From positions 43,392-107,391 of the forward strand of contig NZ_BNAS01000009.1 in NCBI RefSeq assembly GCF_014653785.1: 64,000 nt of DNA, in the 5' to 3' direction. The number at the start of each line of letters is the position of its first letter. Position 1 is the first letter of the stretch. The translations under genes were made by a program, and so were the position numbers. Of the stretch, positions 1 to 64,000 are shown piece after piece. A model generated the notes under the pieces. It was given only the letters and a program-made list of their open reading frames with translations. It was not told the origin of the DNA and ran no database searches. Source of the stretch: Promicromonospora soli (GTDB taxonomy: Bacteria > Actinomycetota > Actinomycetes > Actinomycetales > Cellulomonadaceae).

Positions 1-34
1 TCTTAGGCGCAACGGTCGCGCCCACAACCAAGAC
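1..34. repeat. Truncated copy of dispersed intergenic hairpin family (copy A)
   Basis: One arm of the hairpin repeat found complete at 25414-25482, 29407-29473 and 32651-32711; the other arm lies outside the window. The visible part matches the reverse complement of the left arm of copy B with one mismatch, so this copy points the other way. It directly abuts the stop codon of the minus-strand gene at 35, which suits a terminator-like role. Confidence 0.75.
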
Positions 35-1309
35 TTAGCCGTGCGTGAGCGCCGCGACGTCGACCACCAGGTCCAGGCCGGCCGCCAGCTCGTCGGCCCA
101 GGCCTTCGCGTCGTGGCCCGACCGGTCCACGACCAGGACGTGCCCGATCCGCTCGTTGTTGTCGCCCGGCCGCACCTCACGGCCGGGCGACGGCGTCTCG
201 TGGCTGAGCACGCGGTCGTCGTCGGCCAGGCGCTGCGCGCCACGGACCTCCCGCACGACGCCGTCGGCGTCGGCCAGGAGGAAGGTGACCGCCGCGCTCG
301 CCGCGACCGAGGGACCGGGCACGGGGCCACGGCCGAGCGCCAGGTCCACCAGGACCTGCAGCGGGTTGAAGCCCGTCACGAGGCGCACCAGCTCGAAGAT
401 GTAGCCGCCGCCCTGCCGGGGGTTCAGCTCGATCAGCCGCGGCCCTGCGGCGGTGACCCGCACCTCGGTGTGGCTGATGCCGTGCGTGAGGCCGACGGCG
501 TCGAGCACCGCGATCACGTGCCGCTCGATAGCGTCGCGCTCGCGGGGCGCGAGCGGCGCCGGGAACAGGTGCCCCGACTCGACGAACCCGGACCCGGCCT
601 CGACACCCGGCTCCGCCACGGACTTCGCGGTGATCCCCAGGATCCGCGTGACGCCGTCCCTGGTCACGGACTCGACGCTGTACTCGGGACCTTCCAGGAC
701 CCGCTCGAGCAGCGCGAGCCGCTCCAGCGGCTGGTCCCTGGTGTTGCGCTCGGGCGTGGTCGCCTCTGCGAACGCCACGGCGAGGCCCGCCTCGTCCACT
801 ACCTTGCGCACCCCGGTCCCCGAGTTCATGTCGACCGGCTTGACCACCAGCGGGTAGCCGAGGTCCGCGGCCGCCTTGTGCGCCTGCGCCCAGGTGGCGG
901 CTGTCGCGAACGGCACGTCCGGCACTCCCCCGGCCGCCAGCACCTCGCGCACCCGGTGCTTGCGCGTGGCGGTGCGCAGCACGTCGGACGGCGCGCCGGG
1001 CAGGCCGAGCCGCTCGGCGACGAGGGCCACCGCGGGCAGGTAGTAGTCGCAGGTCGTCAGCACGCCGTCGATCCGGCGTCGCGCCGCCACCGCCCGAGCG
1101 GCGGCGACGAGCGCGGCGTCGTCGTTCGTCTCCGCGATCGCCACCTCGGAGGCGAGCGCCAGGACGGGATGAGGCTCGCCGTCGGGCAGGCGGTACAGGT
1201 CGGGATCGCGGGTGACCAGCACATAGCTGTGGCCGCCGTCGCGCAGCAGGGGCGGGAGCATCAGGCCGGTGGACTGCAGCCAGCTCTCGATCATCAGCAG
1301 GTTGGCCAC
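35..1309 (-). CDS. ATP-grasp domain carboxylate-amine ligase
   Basis: A 424-residue protein with the ATP-grasp fold, which couples ATP hydrolysis to joining a carboxylate to an amine (or a related acyl-phosphate reaction). The N-terminal part (about 1-115) is a pre-ATP-grasp Rossmann-like domain. The nucleotide-binding lysine sits in PLVVKPVDMNSGTG (K157), and the metal-binding end of the fold is RLIELNPRQGGG (E294, N296). The last 90 residues resemble the C-terminal cap of biotin-carboxylase-like ATP-grasp ligases. No biosynthetic partner lies beside it, so the substrate is unknown; free-standing members often make dipeptides or modify amino acids. A palindrome resembling a Fur-family box lies about 20 bp upstream of the start, and a hairpin follows the stop. 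Confidence 0.85.
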   Translation of the reverse strand: MANLLMIESWLQSTGLMLPPLLRDGGHSYVLVTRDPDLYRLPDGEPHPVLALASEVAIAETNDDAALVAAARAVAARRRIDGVLTTCDYYLPAVALVAERLGLPGAPSDVLRTATRKHRVREVLAAGGVPDVPFATAATWAQAHKAAADLGYPLVVKPVDMNSGTGVRKVVDEAGLAVAFAEATTPERNTRDQPLERLALLERVLEGPEYSVESVTRDGVTRILGITAKSVAEPGVEAGSGFVESGHLFPAPLAPRERDAIERHVIAVLDAVGLTHGISHTEVRVTAAGPRLIELNPRQGGGYIFELVRLVTGFNPLQVLVDLALGRGPVPGPSVAASAAVTFLLADADGVVREVRGAQRLADDDRVLSHETPSPGREVRPGDNNERIGHVLVVDRSGHDAKAWADELAAGLDLVVDVAALTHG

Positions 1310-1325
1310 GTCAGCACGCTCCGCT

Positions 1326-1341
1326 AACGAGAGTCGTTCTC
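1326..1341. promoter_or_regulatory. Possible Fur-family-like operator upstream of the ATP-grasp gene
   Basis: Two overlapping inverted repeats are visible: AACGA-gag-TCGTT (1326-1338) and GAGA-gtcgt-TCTC (1329-1341). Read on the minus strand this gives TGAGAACGACTCTCG, which loosely resembles the 7-1-7 boxes of Fur/Zur proteins. The match is imperfect and no metal gene is adjacent, so the assignment is tentative. Confidence 0.25.
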
Positions 1342-1487
1342 AACATGGCGCACAGCCTGCCACGGATCGCCAGGACGAGCCGACCAGGGCTGTGGACCGC
1401 CCAGGAGAAATACAGGACAGTGGCTGGCCGCTTCTCGCCCTACGGTAGGCAGCACCGATGGAACCGCGCTCCGAGAGGACCCCTGCG

Positions 1488-2048
1488 ATGCCCGACAACA
1501 CAAGCGCAGCCCCCGCCGGCTACACGACGGTCGCCCCGTGGGTCGTCACCGATGACACCGGAGCGTTCGTCGACTTCGTCGCCCACGCGTTCGAGGGCGA
1601 GGAGCTGGCGCGCGTCGTGACCGAGGACGGACTCATCGGGCACGGCGAGATCAGGGTCGGCGACACCGTCGTGCTGGCCTTCGACCGCCGCCCCGACTGG
1701 CCGGTCATGCCGAGCCTGCTGCGCATCTTCGTGCCCGACGCCGACGCGGCGTTCGCCCGGGCGATGACGGCGGGCGCCGTCGTGGTCACGGCGCTGGACA
1801 ACAACGCGTTCGGGCAGCGCGGCGGACGCATCAAGGACCCGTTCGGCAACATCTGGTGGGTGGTCAGCCAGGTCGAGGAGGTCCCCGAGGACGTGATGTG
1901 GCAGCGGCTGCAGGACCCGGTCTACGCCGAGGGCATGCGCGTGGCGCAGGAGACGCTCGACGCCGAGCTGAGCGGACGACCCGAAGGTCGGAGCAGTGCG
2001 CCCGTCGCGCCGTCGACCGCCCCGGCGGTCGAGCCCGCCACGGAGTGA
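1488..2048 (+). CDS. VOC family (glyoxalase/PhnB-like) protein
   Basis: A 186-residue vicinal-oxygen-chelate protein of the PhnB/glyoxalase type. Beta-alpha-beta-beta-beta units are suggested by YTTVAPWVVTDDTGAFVDF near the start and RIKDPFGNIWWVVSQ in the second half, which is the usual PhnB end of the fold. The C-terminal 30 residues are a Pro/Ala-rich tail outside the domain. I place the start at the ATG at 1488 because GAGAGGA sits about 9 nt upstream; an in-frame ATG at 1458 would add ten residues without such a site. The family includes enzymes, antibiotic-binding proteins and proteins of unknown role, so no substrate is assigned. It is followed by two hairpins. Confidence 0.8.
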   Translation: MPDNTSAAPAGYTTVAPWVVTDDTGAFVDFVAHAFEGEELARVVTEDGLIGHGEIRVGDTVVLAFDRRPDWPVMPSLLRIFVPDADAAFARAMTAGAVVVTALDNNAFGQRGGRIKDPFGNIWWVVSQVEEVPEDVMWQRLQDPVYAEGMRVAQETLDAELSGRPEGRSSAPVAPSTAPAVEPATE

Positions 2049-2159
2049 CACCGGGCTGACGCTGCGCGACCCCGCTCGATCACCCTTCGGCCATTTTTCA
2101 CCCGCTCATTCACCCGCCCCTCCGGGACGCGCGCGCCGGGCTCGGCATAGCGTTGCCAC

Positions 2160-2212
2160 TCCCAGATCGAGGGCGGTGGAAGGCCGCAGCTTCCACCGCC
2201 CTGGTTCTGGGA
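2160..2212. terminator. Two-tier hairpin terminator after the VOC gene
   Basis: A 12-bp perfect inner stem (AGGGCGGTGGAA at 2170-2181 with its complement at 2191-2202) is enclosed by a 6-bp outer stem (TCCCAG 2160-2165 with CTGGGA 2207-2212). There is no U-tract, as is common for actinobacterial terminators. Confidence 0.7.
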
Positions 2213-2256
2213 ACGTCTCGCGCCGCCGGCCGGCCTTCCTGATCTCGTGGTGCCGG

Positions 2257-2309
2257 GCCGAGGGGGTAACGGAGACGTAGCAATGTTCCCTCTCCGTTAC
2301 CCCCTTGGC
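2257..2309. terminator. 19-bp hairpin, probable terminator for the HxlR gene
   Basis: Arms at 2257-2275 and 2291-2309 pair over 19 bp with one G-T position and a 15-nt loop. It lies just downstream of the minus-strand regulator gene and can stop transcription from that side. Confidence 0.65.
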
Positions 2310-2352
2310 CAGGTAGTCATTTCCCCGGACGACGGATGCGCAGAACGCGCAG

Positions 2353-2817
2353 TCAGACGCCCAGCCGGCCCGGGCCCGGGACCGCCGCTACGTCCTCGGG
2401 CGCTAGCTCTCGCCCGTCGTCGGTCATGAAGGCGAGATGCACCGGCCTCGCAGTGGCCGCCTCGACGTACACGGTGGAGGGGCCGAACCCGGAGGGACGG
2501 TGGACGTCCCCCCACGCGACGAACGCCGCCAGGATGGTCTTGAGCTCCGCTCCCGCCGCGGTGAGCACGTACTCGTCGCGCTGCCGCTGGCCCTTGTCCT
2601 GGTAGGGCCGGCGCTCCAGCACGCCACCCTCGACCAGCGTCTCGAGCCGGGCCGCGAGCACGTCGGGTGCGACGCCCAGCCGCGCGCGGAAGTCGGCGAA
2701 CCGCGTCACGCCAAGTGCCGCCTCGCGGATCACCAGCAGCGCCCACTTCTCCCCCAGGACCTCCAGGCTCCGGGCCACGGAGCAGCGGGCGTTGAGGCCG
2801 CGAGGCGTTGTGCTCAT
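2353..2817 (-). CDS. HxlR-family transcriptional regulator
   Basis: A 154-residue winged-helix regulator of the HxlR (DUF24) family. The diagnostic N-terminus is present: CSVARSLEVLGEKWALLVIRE with Cys at residue 12, followed by the recognition region FADFRARLGVAPDVLAARL. The C-terminal 45 residues extend beyond the minimal domain. HxlR proteins often sense electrophiles or aldehydes and control a divergent detoxification gene. Here the divergent partner is an MFS exporter-SDR pair starting at 2897. The 79-bp gap holds an inverted and a direct repeat that look like its binding sites. Confidence 0.9.
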   Translation of the reverse strand: MSTTPRGLNARCSVARSLEVLGEKWALLVIREAALGVTRFADFRARLGVAPDVLAARLETLVEGGVLERRPYQDKGQRQRDEYVLTAAGAELKTILAAFVAWGDVHRPSGFGPSTVYVEAATARPVHLAFMTDDGRELAPEDVAAVPGPGRLGV

Positions 2818-2829
2818 CCCGACATCCTA

Positions 2830-2890
2830 CCGATCTGAGTTGCCGTTTCCAATCCAGCCCTGCTAAGTTGGCGTTTCCTACTCAGATCGG
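2830..2890. promoter_or_regulatory. Operator region between HxlR regulator and MFS-SDR operon
   Basis: CCGATCTGAGT (2830-2840) recurs inverted as ACTCAGATCGG (2880-2890), framing the intergenic region. Inside are two direct copies of GTTGSCGTTTCC (2839-2850 and 2867-2878), 28 bp apart, that is nearly three helical turns. Such paired sites suit dimer binding by an HxlR regulator on one DNA face. Confidence 0.6.
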
Positions 2891-2896
2891 AGCCGG

Positions 2897-4132
2897 ATGG
2901 CCTACGCATGGGCTGCGCGTGGCAGTCGTTGGACGGCGGCCGTCGCAGTGGCACTCGCGCTGTGGGCGTCGGCGGCGCCGACCCTCGTCTACCCGGCCTA
3001 TGCGGCCGAGTGGCACCTGACGACGGCGGTCACCACCACCGTGTTCGCCGCCTACCCCGTTGCCCTGATCGCGACGCTGCTCCTGCTCGGCGGGCTTCCG
3101 GAGGCCGTGGGCAACCGGGGCACGATCCTGGCCGGCCTCGGGTTCCTCGGTCTCGGGACTCTCGCATTCCTGCTCGCGCCGAACCTCGCTCTCCTGCTCG
3201 TGGGCCGCGCGCTCATGGGCGTCGGGGTCGGCCTCAGCCTCGGTCCCGCGACGAGCGTGATCGCCGCCTCCTGGTCCGACGGCACCCGCGACCGCACCGG
3301 ATCGATCGCAACCGGGGCGACGGCGGTCGGCCTCGTCGCCGCGCTTCTCATCGGTGGCGCGACCGTGCAGTTCGGCCCCAGCCCGCTGCGCTCGGGCTAC
3401 GGGGTCCTGCTCGCCGCGATCGTCGTCGCCGCGATCGCCGCCTGGTTCCTGCCGAGGCGCGCACGGACGACCGCGAGCCGCTGGCGGCCGCGCCCGCCCG
3501 CCGTGCCGCAGCGCCGGCGGCCGTTCCTGGCGGGAGCGCTCGGCGTCTCCGCCGCCTTCGGTGTCGGCGCGATCTTCCTCGGCATCGGGGCCCAGTTCGC
3601 GCGGGACGCCGTGGGCTCCGACGACGCCTTCGTCAACGGCGTCATCCTCGCGATCTCCGCGGCCGCCATCGGCGTCGTCGCGCTCGTCGCGGGGCGGCTC
3701 GGTGCCACCTCGGCGCTTCGCCTCGGCGCCCTCGGCGTAGCGCTCGGCCAGGGCCTGATGGTCACAGCCGGCGCGACCCACTCGCTGCTCGCCCTCGTCC
3801 TGACCTCGATCATCGGCGGCGCCGGCTACAGCCTCCTGTTCTCGGGCGGGATCACCCTCGTCACACGCAGTGCTCCCGCCGAGCACCGGGCCGCGACGAC
3901 GTCATCGGCCTACCTGGTCGCCTACCTCGTCCAGGCGACGGTCGCGCTCGGCGTCGGCGCGATCGGCACCGCCCAAGGCCTGCAGACCGCGCTCGTCGCG
4001 GGGAGTGCGACCGTCGTCGCGCTCGCGCTGGCGGCTGTGCTCACGCTCCGCGGCCGTACGGCTGCGCCCGCCGTTATCCCCGCTCCCCAAGCCCCCGTAC
4101 GAACGACTCCCACGAAAGCGAGCTCCTACTGA
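2897..4132 (+). CDS. MFS transporter (drug/metabolite exporter type)
   Basis: A 411-residue integral membrane protein with about twelve hydrophobic helices and a cytoplasmic basic loop in the middle (RRARTTASRWRPRPPA, near residue 190), the usual split of the major facilitator fold. The arginine-rich loop and the glycine-rich helices (LMGVGVGLSLGPATSV) suit a DHA-type proton-coupled exporter. The next gene begins inside its stop codon, so the two are co-translated. Control by the divergent HxlR regulator is inferred from the repeats at 2830-2890. The substrate cannot be read from the sequence. Confidence 0.85.
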   Translation: MAYAWAARGSRWTAAVAVALALWASAAPTLVYPAYAAEWHLTTAVTTTVFAAYPVALIATLLLLGGLPEAVGNRGTILAGLGFLGLGTLAFLLAPNLALLLVGRALMGVGVGLSLGPATSVIAASWSDGTRDRTGSIATGATAVGLVAALLIGGATVQFGPSPLRSGYGVLLAAIVVAAIAAWFLPRRARTTASRWRPRPPAVPQRRRPFLAGALGVSAAFGVGAIFLGIGAQFARDAVGSDDAFVNGVILAISAAAIGVVALVAGRLGATSALRLGALGVALGQGLMVTAGATHSLLALVLTSIIGGAGYSLLFSGGITLVTRSAPAEHRAATTSSAYLVAYLVQATVALGVGAIGTAQGLQTALVAGSATVVALALAAVLTLRGRTAAPAVIPAPQAPVRTTPTKASSY

Positions 4133-4839
4133 TGACTGCCCTCCGAAACGCCGTAGTCCTGGTCACCGGCGCGAACGGCGGCCTCGGCCGCGCGTTCGTG
4201 GCGGAGGCGCTCGAGCGGGGCGCCGAGAAGGTCTACGCCACCGCCCGGACGCCGCGCGACTGGGACGACCCGCGCGTGGTGCCCCTCGCGCTGGACATCA
4301 ACTCCCGCGAGTCCGTCGCCGCAGCGGCCGAGCGGGCCGCAGACACGACGATCCTGATCAACAACGCCGGCGTGTCCGACGCGGGGCTCCCCACCCTGAG
4401 CACGCCGCTCGACGCCGTGCGCTCGGTGTTCGAGACCAACGTGTTCGCGCAGCTCGCGGTCACGCAGGCGTTCGCGCCCGTCCTGGCCCGGAACGACGGC
4501 GGCGGCATCGTCAACGTGCACTCCGCGCTGAGCTGGCTCGGCACCGGCCCCTACGCCGCGACGAAGGCGGCCTTCTGGTCCCTCAGCAACGCGCTCCGCG
4601 TGGAGCTGCTCGACCAGAAGACGCACCTGCTCGGCGCGCACCTCGGATACACGGACACGCCGATGACCGCCGGTCTCGACGTGCCGAAGGAGGACCCGCG
4701 CGAAATCGTCGTGGCGATCTACGACGGGCTCGAAGCGGGCGAGCCGGAGGTCCTCGCGGACGAGACGAGCCGCCAGGTCAAGCAGGCCCTCGCTGGGCCG
4801 CTGCCCGCGCTGTACCCGCAGCTGCAGAACGCGCGGTAA
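4132..4839 (+). CDS. Short-chain dehydrogenase/reductase (SDR)
   Basis: A 235-residue classical SDR. The cofactor site is TGANGGLG near residue 12, the structural motif NNAG follows, and the catalytic Ser-Tyr-Lys are in NVHSALSWLGTGPYAATKAAF. It starts one base into the stop codon of the MFS gene (TGATG), so translation is coupled. With an HxlR regulator and an exporter it forms a likely response operon to a reactive carbonyl or quinone: reduce it and export the product. The substrate is not known. Confidence 0.9.
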   Translation: MTALRNAVVLVTGANGGLGRAFVAEALERGAEKVYATARTPRDWDDPRVVPLALDINSRESVAAAAERAADTTILINNAGVSDAGLPTLSTPLDAVRSVFETNVFAQLAVTQAFAPVLARNDGGGIVNVHSALSWLGTGPYAATKAAFWSLSNALRVELLDQKTHLLGAHLGYTDTPMTAGLDVPKEDPREIVVAIYDGLEAGEPEVLADETSRQVKQALAGPLPALYPQLQNAR

Positions 4840-4855
4840 CGCCGCGCGCACCGTA

Positions 4856-4895
4856 TATCGCGGGCGTATCAAAAAATGCATACGCCGCCGCAACG
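4856..4895 (+). promoter_or_regulatory. Predicted VanR-type operator/promoter of the vanZ-like gene
   Basis: TATCGCGGGCGTATCAAAAA carries two TATC half-sites 11 bp apart (4856 and 4867), the spacing typical of OmpR/VanR-type direct repeats. The block aligns without gaps to 7533-7572 upstream of vanY with 30 of 40 identical positions. In both cases the second TATC ends exactly 48 nt before the start codon. Confidence 0.65.
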
Positions 4896-4917
4896 GTCAC
4901 CGGCCTTCACTTGGGCC

Positions 4918-5625
4918 ATGAACCATGAGGCAGCACCGTCAGCGCCGGCCCTTCGTACCCGCAGGATCGTGCTCGTCAGTCTGGCGGTCGTCGGCGTGGC
5001 GACCGTCGCGTTCGGCCCTGCCGGCACGGTACTGAGGATGCTGTCCATGCCGATCCGGAGCTGGCACGACCTGGCCGGTACCTGGAACGGCGTGGCCATC
5101 ATGACCGTGGTCACCCTGCCGTTGGCCGCGCTGGCGCTGTGGATCCTGGCACGCCGCCGGCGCGCCGCCGGCATGACGTCTGCATGGCGGATGTCAGTGG
5201 CCGAGGTCGGCGTGGTCTACGGGACGGTGCCGTTCGTCTGGCTGACGATGCAGCCGGGAAGCGGGGCCGGCACCGTCCCCGGCCGGCTGAGCCTGGTACC
5301 GCTGCACGACCTGCAGGAGACCCTCGCCGAGGGGGCGACGGGCCAGATCGCCGGCAACCTGCTGGTGTTCGCGGCGCTGGGTTTCTTCGCCCCCATACGC
5401 TTCGCGCCGCTGGCGTCCGTACCGCGAGTCCTGGCGCTCGCGGCGGCCTGCTCGGTCCTGATCGAGGTCGCGCAGTACGTCCTGCGGCTGGATCGGGTGT
5501 CCTCCGTCGACGACGTGCTGCTCAACGCCGCCGGCGCCGGGCTGGCCGCGCTTGCGTCGCACCCCTGGTGGCGGTCAACGCCCCGCCCGGCCGGAACGGG
5601 GCCTCGTATCGCACGCGGTGCCTAG
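4918..5625 (+). CDS. VanZ-like integral membrane protein
   Basis: A protein of 235 residues (from the ATG at 4918) with about five membrane helices. The VanZ family signature is in the second half: GNLLVFAALGFFAPIRF, then IEVAQYVL with its Glu-Gln pair, and SVDDVLLNAAGAGLA. VanZ proteins lower teicoplanin binding by an unknown route, and many actinobacteria carry homologues. An in-frame ATG at 4876 lies within the predicted operator block, so I prefer 4918, which puts the promoter block at the same distance as in front of vanY. It is first in the vanZ-R-S-Y-like module; the response regulator follows 9 nt after its stop. Confidence 0.8.
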   Translation: MNHEAAPSAPALRTRRIVLVSLAVVGVATVAFGPAGTVLRMLSMPIRSWHDLAGTWNGVAIMTVVTLPLAALALWILARRRRAAGMTSAWRMSVAEVGVVYGTVPFVWLTMQPGSGAGTVPGRLSLVPLHDLQETLAEGATGQIAGNLLVFAALGFFAPIRFAPLASVPRVLALAAACSVLIEVAQYVLRLDRVSSVDDVLLNAAGAGLAALASHPWWRSTPRPAGTGPRIARGA

Positions 5626-5628
5626 GCT
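5623..5628 (+). promoter_or_regulatory. -10 element of a likely leaderless promoter for the vanR-like gene
   Basis: TAGGCT ends 6 nt before the ATG at 5635 and no Shine-Dalgarno sequence is present. This is the geometry of actinobacterial leaderless mRNAs. A single TATCGC half-site of the VanR-type box lies at 5607-5612. Confidence 0.5.
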
Positions 5629-5634
5629 TCAGGC

Positions 5635-6367
<733 letters not shown>

Positions 6368-6375
<8 letters not shown>

Positions 6376-7501
6376 GGCGCCCGGGATGAGCGTCCGCCTC
6401 AAGCTCACCCTCAGCTATGCCGGGTTCCTCATGGTCGCCGGCGTCCTCTTGCTCGCGGTGGTGTGGGTGTTCCTGCTGCGCTACGTGCCCGCGGACATCT
6501 ACACCCCCGAGGCGAGTTCCGTCTTCGGGCGCCCCGGTGCGCCGTTCATCCCCGACCGCGAGGATCTCCAGCGCGCCTTCTTCCCGAAGGCAGCCGCAGC
6601 GCTGGCGTTCCTGCTGGGGTTCGGGCTCCTGGGGGGATGGATCCTCGCCGGCAGCATGCTCGCGCCCCTGACTCGCATCACCCACGCCGCCCGCCTGGCC
6701 ACGGACGGATCGCTCTCCCACCGGATCCAGCTGGAGGGCCGCAAGGATGAGTTCCGTGAGCTCGCCGACACCTTCGACGCCATGCTGGGGCGGGTCGAGG
6801 CACACGTCGCCGAACAGCGAAGATTCGCGGCCAACGCCTCCCACGAGCTACGCACACCACTCGCGATCACACAGACGCTCCTCGACGTCGCCCGCAACGA
6901 TCCGGGTCGCGACACCGGCGACCTGGTCGACCGTCTCCAGCTCGTCAACACCCGGGCGATCGACCTCACCGAAGCGCTGCTCGTGCTCAGCCGCGCCGAC
7001 CAGCGGTCCTTCATCCGAGAGCCCGTCGACCTTTCCCTCATCGCGGAGGAAGCCTCCGAGACGCTCCTCCCGCTCGCGGAGAAACGCGGCCTCACCATCG
7101 AGACCTCCGGCGACATCACCCCCACCGTTGGCTCGCACGCGCTCCTCCTGCAGATGGCCACGAACCTCGTCCACAACGCGATCGTCCACAACCTCCCCGA
7201 ACAGGGCAGCGTGTGGGTCACGACCGGCGCCCGCCCCGAGACCGTGCTGCTCACCGTCGAGAACACCGGCGAGACGCTCCCTCCTCAGCTGGTCTCGACG
7301 CTCACCGAACCGTTCCAGCGCGGCACCGGACGCATCATCCGCGGTGACCATGTGGGTGTCGGCCTCGGCCTGGCGATCGTCAAGAGCATCGTCCGGGCAC
7401 ATGACGGCACCCTCACCCTCGTCCCCCGCCCTGACGGCGGCCTGCGCGTGACGGTGCGGCTGCCCGCCGCGCACGTCCACGGAGACGTTTCGCAGCTGTG
7501 A
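6368..7501 (+). CDS. Sensor histidine kinase, VanS-like
   Basis: A membrane histidine kinase of about 377 residues. Two transmembrane segments flank a short extracytoplasmic loop of about 40 residues, followed by a HAMP domain, the HisKA site NASHELRTPLAITQTL with the phospho-accepting His, and a HATPase domain (NLVHNAIVHN, VENTGE, GVGLGLAIV). The G1 box reads VENTGE, without the usual Asp, as in other VanS-like kinases. A GTG at 6368 overlaps the regulator stop by 8 bp; an ATG at 6386 is also possible. The small external domain suits direct sensing of a cell-wall ligand such as a glycopeptide or lipid II, as inferred from VanS. Confidence 0.87.
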
Positions 7502-7532
7502 CGGTGTCGTAGACGCGCTGCCGGCGCGCGGT

Positions 7533-7572
7533 TATCGCCGGCATATCGAAAAGCGGAGACACCGTGGCAACG
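7533..7572 (+). promoter_or_regulatory. Predicted VanR-type operator/promoter of the vanY-like gene
   Basis: TATCGCCGGCATATCGAAAA has TATC half-sites 11 bp apart (7533 and 7544) and matches the block before vanZ (4856-4895) at 30 of 40 positions without gaps. The distance from the second half-site to the ATG is 48 nt in both. Confidence 0.65.
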
Positions 7573-7594
7573 CCGTCGTCGCTGTGCTGGAGGC

Positions 7595-8263
7595 ATGACT
7601 CGACAGGAATTCGCTCAGTACCCGGCACACGTCAGCGCCACCTCCCGGCACAGCGGTCGGCGCACCGGCGGACGTCGCATGGCGTTCGGTCTCGCGACGG
7701 CCGCCGCCGTGCTGGCCGCCGTCTTCGGCGTCTATCCGCTGCTCGACAGGGCCGACTCGCCGGTCGTGCAGTCCGTCGAGGTTGCGCCGGACGCGGGCAC
7801 GGGCTCGGGTGCGGACTCGGCGGGGTCGACCGGCGTGGGCGGGGGCGAGGTGCCCGACGGCGCCGCGACGCTCGACGACGACATCCCGGCGATCACGGGG
7901 CTCGACCCCGACCTCCGTGCCGCCGTCGAAGAGGCTGCCGCCGACGCAGCGGCCCACGACATCGACTTCTGGGTCACGAGCGGCTGGCGCAGCCTCGCCT
8001 ACCAGGAGCAGCTGCTCGACGAGGCGGTCCAGGAGCACGGCAGCCTCGAGGCGGCCCGGCGCTGGGTCAGCACGCCGGAGCTGTCCGCACACGTCACCGG
8101 CGAGGCGGTCGACATCGGGCCGACCGAGGCCGCCTACTGGCTCATCCAGCACGGCACCGACTACGGGCTGTGCCAGGTGTACTCGAACGAGATCTGGCAC
8201 TTCGAGCTGCTGACGAAGCCGGGAGGCACCTGCCCACCGATGAAGGACGGCGCCGCCGGCTGA
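7595..8263 (+). CDS. vanY: D-alanyl-D-alanine carboxypeptidase, VanY family
   Basis: A 222-residue membrane-anchored peptidase. A cytoplasmic basic N-terminus and one transmembrane segment (about 30-50) precede a flexible acidic linker (60-95) and the VanY/peptidase M15 domain. The zinc site is SAHVTGEAVDI (H166, D173) plus EIWHFE (catalytic E199, H202). SGWRSLAYQEQL is the conserved substrate-binding helix. It removes the terminal D-Ala from stem pentapeptides outside the cell, depriving glycopeptides of their target. The start at 7595 has GGAGG only 1 nt upstream, too close for a normal ribosome site. The gene has its own VanR-type box and a hairpin after its stop. Confidence 0.9.
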   Translation: MTRQEFAQYPAHVSATSRHSGRRTGGRRMAFGLATAAAVLAAVFGVYPLLDRADSPVVQSVEVAPDAGTGSGADSAGSTGVGGGEVPDGAATLDDDIPAITGLDPDLRAAVEEAAADAAAHDIDFWVTSGWRSLAYQEQLLDEAVQEHGSLEAARRWVSTPELSAHVTGEAVDIGPTEAAYWLIQHGTDYGLCQVYSNEIWHFELLTKPGGTCPPMKDGAAG

Positions 8264-8286
8264 ACGTCCAGCCACTCCTGACCTCA

Positions 8287-8347
8287 GTTCAGCAGGCTCG
8301 GGAGAGCCGTAATCCGCCGCAATATGGCCCTCTGGAGCCTGCTGAAC
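8287..8347. terminator. 13-bp inverted repeat between convergent genes
   Basis: GTTCAGCAGGCTC (8287-8299) pairs perfectly with 8335-8347 across a 35-nt loop. It sits between the ends of vanY and the DUF4037 gene, so it can act for both strands. Confidence 0.5.
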
Positions 8348-8352
8348 GTGAG

Positions 8353-9387
8353 TCAGCCTGCGTCGGCCGCGCCACAGGCGGCCAGCCGGGCCCGCGCACC
8401 CGCATCGGTGAGCGTCCCGACGTCGTCCACCCACTGCTCCACCCCGCCGCGGTGCGGCAGGGCGCGCACCTCCGGGTCGGTGACGGCTCCGCGCAGCACG
8501 CCGGGCAGGTCGCGCAGCCCGGTGAACGGCCGGTCGTAGAAGGGCCCGCACGCCGGCCCGTCCAGCGCGGGCAGGCCGATGGCACGCTGCCGCTCGTGCA
8601 GCGCGTCGCAGGCAGCGCGCAACGCGGCGTCCCGCTCCTGCCAGGTCGCGGCAGCGAGCGCCCGGGCCAGGTCCTCGCCGGCCGACGGCGCCGTGGGCAG
8701 CCGGGCGAACAGCGTCCCGGCCCACTTGGGGTACGGGGGCCAGTGCCGCTCCAGCAGGAAGCCGAGCCGGACCAGCGACGTGACCAGACGTCCGGCGATC
8801 ACCCGGGAGCCGAGGTCGTCGCCGCTCTGCCCGGTGCGGCCGACGAACGGCAGCTCCTGCTCGACACGCGTCCAGTCGGCCGCAAGCACGTGCAGCCACA
8901 GGTCGTGCGGGTACCAGGCGAGCCGCTCGCGCAGCGCGGTGATCTCGCCCCACGTGTCCTCGAACACCGGGCCGGCGGTGACCTCCAGCGCGGACTGCCC
9001 CGTCAGGGAGAGCCAGTCGGTAACGGTCAGGCCCGCGCCGACGTCGAGCCCCGTGCGCGACCGCACGAAGTCCCCAGGCGCCGCCACCTCGATCCGGTGC
9101 CTGACCGCCAGGTCCCAGGTGACGGGGAACGCCGTCGGCAGCCCCTGATACGACGCCGGGAGGAACGCGCCGAGGGCCTGATCGACATCGCGCACGTGCT
9201 CAGGTGGGACCAGCAGGGTCAGCCGCAGGCCCCAGTCGTGGTCGCGGGAGGTGTCGTCGTCGAGCCCCAGCACGTCCGAGCCGGAGCCGAGCCGCGCGGC
9301 CGCGCGCGGCACGTCCGGCAGCTTCCGGTCCAGGATCGGGCGGACGACGTCGTCCCAGTACGCGCGGGCGAGCTCGGTTCCGGACAT
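8353..9387 (-). CDS. DUF4037 domain protein, nucleotidyltransferase-like
   Basis: A 344-residue soluble protein. The N-terminal region has a nucleotidyltransferase-like signature, GSGSDVLGLDDDTSRDHDWG, with clustered acidic residues that could bind metal and nucleotide. The rest is an alpha-helical DUF4037 domain rich in Trp and Leu (WLHVLAADW, ERHWPPYPKWAGTLFARLP). The family's function is not established. It stands alone, convergent with vanY. It is an ordinary length for the family, and I see no broken motif. Confidence 0.8.
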   Translation of the reverse strand: MSGTELARAYWDDVVRPILDRKLPDVPRAAARLGSGSDVLGLDDDTSRDHDWGLRLTLLVPPEHVRDVDQALGAFLPASYQGLPTAFPVTWDLAVRHRIEVAAPGDFVRSRTGLDVGAGLTVTDWLSLTGQSALEVTAGPVFEDTWGEITALRERLAWYPHDLWLHVLAADWTRVEQELPFVGRTGQSGDDLGSRVIAGRLVTSLVRLGFLLERHWPPYPKWAGTLFARLPTAPSAGEDLARALAAATWQERDAALRAACDALHERQRAIGLPALDGPACGPFYDRPFTGLRDLPGVLRGAVTDPEVRALPHRGGVEQWVDDVGTLTDAGARARLAACGAADAG

Positions 9388-9437
9388 GCGGCAAACCTAG
9401 GAGCCGTGCCGGCGACGGTCCAGCTCAGCGCGACGGT

Positions 9438-10919
9438 TCAGTGCACGCTTGCCGTGACCTCCCGCGCCGTCAGGCAGGTCCAGCCGCCCACGTAGATGCG
9501 GTCGCCGTCAGCCAGCCAGCGGCGCTCCCCCGGGTGCAGGGGCTCGGTGGGCAGGGCGTCTCCGCGCGCGGCGACGTACGTGCCGTTGGCCGACCCGAGG
9601 TCGATGACGGTCCAGCCGCCCTCCAGCCAGGCGATCTCGCAGTGCCTGCGCGAGACGCCGGTGTCCTCGCAGACGATGTCGGGCACCACGCCGCGGCTCC
9701 GGGACGGGCGGCCGACCACGAGGCGCTCACCCGTGAGCGGCACGACGGCGTCGGCCGGGACCATGCCGCCGGCCGGGACCTCGCCGGCCGACCACTCGAA
9801 GTCCGAGCTGACCTCGACGGCCCAGGCCACGGGCGCGCTGTCCGGCCGCGCCATGGGCCGGACGACCGGGAGAACCACCCTCGGCAGGGTGATCGAGTCG
9901 ACCCGCCTGGGTGCCGAACCGATCCGGACCGCCAGCAGCGGGACGTGCTCCTGGACGACGGCGGGGTGTGCGGCCAGCATCCGCGCCAGGGACAGCGCAC
10001 CGTCGAGCGGCAGCCCGGCGCTGGCCTGCACGCGCACGTCGTCCCGCTTCTCCAGGAGGTGCCGGAGCACCATCGACCGGAACATCGGCGCGTACGTCAG
10101 GAGCTTTCCCGTGGTGACCGCCACCGGTGCGACGCCGGGGTGGTTCAGCACCGCACAGAGCCCGTCCGCCAGGAACCGGGCCGCCTCGTCGAGGATCTCG
10201 CGGGCCGCCAGGTCGCCGTTGCCCGCCGCCCCGATGACCCGCGGCGCGAAACCGGCGAACAGCGACACGTCGTTGACGGCCGTCCACCGCTCCCGCCGCC
10301 CGAAGTGCTCCTCGGCGGCCTGGACGAGGCCCGGCGACGCGCCCATCCGCCGGCCGTCCATCGAGCGCGCCGCGGCGTCCAGGCCGCGCCGTCCGATCCA
10401 GGAGCCGCCGCCGTTGTCGCCCACGTGCGGCCCCATCCCGTCGGCGAGGTGCCACCGGCCGACGTCGTCGCACGCCACGGCCACCGCGCCGGTGCCGACG
10501 GCGAGCGTGGCGCCCGGCCCTGCGCCGAGGGCACCCAGGTGGGCCGTGACGGCGTCGCTCGAGACGGCGGTCGAGCCGGTGCGCAGCTCCTCCGCCAGGA
10601 TGTCGTGGACGCGGTTCGCGTCGAGGCTGCCGGACTGCGTCATCGCCCGGAACCCGCGCATGCCGACGGCGGCGGCCGCCACCCGAGGACGTCCGCCGAA
10701 CTCGGAGGCGAAGTCCCGGCACAGCTCCCGGACCACGTCCGGCACGGTCGAACGCCCGGCGACGACGGCGGCCGGCGGCCCGGTGACCTCGTAGGACCTC
10801 CCGCCCCGTCCGGTACTGACCCGCAGGCGCGAACCCGTGCCGCCGATGTCCACACCAACCACCCGGGTGTCCGTTTCGAACGCCTTTGCCCCGCCCTGCT
10901 GACCAGTCGCTATCGGCAC
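9438..10919 (-). CDS. BadF/BadG-type (GlcNAc kinase-like) ATPase fused to a C-terminal FHA domain
   Basis: A two-domain protein of about 493 residues. The N-terminal two thirds is an ASKHA ATPase of the BadF/BadG/N-acetylglucosamine-kinase family: phosphate-1 loop VVGVDIGGTGSRLRV, ALGAGPGATLAVGTGAVAV and the family motif GDNGGGSWIGRRGLDAAARS. The last 90 residues are a forkhead-associated domain (VVGRPSRSRG, VSRRHCEIAW, IDLGSANGTYV) that would bind phosphothreonine. Kinases of this family act on amino sugars; the FHA part suggests control by a Ser/Thr kinase. The frame stays open upstream to 11210, but the GTG at 10919 has GGGGGAG about 9 nt upstream and begins close to the ATPase fold, so I choose it. 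Confidence 0.8.
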   Translation of the reverse strand: MPIATGQQGGAKAFETDTRVVGVDIGGTGSRLRVSTGRGGRSYEVTGPPAAVVAGRSTVPDVVRELCRDFASEFGGRPRVAAAAVGMRGFRAMTQSGSLDANRVHDILAEELRTGSTAVSSDAVTAHLGALGAGPGATLAVGTGAVAVACDDVGRWHLADGMGPHVGDNGGGSWIGRRGLDAAARSMDGRRMGASPGLVQAAEEHFGRRERWTAVNDVSLFAGFAPRVIGAAGNGDLAAREILDEAARFLADGLCAVLNHPGVAPVAVTTGKLLTYAPMFRSMVLRHLLEKRDDVRVQASAGLPLDGALSLARMLAAHPAVVQEHVPLLAVRIGSAPRRVDSITLPRVVLPVVRPMARPDSAPVAWAVEVSSDFEWSAGEVPAGGMVPADAVVPLTGERLVVGRPSRSRGVVPDIVCEDTGVSRRHCEIAWLEGGWTVIDLGSANGTYVAARGDALPTEPLHPGERRWLADGDRIYVGGWTCLTAREVTASVH

Positions 10920-11091
10920 CGGGACATACTCCCCCGGGATCTCTCGATCCGCATGCGCCGGGCGAAATTTGCACGCTGCGGTGGTCAAGCCCCAGGTCAC
11001 GGGGTCTGACACATCGAGGTTGGGCGGCTCGCGTAGCGAGCGGGCCCGGGTCGCGACAGCCTGGTGGGAGAAGCTTCGAGGAGGTGACCGC

Positions 11092-11169
11092 GTGCCACGC
11101 GCCGGAACGGCCCGATCCGCACCCGCCCGCGTCGCCGACCTGCGGGTGGCGGCGGAGGCCGCGGCCTGA
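11092..11169 (+). CDS. Possible 25-residue leader peptide or small protein
   Basis: GTG start preceded by GAGGAGGTGA, a nearly perfect Shine-Dalgarno sequence at a good distance. The product of 25 residues is basic at the start and Ala-rich at the end and matches nothing I know. The downstream DUF1269 gene begins about 105 nt later, so this could be a leader ORF or chance. Confidence 0.3.
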   Translation: MPRAGTARSAPARVADLRVAAEAAA

Positions 11170-11187
11170 CGACGCCGCTCGCCACAT

Positions 11188-11204
11188 TCACCGGGAACGG
11201 GTGA
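11188..11204. promoter_or_regulatory. 17-bp palindrome TCACC-N7-GGTGA upstream of the DUF1269 gene
   Basis: TCACCGGGAACGGGTGA. Related 17-bp sequences occur at 15830-15846 and 17646-17662 upstream of two other genes of this neighbourhood, and a half-site occurs at 18928-18933. Confidence 0.45.
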
Positions 11205-11274
11205 GGTCAAGGGGCCCTCCCGGCGTTGGAGTAGCAGGGTCCGACCACTCCACGTGATCCCGAAGGAACCTCAC

Positions 11275-11772
11275 ATGCCCCAGGCAACACTGACCGTCTG
11301 GAAGTTCCGGAGTGCGGAGGGCGCAGAGACCGCATCGAAGACGATCCAGCAGCTCACCAAGAAGAACCTCATCACCCTCCACGACGCGGCGACCGTGCGG
11401 TGGGACGAGGGCGCGAAGAAGCCCAAGACCCATCAGCTCAGCTCGACGGTCGGCACCGGAGCCCTCGGAGGGTCCTTCTGGGGGATGCTCTTCGGTCTCC
11501 TCTTCTTCGTCCCGCTGCTCGGCGCGGCCATCGGCGCCGCCACGGGCGCGCTGAGCGGCGCCCTCACGGACGTGGGGATCGACGACGGGTTCATCAATCG
11601 CGTCCGGGACGAGATCACGCCCGGCACCTCGGCGTTGTTCGTCATGTCCTCGGACGCCGTGGTGGACAAGATCCACGACGCCTTCGCCGGCCAGGAGGCA
11701 CCCGAGCTGATCTTCACCAACCTCAACGACGAGCAGGAGGCCGCGCTGCGCGAGGTCTTCGGCGAGGACTGA
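11275..11772 (+). CDS. DUF1269 family membrane protein
   Basis: A 165-residue protein of the DUF1269 family. The N-terminal ferredoxin-like half (TLTVWKFRSAEGAETASKTI) is followed by a Gly/Ala-rich hydrophobic hairpin (GTGALGGSFWGMLFGLLFF, then GAAIGAATGALSGAL) and a second ferredoxin-like half ending FTNLNDEQEAALREVFGED. Members are common stress-associated proteins in actinobacteria; the molecular role is unknown. The ATG at 11275 has GAAGGAA at a good distance. It is followed at 21 nt by a small membrane protein gene, probably in the same transcript. Confidence 0.85.
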   Translation: MPQATLTVWKFRSAEGAETASKTIQQLTKKNLITLHDAATVRWDEGAKKPKTHQLSSTVGTGALGGSFWGMLFGLLFFVPLLGAAIGAATGALSGALTDVGIDDGFINRVRDEITPGTSALFVMSSDAVVDKIHDAFAGQEAPELIFTNLNDEQEAALREVFGED

Positions 11773-11793
11773 CCCACTACCGAAGGAGAGATC

Positions 11794-12237
11794 ATGACCA
11801 GCGCAAACCCACCGGGACGTGACCCCTACCCAGGGATGACCCCCGTCGCCAGCTACGGCCCTCCGCCCGGCGCTGTCACCACCGCGGGATTCGCGGGGAC
11901 CATACTCATCATGGTTTCGGCGTTCCAGATCCTCCAGGGGATCGCCGCGGTCGCGGCGGACGAGGTCTACGTCACGGGGATCGAGTACGTCTACCAGTTC
12001 GACGTCACCACCTGGGGATGGATCCACATCGGCATCGGCGCGATCGCCCTTGCCGCGGGGTTAGGTGTCCTCGCCGCCCAGACATGGGCGTATATAGCCG
12101 GAATAGTGCTCGCGGTCATCGCGAGCTTCGCAAACTTTGCATTCCTGCCCTATTACCCCATATGGAGCCTAGTCATTATTGCGTTCAATATCGCGGTGAT
12201 CTGGGCGCTGGCCACTCTGCTCGGAACCCGCGGCTAA
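11794..12237 (+). CDS. DUF7144-type four-helix membrane protein
   Basis: A 147-residue protein with a Pro/Gly-rich cytoplasmic N-terminus (about 1-28) and four hydrophobic helices. Conserved features are FQILQGIAAVAADEVYV after helix 1 and TTWGWIHIGIGAIALAAG at helix 2. This matches a widespread actinobacterial membrane family of unknown role. AAGGAGA precedes the ATG. The last third of the gene uses codons that are rare in this genome (ATA three times, CTA, ATT, AAT, TTT), unlike the first two thirds. Confidence 0.75.
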   Translation: MTSANPPGRDPYPGMTPVASYGPPPGAVTTAGFAGTILIMVSAFQILQGIAAVAADEVYVTGIEYVYQFDVTTWGWIHIGIGAIALAAGLGVLAAQTWAYIAGIVLAVIASFANFAFLPYYPIWSLVIIAFNIAVIWALATLLGTRG

Positions 12238-12323
12238 GACACTGCCGCGGAGGCTGGGTGAAGTTCCCCCCTGGCAGGCGTCGGCGGACGATGGAGAGCA
12301 TCATTGTCCGTAAGCACCTTTCC

Positions 12324-12357
12324 CATTCCTTACGTCAGTCCTTGGCTTCAAGGAATG
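12324..12357. promoter_or_regulatory. 8-bp inverted repeat in the leader of the LuxR gene
   Basis: CATTCCTT (12324-12331) pairs with AAGGAATG (12350-12357) around an 18-nt loop. A perfect GTGACGTCAC palindrome follows near 12372. These could be a terminator for the upstream gene or binding sites for the regulator. Confidence 0.35.
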
Positions 12358-12448
12358 CGCAGATATCGGGCCGGTGACGTCACTTCGTCACGGGTCGGCA
12401 GCACGGGGGCAACTGCCACTTCACCATCCGAGTGGAGGACGCGGCGGT

Positions 12449-15301
12449 ATGCCTTCCGAACAGAGCCCTTCCGCCGTTCGCGGGAGAACTTCTGCGCCAC
12501 GGGGGCCCCGGCTCATGCTCGCGCCCGGCCCGCCGGGGCGCACCCGCCGACCTGGCCGCGACTCTCCCGCACGGCCGCTACCGCGGATCTACGTCCCACG
12601 CCAACGCCTGTGGCAGCGGCTGGACGCGGCGGTCGAGGGTTCCGTCACCCTCGTCGTAGCCCCCGCGGGCGCAGGCAAGTCACTGGGCGTCGCCGGATGG
12701 TTGCGGCAGACCGCGTCGAAGCACGCCGACAACGCTGTCTGGGTCAGCGCCGACAGCTCGTGGACGCCTGACCGCCTCAGCTCCGTCCTCGACGGTCCAG
12801 GACCCCGCGAACCTGGCACGTCCCCACCCCTGGTGGTCGTCGACGATGCCCATCTGCTCCCGGGCACGACCCTGCGCCGTATCGACGAGCGCCTCAACAC
12901 GGCACCGGACTCCATGCGGATCCTCCTGCTGAGCCGCTGGGCCCTTCCGCTGACCCGGCTGGTCCCTGAGCTCCTGGGCAACTTCACGTTCCTGCGGGGC
13001 GACCTGCTGCGACTGAGCGACGCCGAGGTCGCGTCGCTCGTCTCGGGACATGCCAGGACCGACGACCAGGAGGTGCTCCACGCAGTGACCAAGCACGCCG
13101 ACGGCTGGTGCGCCGCCGCGGTCCTCGCCGCCCGCGAGCTGAGCGCAGCACCGGACCCGGCGGCCGCGGCGCGCCTCCTCGCCCACGACGCCACGCCGAT
13201 CGCGACGAGGGTGGCGGGCGAGGTCTTCAGCACGCTGACCCCCCGGCAGCGGCACCTGCTGCTGTCCATCGCCGGCGAGGACGTGGTCAGCGTGTCCACG
13301 GCTGCCCACCTGTCCCATGACCAGCACGCGGGAGAGATCCTCGCCGAGCTGGAGGACACCGGCCTGCTCGTGATGCGCGACGACCACCACGACTGCGCCG
13401 ATACCGACGAGGAGACTCCCGTTCCGTCCGGCGAGGATCTGCTGGAACGGACCGATCTCGACAGCACGCCGGTCCCGCCGGACGCGGAACCCCCTGGCAC
13501 GGGCGGCTTCCGGGTCCATCCGCTCCTGGTGGCGGTGGTGCGGCAGCGGCTTGCCGAGGGCGGCGTCGACGCGGCCCGTGCGCGCTCCACCGTCATCCGT
13601 GCGGTGGGTCTCGACGTGGCGCGCGGCAACCTGTCCCAGGCCTTCCCCCGCCTCGTTCGTGTAGGAGCGCCCGCCGAGGCGGCTGACGTCCTCGCACGGG
13701 ACGGCGTGCGCATGGTGCTGAACCAGTGCGACCACGACGAGGTGGGCGAGTTCGTCCGGACAGAGCCCGAGGTCGTCGGCAGCCGCCCGGACATCTGGTT
13801 CGCGATCGCCCTCGGCTGCTGGCTGCGGGACGACGTCGAAGGGACGCGGCACTGGGGGGACCGGCTGCTGGACGCTCGGCGACGGTGGTCGAACTCCTGG
13901 CTCCCAGGTGGCATGGACGGTCTCGACGCGACCATCGCCTGCATCCGGCTGTGGCGGGTCGCGCTGGGGCTCGAGCCGGCCTACGCCGCCGTCGGGCACG
14001 CGAAGCGCGTGCTGGTCGCCTCTCAGACGCGCCCCACCGTGCGGGAGGCCAACGCCGAGGTCCTGCCCGTCCTGGCCAACGAGCTCGGCGTCGCGCAGAA
14101 CTGGCTCGGCGAGCTCACCGAGGCCGAGACGAGCCTCACCCTCGCTGTCAGCCTGTCGCGCAGCCAGGGGCTGGCACCGCTCGGGATGTGCGCCCTGAGC
14201 CACCTCGCTTTCACCCAGTACATGCGCGGGCGGGAGAGCGCGTGCATCGAGCTCGCCCACGAGGTCCTCGTCGCCGCCAGGTCTCCCGGGGCGCGGAGGC
14301 TGCGGTTCGTCGCGGAACGAGCGCGCCTCGCCGAGATCCTCTCGCGCCTGCTCGACGTCCCGGCGCCGTCGAAAGACCTCGACGTCCCGGCGCCGTCGAA
14401 AGACATCGTGGAACGCACGACCGGCGTCCGATATCACAGCGGCGACCTGTGCACGCGCTTCTGGTTCCGCGTCTGGGACGCCCGCAAGGAGGTGGTCGCC
14501 GGCAACGTGGCCGTGGCGCAGCGCATCCTCTCCGGTCCCGGGGAGTGCCTACGGCTGACGGACGACCAGCTCCCGGAGCACCTGCGGGTCACACTGCTCG
14601 TCGAGCGCGCGTTCGTCGCGGCGCTGGCGAGCGACCGCGAGACGCTCAAGTCGCTGGGCGACACTCTCGGGCTGCTCGGCGCCGTGGGCGAGTCAGCGCT
14701 CGTGCAAGGACTGCGCGCCGACCGGGACGGCGACCGGCGCGGGGCGGCCGCCGCGTTCGAGGCCGCCTCGGCGGACGCGACCTACTCGCAGCCGCCCACG
14801 CGCGCGCTCGCGCTGGCGTGCGAGGCTCAGCTGCTCGACGCCCTGGGCGACCCGTCGCGCTCGGAGGACCGCCTGGTGGAGGCGATCTCGGTCACCGAGG
14901 CGCGCCGGAACGCCGTGCCGTTCTTCGGCTGGGCGCGCCAGGGCACGCCCATCGAGACGCTGCTGAGGCGGCTGGACGAGCGTCCCGCCACCAGATGGCA
15001 GCACGAGCTCGCGGCGACAGCGGCCGGGCGACCGGACGTCACGGCCCTCTACGCCTCGAAGACCGCGACACCGCGCGAGCTCGACGACGTCAGCCAGGCC
15101 CTCGTCCCGCCGGCCCTGAGCCCTCGCGAGCGCGAGGTGCTCAACGAGCTGGCCCGGGGCGCGACCTACGCGGACATCGCCGCCGCGCTGTTCGTCTCCG
15201 AGAACACCGTCAAGACGCACGTCTCGAGCCTCTACACCAAGCTCGCGGCGTCCCGCCGCAGCGAAGCGCTCAAGATCGCCCGAAGCTTCCACCTGCTCTG
15301 A
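12449..15301 (+). CDS. Large ATP-binding LuxR-family regulator (LAL/MalT type)
   Basis: A 950-residue STAND-type transcription regulator. The N-terminal ATPase has a Walker A (VVAPAGAGKSLGV) and a Walker B-like VVVDDAHLL. A long TPR-like helical sensor region follows, and the C-terminus is a LuxR HTH (LSPREREVLNELARGATYAD, then FVSENTVKTHVSSLYTKL). Such proteins switch from an ADP to an ATP form on binding an inducer and activate nearby genes. The ATG at 12449 has GGAGGA 9 nt upstream. Positions 14351-14404 contain a perfect tandem duplication of 27 bp, giving LDVPAPSKD twice. It may bind the 17-bp palindromes near neighbouring genes; that is a guess from proximity. Confidence 0.88.
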   Translation: MPSEQSPSAVRGRTSAPRGPRLMLAPGPPGRTRRPGRDSPARPLPRIYVPRQRLWQRLDAAVEGSVTLVVAPAGAGKSLGVAGWLRQTASKHADNAVWVSADSSWTPDRLSSVLDGPGPREPGTSPPLVVVDDAHLLPGTTLRRIDERLNTAPDSMRILLLSRWALPLTRLVPELLGNFTFLRGDLLRLSDAEVASLVSGHARTDDQEVLHAVTKHADGWCAAAVLAARELSAAPDPAAAARLLAHDATPIATRVAGEVFSTLTPRQRHLLLSIAGEDVVSVSTAAHLSHDQHAGEILAELEDTGLLVMRDDHHDCADTDEETPVPSGEDLLERTDLDSTPVPPDAEPPGTGGFRVHPLLVAVVRQRLAEGGVDAARARSTVIRAVGLDVARGNLSQAFPRLVRVGAPAEAADVLARDGVRMVLNQCDHDEVGEFVRTEPEVVGSRPDIWFAIALGCWLRDDVEGTRHWGDRLLDARRRWSNSWLPGGMDGLDATIACIRLWRVALGLEPAYAAVGHAKRVLVASQTRPTVREANAEVLPVLANELGVAQNWLGELTEAETSLTLAVSLSRSQGLAPLGMCALSHLAFTQYMRGRESACIELAHEVLVAARSPGARRLRFVAERARLAEILSRLLDVPAPSKDLDVPAPSKDIVERTTGVRYHSGDLCTRFWFRVWDARKEVVAGNVAVAQRILSGPGECLRLTDDQLPEHLRVTLLVERAFVAALASDRETLKSLGDTLGLLGAVGESALVQGLRADRDGDRRGAAAAFEAASADATYSQPPTRALALACEAQLLDALGDPSRSEDRLVEAISVTEARRNAVPFFGWARQGTPIETLLRRLDERPATRWQHELAATAAGRPDVTALYASKTATPRELDDVSQALVPPALSPREREVLNELARGATYADIAAALFVSENTVKTHVSSLYTKLAASRRSEALKIARSFHLL
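14351..14404 (+). repeat. In-frame 27-bp perfect tandem duplication inside the LuxR gene
   Basis: Two identical adjacent 27-bp units, 14351-14377 and 14378-14404, encode LDVPAPSKD twice. Absence of any silent difference points to a recent slippage event. It lies in a linker between helical repeats. Confidence 0.95.
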
Positions 15302-15340
15302 CGACCCGCCCCGACCGCGCCGAGGCCAGCCGCTCGGCCC

Positions 15341-15748
15341 TCAGCACCCGAGCTCGTCCGCCAAGGCGTCACGCGCCTCCCGCACCTCCGCGGCCTGGTC
15401 CCGGATCGAGTCGGCCGCCTCGGAGACCGTCGTCTCCCCTCTGACGTCGTCGACGGCCTGCTCAAGGCCCTCCCACGCCTCGTCGAGCGCCTGGCCGCGG
15501 TCCTCGGCCACGTCCCCCGCTGCCGCGTCAAGGTCCTGCCAGGCCTGGCGCACCTCGCTACCCGCGGCACGAACCTCGTCCACGGTGGCATCCGGCGTCA
15601 GCGTCGTCTCGAAGTTGTCCAGCGCGACGGTGAGCTGCTCGGCCGCGCCACAGGCTTGTTCGGTGTTCTGCTCCGGTGTCTCGCTGGAGCACGCGGCCGT
15701 CGCCAGGAGCACCAGCCCGACCAGGGCACTTCCTGCGGTCCGTCTCAT
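15341..15748 (-). CDS. Small helical lipoprotein of unknown function
   Basis: A 135-residue secreted lipoprotein. The signal peptide ends in the lipobox LATAACSS, placing the lipidated Cys near residue 20. The mature part is acidic and mostly helical (DEVRAAGSEVRQAWQDLDAA), with a few Cys residues, and resembles a coiled coil. I recognise no enzyme motif. Start: ATG at 15748 with AAAGGG upstream; a GTG two codons earlier is possible. A 17-bp palindrome lies upstream at 15830-15846. Confidence 0.75.
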   Translation of the reverse strand: MRRTAGSALVGLVLLATAACSSETPEQNTEQACGAAEQLTVALDNFETTLTPDATVDEVRAAGSEVRQAWQDLDAAAGDVAEDRGQALDEAWEGLEQAVDDVRGETTVSEAADSIRDQAAEVREARDALADELGC

Positions 15749-15829
15749 GTCCACGCCCTTTCTGCCATCGATGCGGGTCGCCCCCGAAGGGCGGTGCCTG
15801 CACGGTCCCTCGGCGTTCCCCGCTCGGTA

Positions 15830-15846
15830 TCACCCATGTCGGGTGA
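15830..15846. promoter_or_regulatory. 17-bp perfect palindrome TCACCC-N5-GGGTGA
   Basis: TCACCCATGTCGGGTGA lies about 80 bp upstream of the lipoprotein gene. It is the most symmetrical of the three related sites in this neighbourhood. Confidence 0.5.
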
Positions 15847-15876
15847 GTCCTGGGCCCGACGGCGGCGGGGTCGCGC

Positions 15877-16158
15877 TCAGCGCAGCAGCATCGCCTTGGC
15901 GGCCGAGAACTCGTCGTCGGTGAGCACCCCCCGCGCATTGAGCTCGCCGAGCTGCGTCAGCTGGGCGAGCAGTACCTCGTTCCTTCCCGCGTCAGCCCCG
16001 GTCGCCGCCGGCTGGGCCGCGGGCTCGGCTCCCTGACCGTCCTGGACGAACACGGACTCCCAGTCGTGCTTCATGCTGATGGTCGTCCAGCCGAGCCGCT
16101 GGGGTCCCGCCAAGATCGGTGCCCTCCCGATCACGACGATGTTCGGCTTGCCAGCCAC
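15877..16158 (-). CDS. SHOCT-domain protein
   Basis: A 93-residue protein. The N-terminal 60 residues are beta-rich (NIVVIGRAPILAGPQRLGWTT), and the C-terminal 30 are a SHOCT domain (LTQLGELNARGVLTDDEFSA), a short helical oligomerisation motif. Start is GTG at 16158 with GAGGCGA upstream. It may share a transcript with the flanking minus-strand membrane protein gene, which ends 39 bp upstream. Function unknown. Confidence 0.75.
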   Translation of the reverse strand: MAGKPNIVVIGRAPILAGPQRLGWTTISMKHDWESVFVQDGQGAEPAAQPAATGADAGRNEVLLAQLTQLGELNARGVLTDDEFSAAKAMLLR

Positions 16159-16197
16159 GATGTCGCCTCGGAGTCGGTGGTTCTCGGGCGATCACCT

Positions 16198-17562
16198 CTA
16201 GGACGAGTCGTCCCGGGCAGCGGACTGGGGGCGGGCCAGCAGCTCGATCAGCGCGATGAGCAGACCGGCGCCCACGGCGACCCCGACGACGAGGCCCGGT
16301 GTCGGGTTCGCTGCCAGCAGCAGGACGAGGGCCGCGAGCGCGACGACGGTCGTACGGGCGAAGCCGCGATGCTGGGCGAGCCAGACACCGGCCGGGCCAG
16401 TGGTCACTCCGCGGCCCTCGGCCCACAGTCGAGCCTTGCCGAAGCCCCGGCCGACGCCGGCACGCAGGCTGCGCGCCGAGGCGCTCGCCCCGCCGAGGTA
16501 GGCCGCCAGCGCGACGACCAGGCCGAGCACCGCGACGGTGCGCAGCGTGGCACGCAGGAACGTGACGAGCTGGTCGAAGACGACCTCGGCGGCGTCCAGC
16601 CGCGTCACCGTTCCGCTGAGCGCGTCGAGATACAGGCCGCGGGCGACCGCCAGGCCGACGGCCAGGAGCAGCATCGCCGCGGCGAGCGCGAGCCCCGCGA
16701 CGACCAGGGCGCGCAGGTGACGCTGCGCGACGACGACGCCGGCGCCCAGCAGGACCAGGACGACCCACGGGAGCCAGCTCCCCAGCGCGACGACCTGGGC
16801 GTATCGGTTCTGGATCTCGACGAGCTGGGAGGACTGCATGACCGTGAACGTCGCGTTGATGGTGGGCAGGTTCGCCGCGAGCCCCAGCCCGCGCTCGACG
16901 AGCCGGTCCTTGAGCAGGTCGACCATCCCCGCGAGCTGGATGGTGAGCTGGCCGTCCTGGCCCACCTGGAGGACTTCGCCCCCCGTTCCCTGCATGACGG
17001 CGACAAGCTGCTCGTGCGCGACCCGGTTGGCCTGTTCCCACGCGGACGCGAACTGGTCGCTCTCCACGACGCGGTCAGCGGCCCGGCGGACGAATGACTC
17101 GACCCCACTGGTCAGGGGCGCTTCCAGCCGGGGCAGTGCCGCCGCCGCCCGCGGCGCCACGTCCCGCTCGTTCAGCCCGGCGGCGACGTCGTCGAGCAGC
17201 GCCCCTACGTCGATCCGCGTCATCACCTCCGCGGTCAGCCGGCCCGCCAGGGCGGACTGCACCGTCGGGTCGTCCGCCAGGGGGGCGACGGTGGCGACGT
17301 AGCGGTCCGTGTCGGTCAGGGTGCGCTCGGCCCAGGCGGCGACGACGCCTACGGGCGCCAGCAGGGCGCCGAGGACGATCAGGACCACGGCGGCCGCGCT
17401 CCGGGCGCGGTGGCGTGCCGGCCGGTCGGCTGACCCGCCCGGCGCGGGTGGTACCTCGCCCAGGCGTCGGCGGAGCTCCGCGTTCTCCCGTTCCAGGGCG
17501 GCAAGACGGACAGCTACGTCGGACGGCCCGACGCCGTGACCGGCTCCGACTGTGTCGCTCAT
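16198..17562 (-). CDS. Multi-helix membrane protein, function unknown
   Basis: A 454-residue membrane protein. The N-terminus has a short coiled coil (RLAALERENAELRRRLGE), then a transmembrane segment, a large extracytoplasmic region of about 200 residues with RYVATVAPLADDPTVQSAL, and four to five helices towards the C-terminus. The architecture recurs in actinobacteria, but I know no function. Start is the ATG at 17562 preceded by a G-rich site; the frame is open for another 19 codons. The end is acidic-polar (SAARDDSS). Confidence 0.75.
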   Translation of the reverse strand: MSDTVGAGHGVGPSDVAVRLAALERENAELRRRLGEVPPAPGGSADRPARHRARSAAAVVLIVLGALLAPVGVVAAWAERTLTDTDRYVATVAPLADDPTVQSALAGRLTAEVMTRIDVGALLDDVAAGLNERDVAPRAAAALPRLEAPLTSGVESFVRRAADRVVESDQFASAWEQANRVAHEQLVAVMQGTGGEVLQVGQDGQLTIQLAGMVDLLKDRLVERGLGLAANLPTINATFTVMQSSQLVEIQNRYAQVVALGSWLPWVVLVLLGAGVVVAQRHLRALVVAGLALAAAMLLLAVGLAVARGLYLDALSGTVTRLDAAEVVFDQLVTFLRATLRTVAVLGLVVALAAYLGGASASARSLRAGVGRGFGKARLWAEGRGVTTGPAGVWLAQHRGFARTTVVALAALVLLLAANPTPGLVVGVAVGAGLLIALIELLARPQSAARDDSS

Positions 17563-17645
17563 GCCGTCCCTGCCCCTCTGTGCCCGCCAGGTGAATGACC
17601 TGCGGTGTCCGTCCTCCATGCTTCGGGGACGGACGGGGCGCGGCT

Positions 17646-17662
17646 TCCCCCAGAACGGGTGA
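17646..17662. promoter_or_regulatory. 17-bp imperfect palindrome upstream of the membrane protein gene
   Basis: TCCCCCAGAACGGGTGA matches the pattern of 11188-11204 and 15830-15846 with one arm mismatch. It lies about 85 bp upstream of the start at 17562. Confidence 0.4.
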
Positions 17663-17700
17663 GATGGGCTGCCGAACCCGGCTCGGGCGGGCGACGCGAG

Positions 17701-18423
17701 TCAGATCGCGGACATCATCAAAGAGACCGCGAAGCCGATCGCCACCAGTGAACCTGTGGCCACCCCTTCGACCCGGTACGACTCGGGAAGCAGGGTGTTC
17801 GAGACCATCGCGAGCAGTGCCCCTGCGGCAAATCCCTGCGCGAGTGCTCCCGTACGGCCGCTGGCCGGGTCGAGCAGCAGATAGCCGAGCGCGGCACTGA
17901 CCGCCGCGACGAGCACCACTGCCGCCCACATCCGCAGCACCCGCGACCGCGCCCACCCCGCCGCGCGCAGCCCGCTCGACGAGGACAGCCCCTCGGGGAA
18001 GTTGCTGAGGACGATGCCTGCGAGCAGGGCGACGCTGACGTTGCCCTCGAGCACCGTCAGGCCCAGGACGAACGACTCGGGTATGCCGTCGAGCACAGAG
18101 CCGAAGACGATCGCGAGCGGAGCCCCGGTCGCCTGGGCTCCGTCCGCGTCCTTGCGCCCGCCGCCACCCTGGCGGCTCAGCCACCAGTCACCGGCGGTAA
18201 AGGTCACGGCGCCTAGCAGGGTCAGCAGCCCGACCTGGCCGACCGACGCGGTCTTGACCGCCTCGTCGACCAGCTCGAAGGCGACCGACCCGATGAGCAG
18301 CCCGGCTCCGAGCGCCATCATGACGGCGATGAACCGGCGGCTCGGCGCCCCTGCATAGGCGACCAGGGCACCGACCAGCAGGGCCGCAGCGCCGACCGCG
18401 CCCCAGAGGAACGCGACGAACAT
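17701..18423 (-). CDS. ZIP-family metal transporter
   Basis: A 240-residue transporter of the ZIP (ZRT/IRT-like) family with about seven to eight membrane helices. The two metal-site helices are recognisable: GSVLDGIPESFVLGLTVLEG and LSNFPEGLSSSSGLR. A soluble loop (RQGGGGRKDADGAQATG) separates the N-terminal and C-terminal helices, as usual, but lacks the His run seen in many zinc importers. The likely substrate is zinc or another divalent cation moving into the cytoplasm. It ends 12 nt from the next minus-strand gene's 3' region. Confidence 0.87.
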   Translation of the reverse strand: MFVAFLWGAVGAAALLVGALVAYAGAPSRRFIAVMMALGAGLLIGSVAFELVDEAVKTASVGQVGLLTLLGAVTFTAGDWWLSRQGGGGRKDADGAQATGAPLAIVFGSVLDGIPESFVLGLTVLEGNVSVALLAGIVLSNFPEGLSSSSGLRAAGWARSRVLRMWAAVVLVAAVSAALGYLLLDPASGRTGALAQGFAAGALLAMVSNTLLPESYRVEGVATGSLVAIGFAVSLMMSAI

Positions 18424-18435
18424 CAGCTTGGCTGG

Positions 18436-18813
18436 TCAGGCAAGCGCCTTGGTCTTGAGCCTCTCGAACTCCGCCGGAGCGATCGTGCCGGCGTCGAGGA
18501 GCGCCTTGGCGCTCGCGATCTGGTCGGCTGGTGACGTGGTGGCGACGTCGCGGATGTAGGCGTCAGTCTCGCTACGCGCCCGCATCACCGCCTCACTCTG
18601 CCGCTCCGCCATTCCTCGACCGCGCGCGATGAGGTAGATGAGGGCTGAGAGGAAGGGCAGGAAGATGAGGAAGAGGATCCACAAAGCCTTCCACCACCCG
18701 GAGAGCTCCCTGTCGCGAAAGAGATCTGCGACCACCTGGAAAAGCACCATCAGGTAAGCCACGAAGAAGAAGCTGTAGACCATCAGCCAGAAGAAGTCCC
18801 AGAAGTCGTTCAT
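18436..18813 (-). CDS. PLDc_N and SHOCT domain membrane protein
   Basis: A 125-residue protein. Two N-terminal membrane helices form a PLDc_N-type hairpin (FFFVAYLMVLFQVVADLFRD, then WWKALWILFLIFLPFLSAL), followed by a charged helix and a C-terminal SHOCT domain (IASAKALLDAGTIAPAEFER). This arrangement is common in actinobacteria and is thought to organise membrane-bound oligomers; no enzyme activity is expected. Start: ATG at 18813 with AGGGCAGG upstream. A GGGTGA half-site like those of neighbouring genes lies upstream at 18928. Confidence 0.8.
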   Translation of the reverse strand: MNDFWDFFWLMVYSFFFVAYLMVLFQVVADLFRDRELSGWWKALWILFLIFLPFLSALIYLIARGRGMAERQSEAVMRARSETDAYIRDVATTSPADQIASAKALLDAGTIAPAEFERLKTKALA

Positions 18814-18939
18814 GACCTGCCCTACTCTCGAAGTTCCTCCATGAGGCTCGACCCTCGACGCGCTCGTGAGCACGGGGCCGAGAATTCGAAAGTAACCACG
18901 TGCCACGTTCGCTACCTCGTAGAAATCGGGTGAACGCGG

Positions 18940-19200
18940 CTATGCGAGCGACAGGAAGAGCTTCTCGAGCCTCTGCATGTCGGCCCCGCCGTTCTCCTCG
19001 TCGGCCAGGCACTGCTTGAGCCCCGAGGCGATGACGGCGAAGCCTGCCCGGTCGAGCGCCTTGGAGACGGCGGAGAGCTGCGTCACGACGTCGGCGCAGT
19101 CGCCCCCCTCGTCCACCATCCGCACGACGGCGGCGAGCTGGCCCTGGGCACGCTTGAGCCGGTTGGAGACCTTCTTCATCTCGTCCGGGTCGAGGTCCAT
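18940..19200 (-). CDS. CsoR-family repressor of the persulfide-sensing CstR type
   Basis: An 86-residue all-helical DUF156 repressor. It has C35 (GGDCADV) and C64 (LKQCLADE) but Gly at residue 60, where copper-sensing CsoR proteins carry the metal-ligand His. Two Cys without that His is the signature of CstR-type proteins, which form polysulfide bridges. The ATG at 19200 follows GGAGG. The gene is downstream of a Cys-rich small protein gene and close to a divergent CoA-disulfide reductase-rhodanese gene, both fitting sulfide/persulfide control. The perfect palindrome at 19411-19426 is its likely operator. Confidence 0.82.
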   Translation of the reverse strand: MDLDPDEMKKVSNRLKRAQGQLAAVVRMVDEGGDCADVVTQLSAVSKALDRAGFAVIASGLKQCLADEENGGADMQRLEKLFLSLA

Positions 19201-19214
19201 GGTCGATCCTCCGT

Positions 19215-19379
19215 TCAGTTCCCGAAGAGGCGGGACAGGAACGAGCCCTTGGCGGGCTCCTTGGCGTGCCCTTCGCACCGGTCGCGGCGCGGCACGCCCG
19301 CCATCACCTGGTCGACGTGCTCGCCGCAGCCGGCCCACGTCGTCTTGTCGCACGTCTTGCACGTCACAGCTCTGCACAC
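19215..19379 (-). CDS. 54-residue cysteine-rich small protein
   Basis: A short protein starting MCRAVTCKTCDKTTWAGCGE with five cysteines (2, 7, 10, 18, 35) and His residues at 21 and 38, suggesting a zinc-ribbon or redox/metal site. The end, SFLSRLFGN, is amphipathic. GTG start at 19379 with AAGGAGA 5 nt upstream. The CstR-like gene begins 14 nt after its stop, so the two form an operon read from the 19411 palindrome. I know similar short proteins in other actinobacteria, without an assigned role. Confidence 0.75.
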   Translation of the reverse strand: MCRAVTCKTCDKTTWAGCGEHVDQVMAGVPRRDRCEGHAKEPAKGSFLSRLFGN

Positions 19380-19410
19380 GGTGATCTCCTTCGCCAGGTT
19401 TTGGGCGAGC

Positions 19411-19426
19411 ATACCCCCCGGGGTAT
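19411..19426. promoter_or_regulatory. Perfect CsoR/CstR-type operator palindrome
   Basis: ATACCCCCCGGGGTAT: 7-bp arms around 2 bp, with the C/G tracts and ATA ends typical of CsoR-family operators. It lies between the divergent Cys-rich/CstR operon and the CoADR-rhodanese gene and can control both. Confidence 0.8.
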
Positions 19427-19454
19427 CCTCGTCGTCAACCCAGGGAGGATCCAC

Positions 19455-21206
19455 ATGAAGATCGTCATCGTCGGAGGAGTCGCCGCGGGCATGTCCGCGG
19501 CCACCCGGCTGCGCCGCCTGTCGGAGGACGCCGAGATCGTCGTCCTCGAGGCCGGCGACCACGTCTCGTACGCGAACTGCGGGCTGCCGTACTACGCGGG
19601 CGGCGTCATCGAGGACCGCAACGCGCTGCTGCTGCAGACGCCGGAGTCCCTAGCATCGCGGTTCCGCCTCGACGTGCGCGTGCGGCACCGGGTGACCGGC
19701 GTCGACGCCGCTGCCCACACCCTGACCGTGGCCGACCTAGCGACCGGCGAGGAGTACGCGGAGCCCTACGACCGGCTCGTGCTGAGCCCGGGTGCCCGGC
19801 CGGTCGTGCCCCCGGTGCCCGGCATCGACCGCGCCCTCGTGCTGCGCGACGTCGCCGACGCCGACCGGCTGGTCGCCGGGATCGACGGCACGTCCGGCAG
19901 CGCCGCCGACGGCGTCCCCGCCCGCACGGCCGTCGTGATCGGCGGCGGCTTCGTCGGCCTGGAGGTCGTGGAGAACCTCGTTCGTCGGGGCATCGCCGTC
20001 ACGCTCGTCGAGCTCGCCGACCAGGTGCTCACGCCCCTGGACCCGGAGCTGGCCGTCCGCGTCCGCGACGAGCTCGAGGCCCACGGCGTCGACGTCCGCA
20101 CCTCCACACGGGTCTCCGCCCTGACACCCACCACCGCGGTGCTCGCCGACGCCGCGGGCGGCGACGTCGACGAGGTCTCCGCGGACATCGTGGTGGCCGC
20201 GGTCGGCGTCCGCCCCGACACGGAGCTCGCCGCGCTCGCGGGCGCAGCCCTAGGCCCCGGCGGCGGCGTCCTCGTGGACGAGGACCTGCGCACCTCTGTC
20301 CCGGACGTCTTCGCCGTCGGCGACGCCGCGACCAAGCGCGACGCCCTCGCCGCACGCGGCGAGGGCGGCCACGCGACCACGCTCATCCCGCTCGCGAACC
20401 TCGCCAACCGGCACGGCCGGCACGTCGCGGACGTGATCCTCGGCCGGACCGGCATGCGCCCGTCAGTCGGTGCGGCGGTCGTCGGCGTGTTCGGCCTGAC
20501 CGCCGCGTCCGTGGGGCGCAGCGAGAAGCAGCTGCGGGCCGAGGACCGCCGCTACCGCGCTATCCACACGCACCCGAGCCAGCACGCCGGCTACTTCCCG
20601 GGCGCGAGCCAGATGGCGCTCAAGCTCCTGGTCGACCCGGACACCGACCTGATCCTCGGCGCCCAGGCGGTGGCGCACGACGGCGTCGACAAGCGCATCG
20701 ACGTGATCGCCACCGCCGTCGCCGGCGGGCTGACGGCGTCCGACCTCGCGGACCTCGAGCTCGCCTACGCCCCCGCGTACGGGTCGGCGAAGGACCCGGT
20801 CAACATGCTCGGGTATGTCGCGGACAACCTGCGCTCCGGCGACACTCGCAGCATCCAGTGGCACGAGCTCGACGGCCTCGTCCGCCGCGGCGTGACGCTC
20901 GTGGACGTGCGCACCCCGGCGGAGCACGCCCGCGGCACCGTCGAGATCGCCGCCGTGCGGGCACCGTCCCGGGCCCTGAACGTCCCGCTCGACGAGCTGA
21001 GGGACCGGGCGCTGGACGAGATCCCCGCCGGGACCCCCGTCGTCGTGCACTGCCAGGTCGGCCAGCGCGGCCACACCGCGGCCCGGCTGCTCACCCAGCT
21101 CGGCTACGACGTCCGCAACCTCGACGGCGGCTACGTCACGTGGCGGGACGCCACCCGCGCGACGGCAGAGGCCGCCGGTGACGCGCGGCTGAGCGCCGTG
21201 CGGTGA
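19455..21206 (+). CDS. CoA-disulfide reductase with C-terminal rhodanese domain
   Basis: A 583-residue flavoprotein of the pyridine nucleotide-disulfide family. It has the FAD motif GGVAAGMSAA, the single redox Cys C42 in SYANCGLPYY that marks CoA-disulfide reductases, a second nucleotide-binding site (VVIGGGFVGLEV) and the FAD motif VFAVGDA. The last 100 residues are a rhodanese domain with active Cys C533 in VVHCQVGQRG. Such fusions reduce CoA-persulfide or polysulfide with NAD(P)H, releasing sulfide. Start ATG at 19455 with GGGAGGA upstream. Control by the CstR-like repressor is predicted from the operator 29 bp upstream. Confidence 0.9.
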   Translation: MKIVIVGGVAAGMSAATRLRRLSEDAEIVVLEAGDHVSYANCGLPYYAGGVIEDRNALLLQTPESLASRFRLDVRVRHRVTGVDAAAHTLTVADLATGEEYAEPYDRLVLSPGARPVVPPVPGIDRALVLRDVADADRLVAGIDGTSGSAADGVPARTAVVIGGGFVGLEVVENLVRRGIAVTLVELADQVLTPLDPELAVRVRDELEAHGVDVRTSTRVSALTPTTAVLADAAGGDVDEVSADIVVAAVGVRPDTELAALAGAALGPGGGVLVDEDLRTSVPDVFAVGDAATKRDALAARGEGGHATTLIPLANLANRHGRHVADVILGRTGMRPSVGAAVVGVFGLTAASVGRSEKQLRAEDRRYRAIHTHPSQHAGYFPGASQMALKLLVDPDTDLILGAQAVAHDGVDKRIDVIATAVAGGLTASDLADLELAYAPAYGSAKDPVNMLGYVADNLRSGDTRSIQWHELDGLVRRGVTLVDVRTPAEHARGTVEIAAVRAPSRALNVPLDELRDRALDEIPAGTPVVVHCQVGQRGHTAARLLTQLGYDVRNLDGGYVTWRDATRATAEAAGDARLSAVR

Positions 21207-21215
21207 GCGAATGAG

Positions 21216-21277
21216 CGCCCCGACGTGTCAGCCGTACAGGTCACCCCAGTGACCTGTACGGCTGACACGTCAGGGCG
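21216..21277. terminator. 29-bp near-perfect hairpin terminator
   Basis: Arms 21216-21244 and 21249-21277 pair over 29 bp with one G-T position and a 4-nt loop. It lies between the ends of the convergent CoADR-rhodanese and ABC permease genes, so it can stop transcription from both sides. Confidence 0.85.
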
Positions 21278-21282
21278 TTCCG

Positions 21283-22566
21283 TCACTCGTACCGCAGCGA
21301 GGAGATCGGGTCCTGCCGGGCCGCCCGCAGCGCGGGCAGCGTGCCGGCGAGGAACGCGATGGCCATGACGCCCAGGACGACCGCGACCACCGTGACCGGC
21401 TCGAAGGCGATCAGCGTCAGCCCCGGGAGGTCGGTCAGCAGATCCCCGGACACGCTGCCGACCAGCTGTCCGACGCCGATCGCGGCCAGGACGCCCAGGG
21501 CGCTGCCCACCAGGCCGATGACCACCGCCTCGATGCTGAACAGGGAGAAGACCCGCGCGCTCGACAGGCCCATCGCCTTCATGAGCCCCACCTCGCGCGT
21601 GCGCTCCTGCACGGCCATGAAGAGCGTGTTCACGATCCCGATGCCGGCGGCGACCAGCGCGATCACCGCGAACCCGTTCAGCACCAGCACTATCGCGTCG
21701 ATGACCGCGGTGATGGTGCCGAGCTGGTCCTCGAGGGTGCTGCCGGTGTAGCCGGCGTCCGCCAGCCGGTCCTTCAGGGCCGCGGCCTCCTCCTCGCCGG
21801 CGTCGACGTCGAACGAGACGGAGGCCTGCGCGTAGCGGGTGGTCTCCGACTCGGGTGCCCCATTGGTCTGCAGGTCGTAGAGCTCTTCCGTGAGGACGTC
21901 GTTCGGGATCGCGCCGCCCATCGTGATGACGCCGGGCTCGGCGACGCCGACGACGGTCGCCTCGGTGGTCACCTGCTCTCCGGTGGCGTCGGTGACGGCC
22001 AGCACGACGGTCTGCCCGACGGCGTCGGCGGCGCTGCCCAGCTCCAGCGGCTCGAGGTAGCTCTCGGGCAGCACGAGCTGCGGGTCCCCCGCGTCGAGGT
22101 CGACCTGTTCGCCGGACGCCAGCTCGACCTTCATCCCTGGCACGAACTGGGAGATCGACAGCTGGTACTTGGTCCCGTCGTCGTACTGGACGTAGTCGGC
22201 CAGGACGCTCTTGGCCGGCTGGACGCTCAGCACGCCGTCGATCCCGGCGATGGTCTCGATGTCGTCGTCGGTCAGGGCCGACGTCGTCGTCCCGGGCGGC
22301 CCGTCGGCCTCGATCTGGTTGGGGTCGTACTCCGCGGGCCCGCCGTCTGCGGGCTCGTCCTCGTTCGTCTTGGTCACGGTCATGACGTCGTCGACGCCGA
22401 CCGAGGCCACCGTGTCGTCGATGTACTGGTTGATGCCGGTGCCCAGGCCGTTGGTCAGGGACAGCGTGAAGGCGCCGATGAAGATGGCCAGCACGGTCAG
22501 GCTGGTCCGCAGCCTGGACCGGAAGGCGTTGCGGAAGGCGGTTGCGACGATGTCGACGATCTTCAT
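21283..22566 (-). CDS. ABC transporter permease, MacB/FtsX type
   Basis: A 427-residue permease with the four-helix FtsX/MacB topology: one N-terminal helix (LRTSLTVLAIFIGAFTLSL), a large extracytoplasmic domain of about 240 residues (60-290), and three C-terminal helices starting at IDAIVLVLNGFAVIALVAAG. TREVGLMKAMGLSS is the cytoplasmic coupling helix. Such systems export peptides or act as mechanotransmission units in antimicrobial-peptide response. It overlaps the ATPase gene by 4 bp (ATGA). A divergent sensor kinase and regulator suggest an inducible envelope-stress system. Confidence 0.88.
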   Translation of the reverse strand: MKIVDIVATAFRNAFRSRLRTSLTVLAIFIGAFTLSLTNGLGTGINQYIDDTVASVGVDDVMTVTKTNEDEPADGGPAEYDPNQIEADGPPGTTTSALTDDDIETIAGIDGVLSVQPAKSVLADYVQYDDGTKYQLSISQFVPGMKVELASGEQVDLDAGDPQLVLPESYLEPLELGSAADAVGQTVVLAVTDATGEQVTTEATVVGVAEPGVITMGGAIPNDVLTEELYDLQTNGAPESETTRYAQASVSFDVDAGEEEAAALKDRLADAGYTGSTLEDQLGTITAVIDAIVLVLNGFAVIALVAAGIGIVNTLFMAVQERTREVGLMKAMGLSSARVFSLFSIEAVVIGLVGSALGVLAAIGVGQLVGSVSGDLLTDLPGLTLIAFEPVTVVAVVLGVMAIAFLAGTLPALRAARQDPISSLRYE

Positions 22567-23258
22567 GCCGCCACCCCCGCGGGCGCGGCGATCAGGCCGT
22601 CGCGGATGTAGATGCTGCGGTCGCACCGGGACGCGAGGTCCTCGTCGTGCGTGACGACCACCAGGTTGATGCCCTGCCGCTGGTTGAGGTCGAACAGGAT
22701 GTCCTCCACGACGGTGCCGGTGGCCGTGTCCAGGTTCCCGGTCGGCTCGTCGGCGAAGATCACGCGCGGCTGGTTGATCAGGGCCCGGGCGATGACCACG
22801 CGCTGCTTCTGCCCGCCGGACAGGTCGTTGGCCTTGTTGCCGGCCTTGTCGTCGAGCTCGAGCTGGGCGAGGGCCGCCATCCCGCGGGCGGTACGCTCGC
22901 GCCGCGAGACCCCTGCGATCTTCAGCGGGAGCGTCACGTTGTCCAGGACGCTGGCCTGGGCGTTGAGGAAAAACTGCTGGAACACGAACCCGAAGGCGCT
23001 GTTGCGGGTCTGGTTGAGCTGCTTCGCGGAGAGCCGGGAGGTGTCGGTGCCGTCCAGGGTGATGGTCCCCGAGGTCGGCCGGTCGAGCAGAGCGAGCAGG
23101 TGCATCAGGGTCGACTTGCCCGAGCCGCTCTTGCCGATGATCGCCATGGACTCGCCCTCGGCGATGTCCAGGTCCAAGCCCTTGAGCGCCTCGAAGGCGC
23201 TGGGTCCGGACCCGTAGGTCTTGTGCAGGTTGCTGACGGAGAGCAGTGGGGAAACCAC
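22563..23258 (-). CDS. ABC transporter ATPase, MacB/LolD type
   Basis: An ATPase of about 231 residues with Walker A IIGKSGSGKSTLMHL, Q-loop FGFVFQQFFL, signature DLSGGQKQRVVIARAL, Walker B VIFADEPTGNLD and an H-loop (VVVTHDEDLA). It powers the adjoining permease. I favour the GTG at 23258 because GAGAGG lies 8 nt upstream; the ATG at 23276 has no clear ribosome site. The divergent gap to the sensor kinase has repeated TACCGCC motifs that may be the operator. Confidence 0.9.
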   Translation of the reverse strand: MVSPLLSVSNLHKTYGSGPSAFEALKGLDLDIAEGESMAIIGKSGSGKSTLMHLLALLDRPTSGTITLDGTDTSRLSAKQLNQTRNSAFGFVFQQFFLNAQASVLDNVTLPLKIAGVSRRERTARGMAALAQLELDDKAGNKANDLSGGQKQRVVIARALINQPRVIFADEPTGNLDTATGTVVEDILFDLNQRQGINLVVVTHDEDLASRCDRSIYIRDGLIAAPAGVAA

Positions 23259-23353
23259 GTCGGCCGCCTCTCTCATGTGTTGCCGGGGTGCTGACGTACT
23301 CAACCCTCGGCGACGAGGCGCCCGTACGAATCCTCCCAGCGGTGACTCTCGTG

Positions 23354-23391
23354 TACCGCCGTGGTGGTACTCCCGGATACCGCCTGGGCGG
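23354..23391. promoter_or_regulatory. Tandem TACCGCC repeats between ABC and two-component genes
   Basis: TACCGCCGTGGTGG (23354-23367) and TACCGCCTGGGCGG (23378-23391) are direct repeats 24 bp apart, each itself partly palindromic. They lie between the divergent ABC operon and the sensor kinase and are candidate sites for the NarL-type regulator. Confidence 0.45.
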
Positions 23392-23458
23392 GACGCGACC
23401 GCCTGCCGGGTGCGGGATGCTTGGCACGGCAGCGCGAGGGGACAGGACGGGGGACGAG

Positions 23459-24745
23459 ATGCCACGAAGCGAAGAGGTGCGGTTCGGCCTCGCGCGCCGG
23501 GTGCCCGCGTGGGTCGGCCACGTCGTGGCGACTCTCACCGTGGTGGGCGCCTCCGCACTCCCCACCAGCGAGCACGGCTCCCCCGACTGGCGGGCCGACA
23601 CCGCCGCACTTGCCCTGGTCGCGGCGGCGCTGCTGCTCATGCGCCGCCGGCTGCCCGTCGCGACCGTCGCGGCGACCGTGGGCGTGGTCTGGCTCAGCGT
23701 GCCGCTCGAGCTGTTCAACCAGGGTGTGGTGTTTGCGGCCGCGATCGCCACGTTCACCGCGACCCGCGGCCTGACCCGCCGGCGGGGACTGTGGGTGGGC
23801 ATCAGCGCCGCCGTGCTCGTGGGCGCCGCCGGGGCCGTCGCGGTCGGCCGCGGCGCCATGCAGGTCCTGCTCCTCATCCTGCTCTTCGGCGCGCTGGGCG
23901 ACATGGTCCGGGTGCAGCGCGAGCAGTTCCTGGCGATCACCGAGCGCGCCGAGCGCGCCGAGGCGACCCGGGAGGCCCTGGCCCACCAGCGGGTGGCGGA
24001 GGACCGGCTCGCGATCGCCCGCGACCTGCACGACGCCGTCGCGCACCAGATCGCCGTCATCAACCTGCACGCGGGGGTGGCGACCTCCGCACTGCGCGAG
24101 CGGCCCGACGACGCCGCGCACTCGCTGGCCGTCATCCGCGGCGCCTCCAGGACCGTGCTCGCGCAGATCGGCGACCTGCTGGCCACGCTGCGCGACCCCG
24201 GCTCGTCCGGCACCGGACCCGTCAGCCTGACGCAGCTCGACGACATCCTGCGGGAGTTCCGCGGCCACGGCCTTGACGTCACGGTGCGCCGGCTCGGCGA
24301 CGCGCGCGAGCTGCCCGCGGCCGTCGACGTCGTCGCGCTGCGCGTCATCCAGGAGGCGCTCACGAACGCCCACAAGCACGGCACGGAGCACCGCGCGCAC
24401 GTCGTGCTCGAGTACGCGGCGGGCAGGCTGCACATCACCGTGGCCAACCCCGTCCCGGCCCAGCTCGGCCCGACGGCGGACGCCGCCGTCGGAGCAGGGG
24501 CGGAGCGTGCGGCCGGTCACGGCCTCGTCGGGGCACGCGAGCGCGTGGAGTCGGTGAGGGGCACGCTCAGCTACGGCCGCACCGGGCTGAGCTCCTGGCA
24601 GCTGGACGTGGACCTGCCGACCGACCCGCGCCGCCCCGGCGCCGAGGCACCCCCGGCCGAGACGCCGTCCGCCGACGCCCCCGCCGTCGACAAGCCCGGC
24701 GACGAGCTCCGCGGCGACAAGCCCTCAACAGGAGAACGTTCATGA
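23459..24745 (+). CDS. NarL-type sensor histidine kinase (HisKA_3)
   Basis: A 428-residue kinase. Four to five N-terminal membrane helices without a large sensor domain (about 20-150) lead to a coiled linker, the dimerisation/phosphorylation site IARDLHDAVAHQIAVINLH with the active His, and an ATPase domain (ALTNAHKHG, GHGLVGARERV). The C-terminal 60 residues are a low-complexity Pro/Ala/Asp tail. Such kinases often sense membrane-acting compounds. Start ATG at 23459 with a G-rich site; it overlaps the regulator gene by 4 bp. Function with the divergent ABC transporter is inferred. Confidence 0.88.
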   Translation: MPRSEEVRFGLARRVPAWVGHVVATLTVVGASALPTSEHGSPDWRADTAALALVAAALLLMRRRLPVATVAATVGVVWLSVPLELFNQGVVFAAAIATFTATRGLTRRRGLWVGISAAVLVGAAGAVAVGRGAMQVLLLILLFGALGDMVRVQREQFLAITERAERAEATREALAHQRVAEDRLAIARDLHDAVAHQIAVINLHAGVATSALRERPDDAAHSLAVIRGASRTVLAQIGDLLATLRDPGSSGTGPVSLTQLDDILREFRGHGLDVTVRRLGDARELPAAVDVVALRVIQEALTNAHKHGTEHRAHVVLEYAAGRLHITVANPVPAQLGPTADAAVGAGAERAAGHGLVGARERVESVRGTLSYGRTGLSSWQLDVDLPTDPRRPGAEAPPAETPSADAPAVDKPGDELRGDKPSTGERS

Positions 24746-25410
24746 TCTCCGTCCTCATCGCGGACGACCAGGCACTCATCCGCTCGGCGATCGCCGACCT
24801 CATCACGCACAGCGGCGACCTCGCCATCGCGGGCGAGGCCGCCGACGGGCACCAGGCGATAGCCCTCGCCCGCGAGCGCCGTCCCGACGTCGTGCTGATG
24901 GACATCCGCATGCCCGGCATGGACGGTATCGCCGCGACCCGTGAGATCTGTGCGGACCCGGAGCTGTCCGCGGTGCGGGTCCTGGTGCTGACGACGTTCG
25001 AGGAGGACGAGTACATCGTGGCGGCCCTGCGCGCGGGAGCGAGCGGCTTCATCGGCAAGGGGGCGGAGCGCGAGGAGATCGCCGCCGCCATCCGGGCGGT
25101 GCACCGGGGCGACGCGCTCCTGTCCCCCACGGCCACGCGGACCCTCATCGACCGGTACGTGCACTCGTCCCAGCTGCACACGAGCGAGCCGCTCCGCGCG
25201 CTGCACGACCTGACCGAGCGTGAGTCCGAGGTGCTGGCGCTCGTGGGCAGCGGCCGGTCCAACGGCGAGATCGCCGAGCTGTTGGTGATCTCACCGCACA
25301 CCGCCAAGACGCACGTCAACCGCATCATGACGAAGCTGAACGCCCACGACCGGGCGCAGCTGGTCATCGCTGCCTACGAGAACGGCCTGGTCCACCCAGG
25401 AGGCCAGTAG
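24742..25410 (+). CDS. NarL/LuxR-family response regulator
   Basis: A 222-residue regulator. The receiver domain has D8/D9, the phospho-acceptor Asp in VVLMDIRMPGMDG, a Thr in VLVLTTFEED and a conserved Lys (GFIGKGA). The C-terminal LuxR-type HTH is LTERESEVLALVGSGRSNGE and ISPHTAKTHVNRIMTKL. It forms a pair with the kinase upstream, whose gene it overlaps by 4 bp (ATGA), and probably controls the divergent ABC operon. The hairpin repeat copy B begins 4 nt after its stop. Confidence 0.92.
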   Translation: MISVLIADDQALIRSAIADLITHSGDLAIAGEAADGHQAIALARERRPDVVLMDIRMPGMDGIAATREICADPELSAVRVLVLTTFEEDEYIVAALRAGASGFIGKGAEREEIAAAIRAVHRGDALLSPTATRTLIDRYVHSSQLHTSEPLRALHDLTERESEVLALVGSGRSNGEIAELLVISPHTAKTHVNRIMTKLNAHDRAQLVIAAYENGLVHPGGQ

Positions 25411-25413
25411 GTC

Positions 25414-25482
25414 CTTGGTTGTGGGCGCGATCGTTGCGCCTAAAACGGGCGGGTAGTCGCAACGATCGCGCCCACAACCAAG
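25414..25482. repeat. Dispersed intergenic hairpin family, copy B (perfect 25-bp stem)
   Basis: Arms 25414-25438 and 25458-25482 pair perfectly around a 19-nt loop. It fills the gap between the stops of the response regulator and the GntR gene, consistent with a two-way terminator. Core pairing motif: GGGCGCGATCGTTGCG. Confidence 0.92.
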
Positions 25483-25484
25483 AG

Positions 25485-26195
25485 CTACTCCCAGACGGCG
25501 ATGCTGCGGCGCACCGGGACGCTGCCGTCGTCCGCTGCGAAGAGCTCGGGCGAGCGCCGGCGGGTCTTCTCGATGTCGTCGAACACGGCCCGCAGGTGGG
25601 CTCGCAGGCTGTCGCGCGCGTGGGAGATGTTGCCGGAGACCACCGCGTCCAGGATGGCGTGATGCTCGTCGACGAAGCGGCCGACGCCGTTCGTCTCGTG
25701 CAGCCCGAGGCGGCGTGCCCGGTCGAGGTGTCCCTTGGCCGCGACGACCGTCGACCAGGCGTTGCCGTGCCCGCTGAGGCGCAGCAGCCCGTGGTGGAAG
25801 GCCTCGTCCAGCCCGAAGAACGTCTCCAGGTCGAGGCCCGGTGCCCGCTGCTGCTCCAGGTTGGCCCGGAGCTCGGCGAGCACGGCGGGGTCGAGAGTGG
25901 CCGGGATGTCGTCGAACGCGGCCAGCTCGACCGCCTCGCGGAGGAACTGCGCGTCGGCGACGCGTGCGGCGTCGACCCGGGACACGAACGACCCGACCTT
26001 GGGGAAGACCCGGACCAGGCCCTCCTCGCCCAGGAGGATCAGGCTCTCCCGGACCGGCGTGCGGCTGACGCCGAGGGACGCGGCGAGCTCGTTCTCCGAC
26101 AGGGAGGCGCCGGGCGGCAGCTCGAGGGTGAGCACCTTGCGGCGCAGCGTCTCGTAGACGACGTGTCGGTTGGACCGGTTCGAGGCTTCCCTCAT
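25485..26195 (-). CDS. GntR-family regulator, FCD/FadR subfamily
   Basis: A 236-residue regulator. The N-terminal winged helix has LSENELAASLGVSRTPVRES, the GntR recognition helix. The C-terminal FCD domain is all-helical with ligand/metal residues in DEAFHHGLLRLSGH and EHHAILDAV. FCD regulators usually bind organic acids. It is divergent from an MHS symporter-dehydrogenase operon and the intergenic region has a GntR-like TTGTCGAC site over the promoter, so it is probably the local repressor. Confidence 0.9.
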   Translation of the reverse strand: MREASNRSNRHVVYETLRRKVLTLELPPGASLSENELAASLGVSRTPVRESLILLGEEGLVRVFPKVGSFVSRVDAARVADAQFLREAVELAAFDDIPATLDPAVLAELRANLEQQRAPGLDLETFFGLDEAFHHGLLRLSGHGNAWSTVVAAKGHLDRARRLGLHETNGVGRFVDEHHAILDAVVSGNISHARDSLRAHLRAVFDDIEKTRRRSPELFAADDGSVPVRRSIAVWE

Positions 26196-26241
26196 GCCAG
26201 GAGTCTAGGCGAGGCGAGGCCAACTTCCACACCAGGGACAG

Positions 26242-26270
26242 TTGACACAACTTGTCGACGCTGCTTACAT
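26242..26270 (+). promoter_or_regulatory. Promoter with GntR-like operator for the MHS symporter operon
   Basis: A near-consensus promoter: -35 TTGACA (26242-26247), 17-bp spacer, -10 TTACAT (26265-26270). TTGTCGAC (26252-26259), matching the GT-N2-AC core of FCD-type GntR sites, lies in the spacer. Repressor bound there would block polymerase. Confidence 0.65.
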
Positions 26271-26376
26271 ACAAGACCTGCCACACATCGGCCCTCGGCT
26301 TCCAACAGCCTCGGCTTCGAACAACTGAGGGCCGTCCGGACAATGACGTCAGTCAAGAAGGCAAGGAGCAGCTCCC

Positions 26377-27750
26377 ATGGCGGAAACCGCTATGACCCCA
26401 GCCGGGAACGCAGTCACCCGGTCCACCAAGGACCTCACCAAGGCGGCCGTCTCCGGCTGGCTCGGCACGGCGATGGAGTTCATGGACTTCCAGCTCTACT
26501 CGCTGGCGGCCGCCATCGTCTTCAACCAGATCTTCTTTCCCGGCGTCAGCCCGGCGATCGCTCTCATCGCCGCGATGGCCACCTACGGCGTCGGCTACGT
26601 GGCGCGGCTCGCGGGCGCGATCTACTTCGGCCGGATGGGTGACCGGATCGGCCGACGCCGGGTGCTGTTCCTGACCATCGCGCTGATGGGTGTGTCGACG
26701 ACGCTGATCGGCGTCCTGCCGACGTATCAGATGATCGGGATCACCGCGCCGATCCTGCTGGTCGTGCTGCGCCTGGTCCAGGGCTTCGGCGCCGGGGCGG
26801 AGATCGCCGGCGCCACCGTGATGCTGGCGGAGTACGCGCCCGTGCGACGGCGCGGCCTCGTCGCCTCGCTGGTCTCGCTCGGCACCAACTCCGGGACGCT
26901 GGCGGCGTCGGCCCTGTGGGCGCTGCTGCTGGCCGTGCTCAGCGAGGAGCAGCTCCTCAGCTGGGGCTGGCGGCTGCCGTTCCTGCTCAGCTTCGTGCTG
27001 ATGATCTTCGCGGTGTGGATCCGCACCAACGTGAAGGAGAGCCCGGTCTTCGAGGCCCGGCCCGACGTGGTCGACGGCGTCGCCCTCACCCGCGCCGAGG
27101 TCGAGTCGGCCGAAGCCCGGCCGGTGCTCCAGGCGGCGCTCGAGCAGCGCAAGGGCAAGGCGTTCTTCCTGGCGCTGGCCCTCCGGTTCGGCCAGGCCGG
27201 CAACTCCGGGCTGGTGCAGACCTTCCTCGTCGGCTACATCGCCACGAGCCTGGCCCAGGACCGGGCCCTGCCCACCGAGGCGATCATGTGGGGCTCCATC
27301 GTCGGCTTCGTGACGGTGCCCCTGGTCGGCATGCTGGGTGACCGCTTCGGCCGGCGCTCGATGTACAGCGCGCTGTCGCTGCTCACCATCGCGTTCGCGT
27401 TCCCGATGATGCTGATGATCACGAGCGGCAGCACGGCGGCCCTGCTCTTCGGCATGATCGCCGGCCTGAACCTCGGCGTCCTGGGCCTGTTCGCCCTGGA
27501 GAGCGTGACGATGGCCGAGCTGTTCGGCGCCCGCACCCGGTTCACCCAGCTCGCCCTCTCCAAGGAGATCGGCGGCATCCTCGCGACGGCGATCGGCCCG
27601 GTCATCGCCGCGTCGCTCACCGCCGCCACCGGCAGCTGGTGGCCGATCGCCGCGATGCTCATCGTCTACTCGACCATCACCCTGGTGGCCGCCCGCCTCG
27701 CGCCCGAGACCCGGGGCCGCGACCTGGTCCAGCTCGAGGACGCCGCATGA
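26377..27750 (+). CDS. MHS-family (metabolite:H+ symporter) MFS transporter
   Basis: A 457-residue transporter with about twelve helices. The family signature FMDFQLYSLAAAIVFNQIFF lies in helix 1, and GRMGDRIGRRRVLFLTIALM in the loop between helices 2 and 3. A central cytoplasmic loop (VFEARPDVVDGVALTRAEVE) divides the halves. MHS proteins import organic acids such as citrate, shikimate or benzoate derivatives with protons. AAGGAG precedes the ATG. The next gene overlaps by 4 bp, and a divergent GntR controls the pair. A sugar acid is a plausible substrate from the neighbouring dehydrogenase, but not proven. Confidence 0.87.
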   Translation: MAETAMTPAGNAVTRSTKDLTKAAVSGWLGTAMEFMDFQLYSLAAAIVFNQIFFPGVSPAIALIAAMATYGVGYVARLAGAIYFGRMGDRIGRRRVLFLTIALMGVSTTLIGVLPTYQMIGITAPILLVVLRLVQGFGAGAEIAGATVMLAEYAPVRRRGLVASLVSLGTNSGTLAASALWALLLAVLSEEQLLSWGWRLPFLLSFVLMIFAVWIRTNVKESPVFEARPDVVDGVALTRAEVESAEARPVLQAALEQRKGKAFFLALALRFGQAGNSGLVQTFLVGYIATSLAQDRALPTEAIMWGSIVGFVTVPLVGMLGDRFGRRSMYSALSLLTIAFAFPMMLMITSGSTAALLFGMIAGLNLGVLGLFALESVTMAELFGARTRFTQLALSKEIGGILATAIGPVIAASLTAATGSWWPIAAMLIVYSTITLVAARLAPETRGRDLVQLEDAA

Positions 27751-28772
27751 GGGCGGTAGTCGTGCACGGCGCCGGCGACCTCCGGGTCGAGGAGCGCCCC
27801 GACCCGGTAGCCCGGCCCGGCGAGGTGCTCGTCGCCATGGAATGGGGCGGGGTCTGCGGTTCGGACGTCGCCTACTGGAAGAACGGCGCCTCGGGCACCG
27901 CCGTCCTGCGCGACCCGCTGATCCTGGGCCACGAGGTCGCCGGCCGGGTAGTCGCGAGCGGCCCGGGTGTCCACGGCTGGGATCCCGGGCTGCGCGTCAC
28001 CGTCCACCCGGCGCAGGCCGCGACGGGATCCGTCCTGCCGCCGCGCCTGACGGGGCGGACCAACCTCCACACGCGGGTCCGGTACTTCGGGTCGGCGGCC
28101 TTCCACCCGCACACCGACGGCGGGTTCAGCGAGCTGCGCGCCGTCCCGGCCGACCAGCTACGGCAGCTGCCGGACGGCGTCAGCACCGAACAGGGCGCCC
28201 TCGCCGAGCCGCTGGCTGTTGCCATGCACGCGGTCAGCCGCGCCGGGGAGGTGCGCGGGCGCGACGTCGTGGTCAACGGCGCCGGGCCGATCGGCTGCCT
28301 CGTCGTGGCGGCCGCGAAGTTCCGCGGCGCCGCCTCGGTCACCGCGGCCGACGTCTCCGACGCCTCGCTGGCCGTGGCGAAGGAGCTGGGCGCCGACCAG
28401 ATCCTCAACGTCGGCGGCGGCGACCGGCTGCCCGACGACTGCGAGCTCGTGTTCGAGGCGTCCGGCGCGCCGGCGGCCCTCGGCGGCGTGCTGCGGGCCA
28501 CCGCCCGCGGCGGGACGCTCGTCCAGGTCGGCAACCTCCCCGGCTCCGCCGCGCCCGCCGTCCTCGGCGACCTCGTGACCCGCGAGATCACCTGGATCGG
28601 CGCCTACCGTTTCGTCGAGGAGATCAGCGACGCCCTCGATGCCCTCCGTGACGGGCTCGACGTGTCCGGAGTGATCACCCACCGCTTCGACATCGGGCAG
28701 GCGGCCGAGGCGCTCGCCACGGCGGCCGGGCCCGAGAGCAGCAAGGTGATGATCCGCCTGTCCGGCGGCTGA
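27747..28772 (+). CDS. Idonate/polyol dehydrogenase-like MDR protein lacking the structural zinc site
   Basis: A 341-residue medium-chain dehydrogenase/reductase closest in pattern to L-idonate 5-dehydrogenases. The catalytic-zinc region is intact (GGVCGSDVAYWKNG, ILGHEVAG, and the family motif YFGSAAFHPH), as is the Rossmann motif VNGAGPIGCLV. The loop that normally holds four Cys for structural zinc reads HPAQAATGSVLPPRLTGRTN and contains none. Loss of that zinc is known in some family members. It is co-translated with the MHS transporter, suggesting oxidation of the imported polyol or sugar acid. Confidence 0.83.
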   Translation: MRAVVVHGAGDLRVEERPDPVARPGEVLVAMEWGGVCGSDVAYWKNGASGTAVLRDPLILGHEVAGRVVASGPGVHGWDPGLRVTVHPAQAATGSVLPPRLTGRTNLHTRVRYFGSAAFHPHTDGGFSELRAVPADQLRQLPDGVSTEQGALAEPLAVAMHAVSRAGEVRGRDVVVNGAGPIGCLVVAAAKFRGAASVTAADVSDASLAVAKELGADQILNVGGGDRLPDDCELVFEASGAPAALGGVLRATARGGTLVQVGNLPGSAAPAVLGDLVTREITWIGAYRFVEEISDALDALRDGLDVSGVITHRFDIGQAAEALATAAGPESSKVMIRLSGG

Positions 28773-28885
28773 CCCGCCGTCGGCGCCCGTCATCCGTGCA
28801 CGCCCTGGCCAGGCCGCACCGGGCGACCGAACGGGCACCATGGCATCGTGTCAGTGGACGCCGTGGCTCGGAAGGGGGACCGTTC

Positions 28886-29398
28886 ATGCGTGGCACGGAT
28901 CTGCTCGTGGACGCGTTCGGCCGGATCAAGGGGACGGTGCACAGGTCGGTCAGGGGGCTGTCCGCGGACGAGCTCGCGTTCCGCGTCGACGACAGCGCGA
29001 ACTCGATCGCCTGGCTCGTCTGGCACCTGACCCGGATCCAGGACGACCACATCTCCGACGTCGCCGGCACCAGCCAGGTCTGGTCCGACGCCGGCTGGGA
29101 CCGCAGGTTCGGCCTGCCGTTCTCGGCGGCGGACACGGGCTACGGGCACGACGCCGACGAGGTCGCCGCCGTCCGCGTGCCGTCCGGCGAGCTGCTCACG
29201 GGATACCACGACGCCGTCCACGACCAGACCGTGCGTTACCTGGCCCGCGTGTCCGACGACGAGCTCACGCGCATCGTCGACGAGTCGTGGAACCCGCCGG
29301 TCACCCTCGGCGTCCGGCTGGTCAGCGTCGTCAGCGACGACATGCAGCACGCCGGGCAGGCGGCGTACGTCCGCGGGATCGTGCTGCGCCGGCGCTAG
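28886..29398 (+). CDS. DinB/DUF664 family protein
   Basis: A 170-residue four-helix protein of the DinB/DUF664 family. Metal-binding His residues are placed as usual: LVWHLTRIQDDH after helix 2 and SDDMQHAGQAAYVRG near the end. Many actinobacterial members are mycothiol-dependent transferases. The ATG at 28886 has GGGGG upstream. It stands alone and is followed by hairpin repeat copy C. Substrate unknown. Confidence 0.83.
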   Translation: MRGTDLLVDAFGRIKGTVHRSVRGLSADELAFRVDDSANSIAWLVWHLTRIQDDHISDVAGTSQVWSDAGWDRRFGLPFSAADTGYGHDADEVAAVRVPSGELLTGYHDAVHDQTVRYLARVSDDELTRIVDESWNPPVTLGVRLVSVVSDDMQHAGQAAYVRGIVLRRR

Positions 29399-29406
29399 AT
29401 CATGCG

Positions 29407-29473
29407 TTGGTTGTGGGCGCGATCGTTGCGCCTACGCGCCCGTTATGGGCGCAACGATCACGCCCACAGCCAA
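29407..29473. repeat. Dispersed intergenic hairpin family, copy C
   Basis: Arms 29407-29432 and 29448-29473 pair over 26 positions with two mismatches and a 15-nt loop. One mismatch (C-A here) is at the base pair that is C-G in copy B and T-A in copy D. It follows the stop of the DinB gene. Confidence 0.9.
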
Positions 29474-29506
29474 GGTGGGCGGTAAACTGGCCGAATCGCC
29501 ACAGAC

Positions 29507-30346
29507 ATGACGCGTCCCGAGACCGCGGGCGAGCTCCTGACCCTCGCGGTTAATGACCTCGTGCGCACGATCCAGGACCGCGTCCCGGCGGCGCTCGCCG
29601 ACGAGCCGGACGCCGTGCACCAGCTACGCACCGAGATTCGTCGCCTGCGCAACGTGCTTGCCGCGTTCCGCAAGCACCTCGACAAGGACGCGACCGCCGA
29701 GCTCCGCAGCCGCCTCAAGGAGTGGGGTGACGTGCTGGGGCGGGCGCGCGACCTCGAGGTACGCACCCAACAGGCCGCGGCGGCGGCCGACACGGCGGGC
29801 CTCGACGAGAAGGCCCGCTCAGACCTGGTCGACCCGCTGCGGACAGCCCATGCGCAGGCCCACGCCGAAGCGGTGCGCTGGACCCGGTCGGACCGGTGCG
29901 GCGACCTCGCCCGGCTGATGTACGAGTGGGCCGCCGAGCCCCGGCTCGGCGAACGAGCCTCGCGGCCGGCAAAGAAGGCCGCCCGCCGGGCCGTGCGCCG
30001 TCAGACCGACCGCACCCTCGACGCCGCCGGCAGGCTCGACGAGCCCGAGACCGCGCACGAGCTGAGGAAGGCGGCGCGCCGGCTGCGGCACACCTCCGAC
30101 GCGATCACCCGCGATCCGGTCGGCCTGCTCGGCCCCCGAACCAAGGACCTCGGCGCCGCCGGGCACCGGATCCAGTCCGTGCTCGGCGACCACCGCGACG
30201 CGCTGCTCCTCGCCGAGCACGTCCGCGACCAAGCGGACGGTTCCGCAACATACGACGGCGTCGTCTACGTGTGCGAGGAGCGCGCCCTCACCGCCCTGGC
30301 GGATCTGCCGGCTGCGCTCGCTGAGCTGGAGGCCCGCTCGCACTGA
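29507..30346 (+). CDS. CHAD-domain protein
   Basis: A 279-residue all-helical protein with the CHAD domain, which has conserved His and many basic residues (DAVHQLRTEIRRLRNVLAAF; AHELRKAARRLRH). CHAD proteins bind polyphosphate and often localise to polyphosphate granules. It has no CYTH domain, so it is the stand-alone type. A TAAACT -10-like hexamer lies 18 nt upstream of the ATG. The adjacent minus-strand gene ends 13 nt away, without a terminator in between. Confidence 0.87.
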   Translation: MTRPETAGELLTLAVNDLVRTIQDRVPAALADEPDAVHQLRTEIRRLRNVLAAFRKHLDKDATAELRSRLKEWGDVLGRARDLEVRTQQAAAAADTAGLDEKARSDLVDPLRTAHAQAHAEAVRWTRSDRCGDLARLMYEWAAEPRLGERASRPAKKAARRAVRRQTDRTLDAAGRLDEPETAHELRKAARRLRHTSDAITRDPVGLLGPRTKDLGAAGHRIQSVLGDHRDALLLAEHVRDQADGSATYDGVVYVCEERALTALADLPAALAELEARSH

Positions 30347-30359
30347 ACCACTTGACCGG

Positions 30360-31022
30360 CTACGCGATCGTACCGACCGCTGTCTTGGGAACCAGCAGCT
30401 CACCCAGCCGGCCGGCGTCGACGTTCGCGCCGAACACCGGGGTTCCCGGCTCCATGCGGACGCCCTCGGCGAGCGGCCCCGCGTTGACGGGGTCGAAGCC
30501 GAGTGCGTCCACGATCTCGGCGACCGTCGCGACGTCGGCCGCGTCGTCGCCGGCGATCGCTATCGCCTTGCGGCCCGGCGCCCCGGCCGGCCGGGCTTCG
30601 TCCTCGAGGTCGTGATAGCCCATGTGGTTGAACGCCTTGACGACGCGCGCGCCGGGCATCGCGGCCTGGACGAGCTCGCTCGTCGACTCCTCGGGGCCGA
30701 GTATCCCGTCGCGGGGCCCGTCGACCTCCCACCAGTGGTTCATCGTGTCGACGACGAGCTTGTTCTCCAGCACGGCGGCCGGGACCGTGTGATACCTGCC
30801 CAGCGGGAGGGCGAGGATCACGGCGTCCGCCTCGCGCGCCGCCGTCTCCGCGGTGACCGCGCTCGCCCCGGGAGCGAGCACCTCAACGGTGAGCGCGATC
30901 CGGGCGGGGTCGCCGGAGCCGGCGACGAGCACCCGGTATCCGGCCGCGACGGCGAGGCGGGCCAGCACCGTGCCGACCTTGCCCGCACCGAGGATCCCGA
31001 TCGTGTGCACGGCGCCGGTCAT
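30360..31022 (-). CDS. NADPH-dependent F420 reductase-like oxidoreductase
   Basis: A 220-residue Rossmann protein of the NADP-oxidoreductase, coenzyme F420-dependent family. The dinucleotide motif is [37 protein letters not shown] and [16 protein letters not shown] are family motifs. Relatives move hydride between NADPH and F420 or act as reductases for other substrates. Its start overlaps the upstream LLM oxidoreductase by 4 bp. The pair suggests F420 or flavin regeneration for the LLM enzyme, but F420 use is not shown by sequence alone. Confidence 0.82.
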
Positions 31023-32080
31023 CGCGACACCGCCAGCTTCGCCGGCTGCTCGGCGAGCAGCTCGCGGACCATCGGGATGACGCGCGTGCCGTAGAGCTCG
31101 ACGGCGCGCAGCCGGTCGCTGGCGCGCAGGGCGCCTCCGGCGGAGTAGATGAGGTCGAACCGGCCGACGTCGAGGGCGCGGATGGCCTTGGCCATCTTGC
31201 GGGCGACGGTCTCGGGCGAGCCGATGTAGAGCGAGCCCTGGGCGACGTCCGCCTCGAACTCCTCCCGGCGCAGGGGCGGCCAGCCACGCAGGGCGCCGAT
31301 ACGGTCGCGGATCACCTTGTACCCCGGGTAGAACAGCTCCATCGCCTCCTCGTCGGTGTCGGCGATGAAGCCCGGGGAGTGCATGCCCACGGGGTAGGCG
31401 GTGGTGCCGAGCTCGCTCGCCGCCCGGCGGTAGAGGTCGACGTATGGCGCGAACCGCTCGGGTGCGCCGCCGATGATCGCCAGCATGAGCCGGAGCCCGT
31501 AGCTGGCGGTGCGGATCACGGACTGCGGCGAACCGCCCACCCCGACCCAGGTGGTCAGGCGGCCCGACTCGGTCTTGGGGAAGACATCCGCCTCCTCCAG
31601 CGACGGCCGCAGGGTGCCCTCCCAGGTCACCGGCTTCTCGTCGAGGAGCTTCACGAACAGGTCGATCTTCTCCTCGAAGAGCTGGTCGTAGTCGCGCAGG
31701 TCGTAGCCGAACAGCGGGAACGACTCGGTGAACGACCCGCGTCCGAGGATGACCTCCGCCCGGCCGTTCGAGAGGGCGTCGACCGTGGCGAACCGCTGGA
31801 ACACGCGCACCGGGTCGTCCGAGCTCAGGACCGTCACGCCCGAGGCGAGCCGGATGCTGGAGGTCTTTGTCGCGATGCCGGCCAGCACGGTCTCCGGCGT
31901 CGAGATCGCGAACTCGGGCCGGTGGTGCTCGCCGACGGCGATGACGTCGACCCCGGTGTCGTCGGCGAGCACAGCCTCGTCGACCGTTCGGCGGATCGCC
32001 TCGCCGTAGGAGACGACCTCGCCGCGGTCGTTCCGCGGCAGGTCTCCGAAAGTGTCGATGCCGAACTCGATGTCGCCCAT
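31019..32080 (-). CDS. LLM-class flavin-dependent oxidoreductase
   Basis: A 353-residue TIM-barrel protein of the luciferase-like family (bacterial luciferase/F420-dependent group). Motifs include [35 protein letters not shown] and [12 protein letters not shown]. It uses reduced FMN or F420. It is divergent from a MarR regulator across a region with two palindromes, so it is probably derepressed by a small aromatic or lipophilic ligand. The next gene overlaps by 4 bp and could supply reduced cofactor. Confidence 0.87.
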
Positions 32081-32111
32081 GCGAACTCCTCCACGACTGC
32101 ACTACACATCT

Positions 32112-32156
32112 GATTGACACGTCAATCATGCACCCGATATAGTTGACACGTCAATC
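32112..32156. promoter_or_regulatory. Twin MarR operators over the divergent LLM/marR promoter
   Basis: GATTGACACGTCAATC (32112-32127, perfect 7-2-7 palindrome) and a second copy at 32142-32156 start 29 bp apart. On the plus strand TTGACA (32114-32119), an 18-bp spacer and TATAGT (32138-32143) form a good promoter for marR. One operator covers -35, the other the start site. Confidence 0.8.
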
Positions 32157-32170
32157 ACCCGGAGGTTCTC

Positions 32171-32647
32171 GTGACAGACGACACACAGCGCACCCGCCAG
32201 TCGCCGACGGCCGACGAGCTGCGCATCTGGCGCGGGTTCATCGAGACCGCCCAGGCCCTGAATGCCCGGCTGGCCAGCCGGCTCCACGAGGAGTCGGCGC
32301 TCTCGCCGGGGGACTATTCCGTGCTCCTCGCCCTGAGCGAGGCGGACGGGCGCCGGCTGCGCTCCTCGGAGCTCGCGGACGCGGTGGGCTGGGAGCGGAG
32401 CCGGCTCTCGCACCACATCAGGCGCATGGAGGGACGCGAACTCATTCGCCGCGACGACTGCGCGGTCGACTATCGCGGGGCCGAGGTGGTCCTCACCGAC
32501 CACGGGGCGCAGGCGTTCCGCAGCGCCTCGGTGCCGCACCTGCGCGCAGTAAGAGAGCTGTTCATCGACGCACTCTCCCCCGGGCAGCTCGACGAGGTCG
32601 AGAGATTCACCGCGGCCCTGAGTGCCCGCCTGACCCCCAAGAACTGA
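32171..32647 (+). CDS. MarR-family transcriptional regulator
   Basis: A 158-residue MarR-type winged helix. The recognition helix lies in LADAVGWERSRLSHHIRRME, and the wing includes RDDCAVDYRGAEVVLTDHGA. GTG start at 32171 with GGAGG 6 nt upstream. It should repress itself and the divergent LLM operon through the twin palindromes. Ligand unknown; the single Cys in the wing could respond to oxidation. Confidence 0.9.
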   Translation: MTDDTQRTRQSPTADELRIWRGFIETAQALNARLASRLHEESALSPGDYSVLLALSEADGRRLRSSELADAVGWERSRLSHHIRRMEGRELIRRDDCAVDYRGAEVVLTDHGAQAFRSASVPHLRAVRELFIDALSPGQLDEVERFTAALSARLTPKN

Positions 32648-32650
32648 TTT

Positions 32651-32711
32651 GTTGTGGGCGTGATCGTTTCGCCTAAAGCGGGCACGTAGCCGCAACGATC
32701 ACGCCCACAAC
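32651..32711. repeat. Dispersed intergenic hairpin family, copy D
   Basis: Arms 32651-32671 and 32691-32711 pair over 21 bp with one mismatch, with a 19-nt loop. It separates the convergent marR and SRPBCC genes. A C-G pair of copy B is T-A here, a compensatory change that keeps the stem. Confidence 0.9.
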
Positions 32712-32715
32712 CGAG

Positions 32716-33219
32716 CTACTTGGCGGTGGCCAGGTCTGCGGCCAGCTCCTCCAGCAGGTCGTACGCCTCCTGCATGCCGCCCTCCATGCCCGTGGCGATG
32801 ATCATGTCGCGGATCTCCTTGCTGGAGACGGCAGTGCGGACGGTGAGCGTGGTGCGGTCGTCGCGCTCGGCGAGCGTGTAGTGGTTCAGGCTGGGCTCGG
32901 AGTCGCCGTCGGGCATCCCCTCGAACACCTCGGTCTGGACCATGCGCTCGGGGGCCTCGATCTCCCGGAACTCGCCGTGGAACGCGACCTCGAAGCCCTC
33001 GTTCGCGCTCATCACGTACCGCCACGTCCCGCCGACCCGCAGGTCGACGGCCACGTCGGTCACGGTGCCGCGCTGCCCGGCCCACCAGCGCTTGATGAGG
33101 TCGGGCTCGGTGAGCACCTTCCACACGAGGTGGCGCGGTGCGTTGAACTCCCGGGTGACCAGGATCTCGGTGTCGGTCGGCAGCGTCAGGACGGCGCTGC
33201 CCTTGGTCGTGGTGGCCAT
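32716..33219 (-). CDS. SRPBCC/AHSA1 domain protein
   Basis: A 167-residue START-like protein of the AHSA1 type: FNAPRHLVWKVLTEPDLIKRWWAG at the start and a C-terminal helix (EGGMQEAYDLLEELAADLA). It should bind a hydrophobic ligand in a helix-grip cavity. The ArsR-type gene ends one base upstream (gap of 1 nt), so they are one operon. This ArsR-SRPBCC pairing is common, and the two are often called the SdpR-type module; ligand unknown. Confidence 0.88.
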   Translation of the reverse strand: MATTTKGSAVLTLPTDTEILVTREFNAPRHLVWKVLTEPDLIKRWWAGQRGTVTDVAVDLRVGGTWRYVMSANEGFEVAFHGEFREIEAPERMVQTEVFEGMPDGDSEPSLNHYTLAERDDRTTLTVRTAVSSKEIRDMIIATGMEGGMQEAYDLLEELAADLATAK

Positions 33220-33220
33220 G

Positions 33221-33586
33221 TCAGTCTCCCTCGGTGGTTTCTGTCTCTCCTGCGGTTGCTGCTTGCGTGAGCTCGTCGAGCACGTCGGCGACCAGGTCGA
33301 ACCGTTCGTTCCAGAGGCGCTCGTACTGGGCGACCCAGGCGTGGACGGCCCGCAGCGGCACGCCGTTCACCCGGTAGAGGCGGCGGCGTCCGTCGTCGCG
33401 CACGTCCACCAGCCCGACCTCGCGCAGGACCCGCAGGTGCTTGGACACCTGCGGCTGGGCGAGCCCGAGCCGTTCGGTCAGGTCGCTCACAGCGAGCTCG
33501 CCGCCGGCGAGGGCGTCGAGGATCTCGCGGCGGCGCGGCTCGGCCACCGCGTTGAACGCGTCGGTCGTGGTCGCTGCTCGTGCCAT
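33221..33586 (-). CDS. ArsR-family (SdpR-like) transcriptional regulator
   Basis: A 121-residue winged-helix repressor. RREILDALAGGELAVSDLTE and LAQPQVSKHLRVLREVGLVD give the HTH, and RRRLYRVNGVPLRAVHAWV the wing and last helix. There are no Cys pairs for metal binding, so it is the non-metal type linked to SRPBCC proteins. Its likely operator CCCATATGGG lies 15 bp upstream. It is cotranscribed with the downstream SRPBCC gene. Confidence 0.9.
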   Translation of the reverse strand: MARAATTTDAFNAVAEPRRREILDALAGGELAVSDLTERLGLAQPQVSKHLRVLREVGLVDVRDDGRRRLYRVNGVPLRAVHAWVAQYERLWNERFDLVADVLDELTQAATAGETETTEGD

Positions 33587-33600
33587 GGTTCAAACGTATA

Positions 33601-33610
33601 CCCATATGGG
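33601..33610. promoter_or_regulatory. ArsR-type operator CCCATATGGG
   Basis: A perfect 10-bp palindrome, surrounded by AT-richer sequence (GTATACCCATATGGGAA), lies just upstream of the ArsR gene and about 50 bp from the divergent ferritin gene. Confidence 0.6.
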
Positions 33611-33650
33611 AATGTGTCAAGACCGATGCGCCCAGGGGGTTTCCGCCCGA

Positions 33651-33656
33651 TAGCGT
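33651..33656 (+). promoter_or_regulatory. -10 element of a likely leaderless promoter for ferritin
   Basis: TAGCGT ends 6 nt before the ATG at 33663 and there is no ribosome-binding site. The same geometry is seen before the vanR-like gene at 5635. Confidence 0.5.
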
Positions 33657-33662
33657 TGGGGC

Positions 33663-34208
33663 ATGACTAAGACCTCGAAGAACTCGAAGTACTGGCAGCT
33701 GCTGGGCGAGCAGGTGGGCCACGAGATGGCAGCACATCTGCAGTACGTGGCTATCGCGGTCTGGTTCGACAGCCACGACCTCCCGCAGCTCGCGGCGCAC
33801 TTCTACCGGCAGTCGCTCGAGGAGCGCAACCACGGGATGATGATCGTCCAGTACCACCTGGACCGGTCGCTGCCCGTGGCGATCCCCGGCATCCCCGAGG
33901 TGCGCAACGACTTCGCGAACGTGATCGAGCCGCTCCAGCTCGCCCTCGACCAGGAGCAGCAGGTCACCCGCCAGATCGAGGCGATCTTCCGCGCGGCCCG
34001 CGAGGAGGGCGACGCCCTGGGCGAGCAGTTCCTGATGTGGTTCCTCGAGGAGCAGGTCGAGGAGGTCGCGGCCGCGACGACGCTCCTCACCGTCGCCAAG
34101 CGCGCCGGGGACAACCTGTTCGACCTGGAGAACTACGTCGCCCGCGAGACGATCGGCGACGCCGGCGTCTCGGCGGACGCGCCGAGGGTGGCGGGCGGGT
34201 CGCTCTGA
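33663..34208 (+). CDS. Ferritin-like iron-storage protein
   Basis: A 181-residue four-helix ferritin. Ferroxidase-centre residues are visible: E21 in GHEMAAHLQY, E54 and H57 in SLEERNHGMM, and Glu residues in FLEEQVEEVAAATTLL on the third/fourth helices. There is no sign of a haem Met at the expected bacterioferritin position that I can confirm, so I call it ferritin. It oxidises Fe(II) and stores iron in a 24-mer shell. The transcript is probably leaderless, and a 30-bp hairpin follows. Confidence 0.88.
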   Translation: MTKTSKNSKYWQLLGEQVGHEMAAHLQYVAIAVWFDSHDLPQLAAHFYRQSLEERNHGMMIVQYHLDRSLPVAIPGIPEVRNDFANVIEPLQLALDQEQQVTRQIEAIFRAAREEGDALGEQFLMWFLEEQVEEVAAATTLLTVAKRAGDNLFDLENYVARETIGDAGVSADAPRVAGGSL

Positions 34209-34216
34209 GATCCCGC

Positions 34217-34282
34217 GACTTCGGTCGAATGCTCTGAGACCGGTCCGTCGATGGACCGGTCTCAGGGCATTCGACCGAAGTC
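34217..34282. terminator. 30-bp near-perfect hairpin terminator
   Basis: Arms 34217-34246 and 34253-34282 pair over 30 bp with one G-T position and a 6-nt loop. It separates the convergent ferritin and aldolase genes. Confidence 0.85.
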
Positions 34283-34308
34283 AGCAGGACGCCGGTCTTC
34301 GGCAGAAG

Positions 34309-35118
34309 CTACAGCGCCCTGTCCCCCGCCGCGCTGCCCTCGCCGATCCACCTGTCCGCCAGGGCCTCCGATTCTCGAGCGAGCAGCGCGACGTCGGCCC
34401 CGACGAGCACGAAGGACGCCCCGGCGTCCAGGTAGGCCTGGGCCGCCGCCGGGTCGAAGGCGTTGACGCCGACTGGTTTGCCCTCGCCGCGTACCGCCTC
34501 GAACGTCTTGAGCACGGCGGCGGTGACGTCCGGGTGCGTCTGCTGTCCGAGCAGTCCCATGGACGCCGCCAGGTCGGACGGCCCGACGAACACGCCGTCT
34601 ACGCCGTCGACCCCCGCGATTGCGGCTGCGTTCTCGACGCCGGTCGCGGACTCGACCTGCACGAACAGCGACACGTGCCGGTCTGCGTCGCGCATGTAGC
34701 CCTCGACGCGGTTCCAGCGTGCGCCGCGGGCCAGCGCGCTGCCCACCCCGCGCACGCCGCGCGGCGGGTAGCGCACTGCTCGCACGACGGCACGGGCCTG
34801 CTCGGCCGTGTCGACCATGGGCACCAGCACGTTCTGCGCGCCCAGGTCGAGGATCTGCTTGAGCACCACGACGTCGCCCGACGGCGCCCGCACGACCGGG
34901 GTGACCGGGTACGGCGCCACCGCCTGCAGCAGCGCCGTCATGGTCTCCAGGCCGATCGGCGAGTGCTCGCCGTCGATCAGGAGCCAGTCCAGGCCGGCTC
35001 CGGCACAGATCTCCGCCACCAGCGGGCTGCCGGAGGACACCCACATGCCGATCTGCGGCCGGTCCGACCCGGCGATTCGGTCGCGGAACGTGGGCGGCAG
35101 GGTCAGACGAATCGGCAC
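34309..35118 (-). CDS. hpaI: HpcH/HpaI family aldolase (2,4-dihydroxyhept-2-ene-1,7-dioate aldolase)
   Basis: A 269-residue TIM-barrel class II aldolase of the HpcH/HpaI family. IGMWVSSGSPLVAEICAGAG, LLIDGEHSPIGLETM (catalytic His), VQVESATGVENA (metal Glu) and VFVGPSDLAASMG (metal Asp) are conserved. It should split 4-hydroxy-2-oxoheptanedioate into pyruvate and succinic semialdehyde, the last step of homoprotocatechuate degradation. The GTG at 35118 overlaps the hydratase gene by 16 bp, so it is the last gene of the minus-strand hpa operon. Confidence 0.87.
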   Translation of the reverse strand: MPIRLTLPPTFRDRIAGSDRPQIGMWVSSGSPLVAEICAGAGLDWLLIDGEHSPIGLETMTALLQAVAPYPVTPVVRAPSGDVVVLKQILDLGAQNVLVPMVDTAEQARAVVRAVRYPPRGVRGVGSALARGARWNRVEGYMRDADRHVSLFVQVESATGVENAAAIAGVDGVDGVFVGPSDLAASMGLLGQQTHPDVTAAVLKTFEAVRGEGKPVGVNAFDPAAAQAYLDAGASFVLVGADVALLARESEALADRWIGEGSAAGDRAL

Positions 35119-35888
35119 GAGACGGTCCCCAGTTCTCGGTAGTCGGCCAGTATGGTGTCGCCACGCTCCACCCACACGGGTCGGGTGAAGGAGCCGGCCA
35201 GGATGATCTCGCCGGGTTCCAGCGCGTCACCGTGCTGGGCGAGCTTGTTCGCCAGCCAGGCGACGCCGGTGGCGGGGTGGTTGAGGACCGCGGCGGCGAC
35301 GCCGGACTCCTCGATGGTCTCGTTGCGGTACAGGAGCGCCGAGACCCAGCGCAGGTCGGTCTCCCCGATCCGCACCGGGTTGCCGCCGTAGACCATGCCG
35401 CCCATCGCCGCGTTGTCGCTGATCGTGTCGACGATGGTGCGGCCGGCCAGCTCGATGCGCGAGGACAGGATCTCCAGGGCGGGCACCACGTACTCGGTGG
35501 CGCGCAGCACGTCGAACACCGTGACACCCGGCCCCTTGAGGCCCTCGCGCAGCACGAAGGCGAGCTCCACCTCGATCCGCACGTTCGAGAACCGGCCGTG
35601 CTCGATGACCGACCCGTTCTCGAAGACCATGTCGGCGAAGATCGCGCCGTAGTCCGGCTCGGTGATGCCCGTCGCGGCCTGCATGACCTTCGAGGTGAGC
35701 CCGATCTTGCGGCCCACCGGGCGGCGTCCGTCCTCGATGCCGCGCCGGCGCCACGTGTTCTGCACGGCGTACGAGTCCTCGACCGTCATGCCGGGGTACC
35801 GCGTGGTCAGGAGCGGCACCGTGGTGCGCTCTGCCTCGGCGCGGGCCAGTTCGTCGGCGATCGTGGCGATCGTCGCGTCGTCAAGCAT
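35103..35888 (-). CDS. hpaH: 2-Oxohept-4-ene-1,7-dioate hydratase (HpaH type)
   Basis: A 261-residue protein of the 2-keto-4-pentenoate hydratase/FAH fold. GRKIGLTSKVMQAATGITEP and the acidic metal ligands in RIEVELAFVLREGL mark it as an HpaH/MhpD hydratase, and NHPATGVAWLANKLAQHG is the usual C-terminal motif. It adds water to the dienoate product, giving 4-hydroxy-2-oxoheptanedioate for the aldolase. It lies between the ring-cleavage dioxygenase and the aldolase, 11 nt from the former. Confidence 0.9.
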   Translation of the reverse strand: MLDDATIATIADELARAEAERTTVPLLTTRYPGMTVEDSYAVQNTWRRRGIEDGRRPVGRKIGLTSKVMQAATGITEPDYGAIFADMVFENGSVIEHGRFSNVRIEVELAFVLREGLKGPGVTVFDVLRATEYVVPALEILSSRIELAGRTIVDTISDNAAMGGMVYGGNPVRIGETDLRWVSALLYRNETIEESGVAAAVLNHPATGVAWLANKLAQHGDALEPGEIILAGSFTRPVWVERGDTILADYRELGTVSCRFV

Positions 35889-35899
35889 GGGCTTCTCCC

Positions 35900-37045
35900 T
35901 CACAGCTGGTGTCCCAGCTTGTACTCGCCCTGCTTCCACGACGGCAGCGCCTCGGCGTCGTCCTCCGGACGCGTGTAGGAGAACCCGTCCGCGCCGATGG
36001 TCACCGCCATCTCCGAGGTGTCCGTGCGGGCGACGACCGGCTGCGGGTTGCCGTCCAGGTCCAGGACGAGCGATGCCTCCGTGTACCAGGACGGCACGAC
36101 CGGGTTGCCCCACCAGTCGCGGCGCTGGTTGTCGTGCACGTCCCAGGTCACCACGGGGTTGTCGGGGTCGCCCGTGTAGTAGTCCTGCGTGTAGATCTCG
36201 ACGCGGTGCCCGTCCGGGTCGCGCAGGTACAGGTAGAAGGCGTTGGAGACGCCGTGCCGGCCCGGACCGCGCTCGATGCGGTCCGACATGCGTAGCGCGC
36301 CGAGCTTGTCGCAGATCGCGATGATGTTGTGCTTCTCGTGCGTGGCGAACGCGACGTGGTGCATGCGCGGCCCGTCACCGCCCGTCATCGCGGTGTCGTG
36401 CACGGTGGGCTTGCGGCGCATCCACGCGGCGTACGTCGTGCCCTCGGAGTCCTGGATGTCCTCCGTGACGCGGAAGCCGAGGTCCTCCATGAACTTCACC
36501 GCGCGCGGCACATCCGGGGTGACCTGGTTGAAGTGGTCCAGGCGCACCAGCGCGCCGGGGGTGTGCAGCTCGTACCGCCACGCGAGACGCTCGACGTGCT
36601 CGACGTCGTAGAAGAACTCGTAGGGGAAGCCGAGCGGGTCGATCACCCGCACCGAGTCGCCGAGGCCCTTGGTGAAACCATCCTTGCGGCGCACTACGCG
36701 GCAGCCGAGCTCGGTGTAGAACTCGACAGCCTTGTCGAGCTCCTCGGGGCTGCGCACCCGGTAGGAGAACGCGGCGACGGCGGCCAACGGCCCCTTGCGC
36801 AGCACGAGGTTGTGGTGGATGAACTCCTCGAGGCTGCGCAGGTAGACGGTGTCCTCGTCCTCCTCGGTGACGACGAGGCCGAGCACCTCGACGTAGAAGT
36901 TCCGGGAGGCGGCCAGGTCGGTGACGACCAGCTCCATGTACGCGCACCGCAGGATGTCCGGCGGTGGCGCCACGGGCGTGGGGATCGGGTCGCTGGCGGT
37001 GATGGGCGCGTCGCTGGTCACGGCGGGTCCGGTGGTGTCGGTCAT
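35900..37045 (-). CDS. hpaD: Homoprotocatechuate 2,3-dioxygenase (VOC-type extradiol)
   Basis: A 381-residue two-module vicinal-oxygen-chelate extradiol dioxygenase. Iron ligands H171, H230 and E283 (VRLDHFNQV, MHHVAFATH, HRVEIYTQDY) and the acid-base H216 align with His155, His214, Glu267 and His200 of Brevibacterium fuscum HPCD, all with the same offset of 16. It cleaves 3,4-dihydroxyphenylacetate next to the hydroxyls, giving 5-carboxymethyl-2-hydroxymuconic semialdehyde. The extra 16 residues are a Pro/Thr-rich N-terminus. Second in the gene order of the lower pathway, 2 nt from the dehydrogenase gene. Confidence 0.95.
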   Translation of the reverse strand: MTDTTGPAVTSDAPITASDPIPTPVAPPPDILRCAYMELVVTDLAASRNFYVEVLGLVVTEEDEDTVYLRSLEEFIHHNLVLRKGPLAAVAAFSYRVRSPEELDKAVEFYTELGCRVVRRKDGFTKGLGDSVRVIDPLGFPYEFFYDVEHVERLAWRYELHTPGALVRLDHFNQVTPDVPRAVKFMEDLGFRVTEDIQDSEGTTYAAWMRRKPTVHDTAMTGGDGPRMHHVAFATHEKHNIIAICDKLGALRMSDRIERGPGRHGVSNAFYLYLRDPDGHRVEIYTQDYYTGDPDNPVVTWDVHDNQRRDWWGNPVVPSWYTEASLVLDLDGNPQPVVARTDTSEMAVTIGADGFSYTRPEDDAEALPSWKQGEYKLGHQL

Positions 37046-37047
37046 CT

Positions 37048-38568
37048 TCAGGCTCCCTTGCCAAAAGTCGGGTTGTGCACTGCGCCGAGCGTGATGTGCA
37101 CGGCCTGCTGGTCGGTGTAGAAGTCGATCGAGCGGTAGCCGCCCTCGTGCCCGAGGCCGGAAGCCTTGACCCCGCCGAACGGCGTGCGCAGGTCGCGCAC
37201 GTTGTTCGAGTTGAGCCAGACCATGCCCGCCTCGACGCTCTGCGCGAAGTTGTGCGCACGCTTCAGGTCGTTGGTCCAGACGTAGGCGGCCAGCCCGTAC
37301 TTGACCCCGTTGGCCAGGTCCAGGGCCTCCTCCTCGGTGTCGAACGGGGTGATCGCCACGACCGGGCCGAAGATCTCCTCCTGGAAGATCCGGGCCGACG
37401 GCGGCACGTCCGCGAAGACGGTCGGAGCCACGTAGTTGCCGGCGTCGAAGCCCGCAGGGCGCCCGCCGCCCGCCACGAGCCGGCCCTCGGTCTTGCCGAT
37501 CTCGATGTAGGAGACGACCTTCTCGTAGTGCTCGGGGTGCACCAGCGCGCCGACCTCGGTCTTCGGGTCCTGAGGGTCACCGACCACGACACGCTCGGCC
37601 TGCTCGGCGTACCGCTCGACGAACTCGTCGTACACCCCGCGCTCGACGAGGATGCGGCTGCCGGCGGTGCAGCGCTCGCCGTTGAGCGAGAAGACGCCGA
37701 AGATCGTCGCGTCGATCGCGGCCTCCAGGTCGGCGTCGGCAAAGACGATGGCCGGGGACTTGCCGCCCAGCTCCATCGACAGGCCCTTGAGGTACGGGGC
37801 GGCGTTGGCGAAGATGAGCTGTCCCGTGCGGCTCTCCCCCGTGAACGAGATCAGCGGGACGTCCGGGTGCTTGACCAGCGCGTCCCCCGCGTCCTCACCG
37901 AGGCCGTTGACCAGGTTGAAAACGCCCTCGGGCAGCCCGGCCTCCTCGAAGATGCCGGCCCACAGCGACGCCGAGAGCGGCGTGAACTCGGCGGGCTTGA
38001 GCACCACCGTGTTGCCGGTTGCCAGTGCGGGGCCGAGCTTCCAGGACTCGAGCATGAACGGGGTGTTCCACGGCGTGATGAGGCCCGCGACGCCGATCGG
38101 CTTGCGGTTGACGTAGTTGATCTGGCGGCCGGGCACCTTGAAGGTGTCGTCCGACTGGCCGACTACCAGGTCGGCGAAGAACCGGAAGTTCTCCGCGGCC
38201 CGGCGCGCCTGGCCCAGCGCCTGCGTGATCGGCAGGCCGGAGTCGAAGCTCTCCAGCTCGGCGAGCCGCGCGTCGCGGGACTCGACGATGTCCGCGATCC
38301 GGTGCAGGATCCTCGAGCGCTCACGCGGCAGCATCCTGGGCCAGGGCCCGTTCAGGAACGCCTCGCGTGCCGCAGCGACCGCGCGGTCGACGTCGGCCGC
38401 CTTTCCTGCCGCGGCCTGCACGTACACCTCGTTGGTCACCGGTTCGAGCACGTCGAACGTGTCGCCGTCCGCCGAGTCGACGAACTTGCCGCCGATGTAG
38501 TGCTGGATGCGGCCGGGCAGGCCGGCGGGCACGTGGCGGGTCGTCTTGTCGTTCACCTGGTTGGTCAC
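37048..38568 (-). CDS. hpaE: 5-Carboxymethyl-2-hydroxymuconate semialdehyde dehydrogenase
   Basis: A 506-residue NAD-dependent aldehyde dehydrogenase. Catalytic Glu in MELGGKSPAIVF, catalytic Cys in NGERCTAGSRILVERG, and TPWNTPFMLESWKLGPALA in the cofactor site. It oxidises the ring-cleavage semialdehyde to 5-carboxymethyl-2-hydroxymuconate. GTG start at 38568 overlaps the GntR gene by 4 bp, with GGAGA upstream. Placement directly before hpaD supports the HpaE assignment over other aldehyde dehydrogenases. Confidence 0.92.
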   Translation of the reverse strand: MTNQVNDKTTRHVPAGLPGRIQHYIGGKFVDSADGDTFDVLEPVTNEVYVQAAAGKAADVDRAVAAAREAFLNGPWPRMLPRERSRILHRIADIVESRDARLAELESFDSGLPITQALGQARRAAENFRFFADLVVGQSDDTFKVPGRQINYVNRKPIGVAGLITPWNTPFMLESWKLGPALATGNTVVLKPAEFTPLSASLWAGIFEEAGLPEGVFNLVNGLGEDAGDALVKHPDVPLISFTGESRTGQLIFANAAPYLKGLSMELGGKSPAIVFADADLEAAIDATIFGVFSLNGERCTAGSRILVERGVYDEFVERYAEQAERVVVGDPQDPKTEVGALVHPEHYEKVVSYIEIGKTEGRLVAGGGRPAGFDAGNYVAPTVFADVPPSARIFQEEIFGPVVAITPFDTEEEALDLANGVKYGLAAYVWTNDLKRAHNFAQSVEAGMVWLNSNNVRDLRTPFGGVKASGLGHEGGYRSIDFYTDQQAVHITLGAVHNPTFGKGA

Positions 38569-39296
38569 TGTGTCTCCGTGGGTCGGGTCCGGTGGGGCGC
38601 GGCTCCGTCGGCGCGGGCGTCCAGGAAGGCCTGCATGGTTGCCCACCGGTGGTTGCGCGCGGCTATCTCGATCTCGAGCGGGTCGGCCCTGGCCGCGATC
38701 AGGTCGAGGATGTGGGCGTGCTCGGCCACCGAGTCGTGGGCCCGGCCGGGCACGAAGGCGAACGTGGAGTCACGCAGCCCGGACAGCTGGGCCCAGCCGC
38801 GGTGGACCATGTCGAGCAGCAGCTGGTTGGGGCACGACTCGAACAGCACCGAGTGGAACTGCCGGTTGAGGGCCGTGAACGCGTGCGGGTCGAAGTGGTC
38901 GAGCAGGGAGCGCAGGTGCTCGTTCACCTCCGCCGCTCGCTCGAGGTCCGCGCCGGAGATGCGGGGCGCCGAGAGGCCGGTGGCCGCGCCCTCGACCACG
39001 CCGAGGGCCTGCATGGCGTCGACGTATCCCTGCTCGTCGACCATCGCGACCCGCGCGCCGACGTTGCGTTCGTACGTCACGAGGCCCTCGGCCTCGAGCC
39101 GCCGGATCGCCTCGCGCACGGGCACGACGCTCATCGCGAGCTCGCCGGCGATGCTCTGCAGCACGAGACGGTAGCCCGGGCTCAGCTCGTGGAGCGCTAT
39201 GCGGTCACGCAGGTAGTCGTACGCGAGCTGGGACTTGCTGAGCGCGCCGGCGAACGCGGTCTCGACGGCCGACGTCGTCACGTCCTCGGTCGTCAT
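38565..39296 (-). CDS. GntR/FCD-family regulator of the hpa cluster
   Basis: A 243-residue FCD-type GntR protein. The winged helix has AGELAMSVVPVREAIRRLEA; the FCD domain has FTALNRQFHSVLFESCPN and DSVAEHAHILDLI with its likely metal/ligand His residues. It sits inside the operon, overlapping both neighbours by 4 bp (ATGA and GTGA), so it is made with the enzymes it probably regulates. The palindrome at 40871-40892 upstream of the operon is its likely site, giving autoregulation. A pathway acid such as hydroxyphenylacetate is the expected ligand. Confidence 0.9.
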   Translation of the reverse strand: MTTEDVTTSAVETAFAGALSKSQLAYDYLRDRIALHELSPGYRLVLQSIAGELAMSVVPVREAIRRLEAEGLVTYERNVGARVAMVDEQGYVDAMQALGVVEGAATGLSAPRISGADLERAAEVNEHLRSLLDHFDPHAFTALNRQFHSVLFESCPNQLLLDMVHRGWAQLSGLRDSTFAFVPGRAHDSVAEHAHILDLIAARADPLEIEIAARNHRWATMQAFLDARADGAAPHRTRPTETQ

Positions 39297-40816
39297 CGCG
39301 ACTCCCTCTCTGTCTGGGACTTCCATGACTCGTAGCGCGCCTGCCACTCGGCGTTCGGGGGGAACAGCCCGTCGACGGGGTGGCCGGCGGCGACCTGCTG
39401 CGCCACCCAGGCGTCCTGCTCCTCCTGGGCGAGGGTCGCGTCGGCGACCTCCTCGGCCAGGTGCGGCGGGATGACGACGACGCCGTCCGCGTCGCCCACC
39501 ACGACGTCTCCGGGCAGCACCGTCGCGCCGCCGCAGGCGACGGCCACGTCGGTGTCCCACGGCACGTGCCGGCGGCCGAGCACTGCGGGGTGGGCGCCCT
39601 TCGAGAAGACGGCGAGCCCCGTGGCAGCCACGGCGTCGAAGTCGCGGACGCCGCCGTCGGTGACGACTCCCGCGGCCCCGCGGACCTTCGCGCGCAGCGC
39701 GAGGACGTCGCCGAGAGTGGCCGAGCCCGTCTCGCCGCGCGCCTCGATGACGATGACCTCTCCGGCACCGACCGCGTCGAACGCGCGCTTCTGCGCGTTG
39801 TAGCCGCCGCCGTGCGAGGCGAACAGGTCCTCGCGGTTCGGCACGAAGCGCAGCGTCCGCGCGCGGCCCACTATCGTCGCGGCCGGCGTGTTCGGCCGCA
39901 CCCCTTCGATGATCACGTTGTTCAGGCCGCGTCTGCGCAGCTGGGCCGAGAGTCCGGCGACCGGCGCGCGGCGCAGCTTGTCCGCGAGCTCGTCGGTGAG
40001 CGCGAACGGCTCCGGCTCGGCCGGGAGGCCCGCGGCCTCCCGGCTCCCCCACGCCTCGGCACGCTGCGTGTCGTCGATCTTCGGGCCCGCGCCGATGTCG
40101 CCGAACGGCACGTCGCCCTGCACCACGGTGGTCACGAGGCGGCCCGACGTCGGCGCGCCCGGCGCCGCCGGGGCGTCCACCTCGACCTCGACGACGTCGC
40201 CCGGCCCGACGACGCTCGACCCGGCGGGCGTACCCGTGAGGATGACGTCGCCCTTCTCGAGCGTCAGGTGCTGGGACAGGTCGGCCACGATCTGCGCGAA
40301 CGGGAACAGCAGCGCGTCGGCGTCGGTGGTGTCCTCCTGCACGAGCTCACCGTTGACCCAGGTGCGCAGGCGCAGCCCGGCCGGGTCGACCGCGCGGGCG
40401 TCGAGGAGAGCGGGGCCGACCGGTGTGTAGCCGTCGCGGCCCTTCGAGCGCACGTTCGATCCCTTGTCGGCCCAGCGCAGGTCGTAGACGCCCAGGTCGT
40501 TCGCGGCGGTCACGGCGGAGACGTGGTCCCACGCCTTCTCGACCGGCACGTGCCGGGCCGGCTCCCCGATGACCAGCGCCACCTCACCCTCGAAGGCGAG
40601 CAGCTCCGTCCCTGCGGGCCGCTCGACCTCGCCGCCCGTGGCGGCGAGCGAGCTGGTCGGCTTGAGGAAGTACGACGGTGCCGCGGGGCGTCGTCCGCGC
40701 TGGTCGGCGCGAGAGGCGTACGCGACGTGGACGGCGACGACCTTCCCCGGCCGCACCACGAGCGGTCCTGGCGCGGACGGCGGCCGGTTCGTCGGCACGT
40801 GCGGTTCGGTACTCAT
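39293..40816 (-). CDS. Fused FAH-domain isomerase/decarboxylase and RraA-like protein
   Basis: A 507-residue two-domain protein. Residues about 20-225 are a fumarylacetoacetate-hydrolase fold (FEGEVALVIGEPAR with metal-binding Glu, GDVILTGTPAGSSV) as in HpaG/HpcE. Residues about 280-480 are RraA/HMG-aldolase-like (GVVTDGGVRDFDAVA with the substrate/metal motif, GDVVVGDADGVVVIP). Enteric HpcE instead has two tandem FAH domains for decarboxylation and isomerisation. Here an RraA-type decarboxylase/aldolase fold may replace one of them. First gene of the minus-strand operon, divergent from the hydroxylase. Confidence 0.87.
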   Translation of the reverse strand: MSTEPHVPTNRPPSAPGPLVVRPGKVVAVHVAYASRADQRGRRPAAPSYFLKPTSSLAATGGEVERPAGTELLAFEGEVALVIGEPARHVPVEKAWDHVSAVTAANDLGVYDLRWADKGSNVRSKGRDGYTPVGPALLDARAVDPAGLRLRTWVNGELVQEDTTDADALLFPFAQIVADLSQHLTLEKGDVILTGTPAGSSVVGPGDVVEVEVDAPAAPGAPTSGRLVTTVVQGDVPFGDIGAGPKIDDTQRAEAWGSREAAGLPAEPEPFALTDELADKLRRAPVAGLSAQLRRRGLNNVIIEGVRPNTPAATIVGRARTLRFVPNREDLFASHGGGYNAQKRAFDAVGAGEVIVIEARGETGSATLGDVLALRAKVRGAAGVVTDGGVRDFDAVAATGLAVFSKGAHPAVLGRRHVPWDTDVAVACGGATVLPGDVVVGDADGVVVIPPHLAEEVADATLAQEEQDAWVAQQVAAGHPVDGLFPPNAEWQARYESWKSQTERESR

Positions 40817-40870
40817 GAGCTCCCTTGCCCGTTCTCAAGCGGTCTTCCATGACCCTCTGGCATTTCGTAT

Positions 40871-40892
40871 CACAGATCGTATATGGTCTGTG
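40871..40892. promoter_or_regulatory. FCD/GntR-type operator palindrome of the hpa divergon
   Basis: CACAGA (40871-40876) and TCTGTG (40887-40892) frame TCGTATATGG. The centre resembles GT-N-AC-type GntR sites. It lies between the divergent hpa operon and the hydroxylase operon and can serve both. Confidence 0.65.
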
Positions 40893-40975
40893 TAAGCACG
40901 GCAAGGCCCATCCGGGCCTCGCCCACGACGACGGGCCTGCCGAGGACGGCGGGGCCGGATGACAAGGGAGTCACG

Positions 40976-42907
40976 TTGCAGTTCCACCACCACGGCTACG
41001 TGTCCGGCGACCCCCGCGTGCAGCCGGCTGAGGGCTACGGCCTCGACCGGCCCGCCGAGCTGCCGGACGAGGTCGACGTGCTGATCGTCGGCAGCGGGCC
41101 GGCGGGCATGATCGCCGCCGCGCAGCTCGCGCAGTTCCCGGGCATCCGCACCCACATCGTCGAGCGGCGGGCGGGACGTCTCGAGATGGGCCAGGCCGAC
41201 GGCATCCAGGCGCGCAGCGTCGAGACCTTCCAGGCGTTCGGCTTCGCCGAGCGGATCACCGCCGAGGCCTACCGGATCACCGAGATGGCGTTCTGGAAGC
41301 CCGACCCGGACAAGCCGGAGAACATCGTGCGCGGCGCCGTCCCGCCGGACGACGGCCACGGGATCAGCGAGTTCCCGCACCTGATCGTCAACCAGGCGCG
41401 GGTGCTCGACTACTTCGCCGAGGTGGCGGCCCGGGCTCCCGCCCGGGTGACCCCGGACTACGGCCTCGAGTTCGTCGGGCTGACAGTGGCGGACGTCGCC
41501 GACGGCGCGGACCAGGACTCGCCACCCGTCACCGTGACGCTGCGGCACACGGCCGGGCCGCACGAGGGCACCGAGCGGACGGTGCGCGCCCGCTACGTCA
41601 TCGGGGCCGACGGGGCGCACAGCGCCGTCCGGCAGGCGATCGGCCGCAAGGCCGTGGGCGACAAGGCCAACCACGCCTGGGGCGTGATGGACGTGCTCGC
41701 CGTCACCGACTTCCCCGACGTGCGCACCAAGTGCGCCATCCAGTCGCACGACGGCGGATCCATCCTGCTCATCCCCCGCGAGGGCGGATTCCTGGCGCGC
41801 TGGTACGTCGACCTCGGCGAGGTGCCGCCGGGCGGCGGCAGCGTCCGCGCGACTCCGCTGGAAGACGTCATCGCCCGAGCCAACCGGATCATCCACCCCT
41901 ACACCCTGGACGTGAAGGACGTGCCCTGGCACAGCGTCTACGAGGTGGGCCACCGGGTCACCGACGGGTTCGACGACGTCGCCCACGACCACACCGGCAC
42001 CCGCACGCCGAGGGTGTTCCTCACCGGCGACGCCTGCCACACGCACAGCGCGAAGGCCGGGCAGGGCATGAACGTGTCGATGCAGGACGGCTGGAACATC
42101 GCCTGGAAGCTGGCGCACGTGCTCACGGGCCGGGCACCGGAGGCGCTGCTGGCCACGTACTCGGCCGAGCGGCAGGTCATCGCCCAGAACCTCATCAGCT
42201 TCGACCGGGAGTGGTCGCGCCTCATGAGCACACCGCCCGAGGACCTGCCCGACCCCACCTACCTGGAGGACTTCTACGTCCAGACCGCGGAGTTCCTCTT
42301 CGGGTTCAGGACCCAGTACCAGCCGTCGATGATCGTGTCCGGCCAGGCCCATCAGGAGCTTGCCGCGGGCTTCCCGGTCGGGAAGCGGTTCAAGTCGGCC
42401 CTGGTCGAGCGGGTGGCCGACGGCAACCCGACCCACCTGGGGCACCATGCCCGCGCCGACGGACGGTGGCGGGTCTACGCGTTCGCCGACGCCGCCGCAC
42501 CGGGCGAGCCCTCGGCGCTGCGGGACTGGGCCGAGTGGCTGAGGACCGCACCCGGGTCGCCGCTGCTGCGGCACACCCCGGCCGGGACCGACCCGGACTC
42601 GGTGCTGGACGTGAAGGTCGTCTACCAGCAGGACCACTTCGGCGTGGAGATCGCCGAGGTGCCCGAGGTCTTCAAGCCCCGGGTCGGCCCGTTCGAGCTG
42701 GTCGACTACGAGAAGGTCTACGCGACGGACCCGGCGCACGACATCTTCGAGCTGCGCGGCATCGACCGGGGCGGCGCCGCCGTCGTCGTCCGGCCGGACC
42801 AGTACGTGGCCGCCGTCCTGCCGCTGAGCGCGACGGACGAGCTCCGAGAGTTCTTTGCCGGGGCGCTGCTCCCGCAGGACAACACGACCACCGAGGAGAA
42901 CGCATGA
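40976..42907 (+). CDS. FAD-dependent aromatic hydroxylase (phenol 2-monooxygenase/MobA type)
   Basis: A 643-residue class A flavoprotein monooxygenase. The FAD motif is LIVGSGPAGMIAAAQLAQF, the NADPH/FAD DG motif YVIGADGAHSAVRQ, and the GD motif FLTGDACHTHSAKAGQGMN followed by SMQDGWNIAWKLA. The last 170 residues fit the thioredoxin-like C-terminal domain of phenol hydroxylase and 3-hydroxybenzoate 4-hydroxylase. It probably hydroxylates a monophenol, for example a hydroxyphenylacetate, to give homoprotocatechuate; no hpaBC genes are visible. Start: TTG at 40976 with AAGGGAG 5 nt upstream. An upstream in-frame ATG at 40883 lies inside the operator. Confidence 0.87.
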   Translation: MQFHHHGYVSGDPRVQPAEGYGLDRPAELPDEVDVLIVGSGPAGMIAAAQLAQFPGIRTHIVERRAGRLEMGQADGIQARSVETFQAFGFAERITAEAYRITEMAFWKPDPDKPENIVRGAVPPDDGHGISEFPHLIVNQARVLDYFAEVAARAPARVTPDYGLEFVGLTVADVADGADQDSPPVTVTLRHTAGPHEGTERTVRARYVIGADGAHSAVRQAIGRKAVGDKANHAWGVMDVLAVTDFPDVRTKCAIQSHDGGSILLIPREGGFLARWYVDLGEVPPGGGSVRATPLEDVIARANRIIHPYTLDVKDVPWHSVYEVGHRVTDGFDDVAHDHTGTRTPRVFLTGDACHTHSAKAGQGMNVSMQDGWNIAWKLAHVLTGRAPEALLATYSAERQVIAQNLISFDREWSRLMSTPPEDLPDPTYLEDFYVQTAEFLFGFRTQYQPSMIVSGQAHQELAAGFPVGKRFKSALVERVADGNPTHLGHHARADGRWRVYAFADAAAPGEPSALRDWAEWLRTAPGSPLLRHTPAGTDPDSVLDVKVVYQQDHFGVEIAEVPEVFKPRVGPFELVDYEKVYATDPAHDIFELRGIDRGGAAVVVRPDQYVAAVLPLSATDELREFFAGALLPQDNTTTEENA

Positions 42908-44367
42908 CCAGCACCCGCGAGTCCGACCTGCTCGCCGCCGTCCCCGACGGGCTCCTCATCGGCGGCCGGTGGCGGCCTGCCTCGTCGGGGGCCACGCTCA
43001 CGGTCGACGACCCGTCGACCGGCAGGACCATCAAGACCATCGCCGATGCCGGTGCGGACGACGGCATGGCCGCGCTCGACGCCGCGGTCGCCGCCGCGGC
43101 CCAGTGGGCGGCGACGCCTGCCCGGGACCGCGGGGAGATCCTCCGCCGCGCGTTCGACCTCCTGCAGGAGCGCAGCGAGGACGTCGCGCTCCTGATGACC
43201 CTCGAGATGGGCAAGCCGCTCGCGGAGGCGCGCGGCGAGGTGAAGTACGGCGGCGAGTTCCTGCGCTGGTTCGCCGAGGAAGCGGTCCGGGTCACCGGCC
43301 GCTACGGGCCGAACCCCGAGGGCACGGGGCGCATGATCGTCACCCAGCACCCCGTCGGACCCTGCTTCCTCATCACCCCGTGGAACTTTCCCCTCGCCAT
43401 GGCCACGCGCAAGATCGCGCCGGCCCTGGCGGCGGGCTGCACCGTCGTGATCAAGCCCGCAGCCCTGACCCCGCTGACCACCCTGTACTTCGCGCGGCTG
43501 CTGCAGGACGCCGGCCTGCCCGACGGCGTGGTCAACGTGATCACCACCTCCAGCTCCTCCGCCGTCTCCGGACCGATCATCGCCGACCCCCGGCTGCGCA
43601 AGCTGTCCTTCACCGGCTCGACACCGGTGGGCCAGCGGCTGCTGGAGCAGGCCGCGCCAGGTGTGCTGCGTACGTCGATGGAGCTGGGCGGCAACGCCCC
43701 CTTCGTGGTCTTCGACGACGCCGACCTGGACCGGGCCGTCGAGGGCGCCCTCGCGGCGAAGTTCCGCAACATCGGGCAGGCGTGCACCGCCGCGAACCGC
43801 TTCATAGTGCACCGGTCGGTCGCCGACGAGTTCGCCCGGCGGGTCACGGCTGCGGTCGACGACTTCGTCATCGGACGCGGCACCGAGCCGGACGTGACCA
43901 TCGGCCCGCTGGTGGACGCCAAGGCTGTCGCGAAGGCGGAGGCCCTCGTCAAGGACGCGGTCGCCCGGGGCGCCGAGCTCACCACCGGCGGCTCGCGCGT
44001 CGACCGGCCGGGGACCTTCTTCGAGCCGACGGTCCTCACCGGGGTCGCGCCCGGGAGCGACATCCTGCGGGAGGAGATCTTCGGCCCGGTGCTCGCGATC
44101 GCCGCGTTCGACACCGAGGACGAGGCGGTAGCCCTCGCCAACAACACCGAGTACGGGCTCGTCTCGTACGTCTACACCGAGAGCCTCTCGCGTGGCCAGC
44201 GCATGATCGACCGCCTGGAGACCGGGATGATGGGCCTCAACGTCGGGGTCGTCTCCAATGCCGCGGCCCCGTTCGGCGGGTGGAAGATGTCCGGCCTCGG
44301 CCGCGAGGGCGGCGCCGAGGGGATCCACGAGTACCTCCAGACCAAGTACACGCTCACCCCGGCGTGA
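42904..44367 (+). CDS. gabD: Succinate-semialdehyde dehydrogenase
   Basis: A 487-residue aldehyde dehydrogenase of the GabD type. TPWNFPLAMATRKIAPALAA binds cofactor, the catalytic Glu is in SMELGGNAPFVVFDDAD, and the catalytic Cys is in NIGQACTAANRFIVH. It overlaps the hydroxylase gene by 4 bp. Succinic semialdehyde is the product of HpaI, so this enzyme would finish the route to succinate; the operon context supports that choice over other aldehydes. Confidence 0.9.
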   Translation: MTSTRESDLLAAVPDGLLIGGRWRPASSGATLTVDDPSTGRTIKTIADAGADDGMAALDAAVAAAAQWAATPARDRGEILRRAFDLLQERSEDVALLMTLEMGKPLAEARGEVKYGGEFLRWFAEEAVRVTGRYGPNPEGTGRMIVTQHPVGPCFLITPWNFPLAMATRKIAPALAAGCTVVIKPAALTPLTTLYFARLLQDAGLPDGVVNVITTSSSSAVSGPIIADPRLRKLSFTGSTPVGQRLLEQAAPGVLRTSMELGGNAPFVVFDDADLDRAVEGALAAKFRNIGQACTAANRFIVHRSVADEFARRVTAAVDDFVIGRGTEPDVTIGPLVDAKAVAKAEALVKDAVARGAELTTGGSRVDRPGTFFEPTVLTGVAPGSDILREEIFGPVLAIAAFDTEDEAVALANNTEYGLVSYVYTESLSRGQRMIDRLETGMMGLNVGVVSNAAAPFGGWKMSGLGREGGAEGIHEYLQTKYTLTPA

Positions 44368-44499
44368 CGGCAGCAGGCTCACGCGGCCCATTGGTGGGGA
44401 CATGCGCGGACAGCACCGTCCCGTGCGCTGGCAGTCAATACGGGGGCTCTCCGCGCTGCCGACAATCGTCGCGAAGCGCGTCACACTACGGAGGGCCCC

Positions 44500-45909
44500 A
44501 TGTACACGTACGACACACTCCTGGCCAAGGTCAGCGCCACTGGCGGCAGGACCCGGGACGTCACCGACCCCGCAACAGGTGAGCTGATCGGGCCCGCCCC
44601 GGTCAACGCCCTTGCCGACCTCGACAGCGCGGTCGCCCGCGCTGTCGAGGCCCAGCCGGCCTGGGCGGCGCGGACGGACGCAGACCGGCGTCAGACGCTC
44701 CTGAAGCTCGCCGACGCCGTCGACGAGTCCGCCGAGGCGCTGGCGCTGATCCTCTCCCGCGAGCAGGGCAAGCCCCTCAACGGGCCGAATGCCCGGTTCG
44801 AGGTGGGTGCGTGCGCGAACTGGCTGCGTGCCACCGCCGCCCTGGACCTGCCGACGCAGACCGTCCTGGACGACGAGTCCGGGCACGCGGAGCTGTCCTA
44901 CCGGCCCGTAGGCACGGTCGGTGTCATCACTCCGTGGAACTGGCCGATGATGATCGCGATCTGGCAGATTGCCCCGTCGCTGCGGATGGGCAACACCGTC
45001 GTCGCCAAGCCGTCGGAGTACACGACCCTGTCCGGCCTGGCCCTGGCAGCGGTGCTCAACGACGTGCTGCCCGCCGGCGTGCTCGAGGTCGTCACGGGCG
45101 CGGGCGACATCGGCGACGCCCTCGTGCGCCGCCCCGAGATCGGCAAGGTCATGTTCACCGGCTCCACGGCAACCGGCTCGAAGATCATCACGGCCTCTGC
45201 GGGCAACATCACCCGCCTCACGCTCGAGCTCGGCGGCAACGACGCCGGCATCGTGCTGCCCGACGTCGACCCCGCCGCGATCGCCGAGGACCTGTTCTGG
45301 GGCGCGTTCCTCAACACCGGCCAGACCTGCGCCGCGCTGAAGCGCCTGTACGTGCACGACGACGTCTACGACGCCGTCGTGCAGGCCCTTGCGGAGCTCG
45401 CCGCCAAGATGCCGATGGGCGTGGGCACCGACGAGGCCAACGTGCTGGGTCCGCTGCAGAACGAGATGCAGTTCGACATCGTGGACGCCCTCGTCGAGGA
45501 GGCGAAGGCGCGTGGCGCCCGCGTCGTGCTCGGCGGCGACCCCGACCGCGACGGTGCCGGGTACTTCTATCCCACGACCCTCGTCGCCGACATCGACAAC
45601 GACGCCGCGCTGGTGCAGGAGGAGCAGTTCGGGCCGGCCCTGCCGATCGTCCGGTTCAGCGACGTCGAGGAGGCGGTCGCCGCTGCGAACGGCATCGACG
45701 CCGGTCTGGGCGCCTCGGTGTGGTCCGCCGACCGTGACGCGGCCGTCGCCGTCGCGAGCCGCCTGCAGGCGGGGACCGTCTGGATCAACAGCCACGGCGG
45801 CGTGCACCCGTTCGTGCCGTTCGGCGGTGCCAAGCGCTCCGGCTACGGCCTCGAGTTCGGTGTCGAGGGCCTCAAGTCCGTCGCCGTGCCGCAGGTGATC
45901 AACGGCTGA
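44500..45909 (+). CDS. Aldehyde dehydrogenase, likely arylaldehyde-type
   Basis: A 469-residue NAD(P)-dependent aldehyde dehydrogenase. TPWNWPMMIAIWQIAPSL, catalytic Glu in LELGGNDAGIVLPD and catalytic Cys in NTGQTCAALKRLYVHDD. It belongs to a different branch from gabD next door. It is followed by a MoaF-like gene, a zinc alcohol dehydrogenase and an AraC regulator, so its aldehyde substrate is probably made in that module; an aryl-acetaldehyde or benzaldehyde would link to homoprotocatechuate degradation. A 20-bp hairpin follows its stop. Confidence 0.87.
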   Translation: MYTYDTLLAKVSATGGRTRDVTDPATGELIGPAPVNALADLDSAVARAVEAQPAWAARTDADRRQTLLKLADAVDESAEALALILSREQGKPLNGPNARFEVGACANWLRATAALDLPTQTVLDDESGHAELSYRPVGTVGVITPWNWPMMIAIWQIAPSLRMGNTVVAKPSEYTTLSGLALAAVLNDVLPAGVLEVVTGAGDIGDALVRRPEIGKVMFTGSTATGSKIITASAGNITRLTLELGGNDAGIVLPDVDPAAIAEDLFWGAFLNTGQTCAALKRLYVHDDVYDAVVQALAELAAKMPMGVGTDEANVLGPLQNEMQFDIVDALVEEAKARGARVVLGGDPDRDGAGYFYPTTLVADIDNDAALVQEEQFGPALPIVRFSDVEEAVAAANGIDAGLGASVWSADRDAAVAVASRLQAGTVWINSHGGVHPFVPFGGAKRSGYGLEFGVEGLKSVAVPQVING

Positions 45910-45928
45910 CCGGTGGGGCCGACCTCGT

Positions 45929-45970
45929 TGGTCGAGCCTGTCGAGACCTGGGTCTCGACAGGCTCGACCA
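45929..45970. terminator. 20-bp perfect hairpin between convergent genes
   Basis: Arms 45929-45948 and 45951-45970 (TGGTCGAGCCTGTCGAGACC and its complement) pair perfectly over 20 bp with a 2-nt loop. The TGGTCGAGC/GCTCGACCA sequence is one I know as a dispersed palindrome in several Micrococcales genomes; no second copy is visible here. Confidence 0.8.
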
Positions 45971-45977
45971 CCGCGAG

Positions 45978-46808
45978 TCAGACGGGCTGCACGTCCGGGT
46001 AGCGGACGGCGCCGAGCGGGTAGATGTGCCCGCCCGCCCGCCGGTGGTCGGCGCTCCCCTCGGCGTTGATGCCGAGGAAGATGCCGGTGGTCCGCAGCTC
46101 GTAGCCGAGGTCGTGCAGCCAGACGCTGGCGACGGGGATCACGAACTCGCGGAAGCAGAACAGGTAGAGGCCGTCGGCGAACTTCCACAGCGTCGACAGG
46201 TCGACGTCACCATGACCGCGCTGCTCGCCCTGGAGGCACTGCCACGCGTAGCGCTCCGAGCTGAGGTAGACGTGCTCGTACAGGTGCGACGGGCTGTATC
46301 GGTAGACGTTGCGCATGCCGACCAGGTCGCGCGTGGGGCCCGGCCTGGCCCCCGTCACCACGATCCCCGCCACCTCGCCGGCGGCGAAGGTCTGGCCCAC
46401 CTGGGGCACTCCCTCGGTCTTCTCGGGGGCGATGACGGAGTGGGCGAGCAGCGCACGCCCGGTGGTCCGGGACCAGACGACGGTCAACGCCTCACCGTCG
46501 CGCGAGGCGAACGGCAGGTTGACGAAGACGACGTCGTCCCGCACCCGCACCGCGTCGTACGGGTCGACGGTGCCGTCGGCCGCGCTGAGCAGCTGCGCCG
46601 ACGTCCAGCGCACGGTGGCGGCGTCGAGGAACCGGAGCCTCAGCTCCGTGCCGCCGTCGAACCTGAGCTCGACCGTCTGTCCCGTCAGGTCGGCGCCCGG
46701 AAGGCGGTAGGCGTCGATCCCGGCGGCGAAGTCGTCGTAGGTCTTCCACTGCGACTGGTCGGCGGCGTCGACGCGCACGCCGACCTCGACTCGCTGCGAC
46801 TGGGTCAT
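45978..46808 (-). CDS. MoaF-like protein (lipocalin-type fold)
   Basis: A 276-residue protein of the MoaF family, with N-terminal (TYDDFAAGIDAYRLPG) and C-terminal halves. YSPSHLYEHVYLSSERYAWQ and GHGDVDLSTLWKFADGLYLF are characteristic. MoaF was first described in the monoamine (tyramine) regulon of Klebsiella; the biochemical role is unclear and no cofactor motif is visible. Start: ATG at 46808 with AGGAG upstream. The frame remains open upstream across the alcohol dehydrogenase gene, but only this part carries family sequence. Confidence 0.75.
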   Translation of the reverse strand: MTQSQRVEVGVRVDAADQSQWKTYDDFAAGIDAYRLPGADLTGQTVELRFDGGTELRLRFLDAATVRWTSAQLLSAADGTVDPYDAVRVRDDVVFVNLPFASRDGEALTVVWSRTTGRALLAHSVIAPEKTEGVPQVGQTFAAGEVAGIVVTGARPGPTRDLVGMRNVYRYSPSHLYEHVYLSSERYAWQCLQGEQRGHGDVDLSTLWKFADGLYLFCFREFVIPVASVWLHDLGYELRTTGIFLGINAEGSADHRRAGGHIYPLGAVRYPDVQPV

Positions 46809-46838
46809 GATGCTCCTGACGTGGTGGTTTGCAATGCT

Positions 46839-46874
46839 GGTCAAGCTGCCGGTCAAGCTGCGGGTCAGGGCGCC
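46839..46874. repeat. Three tandem 12-bp units between the MoaF-like and alcohol dehydrogenase genes
   Basis: GGTCAAGCTGCC, GGTCAAGCTGCG and GGTCAGGGCGCC follow each other at 46839, 46851 and 46863. The third is diverged. It is outside both genes, in the 5' leader of the MoaF-like gene. Confidence 0.7.
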
Positions 46875-46876
46875 GC

Positions 46877-47986
46877 TCATGGCGACGGCGGGACCAGGAC
46901 CGCCTTGATCAGTCCGTCGGTGCGCTCGTGCACGGCCGCGAACGCCCGCTCGACGTCGGCGAGTTGGTAGACGTGCGTGACGAGCGACGCGAACGGGAAC
47001 CGGCCCTGGGCCAGCAGGGCGAGTGCGCGCTCGTAGCCGCCCGCGGCGAGGAACGACGGCAGGATGTCGATCTCCCGCGTGAGCAGGTAGTCGTCGGACG
47101 GGACGGACAGGGCCGGCCCCGAGCCGCACGCACCGGCCAGGACCACCCGGCCGCCGCGACGGACGATCCGGATCGCGTCGAGCTGTGCGTCGACCGAGCC
47201 GGCCGACTCGATCACGACGTCGGGGCCGCCAGGGATACGCTCGCGGATCGCCGGGACGAGCCGATGGCCCCGCTCGGCGACGGTCTCGGTGGCACCGAAG
47301 GCGCGGGCCAGGGCAAGACGCCCGGTGCGCCCGCCGACCACTACGACCTCGCTCGCACCCGCGGCCGAGGCGGCGGCTGCGGCGAGGAGGCCGATGGGTC
47401 CGGGCCCGATGACGACGACCTTGTCGCCGAGGCCTACGCGGCCGCGCTCGACGGCGCGGACCGCGACGGCGAGCGGCTCGACGAGCACGGCCGTGTCGAG
47501 GTCGAGCCCGTCCGGGATGCGGTGGACGACGCCGTCGCGGGGCACGACCAGGTGGGTGGCGTACCCGCCCGCGAACGGCAGGGTCGTGCGGGGTATGTTC
47601 ACGCCCAGCTGCCGGCCGGGGCCAGGATGACGCACGGGGTCGTCGAGCTCGCACAGGTTGTGGCGACCCTCGCGGCACCGGTCGCAGCGGTGGCAGGGCA
47701 CGAGCATCTCGACGGCGACGGGCTCGCCCACCCCGATCCCCCGGTCGTCCTCGGGGCCGACGGCGTCGACCACGCCCACGAACTCATGCCCGGGCACCAG
47801 GGGGAACGGGTCGCCGATGTGCCCGTCGAGCAGGTGCAGGTCGGTGGCGCACACGCCGACGCGCGCGATCCGTACGACGAGCTCGCCCGGCCCGGGCTCG
47901 GGGACGGCGGACCGCTCCAGCGTCACGACGCCCTTCTGGGGGAAGACCACCTGGAGGCCGCCGTCGCCCTCGTTCTTGCGCGTCAT
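46877..47986 (-). CDS. Zinc-dependent alcohol dehydrogenase (MDR)
   Basis: A 369-residue medium-chain dehydrogenase. Catalytic zinc residues are in GVCATDLHLLDGH and VPGHEFVGVV; the structural zinc Cys set CHRCDRCREGRHNLC is complete; the Rossmann motif is VIGPGPIGLLAAAAAS. Substrate class is polyol/aryl alcohol type. It sits between the MoaF-like gene and the AraC regulator on the same strand. With the nearby aldehyde dehydrogenase it could oxidise an alcohol to an acid. Confidence 0.88.
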   Translation of the reverse strand: MTRKNEGDGGLQVVFPQKGVVTLERSAVPEPGPGELVVRIARVGVCATDLHLLDGHIGDPFPLVPGHEFVGVVDAVGPEDDRGIGVGEPVAVEMLVPCHRCDRCREGRHNLCELDDPVRHPGPGRQLGVNIPRTTLPFAGGYATHLVVPRDGVVHRIPDGLDLDTAVLVEPLAVAVRAVERGRVGLGDKVVVIGPGPIGLLAAAAASAAGASEVVVVGGRTGRLALARAFGATETVAERGHRLVPAIRERIPGGPDVVIESAGSVDAQLDAIRIVRRGGRVVLAGACGSGPALSVPSDDYLLTREIDILPSFLAAGGYERALALLAQGRFPFASLVTHVYQLADVERAFAAVHERTDGLIKAVLVPPSP

Positions 47987-48105
47987 CGCGCCTCCTCAAC
48001 CGTCGTCGTACCGATCGTCGCCGAACGCCGGCGGCTGAGGCTTGCTCGTGCGCGCGCAGCCGTTGTGCGCTCGCGCAGGTGTGCGGCGCGGCGGCCGCGC
48101 GGCCG

Positions 48106-49065
48106 CTAGGCGACCCGGGCGCGGAACTCCGACGGCGTCTCGCCGTAGGCCGCCTTGAAGGTGCGCGAGAAGTGCGGGGCGTCGGCGAACGACCAGCGCG
48201 ACGCGATCGCCGTCACCGTCGCGCCCGCGAGCGCGGGGTCGGCGAGGTCGGTGCGGCAGCGTTCGAGGCGTCGGGTGCGGATGTAGGAGGAGACCGAGAT
48301 CCCCGCGTGGTGGAAGAGCGCGTGCAGGTAGCGGACGGAGATGTAGTGCGCCTCGGCGATCGCGGTCGGGGAGAGCGCCGGGTCGCCCAGCCGGTCCTCG
48401 ATGTAGGAGTAGATAGCGTCCTGCAGCTGGTCCGCGGGCACTGCCCGGTCCTCGCCGAGCTGGTCGCGCAGCAGGATGGTGACCAGGTCCACGGCGTTGC
48501 GGGCGAGCCGCCATCCGGTCGAGGCGTTGACGAGGTGGAGGCGGCCGGCGAGCTGCTCCAGCACGGAGCTGACCATCTCGCCCAGGGAGTCGTCGCTGCC
48601 GAGCGCCGTGGCGGTGAGGCGGGCGACGCGGTCGTCGGACAGGTCGACGAGCCGCTTGGGGAACATGGCCACGATGGTGCGCATGCGGTCGTCGAACACG
48701 AGGGTGTACGGCCTGGTCGTGTCGTAGACGGCGACGTCGCCGGGGCGCAGGACGACGTCGTGGCCGTCCTGGCAGATGTAGGCGCTGCCCTCGAGCATGA
48801 GGCTCACCTTGTACGCCGGCTCGTTCGTGCTCTCGCCGACCAGGTTGCGGGTGCGTTCCACGACGTGCGGCACGGCCGCGACCTCGACGAGGTCGAAGTC
48901 CCGCAGGGACGCCGCGCGGACCGCGGCATGGAAGTCGTGCGGGCGCTGGCTCGACACGCGCAGCGGCACGAACGACCGGTCGACCGTGTGCTGGAACTCG
49001 GCGAACGACCCGACTCGCTGGAGCTGGGAAACCGCGCCGAGCGGGGGCGCGTACATGGAAGACAT
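48106..49065 (-). CDS. AraC-family regulator with AraC-binding-like sensor domain
   Basis: A 319-residue regulator. The N-terminal cupin-like domain (YKVSLMLEGSAYICQDGHD, VLRPGDVAVYDTTRPYTL) is of the class found in FeaR-type activators; the C-terminal double HTH is AEAHYISVRYLHALFHHAG and IASRWSFADAPHFSRTFKAA. FeaR controls phenylethylamine/tyramine oxidation in enterics, so control of the surrounding aldehyde dehydrogenase, MoaF-like and transporter genes is plausible. Divergent from the LIV-type transporter genes. Confidence 0.87.
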   Translation of the reverse strand: MSSMYAPPLGAVSQLQRVGSFAEFQHTVDRSFVPLRVSSQRPHDFHAAVRAASLRDFDLVEVAAVPHVVERTRNLVGESTNEPAYKVSLMLEGSAYICQDGHDVVLRPGDVAVYDTTRPYTLVFDDRMRTIVAMFPKRLVDLSDDRVARLTATALGSDDSLGEMVSSVLEQLAGRLHLVNASTGWRLARNAVDLVTILLRDQLGEDRAVPADQLQDAIYSYIEDRLGDPALSPTAIAEAHYISVRYLHALFHHAGISVSSYIRTRRLERCRTDLADPALAGATVTAIASRWSFADAPHFSRTFKAAYGETPSEFRARVA

Positions 49066-49292
49066 CTCTCACCTCCGGGCGGGGCCCATCCACGCCGATG
49101 CGGCCCCGGTTGCGGCTGATCGTAGCCCTGTACTCCGGGCGTTGGTACCTCCGTCCAGCCGTTCACCCCCGCCGTGCACGGAACGACAACCGCTCTTCGC
49201 GCCGGTTCAATCCGCGGGCCTGCCCGTTCCGCTTGCCTGTCTCCTGGCAGGGCGTGCATCCATGTCTGCCCCCAGTACGAAGGAGTGCTGCA

Positions 49293-50600
49293 ATGAATCG
49301 CATCCTCAGGGCGACAGCTGCCCTCGGTGTCGGAGCGCTGGTCGTCACACTGTCGGCCTGTGTCCCGGAGAGCGACCCCGGAACCATCCAGGGCGCTCCG
49401 TCGGCGGCCGCGGACGACCTCAAGTGCGGGCTCGGCACCGGCGAGCAGGCCGCCGGCGAGCCCATCAAGGTGGCCGCCGTCGCCACGGCGTCGGGCGGCG
49501 TCGACTTCTCGTCGTCGCCGAACTCGGCGAAGGCCTATTTCGACTGCGTCAACGACAACGGCGGCATCAACGGCCGGCCGATCGAGTACGAGTTCGGCGA
49601 CGACGCCCTGGACCCGACCAAGACCGCGCAGCTCGCCGCCGGTTACGCCTCCGACGAGTCCGTCGTCGCGCTGGTCGGCGACGCGACCTTCGTCGGCTGC
49701 GACGTGGCCAACGTCGAGTACAAGAAGGCGGGTCTGTACTCGATCACCGGCGTCGGCGTGCCGCAGGCCTGCTTCGAGTCCTCGAACATCGCGCCGGTCA
49801 ACGCCGGCCCGCGAACCTCGGCGCTGGCCGTGCTGCAGTACTTCGAGCGGCAGGGCCAGGCCGACACGTTCTTCGCCGTCGGCCTCAACACTCGCGGCAA
49901 CGGCGACTGGGCCGCCGACGGTATCGAGAAGTACACCGCGGAGGCGGGCATCGACCTGGTCGGCAACGTGCTTTCGGACCCGGCGGAGAGCAACTACCTG
50001 CCGCTGGTCAGCCAGATCAAGCAGGCCGGTCCCACGAGCCTCGTCATCGTCGACCCGGCGCCCATCACGGCGTCGATCCTCGCGGCCGCCGAGCAGCAGG
50101 ACGCCAAGGGCGACATCCAGTGGGCCTGCACGGCCTCCTGCTACGACGCCCAGTTCGGCGAGCAGATCGGCGACTACTGGGAGGGCTTCGTCTCCAACTC
50201 CGAGCTCGCGCTCGTGACCGCCGACAGCAAGGACGCGAACCAGTGGCGCGCCGTCATGGACGAGTACGCGGACGCCGACGCGCCGCGCGACACGTTCAGC
50301 CAGGCCGGCTTCCTCGCGGCGAAGATCTTCGTCGACACGCTGCTCCCGCTCGACGCCGACACCCTTGACCGCGAGACCGTGTCGGAGGCCGTGCTGGGTG
50401 TGAAGGGCTACGAGTCCGACCTGCTCTGCGCCCCCTGGTACTACGGCGAGGCCGACGAGCACCACGCCAACCACGCGACGCGCACGGCCGGGATCGAGGC
50501 CGGCGCCTACGTCGAGCTCGAGGGCTGCCAGGACGTCACGGACCCCGACATGGCCGGGATCCTCGAGCGGGAGCAGTCCGAGGGACTGCTCAACAAGTAG
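49293..50600 (+). CDS. Branched-chain amino acid-type ABC substrate-binding lipoprotein
   Basis: A 435-residue secreted protein of the LivK/peripla_BP_6 type. The signal peptide ends at the lipobox VTLSAC (Cys about 23). The mature part has FDCVNDNGGINGRPIEYEFG, the family motif, then two alpha/beta lobes. It should bind the imported compound outside the membrane. GAAGGAG lies 7 nt before the ATG. It heads a five-gene transporter operon. Aromatic compounds are frequent ligands for catabolic LIV-type systems. Confidence 0.9.
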   Translation: MNRILRATAALGVGALVVTLSACVPESDPGTIQGAPSAAADDLKCGLGTGEQAAGEPIKVAAVATASGGVDFSSSPNSAKAYFDCVNDNGGINGRPIEYEFGDDALDPTKTAQLAAGYASDESVVALVGDATFVGCDVANVEYKKAGLYSITGVGVPQACFESSNIAPVNAGPRTSALAVLQYFERQGQADTFFAVGLNTRGNGDWAADGIEKYTAEAGIDLVGNVLSDPAESNYLPLVSQIKQAGPTSLVIVDPAPITASILAAAEQQDAKGDIQWACTASCYDAQFGEQIGDYWEGFVSNSELALVTADSKDANQWRAVMDEYADADAPRDTFSQAGFLAAKIFVDTLLPLDADTLDRETVSEAVLGVKGYESDLLCAPWYYGEADEHHANHATRTAGIEAGAYVELEGCQDVTDPDMAGILEREQSEGLLNK

Positions 50601-50613
50601 GGCGGGCCACGAC

Positions 50614-51486
50614 GTGAATCTGCTTCCCTTCGTTGTCGCCGGGCTTGTCATCGGTTCGGTGTACGCCCTGTCCGGAGTCGGGGTGCTCGTGTTGTACCGC
50701 ACGACGGGCGTCCTGAACTTCGCTCACGGAGCCGTCGGCGGCATGGCGGCGCTGCTGGTGTGGCAGATGGTCGAGCTGCGGATGCAGCCCCCGGTCGCGA
50801 TCGCCCTTGGCGTCGCGGCCGGGGCGGCGATCGCCCTCCTCTTCGGGCTGGTCGCCGGGCCGTTCCTGGCCCGGGTCGACCAGCTCCGGAAGGCGATAGC
50901 GACGCTCGGGCTCGCCCTCGCCCTGCTCGGCCTGATGCTGTTCGTCTGGAACGACAAGGCCCGCACGATCCGGCTCGAGTCGAGCCGCATCTCGTTCGAC
51001 GTCGCCGGGGCGCGGGTCAACGTCACCCAGCTCGTCTGCCTTGGCCTCGCGCTGCTCGTCGTCGTCGGCACGCTGCTCGCGCTGCGCTACACGTCGACGG
51101 GGACATCGATGCGGGCGCTCGCGAGCGACCGCGAGCTCGCCGCGGTCGTCGGCACCAACGTGCGGCTCGTGGAGAACACGGCCTGGGCCATCTCGGGCGC
51201 GGTCGCCGGCGTCTCCGGCATCCTGCTGGCCGACCAGACGCGGCTGGAGCCCGCCTTCCTCACCTTCCTCATCATCCCGGAGCTGGCTGCCGTGGTCATC
51301 GGTCGTTTCGTCTCGCTCTGGCTCACCCTCGTCGGCGGCCTCGCCGTCGGCGTCGGTCAGTCGCTCGTCTCCGCCTGGCCCACGGTCAGCGCCTTCAGCA
51401 CAGCGGTGCCGTTCGTCGTCGCGACGATCGTCATCCTCGTCGCCGCACGGCGGCGGGTCGTCACGGTAAGGGTGGTCCGCACATGA
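50614..51486 (+). CDS. livH: LIV-type ABC permease (LivH)
   Basis: A 290-residue permease with eight or so helices. GLVIGSVYALSGVGVLVLYR and TTGVLNFAHGAVGGMAALLV are the classic LivH start, and STGTSMRALASDRELAAVVG the coupling segment. GTG start, 13 nt after the binding-protein gene. It pairs with LivM to form the channel. Confidence 0.92.
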   Translation: MNLLPFVVAGLVIGSVYALSGVGVLVLYRTTGVLNFAHGAVGGMAALLVWQMVELRMQPPVAIALGVAAGAAIALLFGLVAGPFLARVDQLRKAIATLGLALALLGLMLFVWNDKARTIRLESSRISFDVAGARVNVTQLVCLGLALLVVVGTLLALRYTSTGTSMRALASDRELAAVVGTNVRLVENTAWAISGAVAGVSGILLADQTRLEPAFLTFLIIPELAAVVIGRFVSLWLTLVGGLAVGVGQSLVSAWPTVSAFSTAVPFVVATIVILVAARRRVVTVRVVRT

Positions 51487-52511
51487 GCCAGGTCTTCCTC
51501 GCCCGGGCCGACGTGCGCGGCGCACTCGTCGGCCTCGTTCTCGGCCTGGCGCTCGCGCTCGGCCTGCCGGCCCTGCCCGGCGTCGGCGCGGGGCTCTCGC
51601 TCCGTACCCTCACGGTGTGCGCGATCTACGCGCTCGCCGCCGCCGGCGTCGGCGTGCTGTACGGCCGGCTCGGCCTCGTGTCGATCATGCAGATCGGCCT
51701 GGTCGCCGTCGGCGGCTGGGTCACCCTGCGGATCTACCACGCCACCCACCTGCCGTTCGAGGTGGTCATGGTCCTTGCGGCCCTGGTCACCGCCGTCGTC
51801 GGCGTGCTCGTGGGCCTGCCGGCCCTGCGGCTTTCTGGCCTCAGCCTCGCGATCGTCACCCTCATGGTCGCGGGAGCGCTGGAGGTGCTCGTCACCTACG
51901 CCGGCTTCCCCAACGGCGGCGACGGGTTCCTCGGACGGGCGTCGGGCGGGACCCTCGCGGCCATCATGCCGCGGCCCGCGCTGGGACAGTCCGACGACGA
52001 CTTCTTCCGCTACGTCGGCGTTGCGGTGGTCGTCGTCCTGGCGCTGCTGCGGTGGCTGCTCATGGTGCGGCCCGGCCGTACCTGGGCCGCCATCCGGCAG
52101 GGCGAGGCGGGCGCGGTGTCCCTCGGCGTCAACACCGTCGCTCACCGCCTGTTCGCCCTTGCGGTGACGAGCGCGGTCACGGGCGTCGCGGGCGCGCTGC
52201 TCGCGGCCAGCTCCGGGATCCTCGACCCCGCGTCGTTCAAGGCGCAGCAGTCGGTCCTGCTCTTCGCGACCGTGCTGATCGGCGGGGTCTTCTCCCTGCT
52301 GGGCGCCGTCATCGGCGGTCTGCTCTTCTACGGCCTGCCGCAGCTGCTCAGCACTGTCGGCGTCGACGGCAACCTCGTGTTCGTCGTCCTCGGCCTCGGG
52401 CTGGTGCAGGCCATCACGACCACCCAGGCCGGCATCGCCGGCCAGCTCGGCGGACTGTGGCGGCGGCTACGACAACCGCGGCCGCGCCGTCCACGGGAGG
52501 TGACGGCATGA
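51483..52511 (+). CDS. livM: LIV-type ABC permease (LivM)
   Basis: A 342-residue permease. Eight to nine helices, with LTVCAIYALAAAGVGVLYGR, LPALRLSGLSLAIVTLMVAG and the coupling helix RTWAAIRQGEAGAVSLGVN. It overlaps livH by 4 bp (ATGA). A basic C-terminal tail (RQPRPRRPREVTA) ends the protein. Confidence 0.92.
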   Translation: MSQVFLARADVRGALVGLVLGLALALGLPALPGVGAGLSLRTLTVCAIYALAAAGVGVLYGRLGLVSIMQIGLVAVGGWVTLRIYHATHLPFEVVMVLAALVTAVVGVLVGLPALRLSGLSLAIVTLMVAGALEVLVTYAGFPNGGDGFLGRASGGTLAAIMPRPALGQSDDDFFRYVGVAVVVVLALLRWLLMVRPGRTWAAIRQGEAGAVSLGVNTVAHRLFALAVTSAVTGVAGALLAASSGILDPASFKAQQSVLLFATVLIGGVFSLLGAVIGGLLFYGLPQLLSTVGVDGNLVFVVLGLGLVQAITTTQAGIAGQLGGLWRRLRQPRPRRPREVTA

Positions 52512-53221
52512 GCCGGCTCACCCTGTCCGGGATCACCGTGCGCTACGGCGGCGTGACGCCGCTGGACGACGTCTCGCTGGCGTTCGAGTCCGGCGTCTGC
52601 GGGGTCATCGGCCCCAACGGCGCCGGCAAGACGACGACGTTCAACGTGCTGTCCGGGTTCGCGCTCCCGGTGGCCGGGTCGGTCGACCTCGACGGCGACG
52701 ACCTGCTGGCGGTCCCGGCGCACCGCCGCGCGCGCTGGGGACTGCGCCGCTCGTTCCAGCAGGAGCAGGTCGTGCGCACCCTCACCGCGCGCGAGAACGT
52801 GCTCCTCGCCGCCGAGCACAGCGGCTCCCCCGCCGCCGACGTCGACCGCGCGCTCGACTATGTGGGCCTAGACCGGCCGCACCGGCTGGGCGCGGAGCTG
52901 ACGATGTTCGAGCGGCGGCTGGTCGACATCGCGTCCTGCGTCGTCGGGGCGCCGCGCCTCGTGCTGCTCGACGAGCCCGCCGCGGGGCTCGACCCGGCCG
53001 AGTCCGAGCAGCTGCTCGGGCTGATCACGCGGATCCCCGAGGAGGTGGGCGCGCTGGTGCTGCTCGTGGACCACGACATGGACCTGGTGCGCGCGGCGTG
53101 CGGCACGGTGGCGGTGCTCGACTTCGGCCGCCGCATCGCGGCTGGCCCGACGCTCCAGGTGCTGGGCTCCCCCGAGGTGCGCAAGGCGTACCTCGGCATC
53201 GACGAGGAGGTGACGGCGTGA
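52508..53221 (+). CDS. livG: LIV-type ABC ATPase (LivG) with degenerate signature motif
   Basis: A 237-residue ATPase. Walker A (IGPNGAGKTTTFNVLSG), Q-loop region (RRSFQQEQVVRTLT), Walker B (LVLLDEPAAGLD) and H-loop (LLVDHDMDLV) are intact. The ABC signature, usually LSYGQ in LivG, reads LTMFERRLVDIA and lacks the conserved Gly. This ATPase may therefore be impaired at one of the two ATP sites, as in some asymmetric heterodimers. It overlaps livM and livF by 4 bp each. Confidence 0.9.
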   Translation: MSRLTLSGITVRYGGVTPLDDVSLAFESGVCGVIGPNGAGKTTTFNVLSGFALPVAGSVDLDGDDLLAVPAHRRARWGLRRSFQQEQVVRTLTARENVLLAAEHSGSPAADVDRALDYVGLDRPHRLGAELTMFERRLVDIASCVVGAPRLVLLDEPAAGLDPAESEQLLGLITRIPEEVGALVLLVDHDMDLVRAACGTVAVLDFGRRIAAGPTLQVLGSPEVRKAYLGIDEEVTA

Positions 53222-53934
53222 CCGCCCTGGAGATCCGCGACCTGCACATCCGCCGCGGCGGGATCGAGGTCGTGCACGGCATCGACCTGACCGTCACCGC
53301 GGGCGAGATCACCGCGCTGCTCGGCGCGAACGGGGCCGGCAAGTCGTCCACGGTGCTGGCGGTCGCCGGGATCGTGCGCGACACCAGCGGCTCGATCACG
53401 GCCGACGGCAGCGGTATCCGCGGGCTCGCCCCCAACAAGGTGCGGCGCGCGGGAATCGCGACGATGCAGGAGGGGCACCGCGTTTTCAGCGACATCTCGG
53501 TCGCCGACAACCTCGCGATCGCCGCACTGCTGCTGCCGCGCGCCGAACGCGCCGAGGCCGTCGAGTCGATGCTCGACCTGTTCCCCGAGATCCACGGCTT
53601 CGCCGACCGGCCGGCGGGCTCGCTATCCGGCGGCCAGCAGCAGATGCTCGCCCTCGCCACGGCGCTCGCCGCCCGCCCCAGGGTCCTGGTGATCGACGAG
53701 ATGTCGCTCGGGCTCGCGCCGCTCGTCGTGGCGCGCCTGGTGCCCGCGCTGCGGGCCGTCGCCGAGCAGGGCGTCGGGGTGCTGCTCATCGAGCAGTTCA
53801 CCAGCGTCGCCCTGGAGCTGGCGACCAGCGTCACGGTGCTCGCGCAGGGCCTCGTGACCCTGCGCGCGCCGGCGAAGGAGCTACGGGACCACCCCGAACG
53901 ACTGGCCGCGGCGTACCGCCTCACCGAGCAGTGA
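53218..53934 (+). CDS. livF: LIV-type ABC ATPase (LivF)
   Basis: A 238-residue ATPase with all motifs: Walker A ALLGANGAGKSSTVLAVAG, signature SLSGGQQQMLALATAL, Walker B RVLVIDEMSLGLAP and H-loop-like region VGVLLIEQFTSVALEL. The position of the H-loop His is taken by Gln (EQFTS), common in LivF. GTG start overlaps livG by 4 bp. Completes the importer. Confidence 0.92.
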   Translation: MTALEIRDLHIRRGGIEVVHGIDLTVTAGEITALLGANGAGKSSTVLAVAGIVRDTSGSITADGSGIRGLAPNKVRRAGIATMQEGHRVFSDISVADNLAIAALLLPRAERAEAVESMLDLFPEIHGFADRPAGSLSGGQQQMLALATALAARPRVLVIDEMSLGLAPLVVARLVPALRAVAEQGVGVLLIEQFTSVALELATSVTVLAQGLVTLRAPAKELRDHPERLAAAYRLTEQ

Positions 53935-54020
53935 CCCCACCGAGCAGCAACCCCACCGAAGCAACCACCGAGCACGACATGGACGGCGTACACGCCGCCG
54001 TCCGGAGGGAGAATACAACC

Positions 54021-55517
54021 ATGGCCGATTACGACGTCGTCGTCGTGGGAGCAGGGACGGCGGGGAGCGTCGTCGCTCGCCGTCTGGCGGACGCCGGTCG
54101 CCGAGTGGCGATCCTCGAGGCGGGCGGGTCCAACCGCGACGACATGATCCAGGACGTGGGCCGCCTGAACCAGCTGTGGCACGGCGAGCGCGACTGGGGG
54201 TATCACACGGTGCCCCAGCAGCACGCCGCCGGGCGCCGGATCCACCTGCCGCGCGGGCGCGTGCTCGGCGGCTCCCACTCGCTCAACGCCGCGATCTGGG
54301 TGCGCTGCGCCCCCGAGGACTTCGACGGCTGGGCGGCCGACGGCTGCCCCGGCTGGTCGTGGGCGGACGTCGAGCCGGTGTACCGGCGCATCGAGCAGTG
54401 GCACGGCACGCACGACGCGCGCCGGGGCTCCGACGGGCCGCTGCCGGTCGCACCCAACGAGCCGCTCCACCCGGTGCAGCAGGCGATCATCGACGCGGCT
54501 GTGCAGTCCGGCCTCCCCCTCAACGCGGACTACAACGTGGACGAGCTCGACGGCGTCTCGGTCCAGCAGGTCACCGTCGCCGACGGCGATCGCGTCACGA
54601 CGTGGGACGCCTACGCGCAGCCGGCCGTCGACGAGGGCCGCCTCACGGTGCTCACCGGCGTCGTCGTGCGCCGGGTGCGGATCGAGGGCGGCCGCGCGAC
54701 AGGTGTCGAGCTGGCGGACGGCCGTCTGCTCACCGCCGACCAGGTGGTGCTCTCGGCGGGCGCCGAGGGCAGCGCGGAGACCCTGCTGCGCAGCGGGGTC
54801 GGCCCCGCGGAACACCTCGCCGCCCTGGGCATCGACGTCGTCGCGGACCTGCCGGTCGGCGAGAACCTGCACGACCACTACCTCGTCCCGGTCATCTTCT
54901 CGACCGACCGCGAGGTGGACCCGCCGGCCCCGCACCGCAGCGTGACCCAGACGCACTGGTTCTGGCGCTCCGACCCGTCGCTCCCGGTGCCGGACACGCA
55001 GCCGATCAACTTCGCCGTACCGATGCTGGAGCCGGACATGGAGCCGATCCCGTGGGGCTTCTCCCTCATGGCCGGCATCGTCACCACGCGGTCGCGCGGC
55101 ACCGTGCGGCTGGCGAGCGCCGACCCGGCCGACGGCATCCTCATCGACCCGCAGGTCCTTCAGGACGAGCGTGACGTCACCTCGATGCTCGCCTCCGTGC
55201 GGCAGTGCCTGGAGGTCGGGGCGCAGGAGGCGCTCGCCACGGACTGGAAGGCGCGGCCGCACTACCCGTCGGGAGACCTGAGCGACGAGGCGCTCGTCGA
55301 GTACATCCGGCAGCGCGTGATCACCTACCACCACCAGGTGGGCACGTGCCGCATGGGCTCGGACGAACGCTCCGTCGTGGACCCCACGCTGCGGGTGCGG
55401 GGAGTCGAGGGGCTCATGGTGGCCGACGCATCCGTGATGCCGACGATCACCACGGGCAACACGAACGCGCCGTCGGCCATGATCGGTGAGCGGGCGGCCG
55501 AGTTCCTGCTCTCCTGA
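54021..55517 (+). CDS. GMC-family FAD-dependent oxidoreductase
   Basis: A 498-residue GMC oxidoreductase. FAD motif VVVVGAGTAGSVVARRLADA, GMC motif LPRGRVLGGSHSLNAAIWVR, and near the end TYHHQVGTCRMGSD with the active-site His, then NTNAPSAMIGERAAEF. It is somewhat shorter than choline dehydrogenases. It oxidises a primary alcohol, aryl alcohol or polyol with FAD. GGAGGGAG precedes the ATG at 54021. It lies 87 nt after the transporter operon and just before a ThDP enzyme, so the three probably act on one imported compound. Confidence 0.9.
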   Translation: MADYDVVVVGAGTAGSVVARRLADAGRRVAILEAGGSNRDDMIQDVGRLNQLWHGERDWGYHTVPQQHAAGRRIHLPRGRVLGGSHSLNAAIWVRCAPEDFDGWAADGCPGWSWADVEPVYRRIEQWHGTHDARRGSDGPLPVAPNEPLHPVQQAIIDAAVQSGLPLNADYNVDELDGVSVQQVTVADGDRVTTWDAYAQPAVDEGRLTVLTGVVVRRVRIEGGRATGVELADGRLLTADQVVLSAGAEGSAETLLRSGVGPAEHLAALGIDVVADLPVGENLHDHYLVPVIFSTDREVDPPAPHRSVTQTHWFWRSDPSLPVPDTQPINFAVPMLEPDMEPIPWGFSLMAGIVTTRSRGTVRLASADPADGILIDPQVLQDERDVTSMLASVRQCLEVGAQEALATDWKARPHYPSGDLSDEALVEYIRQRVITYHHQVGTCRMGSDERSVVDPTLRVRGVEGLMVADASVMPTITTGNTNAPSAMIGERAAEFLLS

Positions 55518-55681
55518 GCTGAGCAAGCTTGCGGTGGGCACGCGGATATACTCCAATCGTCAAGGCGGACGAGAACCGCCTGCGCTCGAAAAAGGGGCGC
55601 GCGACGGGCTCGGAGCCGAGCCCGCACGGGACACATACGGACCGCACCACTCATCCGTCACTGTTCTCCCTGGAGGCCCTC

Positions 55682-57346
55682 GTGCCCACCGTGTCCGCAC
55701 ACGTCGCCCGTACTCTCGCCCGGCACATCGACCACGTCTTCGGCGTCATGGGCAACGGCAACGCCTGGTTCCTCGACGACCTCACGCGCTCGACGACCGC
55801 CCGGTTCACCGCCGTCCGGCACGAGGCCGGCGGCGTGGTCGCCGCCGACGCCCACTTCCGCGCGTCGGGCCGCATCGCCGCCGCCACCGCCACCTACGGC
55901 GCGGGCTTCACCAACGCGCTCACCGCGCTCGCCGAGGCCGCGGCGGCCCGGGTGCCGCTGGTGCTGCTGGCGGGCGACGAGCCGACGTCGGGCCCCCGCC
56001 CGTGGGACGTCGACCAGATAGCGCTCGCGGCCGCCGTCGGCGCCCGGACCTACACGGTGGGCCGTGCGGACGCTGCGGCCACGTGCGTCATCGCCATCGA
56101 GCACTCCCTGACCTACCGGGTCCCCGTGGTGCTGGCGATCCCCTACGACGTCGCGGCCCTCGAGGCCGGCCCGGTCCCGGACGCCCCTGAGCCGGCGCTG
56201 CCCCGGCCGATGGCTCCGGCGGGGCCGTTCGACGCGGCCGCCATCCGTGACCTCGCCCGGCACCTCGCCGACGCCGAGCGGCCGCTGCTGCTCGCGGGCC
56301 GCGGCGCCTGGCTCGCCGGCGCGGGCGAGGCGCTCGGCGAGCTCGCGGACGCGACGGGGGCGCTGACGACGACCACGGCGCTGGGCCGCGGCATCTTCCC
56401 CGACGGCCACTACGACCTCGGCGTAGCGGGCGGCTTCGGCGCCGAGGGGGCGATGGCGCTGGTGCGGGAAGCCGACGTCGCCGTCGTGCTCGGCGCGTCG
56501 CTCAACCAGTTCACCATGCGTTTCGGCGAGCTGTTCGCGCCAGGGACGCGCGTGGTCCAGGTGGACATCGCGCCCGCCGCGACGCACCGGCACGTCGGCG
56601 GCTTCATCCGGGGCGACGCCGCGCTCGTGGCCCGCGCTCTCGTGGACGAGCTGCACGCCATCGGGGCGGCACCGTCCGGGTGGCGCAAGTCGGTGGACGT
56701 CGCCGCGGCCCGCACCTACGAGACCGGCCCGGCGGACGGGATGGCCCCCGACGGGCGGCTCGACCCGCGCGCCGTCGCGCACCGCCTCGCCGGCCTGCTG
56801 CCCGCCGACCGGGTGGTCGTCTCCGACGGCGGGCACTTCATCGGCTGGGCGAACATGTTCTGGCCCGTCGCCTCCCCCGACCGGATGATGATGGTCGGCA
56901 CCGCCTACCAGTCCATCGGGCTCGGCTTCCCCAGCATCGCCGGCGCTGCCGCGGCACGCCCGGACGCCGCCGTCGTGCTCACCACGGGCGACGGCGGCGG
57001 GCTCATGGCCCTCGCCGACCTCGAGACCGCGGTGCGCACCGCCCGCGGGCGCGGCATCGCCGTCGTATGGAACGACGCCGCCTACGGCGCCGAGCTGCAC
57101 GTGTACGGGCGGCAGGGAATCACCGAGGAGCCGATGCTCATCCCCGAGACGGACTTCGCCGCCATCGCCACCGCGATCGGTGCCGAGGGCGTGGTCGTGC
57201 GCTCGCTCGCCGACCTGGACCGCGTGGCGGCGTGGACCGCCGAGCCCGTCACCGACCGCCGCTTCCTGCTGCTCGACTGCCGGGTCTCGGCTTCCGTCGT
57301 CGCCCCCTACCAGGAAGAGATCCTGCGGGTGAATCGCACCCGCTAG
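55682..57346 (+). CDS. ThDP-dependent decarboxylase/synthase-type enzyme
   Basis: A 554-residue thiamine diphosphate enzyme of the acetolactate synthase/benzoylformate decarboxylase superfamily. The catalytic Glu E48 is in AVRHEAGGVVAA. The middle domain (about 195-330) is FAD/DHS-like. The C-terminal ThDP-Mg motif is TTGDGGGLMALADLETA through VVWNDAAYG. GTG start at 55682 with TGGAGG upstream; earlier starts are less likely. Whether it decarboxylates an aryl-2-oxo acid, such as (hydroxy)phenylpyruvate or phenylglyoxylate, is an inference from the aldehyde dehydrogenases in the cluster. Confidence 0.87.
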   Translation: MPTVSAHVARTLARHIDHVFGVMGNGNAWFLDDLTRSTTARFTAVRHEAGGVVAADAHFRASGRIAAATATYGAGFTNALTALAEAAAARVPLVLLAGDEPTSGPRPWDVDQIALAAAVGARTYTVGRADAAATCVIAIEHSLTYRVPVVLAIPYDVAALEAGPVPDAPEPALPRPMAPAGPFDAAAIRDLARHLADAERPLLLAGRGAWLAGAGEALGELADATGALTTTTALGRGIFPDGHYDLGVAGGFGAEGAMALVREADVAVVLGASLNQFTMRFGELFAPGTRVVQVDIAPAATHRHVGGFIRGDAALVARALVDELHAIGAAPSGWRKSVDVAAARTYETGPADGMAPDGRLDPRAVAHRLAGLLPADRVVVSDGGHFIGWANMFWPVASPDRMMMVGTAYQSIGLGFPSIAGAAAARPDAAVVLTTGDGGGLMALADLETAVRTARGRGIAVVWNDAAYGAELHVYGRQGITEEPMLIPETDFAAIATAIGAEGVVVRSLADLDRVAAWTAEPVTDRRFLLLDCRVSASVVAPYQEEILRVNRTR

Positions 57347-57490
57347 GCCTGAGCCCCCGAACGCGACGCCCGGTCCCCCGGCGTAGTCTGAAAAGTCCAG
57401 CGTTCGCACGGCCGCCAGCCCGGGAACGGGTGGCCGCGCAAGCGTTCCGGAGCACAGGAGCACCGGAGTCCATGAGATCGGAACGACGCC

Positions 57491-58159
57491 ATGCACATCT
57501 CGGCCTTCCCGCACGAACTGGCCCATCGTGCCGCCACAGTGCTGGGTAGCAAGCTCGAGGCCAGCATCATCCTGGGTGAGCGCGGGTTCGCGGTACGCGC
57601 GGGCAGCAGCACCGACGCCGCCGGACGGTGCGACCGCGCCGAGTCCCTCGCCGACGACGGACCGTGCGTCGACGCCATCGAAAAGCGGACGGTCCAGGTC
57701 GTGCCGGTGATCGCCGAGACCGAGAGGTGGGAAGCCTGGCGCGACCAGTCGCTCCGTGAGGGCTTCGTCTCCGCGCTGGCGGTCCCCGCCTCTGTCAACG
57801 CGGACATCGCCGTCGCAATAAACCTGTACTCACGTACTCCGGACCCGTGGACCCGAGAGCTCGTCACAGCGGCTGACGGCTACGCGCAGCTCGCAGCCTC
57901 CATGGTGCAGCTGCACCTGAAGCTCGCTGAGTTCGAGGACGCCACGGCGGGCCTGTACCACCAGATGTCCGATCTGAGCGCGACCGAGCGTGCAGTCGGG
58001 GCCATCATGTACGCCAACGACTGCAGCGATCTCGAGGCGAGACGAATCCTCGACTCCGCATCCCGTAACCGCAACGTGTCGCAACGCGAGGTGGCCGAAA
58101 CCATCCTGCGTACCCTGGTCATGAGCGAGCCCCGGCCTGAAGACGGCACTGCCACCTGA
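57491..58159 (+). CDS. GAF-ANTAR transcription antiterminator-type regulator
   Basis: A 222-residue regulator. A GAF domain (about 5-140) with AESLADDGPCVDAIEKRTVQ is followed by an ANTAR RNA-binding domain (QMSDLSATERAVGAIMYAND, then NVSQREVAETILRTL). ANTAR proteins bind two-hairpin RNA motifs and prevent termination; GAF supplies the signal input. The ATG at 57491 lacks a strong ribosome site; a TAGTCT hexamer at about 57386 could be the -10. No target hairpin is evident in the flanking genes. Confidence 0.85.
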   Translation: MHISAFPHELAHRAATVLGSKLEASIILGERGFAVRAGSSTDAAGRCDRAESLADDGPCVDAIEKRTVQVVPVIAETERWEAWRDQSLREGFVSALAVPASVNADIAVAINLYSRTPDPWTRELVTAADGYAQLAASMVQLHLKLAEFEDATAGLYHQMSDLSATERAVGAIMYANDCSDLEARRILDSASRNRNVSQREVAETILRTLVMSEPRPEDGTAT

Positions 58160-58170
58160 CGGATCTCCGC

Positions 58171-59118
58171 TCAGCGAACCCGCACCGCACCCGCCTGCAC
58201 GGTGACGCCTGCCCGGCTCGCCTCCCCGAGATCCTCGCCGTCGATCTCGAACACACGCGGCTCGGTCAGCTCGAGCTGCAGGCTCCGCAGGCGACGGTGC
58301 GTCGCGCTGTCGCTGCTCTTCGCCCCTTCCTTGCGGGCGACGAGGCGCCTGATGCCGTTGTCCCAGACCATGTTCCGCAGCGTGTCGGCCCACCCGGCCG
58401 CGTTGTCCGCGCTCAGGACGAGCAGGTCGAGCTCACCGTCGGCGGGGTCCGCATCGGGCAGGAGGCTGACGCCGCCCTGGAGGGTGCCGCAGTTGCCGAC
58501 CAGCAGCGTGTGCACCCTTTCCCGGCTCTGTGGGCGGTCGTCAACCGTGATCCGGACGTCGAGAGTCTCGCTCGCGGACAGCGCGCGGCCCATGGACTCC
58601 ACGTAGGCAAGCCAGCCGACCTCGTCCTTGAGGTCATCGTCGGTCTCGGTGATCATGTGGGCGTCGAGCCCGAACCCGGCCATGACCGCGAACGCGTACC
58701 GTTCGGTCCCGCCCGCGAGGTCGATCTCGAGCCATCCCAGGTCGATGGCCCGCGCCTCGGAGCCGAGCGCCCTCGTGCAGGCCTCGGGGACGTCGCCCAG
58801 GGGCACCCCGAGGTTCCGGGCGAGGAGGTTCCCGGTGCCGAGCGGGACGATTCCCAGCTCGACGCCGGAACCCGCCTCCGCGAGGTGTTCGGCCACGGCC
58901 CGGACGGTCCCGTCCCCGCCCGCGACGACCAGCACGTCGGCGCCCGCCTCGATCGCCTGCGACGCGACGCCCTGGCCCGCGTCGTCCTCGGTCGTCTCGA
59001 ACCAGCGAACCTCGGGCTCCGTCCGCGCTGAGGCGATCGCCTCGTTCAGACCGGACTCGAGGTCCCGCCTGGTCGTCTTCGCGGGATTCCAGATGACGCC
59101 GACGCTTCGTGCGGTCAT
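58171..59118 (-). CDS. Diacylglycerol/sphingosine kinase family protein
   Basis: A 315-residue lipid kinase-like protein. The nucleotide site is DVLVVAGGDGTVRAVAEHLA and VPLGTGNLLARNLGVPLGD, both diagnostic of the DAGK catalytic domain. The C-terminal half is beta-rich (GNCGTLQGGVSLLPDADPAD, EIDGEDLGEAS) as in DgkB. It would phosphorylate diacylglycerol or a related lipid in membrane turnover. It converges on the ANTAR gene, 11 nt away. Confidence 0.9.
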   Translation of the reverse strand: MTARSVGVIWNPAKTTRRDLESGLNEAIASARTEPEVRWFETTEDDAGQGVASQAIEAGADVLVVAGGDGTVRAVAEHLAEAGSGVELGIVPLGTGNLLARNLGVPLGDVPEACTRALGSEARAIDLGWLEIDLAGGTERYAFAVMAGFGLDAHMITETDDDLKDEVGWLAYVESMGRALSASETLDVRITVDDRPQSRERVHTLLVGNCGTLQGGVSLLPDADPADGELDLLVLSADNAAGWADTLRNMVWDNGIRRLVARKEGAKSSDSATHRRLRSLQLELTEPRVFEIDGEDLGEASRAGVTVQAGAVRVR

Positions 59119-59176
59119 GTGCGAGATGCTTCCACAGCCGGTGCCAGTCCTCGCCTCGAGGGCCGCGGGCCGGCCA

Positions 59177-60487
59177 TCAAGCGGGCGGGATGTTCTGGTT
59201 CAGGTGGAAGACGTTGCCGGGGTCGTAGACGCCCTTGACGGCGGCGAGCCTGGCCAGCTTCTCGGGTGGGTAGGCCCGCCGTACGCCGGCGGCGCCGTCG
59301 TCGCCGAGCACGTTGACGTAGACCCCGCTGGCGAAGGGCTCCAGGCGCGCCGCGCTCGCCCGCGCGGCCGCGATCCGGGTCTCGTCCTCGTCGGGGTCGG
59401 TCCAGCGGGCGGCCGCCACGTACTCGAACGTCGTGTCGCGCTGGCTGAAGGCGGTCTCGTCGCCGGGCACGTCGGCGATGGCGCCGCCGTAGGCCTGGAG
59501 ACCGGCGCGCACGTCGGGGTGGGTGGCGAGCAGCGCCTCGATCGCGGCGAGCGGCAGCTCGCGGAAGTAGTGGCCCTTCCAGTAGCGCCGCACGGCGTAG
59601 GCCTCGGTGCTGTCGTCCCGGGTCTGGAGGTCCAGGTACGACAGCTCCTCGATCCGGCGGCCCATCGGCGCACCCAGCGCCGCCAGCTCCGTGGCATGCG
59701 CCCGCCCCTCCCGCGGGTCGCCGACCCACACGAAGCCGAGCGCCACCACGCCGTCGTGCACGCTCGCGGTGTACGTGGCCGCCCTCGGGGCGGTCGCACT
59801 GAGATCGCGCCACCGGGCGACGACCGGCGCGGCGTCGCCGACGGGGAAGTCGAGCTCGACGCTGAGCGCGCGGGTGCCGACGTCGTGCAGCCGGAACTCG
59901 AACTCTGTCACCACGCCGAAGTTCCCACCACCACCGCGCAGCGCCCAGTACAGCTCCGGCCGCTCGTCGGCCGACGCGCGGATCATGTCGCCTGCCGCGG
60001 TCACCACCTCGTAGGAGACGACGTTGTCGCAGGCCAGCCCACACTGACGGGCAAGCCAGCCCATCCCGCCGCCCAGGGTGAGGCCGCCGACGCCCGTGTG
60101 CGACACGTTGCCCGCCGTCGTGGCCAGACCGTGCGGCTGCGTGGCCGCGTCGAGCGCGCCGAGCAGGGCCCCGCCCTGCACCCACGCACGCTTCCGTTCC
60201 GGATCGACCCGGACCGCGCCCATCGGCGTGAGGTCGATCATCAGCCCGCCGTCGGGGACCCCGTGCCCGACGACACTGTGGCCACCGCACCGGACGCCCA
60301 CCTCCAGGCCCTCCCGCCGCGCCAGCGCGAGCGCCTCCACGACGTCGCCGGCGGTGCGGCAGCGGACGATCAGGGCCGGCTCGTGGTCCACCATCCCGTT
60401 CCACACCGAGCGCGCCTCGTCGAAACCGACGTCGCCCGGGCGCCGGACGTCCAGCCCTGAGACCGCCGAACCTTCGATCATGTCCAT
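59177..60487 (-). CDS. BBE-type FAD oxidase with predicted bicovalent flavin
   Basis: A 436-residue flavoprotein of the berberine-bridge/GOOX family. H70 in CGGHSVVGHGV and C153 in GLACDNVVSYEVV are at the positions of the histidyl and cysteinyl FAD links, so bicovalent FAD is predicted. The C-terminal BBE motif YVNVLGDDGAAGVRRAYP and YDPGNVFHLNQNIPP are present. It oxidises alcohols, sugars or alkaloid-like compounds with oxygen. No secretion signal is seen, so it is cytoplasmic. A WYL regulator gene lies upstream on the same strand. Confidence 0.9.
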   Translation of the reverse strand: MDMIEGSAVSGLDVRRPGDVGFDEARSVWNGMVDHEPALIVRCRTAGDVVEALALARREGLEVGVRCGGHSVVGHGVPDGGLMIDLTPMGAVRVDPERKRAWVQGGALLGALDAATQPHGLATTAGNVSHTGVGGLTLGGGMGWLARQCGLACDNVVSYEVVTAAGDMIRASADERPELYWALRGGGGNFGVVTEFEFRLHDVGTRALSVELDFPVGDAAPVVARWRDLSATAPRAATYTASVHDGVVALGFVWVGDPREGRAHATELAALGAPMGRRIEELSYLDLQTRDDSTEAYAVRRYWKGHYFRELPLAAIEALLATHPDVRAGLQAYGGAIADVPGDETAFSQRDTTFEYVAAARWTDPDEDETRIAAARASAARLEPFASGVYVNVLGDDGAAGVRRAYPPEKLARLAAVKGVYDPGNVFHLNQNIPPA

Positions 60488-60570
60488 GCTCGCTCCTCCT
60501 CGTGCGGGACCCCCTCGTTCAAGAGAGACCGCCCGACGGCGCCGGACTCATCGGCCGCGGGGCAGGCAGG

Positions 60571-61527
60571 TCAGGGTTCCGTCACGGCCGCGGCGAGCCG
60601 CTCCGCGAGCGCGCCGACCGCGGCCCGGAGCTCGGGCCCGCCCTCCACGCGGAACGGGTACGGCACGCTCGCCAGCCACTCCTGCGCGTACATCGCCGGG
60701 TTCCGTGTGCTGCCGACGAGCACGCATCCGTCGCCCGCCGCCTCGAGCCGCCCCATCTGCGCCCCGACCCAGGGGGCGACGTCGGCGAGCGGGGCGTCGA
60801 ACACGACGCGGGTGGTGAACTGCCACCCCGTACCCAGGTGCTCCTCGAGCGCCGCCACGGGATCGAGGTCGTCGGGCGGTACGAACGCCAGGTCCGTGTG
60901 CTCGACGGCGAGGACCCGGTCGACGCGGTAGGTGCGGATCGCGCCGGCGCGGTGGGAGTGGCACAGGAGGTACCACCGCCCGTACCGCACGACCACGGCC
61001 CAGGGGTCCACCTCTGCGGCCCACTCGCTGCCGGACTCGCCCCGGTAGGTGACCAGCACGCGCCGTCGGGCGGCGATCGCCGCGACCAGCTCGCTGGTGA
61101 CGGCGGTGTCCGGGCGGGCCGCGTACCGGTCGGGCGCGGCGGACGCGTGCTCGCGCAGCGCGGCCGCCTGCCGGCCGACGTCGTCGGGCAGCGCCCGGAT
61201 GACCTTTCCGAGCGCGGTGTCGACGAGGTCGTCGCCGTCGGCGTCGGGATGACTGTCGAGGACCGCCATGACCAGGCCGAGCGCCTCGGTCTGCGTGAAG
61301 GTGACCGGCGGCAGCCGCGTGCCGCGCCCGAGGCGGTAGCCGCCGTGGGGGCCGCGGGCCGACGAGACGGGGATCCCTGCCTCGCGCAGGATCCCGACGT
61401 ACCGGCGGGCTGCCCGCTCCGTGACGCCGAGCCGGTCGGCGAGCTCGTCCGCCGTCGTGCCGGGGCGGGTCTGCAGGATCTCCAGGGCGCGGAGCGCGCG
61501 TGCGGTGGGGCTGATCTCGGACGGCAC
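60571..61527 (-). CDS. WYL-domain transcriptional regulator (YafY/HTH_11 type)
   Basis: A 318-residue regulator with an N-terminal HTH_11 (DELADRLGVTERAARRYVGI, then GPHGGYRLGRGTRLPPV) and a central WYL domain (RVLVTYRGESGSEWAAEVDP; RYGRWYLLCHSHRAGAIRTYRVDR), ending in a WCX-like C-terminal region. WYL proteins bind ligands or nucleic acids to switch the HTH. It may control the downstream BBE oxidase or the divergent SRPBCC gene. Confidence 0.9.
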   Translation of the reverse strand: MPSEISPTARALRALEILQTRPGTTADELADRLGVTERAARRYVGILREAGIPVSSARGPHGGYRLGRGTRLPPVTFTQTEALGLVMAVLDSHPDADGDDLVDTALGKVIRALPDDVGRQAAALREHASAAPDRYAARPDTAVTSELVAAIAARRRVLVTYRGESGSEWAAEVDPWAVVVRYGRWYLLCHSHRAGAIRTYRVDRVLAVEHTDLAFVPPDDLDPVAALEEHLGTGWQFTTRVVFDAPLADVAPWVGAQMGRLEAAGDGCVLVGSTRNPAMYAQEWLASVPYPFRVEGGPELRAAVGALAERLAAAVTEP

Positions 61528-61614
61528 ACGAGCAGGCTAGATCGCGCGCCCCTCGACGGGCGAGTGGGCCGCGGGCGGGTCACGGTGAAAAGACCCGAGA
61601 GAAAGGAGTGGCTC

Positions 61615-62064
61615 GTGACCACCATCACGAAGTCGATCGATGTGCATGTCCCCGTCCGGACCGCCTACAACCAGTGGACGCAGTTCGAGGAGTTCCCCAA
61701 GTTCATGGGGGGCGTCGAGGAGATTCGCCAGATCGACCCGACCCATACGCACTGGAAGACGAAGGTGGGCGGGGTCGAGCGCGAGTTCGACGCCGAGATC
61801 ACCGAGCAGCACCCGGACGAGCGCGTGGCGTGGAGGAGCAGTTCGGGTCCCAACCAGGCCGGTGTCGTCACGTTCCACAAGCTCCGCGAGGCCGACACCC
61901 GGGTCACGGTGCAGATGGAATGGACGCCCGACGACGTCGCCGAGAAGGTGGGCAGCGCGCTGAACTTGGACGACCGGCAGGTCCAGAGCGACCTCGAGCG
62001 GTTCAAGGAGTTCATCGAGGCCCGCGGCATGGAGACGGGAGCCTGGCGCGGTGACGTGAGCTGA
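61615..62064 (+). CDS. SRPBCC family (polyketide cyclase-like) protein
   Basis: A 149-residue START/Bet v1-like protein. The first strand-helix is TITKSIDVHVPVRTAYNQWT followed by FPKFMGGVEEIRQIDPTHTH; the C-terminal helix is DRQVQSDLERFKEFIEARG. This resembles the cyclase/dehydrase group often found as membrane-associated coenzyme Q-binding-like or stress proteins. GTG start with AAAGGAG 6 nt upstream. It has a tandem-hairpin terminator. Ligand unknown. Confidence 0.87.
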   Translation: MTTITKSIDVHVPVRTAYNQWTQFEEFPKFMGGVEEIRQIDPTHTHWKTKVGGVEREFDAEITEQHPDERVAWRSSSGPNQAGVVTFHKLREADTRVTVQMEWTPDDVAEKVGSALNLDDRQVQSDLERFKEFIEARGMETGAWRGDVS

Positions 62065-62072
62065 CGCGCCAG

Positions 62073-62133
62073 CGGCGTCGCGCGGTCAGCGCGACGCCGT
62101 CCGCCCGGCGCGGGTCTGAGCGACCCGCGCCGG
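62073..62133. terminator. Tandem hairpins between convergent genes
   Basis: Hairpin one has an 11-bp stem (62073-62083 with 62089-62099, loop 5). Hairpin two has a 12-bp stem (62105-62116 with 62122-62133, loop 5). They fill the gap between the SRPBCC and DHFR-like genes and can serve one strand each. Confidence 0.75.
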
Positions 62134-62706
62134 TCAGCGCACCACCTCGAAGACCTGCTTCTGGACGCCGTTCCTGTACGCCTCGTGCTCGACCAGCCGA
62201 AGCTTCTGCGCCGGCTTGTCGGCGTCGCTGAACAGCGGCTTGCCCTGGCCCAGGAGCACCGGGTAGACGAGCAGGTGGTACGCGTCGATGAGCCCGGCGT
62301 CCGCGAGCGCCCGCGTGAGGGACACGCTGCCGTGCACCTGGATCTCGCCGCCGTCGGACTCCTTGAGCCGCGCAACATCGTCCAGCGAGCGCAGGATCGT
62401 GGTCTCGCCCCAGCTGTCGGTCAGGTCGTCCTCGGTGAGCGTCGTGGACACGACGTACTTGGGCAGGGTGTTGTACCGCGTGAACTCGTCCATGTCGGGC
62501 CAGACGGGCGCGAACATCTCGTAGCTCACGCGGCCGAGGAGCAGCGCGCCCGCCTCCTCCTGCTCACGCCCCTTGAGCTCGTAGGCCTCGGGCACGACGT
62601 CGACGGTCTTGAACGTCCACGCCGTGTCGTGCAGCTCCGGGTCGCCGCCGGTCGGGTCGACCTTGCCGTCGAGCGAGACGAAGTGCGTGGCGACGATGTT
62701 GCGCAT
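62134..62706 (-). CDS. Dihydrofolate reductase family protein (RibD C-terminal type)
   Basis: A 190-residue protein with the DHFR/RibD fold: IVATHFVSLDGKVD at the start, ALLLGRVSYEMFAPVWP, and the NADPH loop EIQVHGSVSLTRALADAGLI. It is the accessory, YyaP-like group, not the folate enzyme. It likely reduces some small molecule with NADPH; substrate unknown. AAGGAGA lies upstream of the ATG. Confidence 0.88.
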   Translation of the reverse strand: MRNIVATHFVSLDGKVDPTGGDPELHDTAWTFKTVDVVPEAYELKGREQEEAGALLLGRVSYEMFAPVWPDMDEFTRYNTLPKYVVSTTLTEDDLTDSWGETTILRSLDDVARLKESDGGEIQVHGSVSLTRALADAGLIDAYHLLVYPVLLGQGKPLFSDADKPAQKLRLVEHEAYRNGVQKQVFEVVR

Positions 62707-62896
62707 GCGAGTTTCTCCTTGTCGTGCGGCCGCACGGTGCGGCCCTCCAGCAAGTCAGACGAGGCGGGTGCGAAGAACTCATCGGATGAGCAACGCTGGG
62801 AACGATCCGGCAACGACCCGGAAGCGGAACGTCCGGATCTGGTTCTAGCGTAGGACTCACCGGCATCCGGCCGCACTCACCACGGGAGACAAGATC

Positions 62897-63583
62897 ATGG
62901 ACATCCTGCTCATCGGAGGCCTCTGGCTCGACGCGTCCGCCTGGGACGACGTAGTACCCGAGCTCGAGGCGCTCGGCCACCGCCCCGTGCCGATCACGCT
63001 CCCGGGCCAGGGAGACGGGGCGACGTCGGCCACGCTCGACGACCAGGTCGCCACGGTTGTCGCGGCCGTCGACGCGGCGCACGGGAAGCCGCTGGTCGTA
63101 GGGCATTCCGCCGCCTGCACGCTGGCCTGGCTCGCCGCCGACGCGCGTCCTGAGAAGGTGGCCGGCGTGACGCTGATAGGCGGCTTCCCCTGGGACGACG
63201 GCAAGCTCTACGCCGATCTTTTCGAGATGACGGACGGCGTCATGCCGTTCCCCGGCTGGGGGCCGTTCGATGGGCCCGACTCCGACGACCTCTCCGAGGA
63301 GGCCAGGAACGCCATGGCGGCCGCCGCGATCCCCGTCCCCGAGGGGGTCGCCCGAGGCGTGGTGCGCCTGTCCGACGAACGCCGGTTCGACGTGCCCGTG
63401 GTGGTCGTGTGCCCAGAGTTCACGCCCGCCCAGGCTCAGCAGTGGATCGACGCCGGCGACGTGCCCGAGCTCGCCAGGGCCAAGCACGTCGACCTCGTCG
63501 ACCTCGACTCGGGCCACTGGCCCATGTTCTCCCGGCCGACCGAGCTCGCCGGGGTGCTGGCTCGGGCGGCAGAGTCGGTGTGA
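62897..63583 (+). CDS. Alpha/beta hydrolase
   Basis: A 228-residue alpha/beta hydrolase. The nucleophile Ser is in VVGHSAACTLAWLAA; the oxyanion region is ILLIGGLWLDASAWDDVVPE; the acid is likely an Asp/Glu in VVVCPEFTPAQAQQW, and the base is His in LDSGHWPMFSRPTEL. GGGAGAC precedes the ATG at a good distance. The gene is divergent from the DHFR-like gene. Esterase or hydrolase function is general; substrate unknown. Confidence 0.88.
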   Translation: MDILLIGGLWLDASAWDDVVPELEALGHRPVPITLPGQGDGATSATLDDQVATVVAAVDAAHGKPLVVGHSAACTLAWLAADARPEKVAGVTLIGGFPWDDGKLYADLFEMTDGVMPFPGWGPFDGPDSDDLSEEARNAMAAAAIPVPEGVARGVVRLSDERRFDVPVVVVCPEFTPAQAQQWIDAGDVPELARAKHVDLVDLDSGHWPMFSRPTELAGVLARAAESV

Positions 63584-63632
63584 CGGCGTCGTCCTGGCCC
63601 GCCCGGAGCGGGCCCGGCCAGGCGGGCCGTCA
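63581..63632. terminator. Nested hairpin between convergent genes
   Basis: TGACGGC (63581-63587) pairs with GCCGTCA (63626-63632), and GGCCCGCC (63596-63603) with GGCGGGCC (63621-63628); the two right arms overlap, so the stems are alternatives. A smaller CCCGC/GCGGG hairpin sits inside. The structure starts at the hydrolase stop codon and ends in the 3' end of the opposing gene. Confidence 0.55.
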
Positions 63633-64000
63633 CCGCCGCAGGCCGAGGTCCCGCAGCTCGAGGTCGGCCAGCCGGCGCACGACGGCGGGGTCGCCCTCCC
63701 GCCACGCGCCCACCGGGTCGTCGGAGATCTGGGTCAGGGACCGCAGCGGCTGGTTCGCGAGCGCGCGCAGGGCCAGCAGCGCCGGGTCTGCCCCGACGAG
63801 GCGCTGTGCGGCGCTGGCCCGCCGCACGAACCGGATCCGGAGCGGCACATACAGCACCGCCACGAGCAGCACCGGGATCAGGAACACCGCGATCCCGACC
63901 AGCAGCGCGCCGTCCTCCACGAACTCGACCTGGGAGCGTCCGGCGGCGGCCAGGCTCTCCGCGGCGTCCGCCGCACCGCGGAAGGGTGCGGCCAGGTCGT
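63630..64000 (-). CDS. Membrane protein of unknown function (partial, N-terminus beyond window)
   Basis: The frame is open to the right window edge, so the N-terminus is missing. Visible are an Ala-rich region (LAAPFRGAADAAESLAAAG), one strongly hydrophobic helix (GIAVFLIPVLLVAVLYVPL) followed by the basic stop-transfer RIRFVRRAS, and a cytoplasmic tail with LALRALANQPLRSLTQI and VVRRLADLELRDLGLRR. This tail pattern recurs in actinobacterial hypothetical membrane proteins. A GTG at 63920 could be an internal start, but coding character continues upstream of it. Confidence 0.65.
   Translation of the reverse strand, partial: DLAAPFRGAADAAESLAAAGRSQVEFVEDGALLVGIAVFLIPVLLVAVLYVPLRIRFVRRASAAQRLVGADPALLALRALANQPLRSLTQISDDPVGAWREGDPAVVRRLADLELRDLGLRR

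Follow-up and report, generated by a model that had tools for sequence, protein, structure and literature searches.

The question raised by this locus is whether the run of genes at 44500-57346, beside the homoprotocatechuate genes of the soil actinobacterium Promicromonospora soli, forms a single side-chain catabolic module, and which compounds it would handle. In the preliminary description of the window (the whole stretch of 64,000 nucleotides analysed) these genes were taken as one module. Every gene named there was found, each with an open reading frame, and the block adjoins homoprotocatechuate genes, with HpaD, HpaE and HpaH above curated cut-offs. Its contiguity was borne out and its unity was not: an insert spanning about 44378-55544 and an older ThDP gene together make up the block. 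Furthermore, the FAD hydroxylase and the additional aldehyde dehydrogenase at 40883-44367, beyond the span first described, are needed for understanding the block. The relevant features are as follows.

34312..35106, minus strand: hpaI, 4-hydroxy-2-oxoheptanedioate aldolase-like (Pfam HpcH_HpaI; TIGR02311 318.7 bits, under the cut-off of 368.8 though the best NCBIfam match)
35103..35888, minus strand: hpaH, 2-oxohept-4-ene-1,7-dioate hydratase (TIGR02312, 361.7 bits, cut-off 351.5)
35900..37045, minus strand: hpaD, homoprotocatechuate 2,3-dioxygenase (TIGR02295, 436.6 bits, cut-off 321.4)
37048..38575, minus strand: hpaE (TIGR02299, 658.9 bits, cut-off 638.35)
38565..39281 (start approximate), minus strand: GntR/FCD regulator of the hpa core (Pfam GntR and FCD), kept in the hpa cluster of relatives
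39293..40816, minus strand: HpaG-like FAA-hydrolase domain fused to an RraA-like domain (Pfam, 167.3 and 114.6 bits)
40883..42907, plus strand: phhy, single-component FAD hydroxylase, candidate 4-hydroxyphenylacetate 3-hydroxylase (MobA-like/phenol 2-monooxygenase model NF006144, 1004.9 bits, cut-off 560)
42904..44367, plus strand: aldA, aldehyde dehydrogenase of succinate-semialdehyde or arylacetaldehyde type (best NCBIfam match SSADH, TIGR01780, 560.4 bits, under the cut-off of 646.35)
44378..55544 (about): inserted cassette, its extent from blastn of the insert-free site of G003 against both flanks in the window
44500..45909, plus strand: aldB, aldehyde dehydrogenase of the cassette and candidate for an arylacetaldehyde dehydrogenase (Pfam Aldedh, 454.5 bits)
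45978..46808, minus strand: moaF, MoaF family protein (Pfam MoaF_C 131.5 and MoaF 79.2 bits, both above cut-off)
46877..47986, minus strand: zinc alcohol dehydrogenase, Zn-ADH (Pfam ADH_N and ADH_zinc_N)
48106..49065, minus strand: FeaR-like AraC regulator (best NCBIfam match NF007243 FeaR, 156.2 bits, under the cut-off of 199; with this model, two regulators that adjoin amine oxidases in relatives score 148.2 and 161.0 bits)
49171..49217, plus strand: 47-bp block between regulator and importer, candidate operator/promoter (alignment of three cassette copies)
49293..50600, plus strand: LIV-type substrate-binding lipoprotein (Peripla_BP_6, 145.9 bits)
50614..51486, plus strand: LivH-like permease (BPD_transp_2)
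51483..52511, plus strand: LivM-like permease (BPD_transp_2)
52508..53221, plus strand: LivG-like ATPase (ABC_tran)
53218..53934, plus strand: LivF-like ATPase (ABC_tran)
53979..55517, plus strand: GMC flavoprotein, candidate arylethanol oxidase (GMC_oxred_N and GMC_oxred_C)
55682..57346, plus strand: ThDP enzyme of the hpa core, outside the cassette, candidate 4-hydroxyphenylpyruvate decarboxylase/oxidase (Pfam TPP_enzyme N, M and C)

The locus consists of two units, an older hpa/phhy/ThDP core and a transferable cassette of 11.2 kb inserted in it, which carries aldB, MoaF, Zn-ADH, the FeaR-like regulator, the LIV importer and the GMC oxidase. Nine of 12 congeners have the ThDP gene beside hpa and phhy with no cassette; of the other three, G008 has a different module there, G009 is fragmentary and G002 stops at a contig edge. 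The aldA gene adjoins phhy in 5/12 congeners, and the cassette GMC gene was not found in 11 of the 12 congeners searched. Promicromonospora sp. AC04 (G003) carries the cassette at another location, far from hpa, and its core site is insert-free, and in Antribacter soli the cassette is situated near a copper amine oxidase and a permease. No ThDP gene accompanies either of these two cassettes in the stretches examined. An amine-oxidase module occupies the same slot of the core in G008, and in G025 aldB-liv-gmc is linked to phhy-aldA and to an amine oxidase resembling AGAO. A cassette combining regulator, importer, ADH and GMC was seen in only three genomes, namely those of the window, AC04 and Antribacter soli, and that of G025 is partial. 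The 47-bp block is nearly identical across the three copies. A search for its 20-base core in the window and at eleven loci, allowing 5 mismatches at most, gave a single match outside the three cassette copies, at L088 and with 5 mismatches. There was no compositional sign of transfer, the GC content being 0.721 in the insert and 0.714 and 0.717 on either side. The ThDP enzyme can no longer be counted as part of the side-chain module, as initially assumed, because the hpa core with ThDP occurs without the module and the module without ThDP. Separate conservation of the two halves, which had been named as an outcome that would speak against the module, was thus found for the ThDP gene; GMC and aldB, on the other hand, are co-located with hpa or hydroxylase genes elsewhere.

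Among the 297 genomes of the order, the hydroxylase gene phhy of the core is present in 78 of the 79 that contain hpaD, and its best solved relative is the 3-hydroxybenzoate hydroxylase 2dkh (628.7 bits). HpaB (PF03241) had no match in the genome of the window and exceeded its cut-off in only 10/79 hpaD genomes. The single hpaD genome without phhy (G251) has HpaB inside its cluster, and nine hpaD genomes contain both. In G231, G257 and G277 the gene near hpaD (3-26 kb) is that of HpaB, and phhy is on another contig or 1.3 Mb off, so that phhy may have a different function in these genomes.

The ThDP gene was detected in 53/79 hpaD genomes and in 2/218 genomes without hpaD. We regard the ThDP enzyme and the FAD hydroxylase as candidates, on the evidence of their genes, for the conversion of 4-hydroxyphenylpyruvate and 4-hydroxyphenylacetate, respectively. 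The ThDP enzyme could instead act on another 2-oxo acid or perform carboligation. Among solved relatives it comes closest to acetolactate synthases, the ThDP enzyme 8rph and 2-hydroxyacyl-CoA lyases, and the best 60 of 131 include none named as an indolepyruvate or phenylpyruvate decarboxylase, which is consistent with such a different role. The same holds for its scores under the cut-off of all the best 25 of 53 NCBIfam models; against the acetolactate synthase large subunit model TIGR00118 it reached 190.7 bits, under the cut-off of 538.35. However, the co-occurrence with hpaD argues against a different role, as does a phenylalanine-aminotransferase-like gene found at 8/23 loci where the ThDP gene lies away from hpa and at 0/67 other loci. 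The nearest solved relative of this aminotransferase is 4r2n, named putative phenylalanine aminotransferase, and four of the 8 loci also have an AsnC-type regulator and an amino acid permease. Moreover, none of the 79 hpaD genomes contains an HPPD above cut-off (weak HPPD-like matches, under cut-off, occur in 33). We consider another substrate or a carboligation rather unlikely. The association is partial: the ThDP orthologue is missing from 26/79 hpaD genomes, and no more than 30/55 ThDP genes are situated 20 kb or less from hpaD or phhy. Of 193 genomes of the class, 9 had a match and every one of these belongs to the order, so that no orthologue was found outside it. A single-sequence structure model of the enzyme had a mean pLDDT of 34.8, too low for use.

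The substrate of the cassette was approached through the surroundings of its GMC gene, whose clade comprises 22 loci, the window included, in 22/297 genomes of the order; 15 loci served as controls. An aldB gene, counted as aldB or any homologue sharing 55% identity or more with it, lies near 16/22 of these GMC genes, a FeaR-like regulator near 15/22, a copper amine oxidase near 11/22 and hpa-core genes near 7/22, compared with 0/15 controls in each case. In several lineages the GMC relatives sit inside the hpa cluster, and in G257, from another family, the hpa cluster holds a distant LIV importer together with MoaF, SnoaL and GMC. These numbers include 8/22 loci from a single genus. Six of the 22 loci have no aldB homologue, G267 and G246 have none of the partners, and G201 and G049 are without hpaD. 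The best solved relative of the GMC protein is 8rpg, named alcohol oxidase (300.9 bits), and the protein is below the cut-offs of the choline dehydrogenase BetA models (380.4 of 605 and 323.7 of 732.1 bits) and of mycofactocin MftG (301.0 of 387.45 bits). The codes 8rpf and 8rpg appear in PMC11522167, on two bacterial aryl-alcohol oxidases. A pathway drawn from the adjacent PDB codes of these two oxidases and of 8rph was dropped because the codes belong to papers on different subjects (aryl-alcohol oxidases and JanthE, respectively). The earlier idea of a side-chain oxidation module that feeds homoprotocatechuate and is tied to aromatic amines or alcohols gains support from this survey. The cassette, judged by its gene content and neighbours, probably converts an arylethanol of the tyrosol type via arylacetaldehyde to arylacetate.

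Alternatively, the cassette could serve an aromatic amine or amino alcohol, the GMC enzyme oxidising its hydroxyl and a copper amine oxidase removing the nitrogen. The copper amine oxidase at half of the GMC-clade loci would fit, as would another one on a different contig of the window's genome and the FeaR-like regulator in the cassette. MoaF was first known from the tyramine regulon, and it had been the lead to the aromatic-amine idea. The gene is truncated or a remnant in 2/4 cassette copies (the last 86 residues in Antribacter soli, a remnant in G025). Its best solved relative, 4q51, is uncharacterised, and none of the matches listed among open-licence papers has MoaF in title or abstract. 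Against an amine, the copper amine oxidase present at the G008, G025 and Antribacter soli loci is lacking from the window stretch and its cassette, and G049, G103, G130, G132, G192 and G314 have gmc and aldB without amine oxidase in the stretch examined. We consider this alternative unlikely. Less probable still is a role of the cassette in the use of an aliphatic or sugar-like alcohol, its place in the hpa cluster being an accident. It would fit that the Zn-ADH is similar to polyol and threonine dehydrogenases and that the GMC protein is related to choline oxidase too, and the window's genome has a second, paralogous MoaF-ADH-SnoaL set between the glycoside hydrolase genes GH43 and GH31, so these genes need not concern aromatics. 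On the other hand, hpaD is present in 20/22 GMC-clade genomes as opposed to 79/297 overall, and the hpa-core genes in the stretch examined at seven loci argue against an accidental position. Lastly, a single side-chain pathway that starts from an imported aryl-2-oxo acid, with the ThDP enzyme as its decarboxylase, is very improbable: the genes are contiguous in the window, and GMC, aldB, phhy and the ThDP gene occur together in G125 and G103, but the one-module reading was rejected because core and cassette are separable in relatives, as the nine congeners with a cassette-free core, the 11 without the cassette GMC and the two cassettes with no ThDP gene in the stretches examined indicate.

We hypothesize that a tyrosine core combined with an arylethanol cassette is the best explanation of the locus, with a probability of roughly 0.6; gene content, insertion, linkage and co-occurrence are read from the DNA, and all substrates and reactions are what we infer from them. 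In the core, an aminotransferase would convert tyrosine to 4-hydroxyphenylpyruvate, which the ThDP enzyme would decarboxylate, possibly oxidatively, to 4-hydroxyphenylacetaldehyde or 4-hydroxyphenylacetate. The MobA-like FAD hydroxylase would then produce homoprotocatechuate, and HpaD-E-G-H-I would cleave it to pyruvate and succinate semialdehyde. The cassette, as a transferable insert between aldA and the ThDP gene, would be under the control of the FeaR-like activator. Its LIV importer, the binding protein of which had no solved relative at E 0.001, would bring in an arylethanol, with tyrosol, hydroxytyrosol and 2-phenylethanol as the likeliest candidates; oxidation by the GMC flavoenzyme would turn it into arylacetaldehyde, and aldB would form the arylacetate that enters the core. 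In relatives, a copper amine oxidase resembling phenylethylamine oxidase takes the same slot or accompanies the GMC-aldB pair, which suggests that amine and alcohol would enter by the same aldehyde.

A wider proposal, which we put forward tentatively and at somewhat less than even odds, is that across the order the ThDP enzyme is a 4-hydroxyphenylpyruvate oxidase/decarboxylase and the MobA-like protein a single-component 4-hydroxyphenylacetate 3-hydroxylase replacing HpaBC, with exchangeable side-chain cassettes that differ by lineage and bring either a copper amine oxidase for the amine or GMC and LIV for the alcohol, all in one tyrosine/tyramine/tyrosol pathway. It would mean that genes have been found for two enzymes known mainly by activity. 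The co-occurrence gives one testable candidate gene for each of two poorly known tyrosine steps, and with the cassette view the genes present would foretell whether a strain grows on tyrosol or tyramine. The genes for these steps, the conversion of 4-hydroxyphenylpyruvate and of 4-hydroxyphenylacetate, were not located in one cheese Arthrobacter, arilaitensis (PMC2991359), and the oxidase route is omitted for lack of knowledge in PMC9007349. Degradation of tyrosine and 4-hydroxyphenylacetate is scored as present in the Rue61a genome in PMC3534580, whose gene table may hold some gene assignment for this strain. Among open-licence papers on tyrosol, phenylethanol, GMC and amine oxidase, titles and abstract openings contained no such cassette.

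With the bacterial aryl-alcohol oxidases treated in PMC11522167, the window shares the GMC family, 8rpg being the nearest solved sequence, a likeness of sequence alone. Compared with the homoprotocatechuate meta-cleavage pathway (hpa/hpc), HpaD, HpaE and HpaH above cut-offs and the HpaI-like and HpaG-like proteins are shared, whereas here a MobA-like single-component FAD hydroxylase occurs in a genome with no HpaB match, the HpaG-like protein is fused to an RraA-like domain, and a ThDP gene is added. Tyrosine breakdown via homoprotocatechuate in Gram-positive bacteria is the subject of work cited in PMC2991359 and PMC3534580 (including Blakley 1977), and that route has the same ring cleavage and belongs to the same broad bacterial group as the one proposed here. 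Known tyramine/phenylethylamine systems include tynA-feaB-feaR of E. coli and the MoaF-containing monoamine regulon. They share with the locus a FeaR-like regulator, an aldehyde dehydrogenase and MoaF, as well as an AGAO-like amine oxidase in relatives; the cassette of the window, in contrast, has a regulator under the FeaR cut-off and adds a LIV importer, a GMC oxidase and a Zn-ADH.

The genome of Promicromonospora soli comprises 5.38 Mb, and the GC content of the window is 71.8%. All of the genes named in the preliminary description were present with open frames between 44500 and 57346, and the homoprotocatechuate (hpa) genes adjoin this span. HpaD, HpaE, and HpaH scored above curated cut-offs; HpaI in the window did not reach its own. 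The genes on which the argument turns are the following.

39293-40816, HpaG-like protein with a fused C-terminal RraA-like domain
40883-42907, phhy, FAD hydroxylase between the hpa genes and the span above (top solved relative 2dkh, 3-hydroxybenzoate hydroxylase, 628.7 bits)
42904-44367, aldA, aldehyde dehydrogenase, likewise between the hpa genes and that span
44500-45909, aldB, aldehyde dehydrogenase of the importer-GMC cassette
53979-55517, GMC oxidoreductase of the cassette
55682-57346, ThDP enzyme

Congener hpa clusters also contain a near full-length match to the HpaG-RraA-like fusion. The gene immediately downstream of the ThDP gene (57491-58159), which also adjoins it in the congener G008, encodes a GAF-ANTAR protein, a possible antitermination regulator.

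It had been proposed that the ThDP enzyme, MoaF, the importer, and the GMC oxidoreductase form a single side-chain module feeding the homoprotocatechuate genes. The genes are as described and the proposal is correct in part, but the module divides into a core gene, the ThDP gene, and an insert, the remainder, because congeners carry the core without the cassette and one of them has an insert-free site. The ThDP enzyme was found in all 12 other searched genomes of the genus (86-93% identity), although in G009 two contigs each carry one piece of it (residues 1-102 and 383-554). The stretch around the ThDP gene was examined in each congener (around one piece in G009), and in nine of them (G001, G003-G007, G010-G012) it holds phhy and the hpa genes with the cassette absent. 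In G008, phhy and the hpa genes are on the same contig as the ThDP gene with about 15 kb of another module between; the fragmentary G009 has hpaI-H-D-E beside one ThDP piece, and the contig of G002 starts 1.26 kb before the gene. The cassette GMC gene was not found in 11 of the 12 congeners, the next matches being 38-40% identical or shorter. aldA adjoins phhy in five (G001, G003, G004, G008, G012), and in G003, Promicromonospora sp. AC04, only 180 bp separate aldA from the ThDP gene. By comparison with this site, the insert in the window extends from approximately 44378 to 55544. Base composition is no marker of it (GC 0.721, versus 0.714 and 0.717 outside). The cassette of AC04, on another contig, comprises aldB, SnoaL, MoaF, ADH, an extra gene, AraC, substrate-binding protein (SBP), four importer genes, and GMC. 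Ten of its proteins have window counterparts with 86-94% identity; the window lacks the SnoaL and extra genes.

The core was followed across 297 genomes of the order. hpaD was present in 79, with six weaker genomes (211-224 bits) excluded, and phhy in 83 (partial in G265), the two occurring together in 78. The ThDP orthologue was found in 55 genomes, 53 of them with hpaD (23 genera), versus 2 of the 218 without it. On the same contig and within 30 kb, phhy accompanies hpaD in 57 of 78 genomes and the ThDP gene does so in 28 of 53, both being minima owing to contig ends. Thirteen genomes have HpaB above its cut-off, and 10 of these belong to the 79 with hpaD. The sole hpaD genome lacking phhy, G251, has HpaB in its cluster near the ThDP gene. 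The other nine genomes with hpaD and HpaB have phhy too; in G231, G257, and G277, HpaB is 3-26 kb from hpaD, and phhy lies 1.3 Mb off or on a different contig. The pattern looks like one 4-hydroxyphenylacetate hydroxylase replacing another, though in those three genomes phhy may serve a different function.

The substrate of the ThDP enzyme was approached through its genes away from hpa. The gene lies within 20 kb of hpaD or phhy in 30 of the 55 genomes, a minimum owing to contig ends; of the 25 genes farther off, 22 stretches were taken (not G186, G213, and G247), which with G021 made 23 loci. A HisC-like aminotransferase was present in 9 of the 23 by clustering and in 8 by tblastn at half coverage, versus none of 67 other loci longer than 7 kb by the same tblastn criterion. 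The aminotransferase loci come from two bacterial families. At L037, L134, L135, L136, and L140 the aminotransferase is adjacent to the ThDP gene or one gene off; at L130, L141, L145, and L148, all of one genus, it is about 6 kb away and, where aligned, 42-44% identical to the L037 protein. The latter matched the PRK03321 subfamily (named histidinol-phosphate transaminase) with 477.6 bits, and in a structure comparison covering this protein alone its top solved relative was 4r2n, named putative phenylalanine aminotransferase (324.6 bits; next 147). L037, L134, L135, and L136 also hold an AsnC-type regulator and an amino acid permease, and at L140 an uninterrupted row comprises an aldehyde dehydrogenase with 56% identity to aldA, the aminotransferase, and the ThDP gene. 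HPPD was above cut-off in none of the 79 hpaD genomes, with weaker matches of 58-132 bits in 33. Together, these gene neighbours and the lack of HPPD above cut-off point to 4-hydroxyphenylpyruvate as the probable substrate.

The ThDP enzyme could act as a decarboxylase or as an oxidase. Among solved structures it is closest to acetolactate synthase, the ThDP enzyme 8rph, and 2-hydroxyacyl-CoA lyase; pyruvate oxidases rank lower. Thirteen orthologues share 121 invariant positions, including H47-E48 and G436-D437-G438, which we take to be the catalytic glutamate and the ThDP motif, respectively. A single-sequence AlphaFold2 model had a mean pLDDT of 34.8, too low for the model to be used. The aldehyde dehydrogenase beside the ThDP gene at L140 speaks for a decarboxylase; as the clusters of G005, G010, and G014 have no aldA homologue beside the gene, the enzyme may also be an oxidase.

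The place by the ThDP gene holds other material elsewhere. The G008 slot contains a FeaR-like regulator (45% to that of the window), a copper amine oxidase above the Pfam cut-off, a MoaF homologue, an aldehyde dehydrogenase 65% identical to aldB, an amino-acid-permease-family transporter sharing 90% identity with its scanned G025 counterpart, and amidohydrolase-like and large protease-like genes, both named from sequence. A large protease-like gene (L022 6692-9667; L023 8228-11131) separates phhy from the ThDP gene in G006 and is found close to the latter in G008, a further apparent sign that this place takes inserts. In G025, of another genus, a single row comprises phhy-aldA, a FeaR-like regulator, copper amine oxidase, permease, aldB, SBP, importer, and GMC, with no ADH match found; the closest solved structure to its amine oxidase is phenylethylamine oxidase (633.9 bits). 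A contig scan with two exact 7-residue patterns, which reaches near relatives only, returned the cassette at two loci, AC04 and Antribacter soli, followed in the latter by copper amine oxidase and permease. Upstream of the SBP gene, a 47-bp block (window 49171-49217) is nearly identical among three copies of the cassette, in contrast to much of the surrounding spacer. Elsewhere in the window's genome, a copper amine oxidase gene (C1:989587-990813, 510.7 bits) could serve tyramine or phenylethylamine.

MoaF is full-length in two of the four cassette copies, those of the window and AC04. It seems dispensable in the other two because G025 retains a 38-residue remnant (L070 8152-8265) and Antribacter soli only the last 86 residues, 191-276 (L088 2887-3144). 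A second set of MoaF (40%), Zn-ADH (57%), and SnoaL (52%) in the window's genome (L073, contig C3, 10352-12961) sits between GH43 and GH31 glycoside hydrolase genes, and these three genes may form an independent unit.

GMC proteins of at least 410 bits form a clade in 22 of the 297 genomes (12 genera, eight genomes from one genus); three further matches at 320-332 bits were excluded. hpaD is present in 20 of these 22, versus 79 of 297 overall (Fisher 6e-11, a value that overstates independence as the genomes are related). In stretches of 13-20 kb around all 22 genes, window included, aldB or a homologue occurs at 16 loci, FeaR-like AraC at 15, copper amine oxidase at 11, permease at 10, an hpa-core gene at 7, SBP at 3, and MoaF at 2; the stretches of G201, G267, and G246 lack aldB, amine oxidase, and FeaR-like genes. 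Each partner type was found at 0 of 15 control loci outside the clade, a non-random sample in which 14 adjoin an aldehyde dehydrogenase with 35-39% identity to HpaE and probably represent a single kind. In G125 one row comprises permease, amine oxidase, aldB, GMC, FeaR-like, phhy, ThDP gene, transporter, and aldA, and the G103 locus has GMC, aldB, phhy, ThDP gene, the same transporter, and hpa genes. The hpa cluster of G257 contains a FeaR-like regulator, SnoaL, MoaF (59%), GMC, and an SBP and importer just 27-42% identical to those of the window, with copper amine oxidase and HpaB further along. These neighbours and the co-occurrence with hpaD favour a shared role in which the clade would make arylacetates from arylethyl compounds.

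Among the literature matches listed, titles and abstract openings nowhere make an assignment for phhy or the ThDP gene, nor do they describe the cassette. PMC2991359, which refers to Sparnins and Chapman (1976) and to Blakley (1977), did not locate the genes for the conversion of 4-hydroxyphenylpyruvate and 4-hydroxyphenylacetate in one cheese Arthrobacter, and PMC9007349 omits the 4-hydroxyphenylpyruvate oxidase route of tyrosine degradation as knowledge is lacking. The homoprotocatechuate cluster of Rhodococcus ruber Chol-4 is drawn with 4-hydroxyphenylacetate 3-monooxygenase and NADH-FMN oxidoreductase, and the strain does not grow on tyrosine (PMC6498646). Arthrobacter sp. Rue61a is described as growing on tyrosine and 4-hydroxyphenylacetate, with both routes scored present in its genome (PMC3534580). 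Every protein family taken singly is ordinary here, as are the hpa genes; what is out of the ordinary is the split between a putative conserved tyrosine core, which offers a candidate gene for each of two little-understood steps, and exchangeable amine and alcohol cassettes that appear to attach to it.
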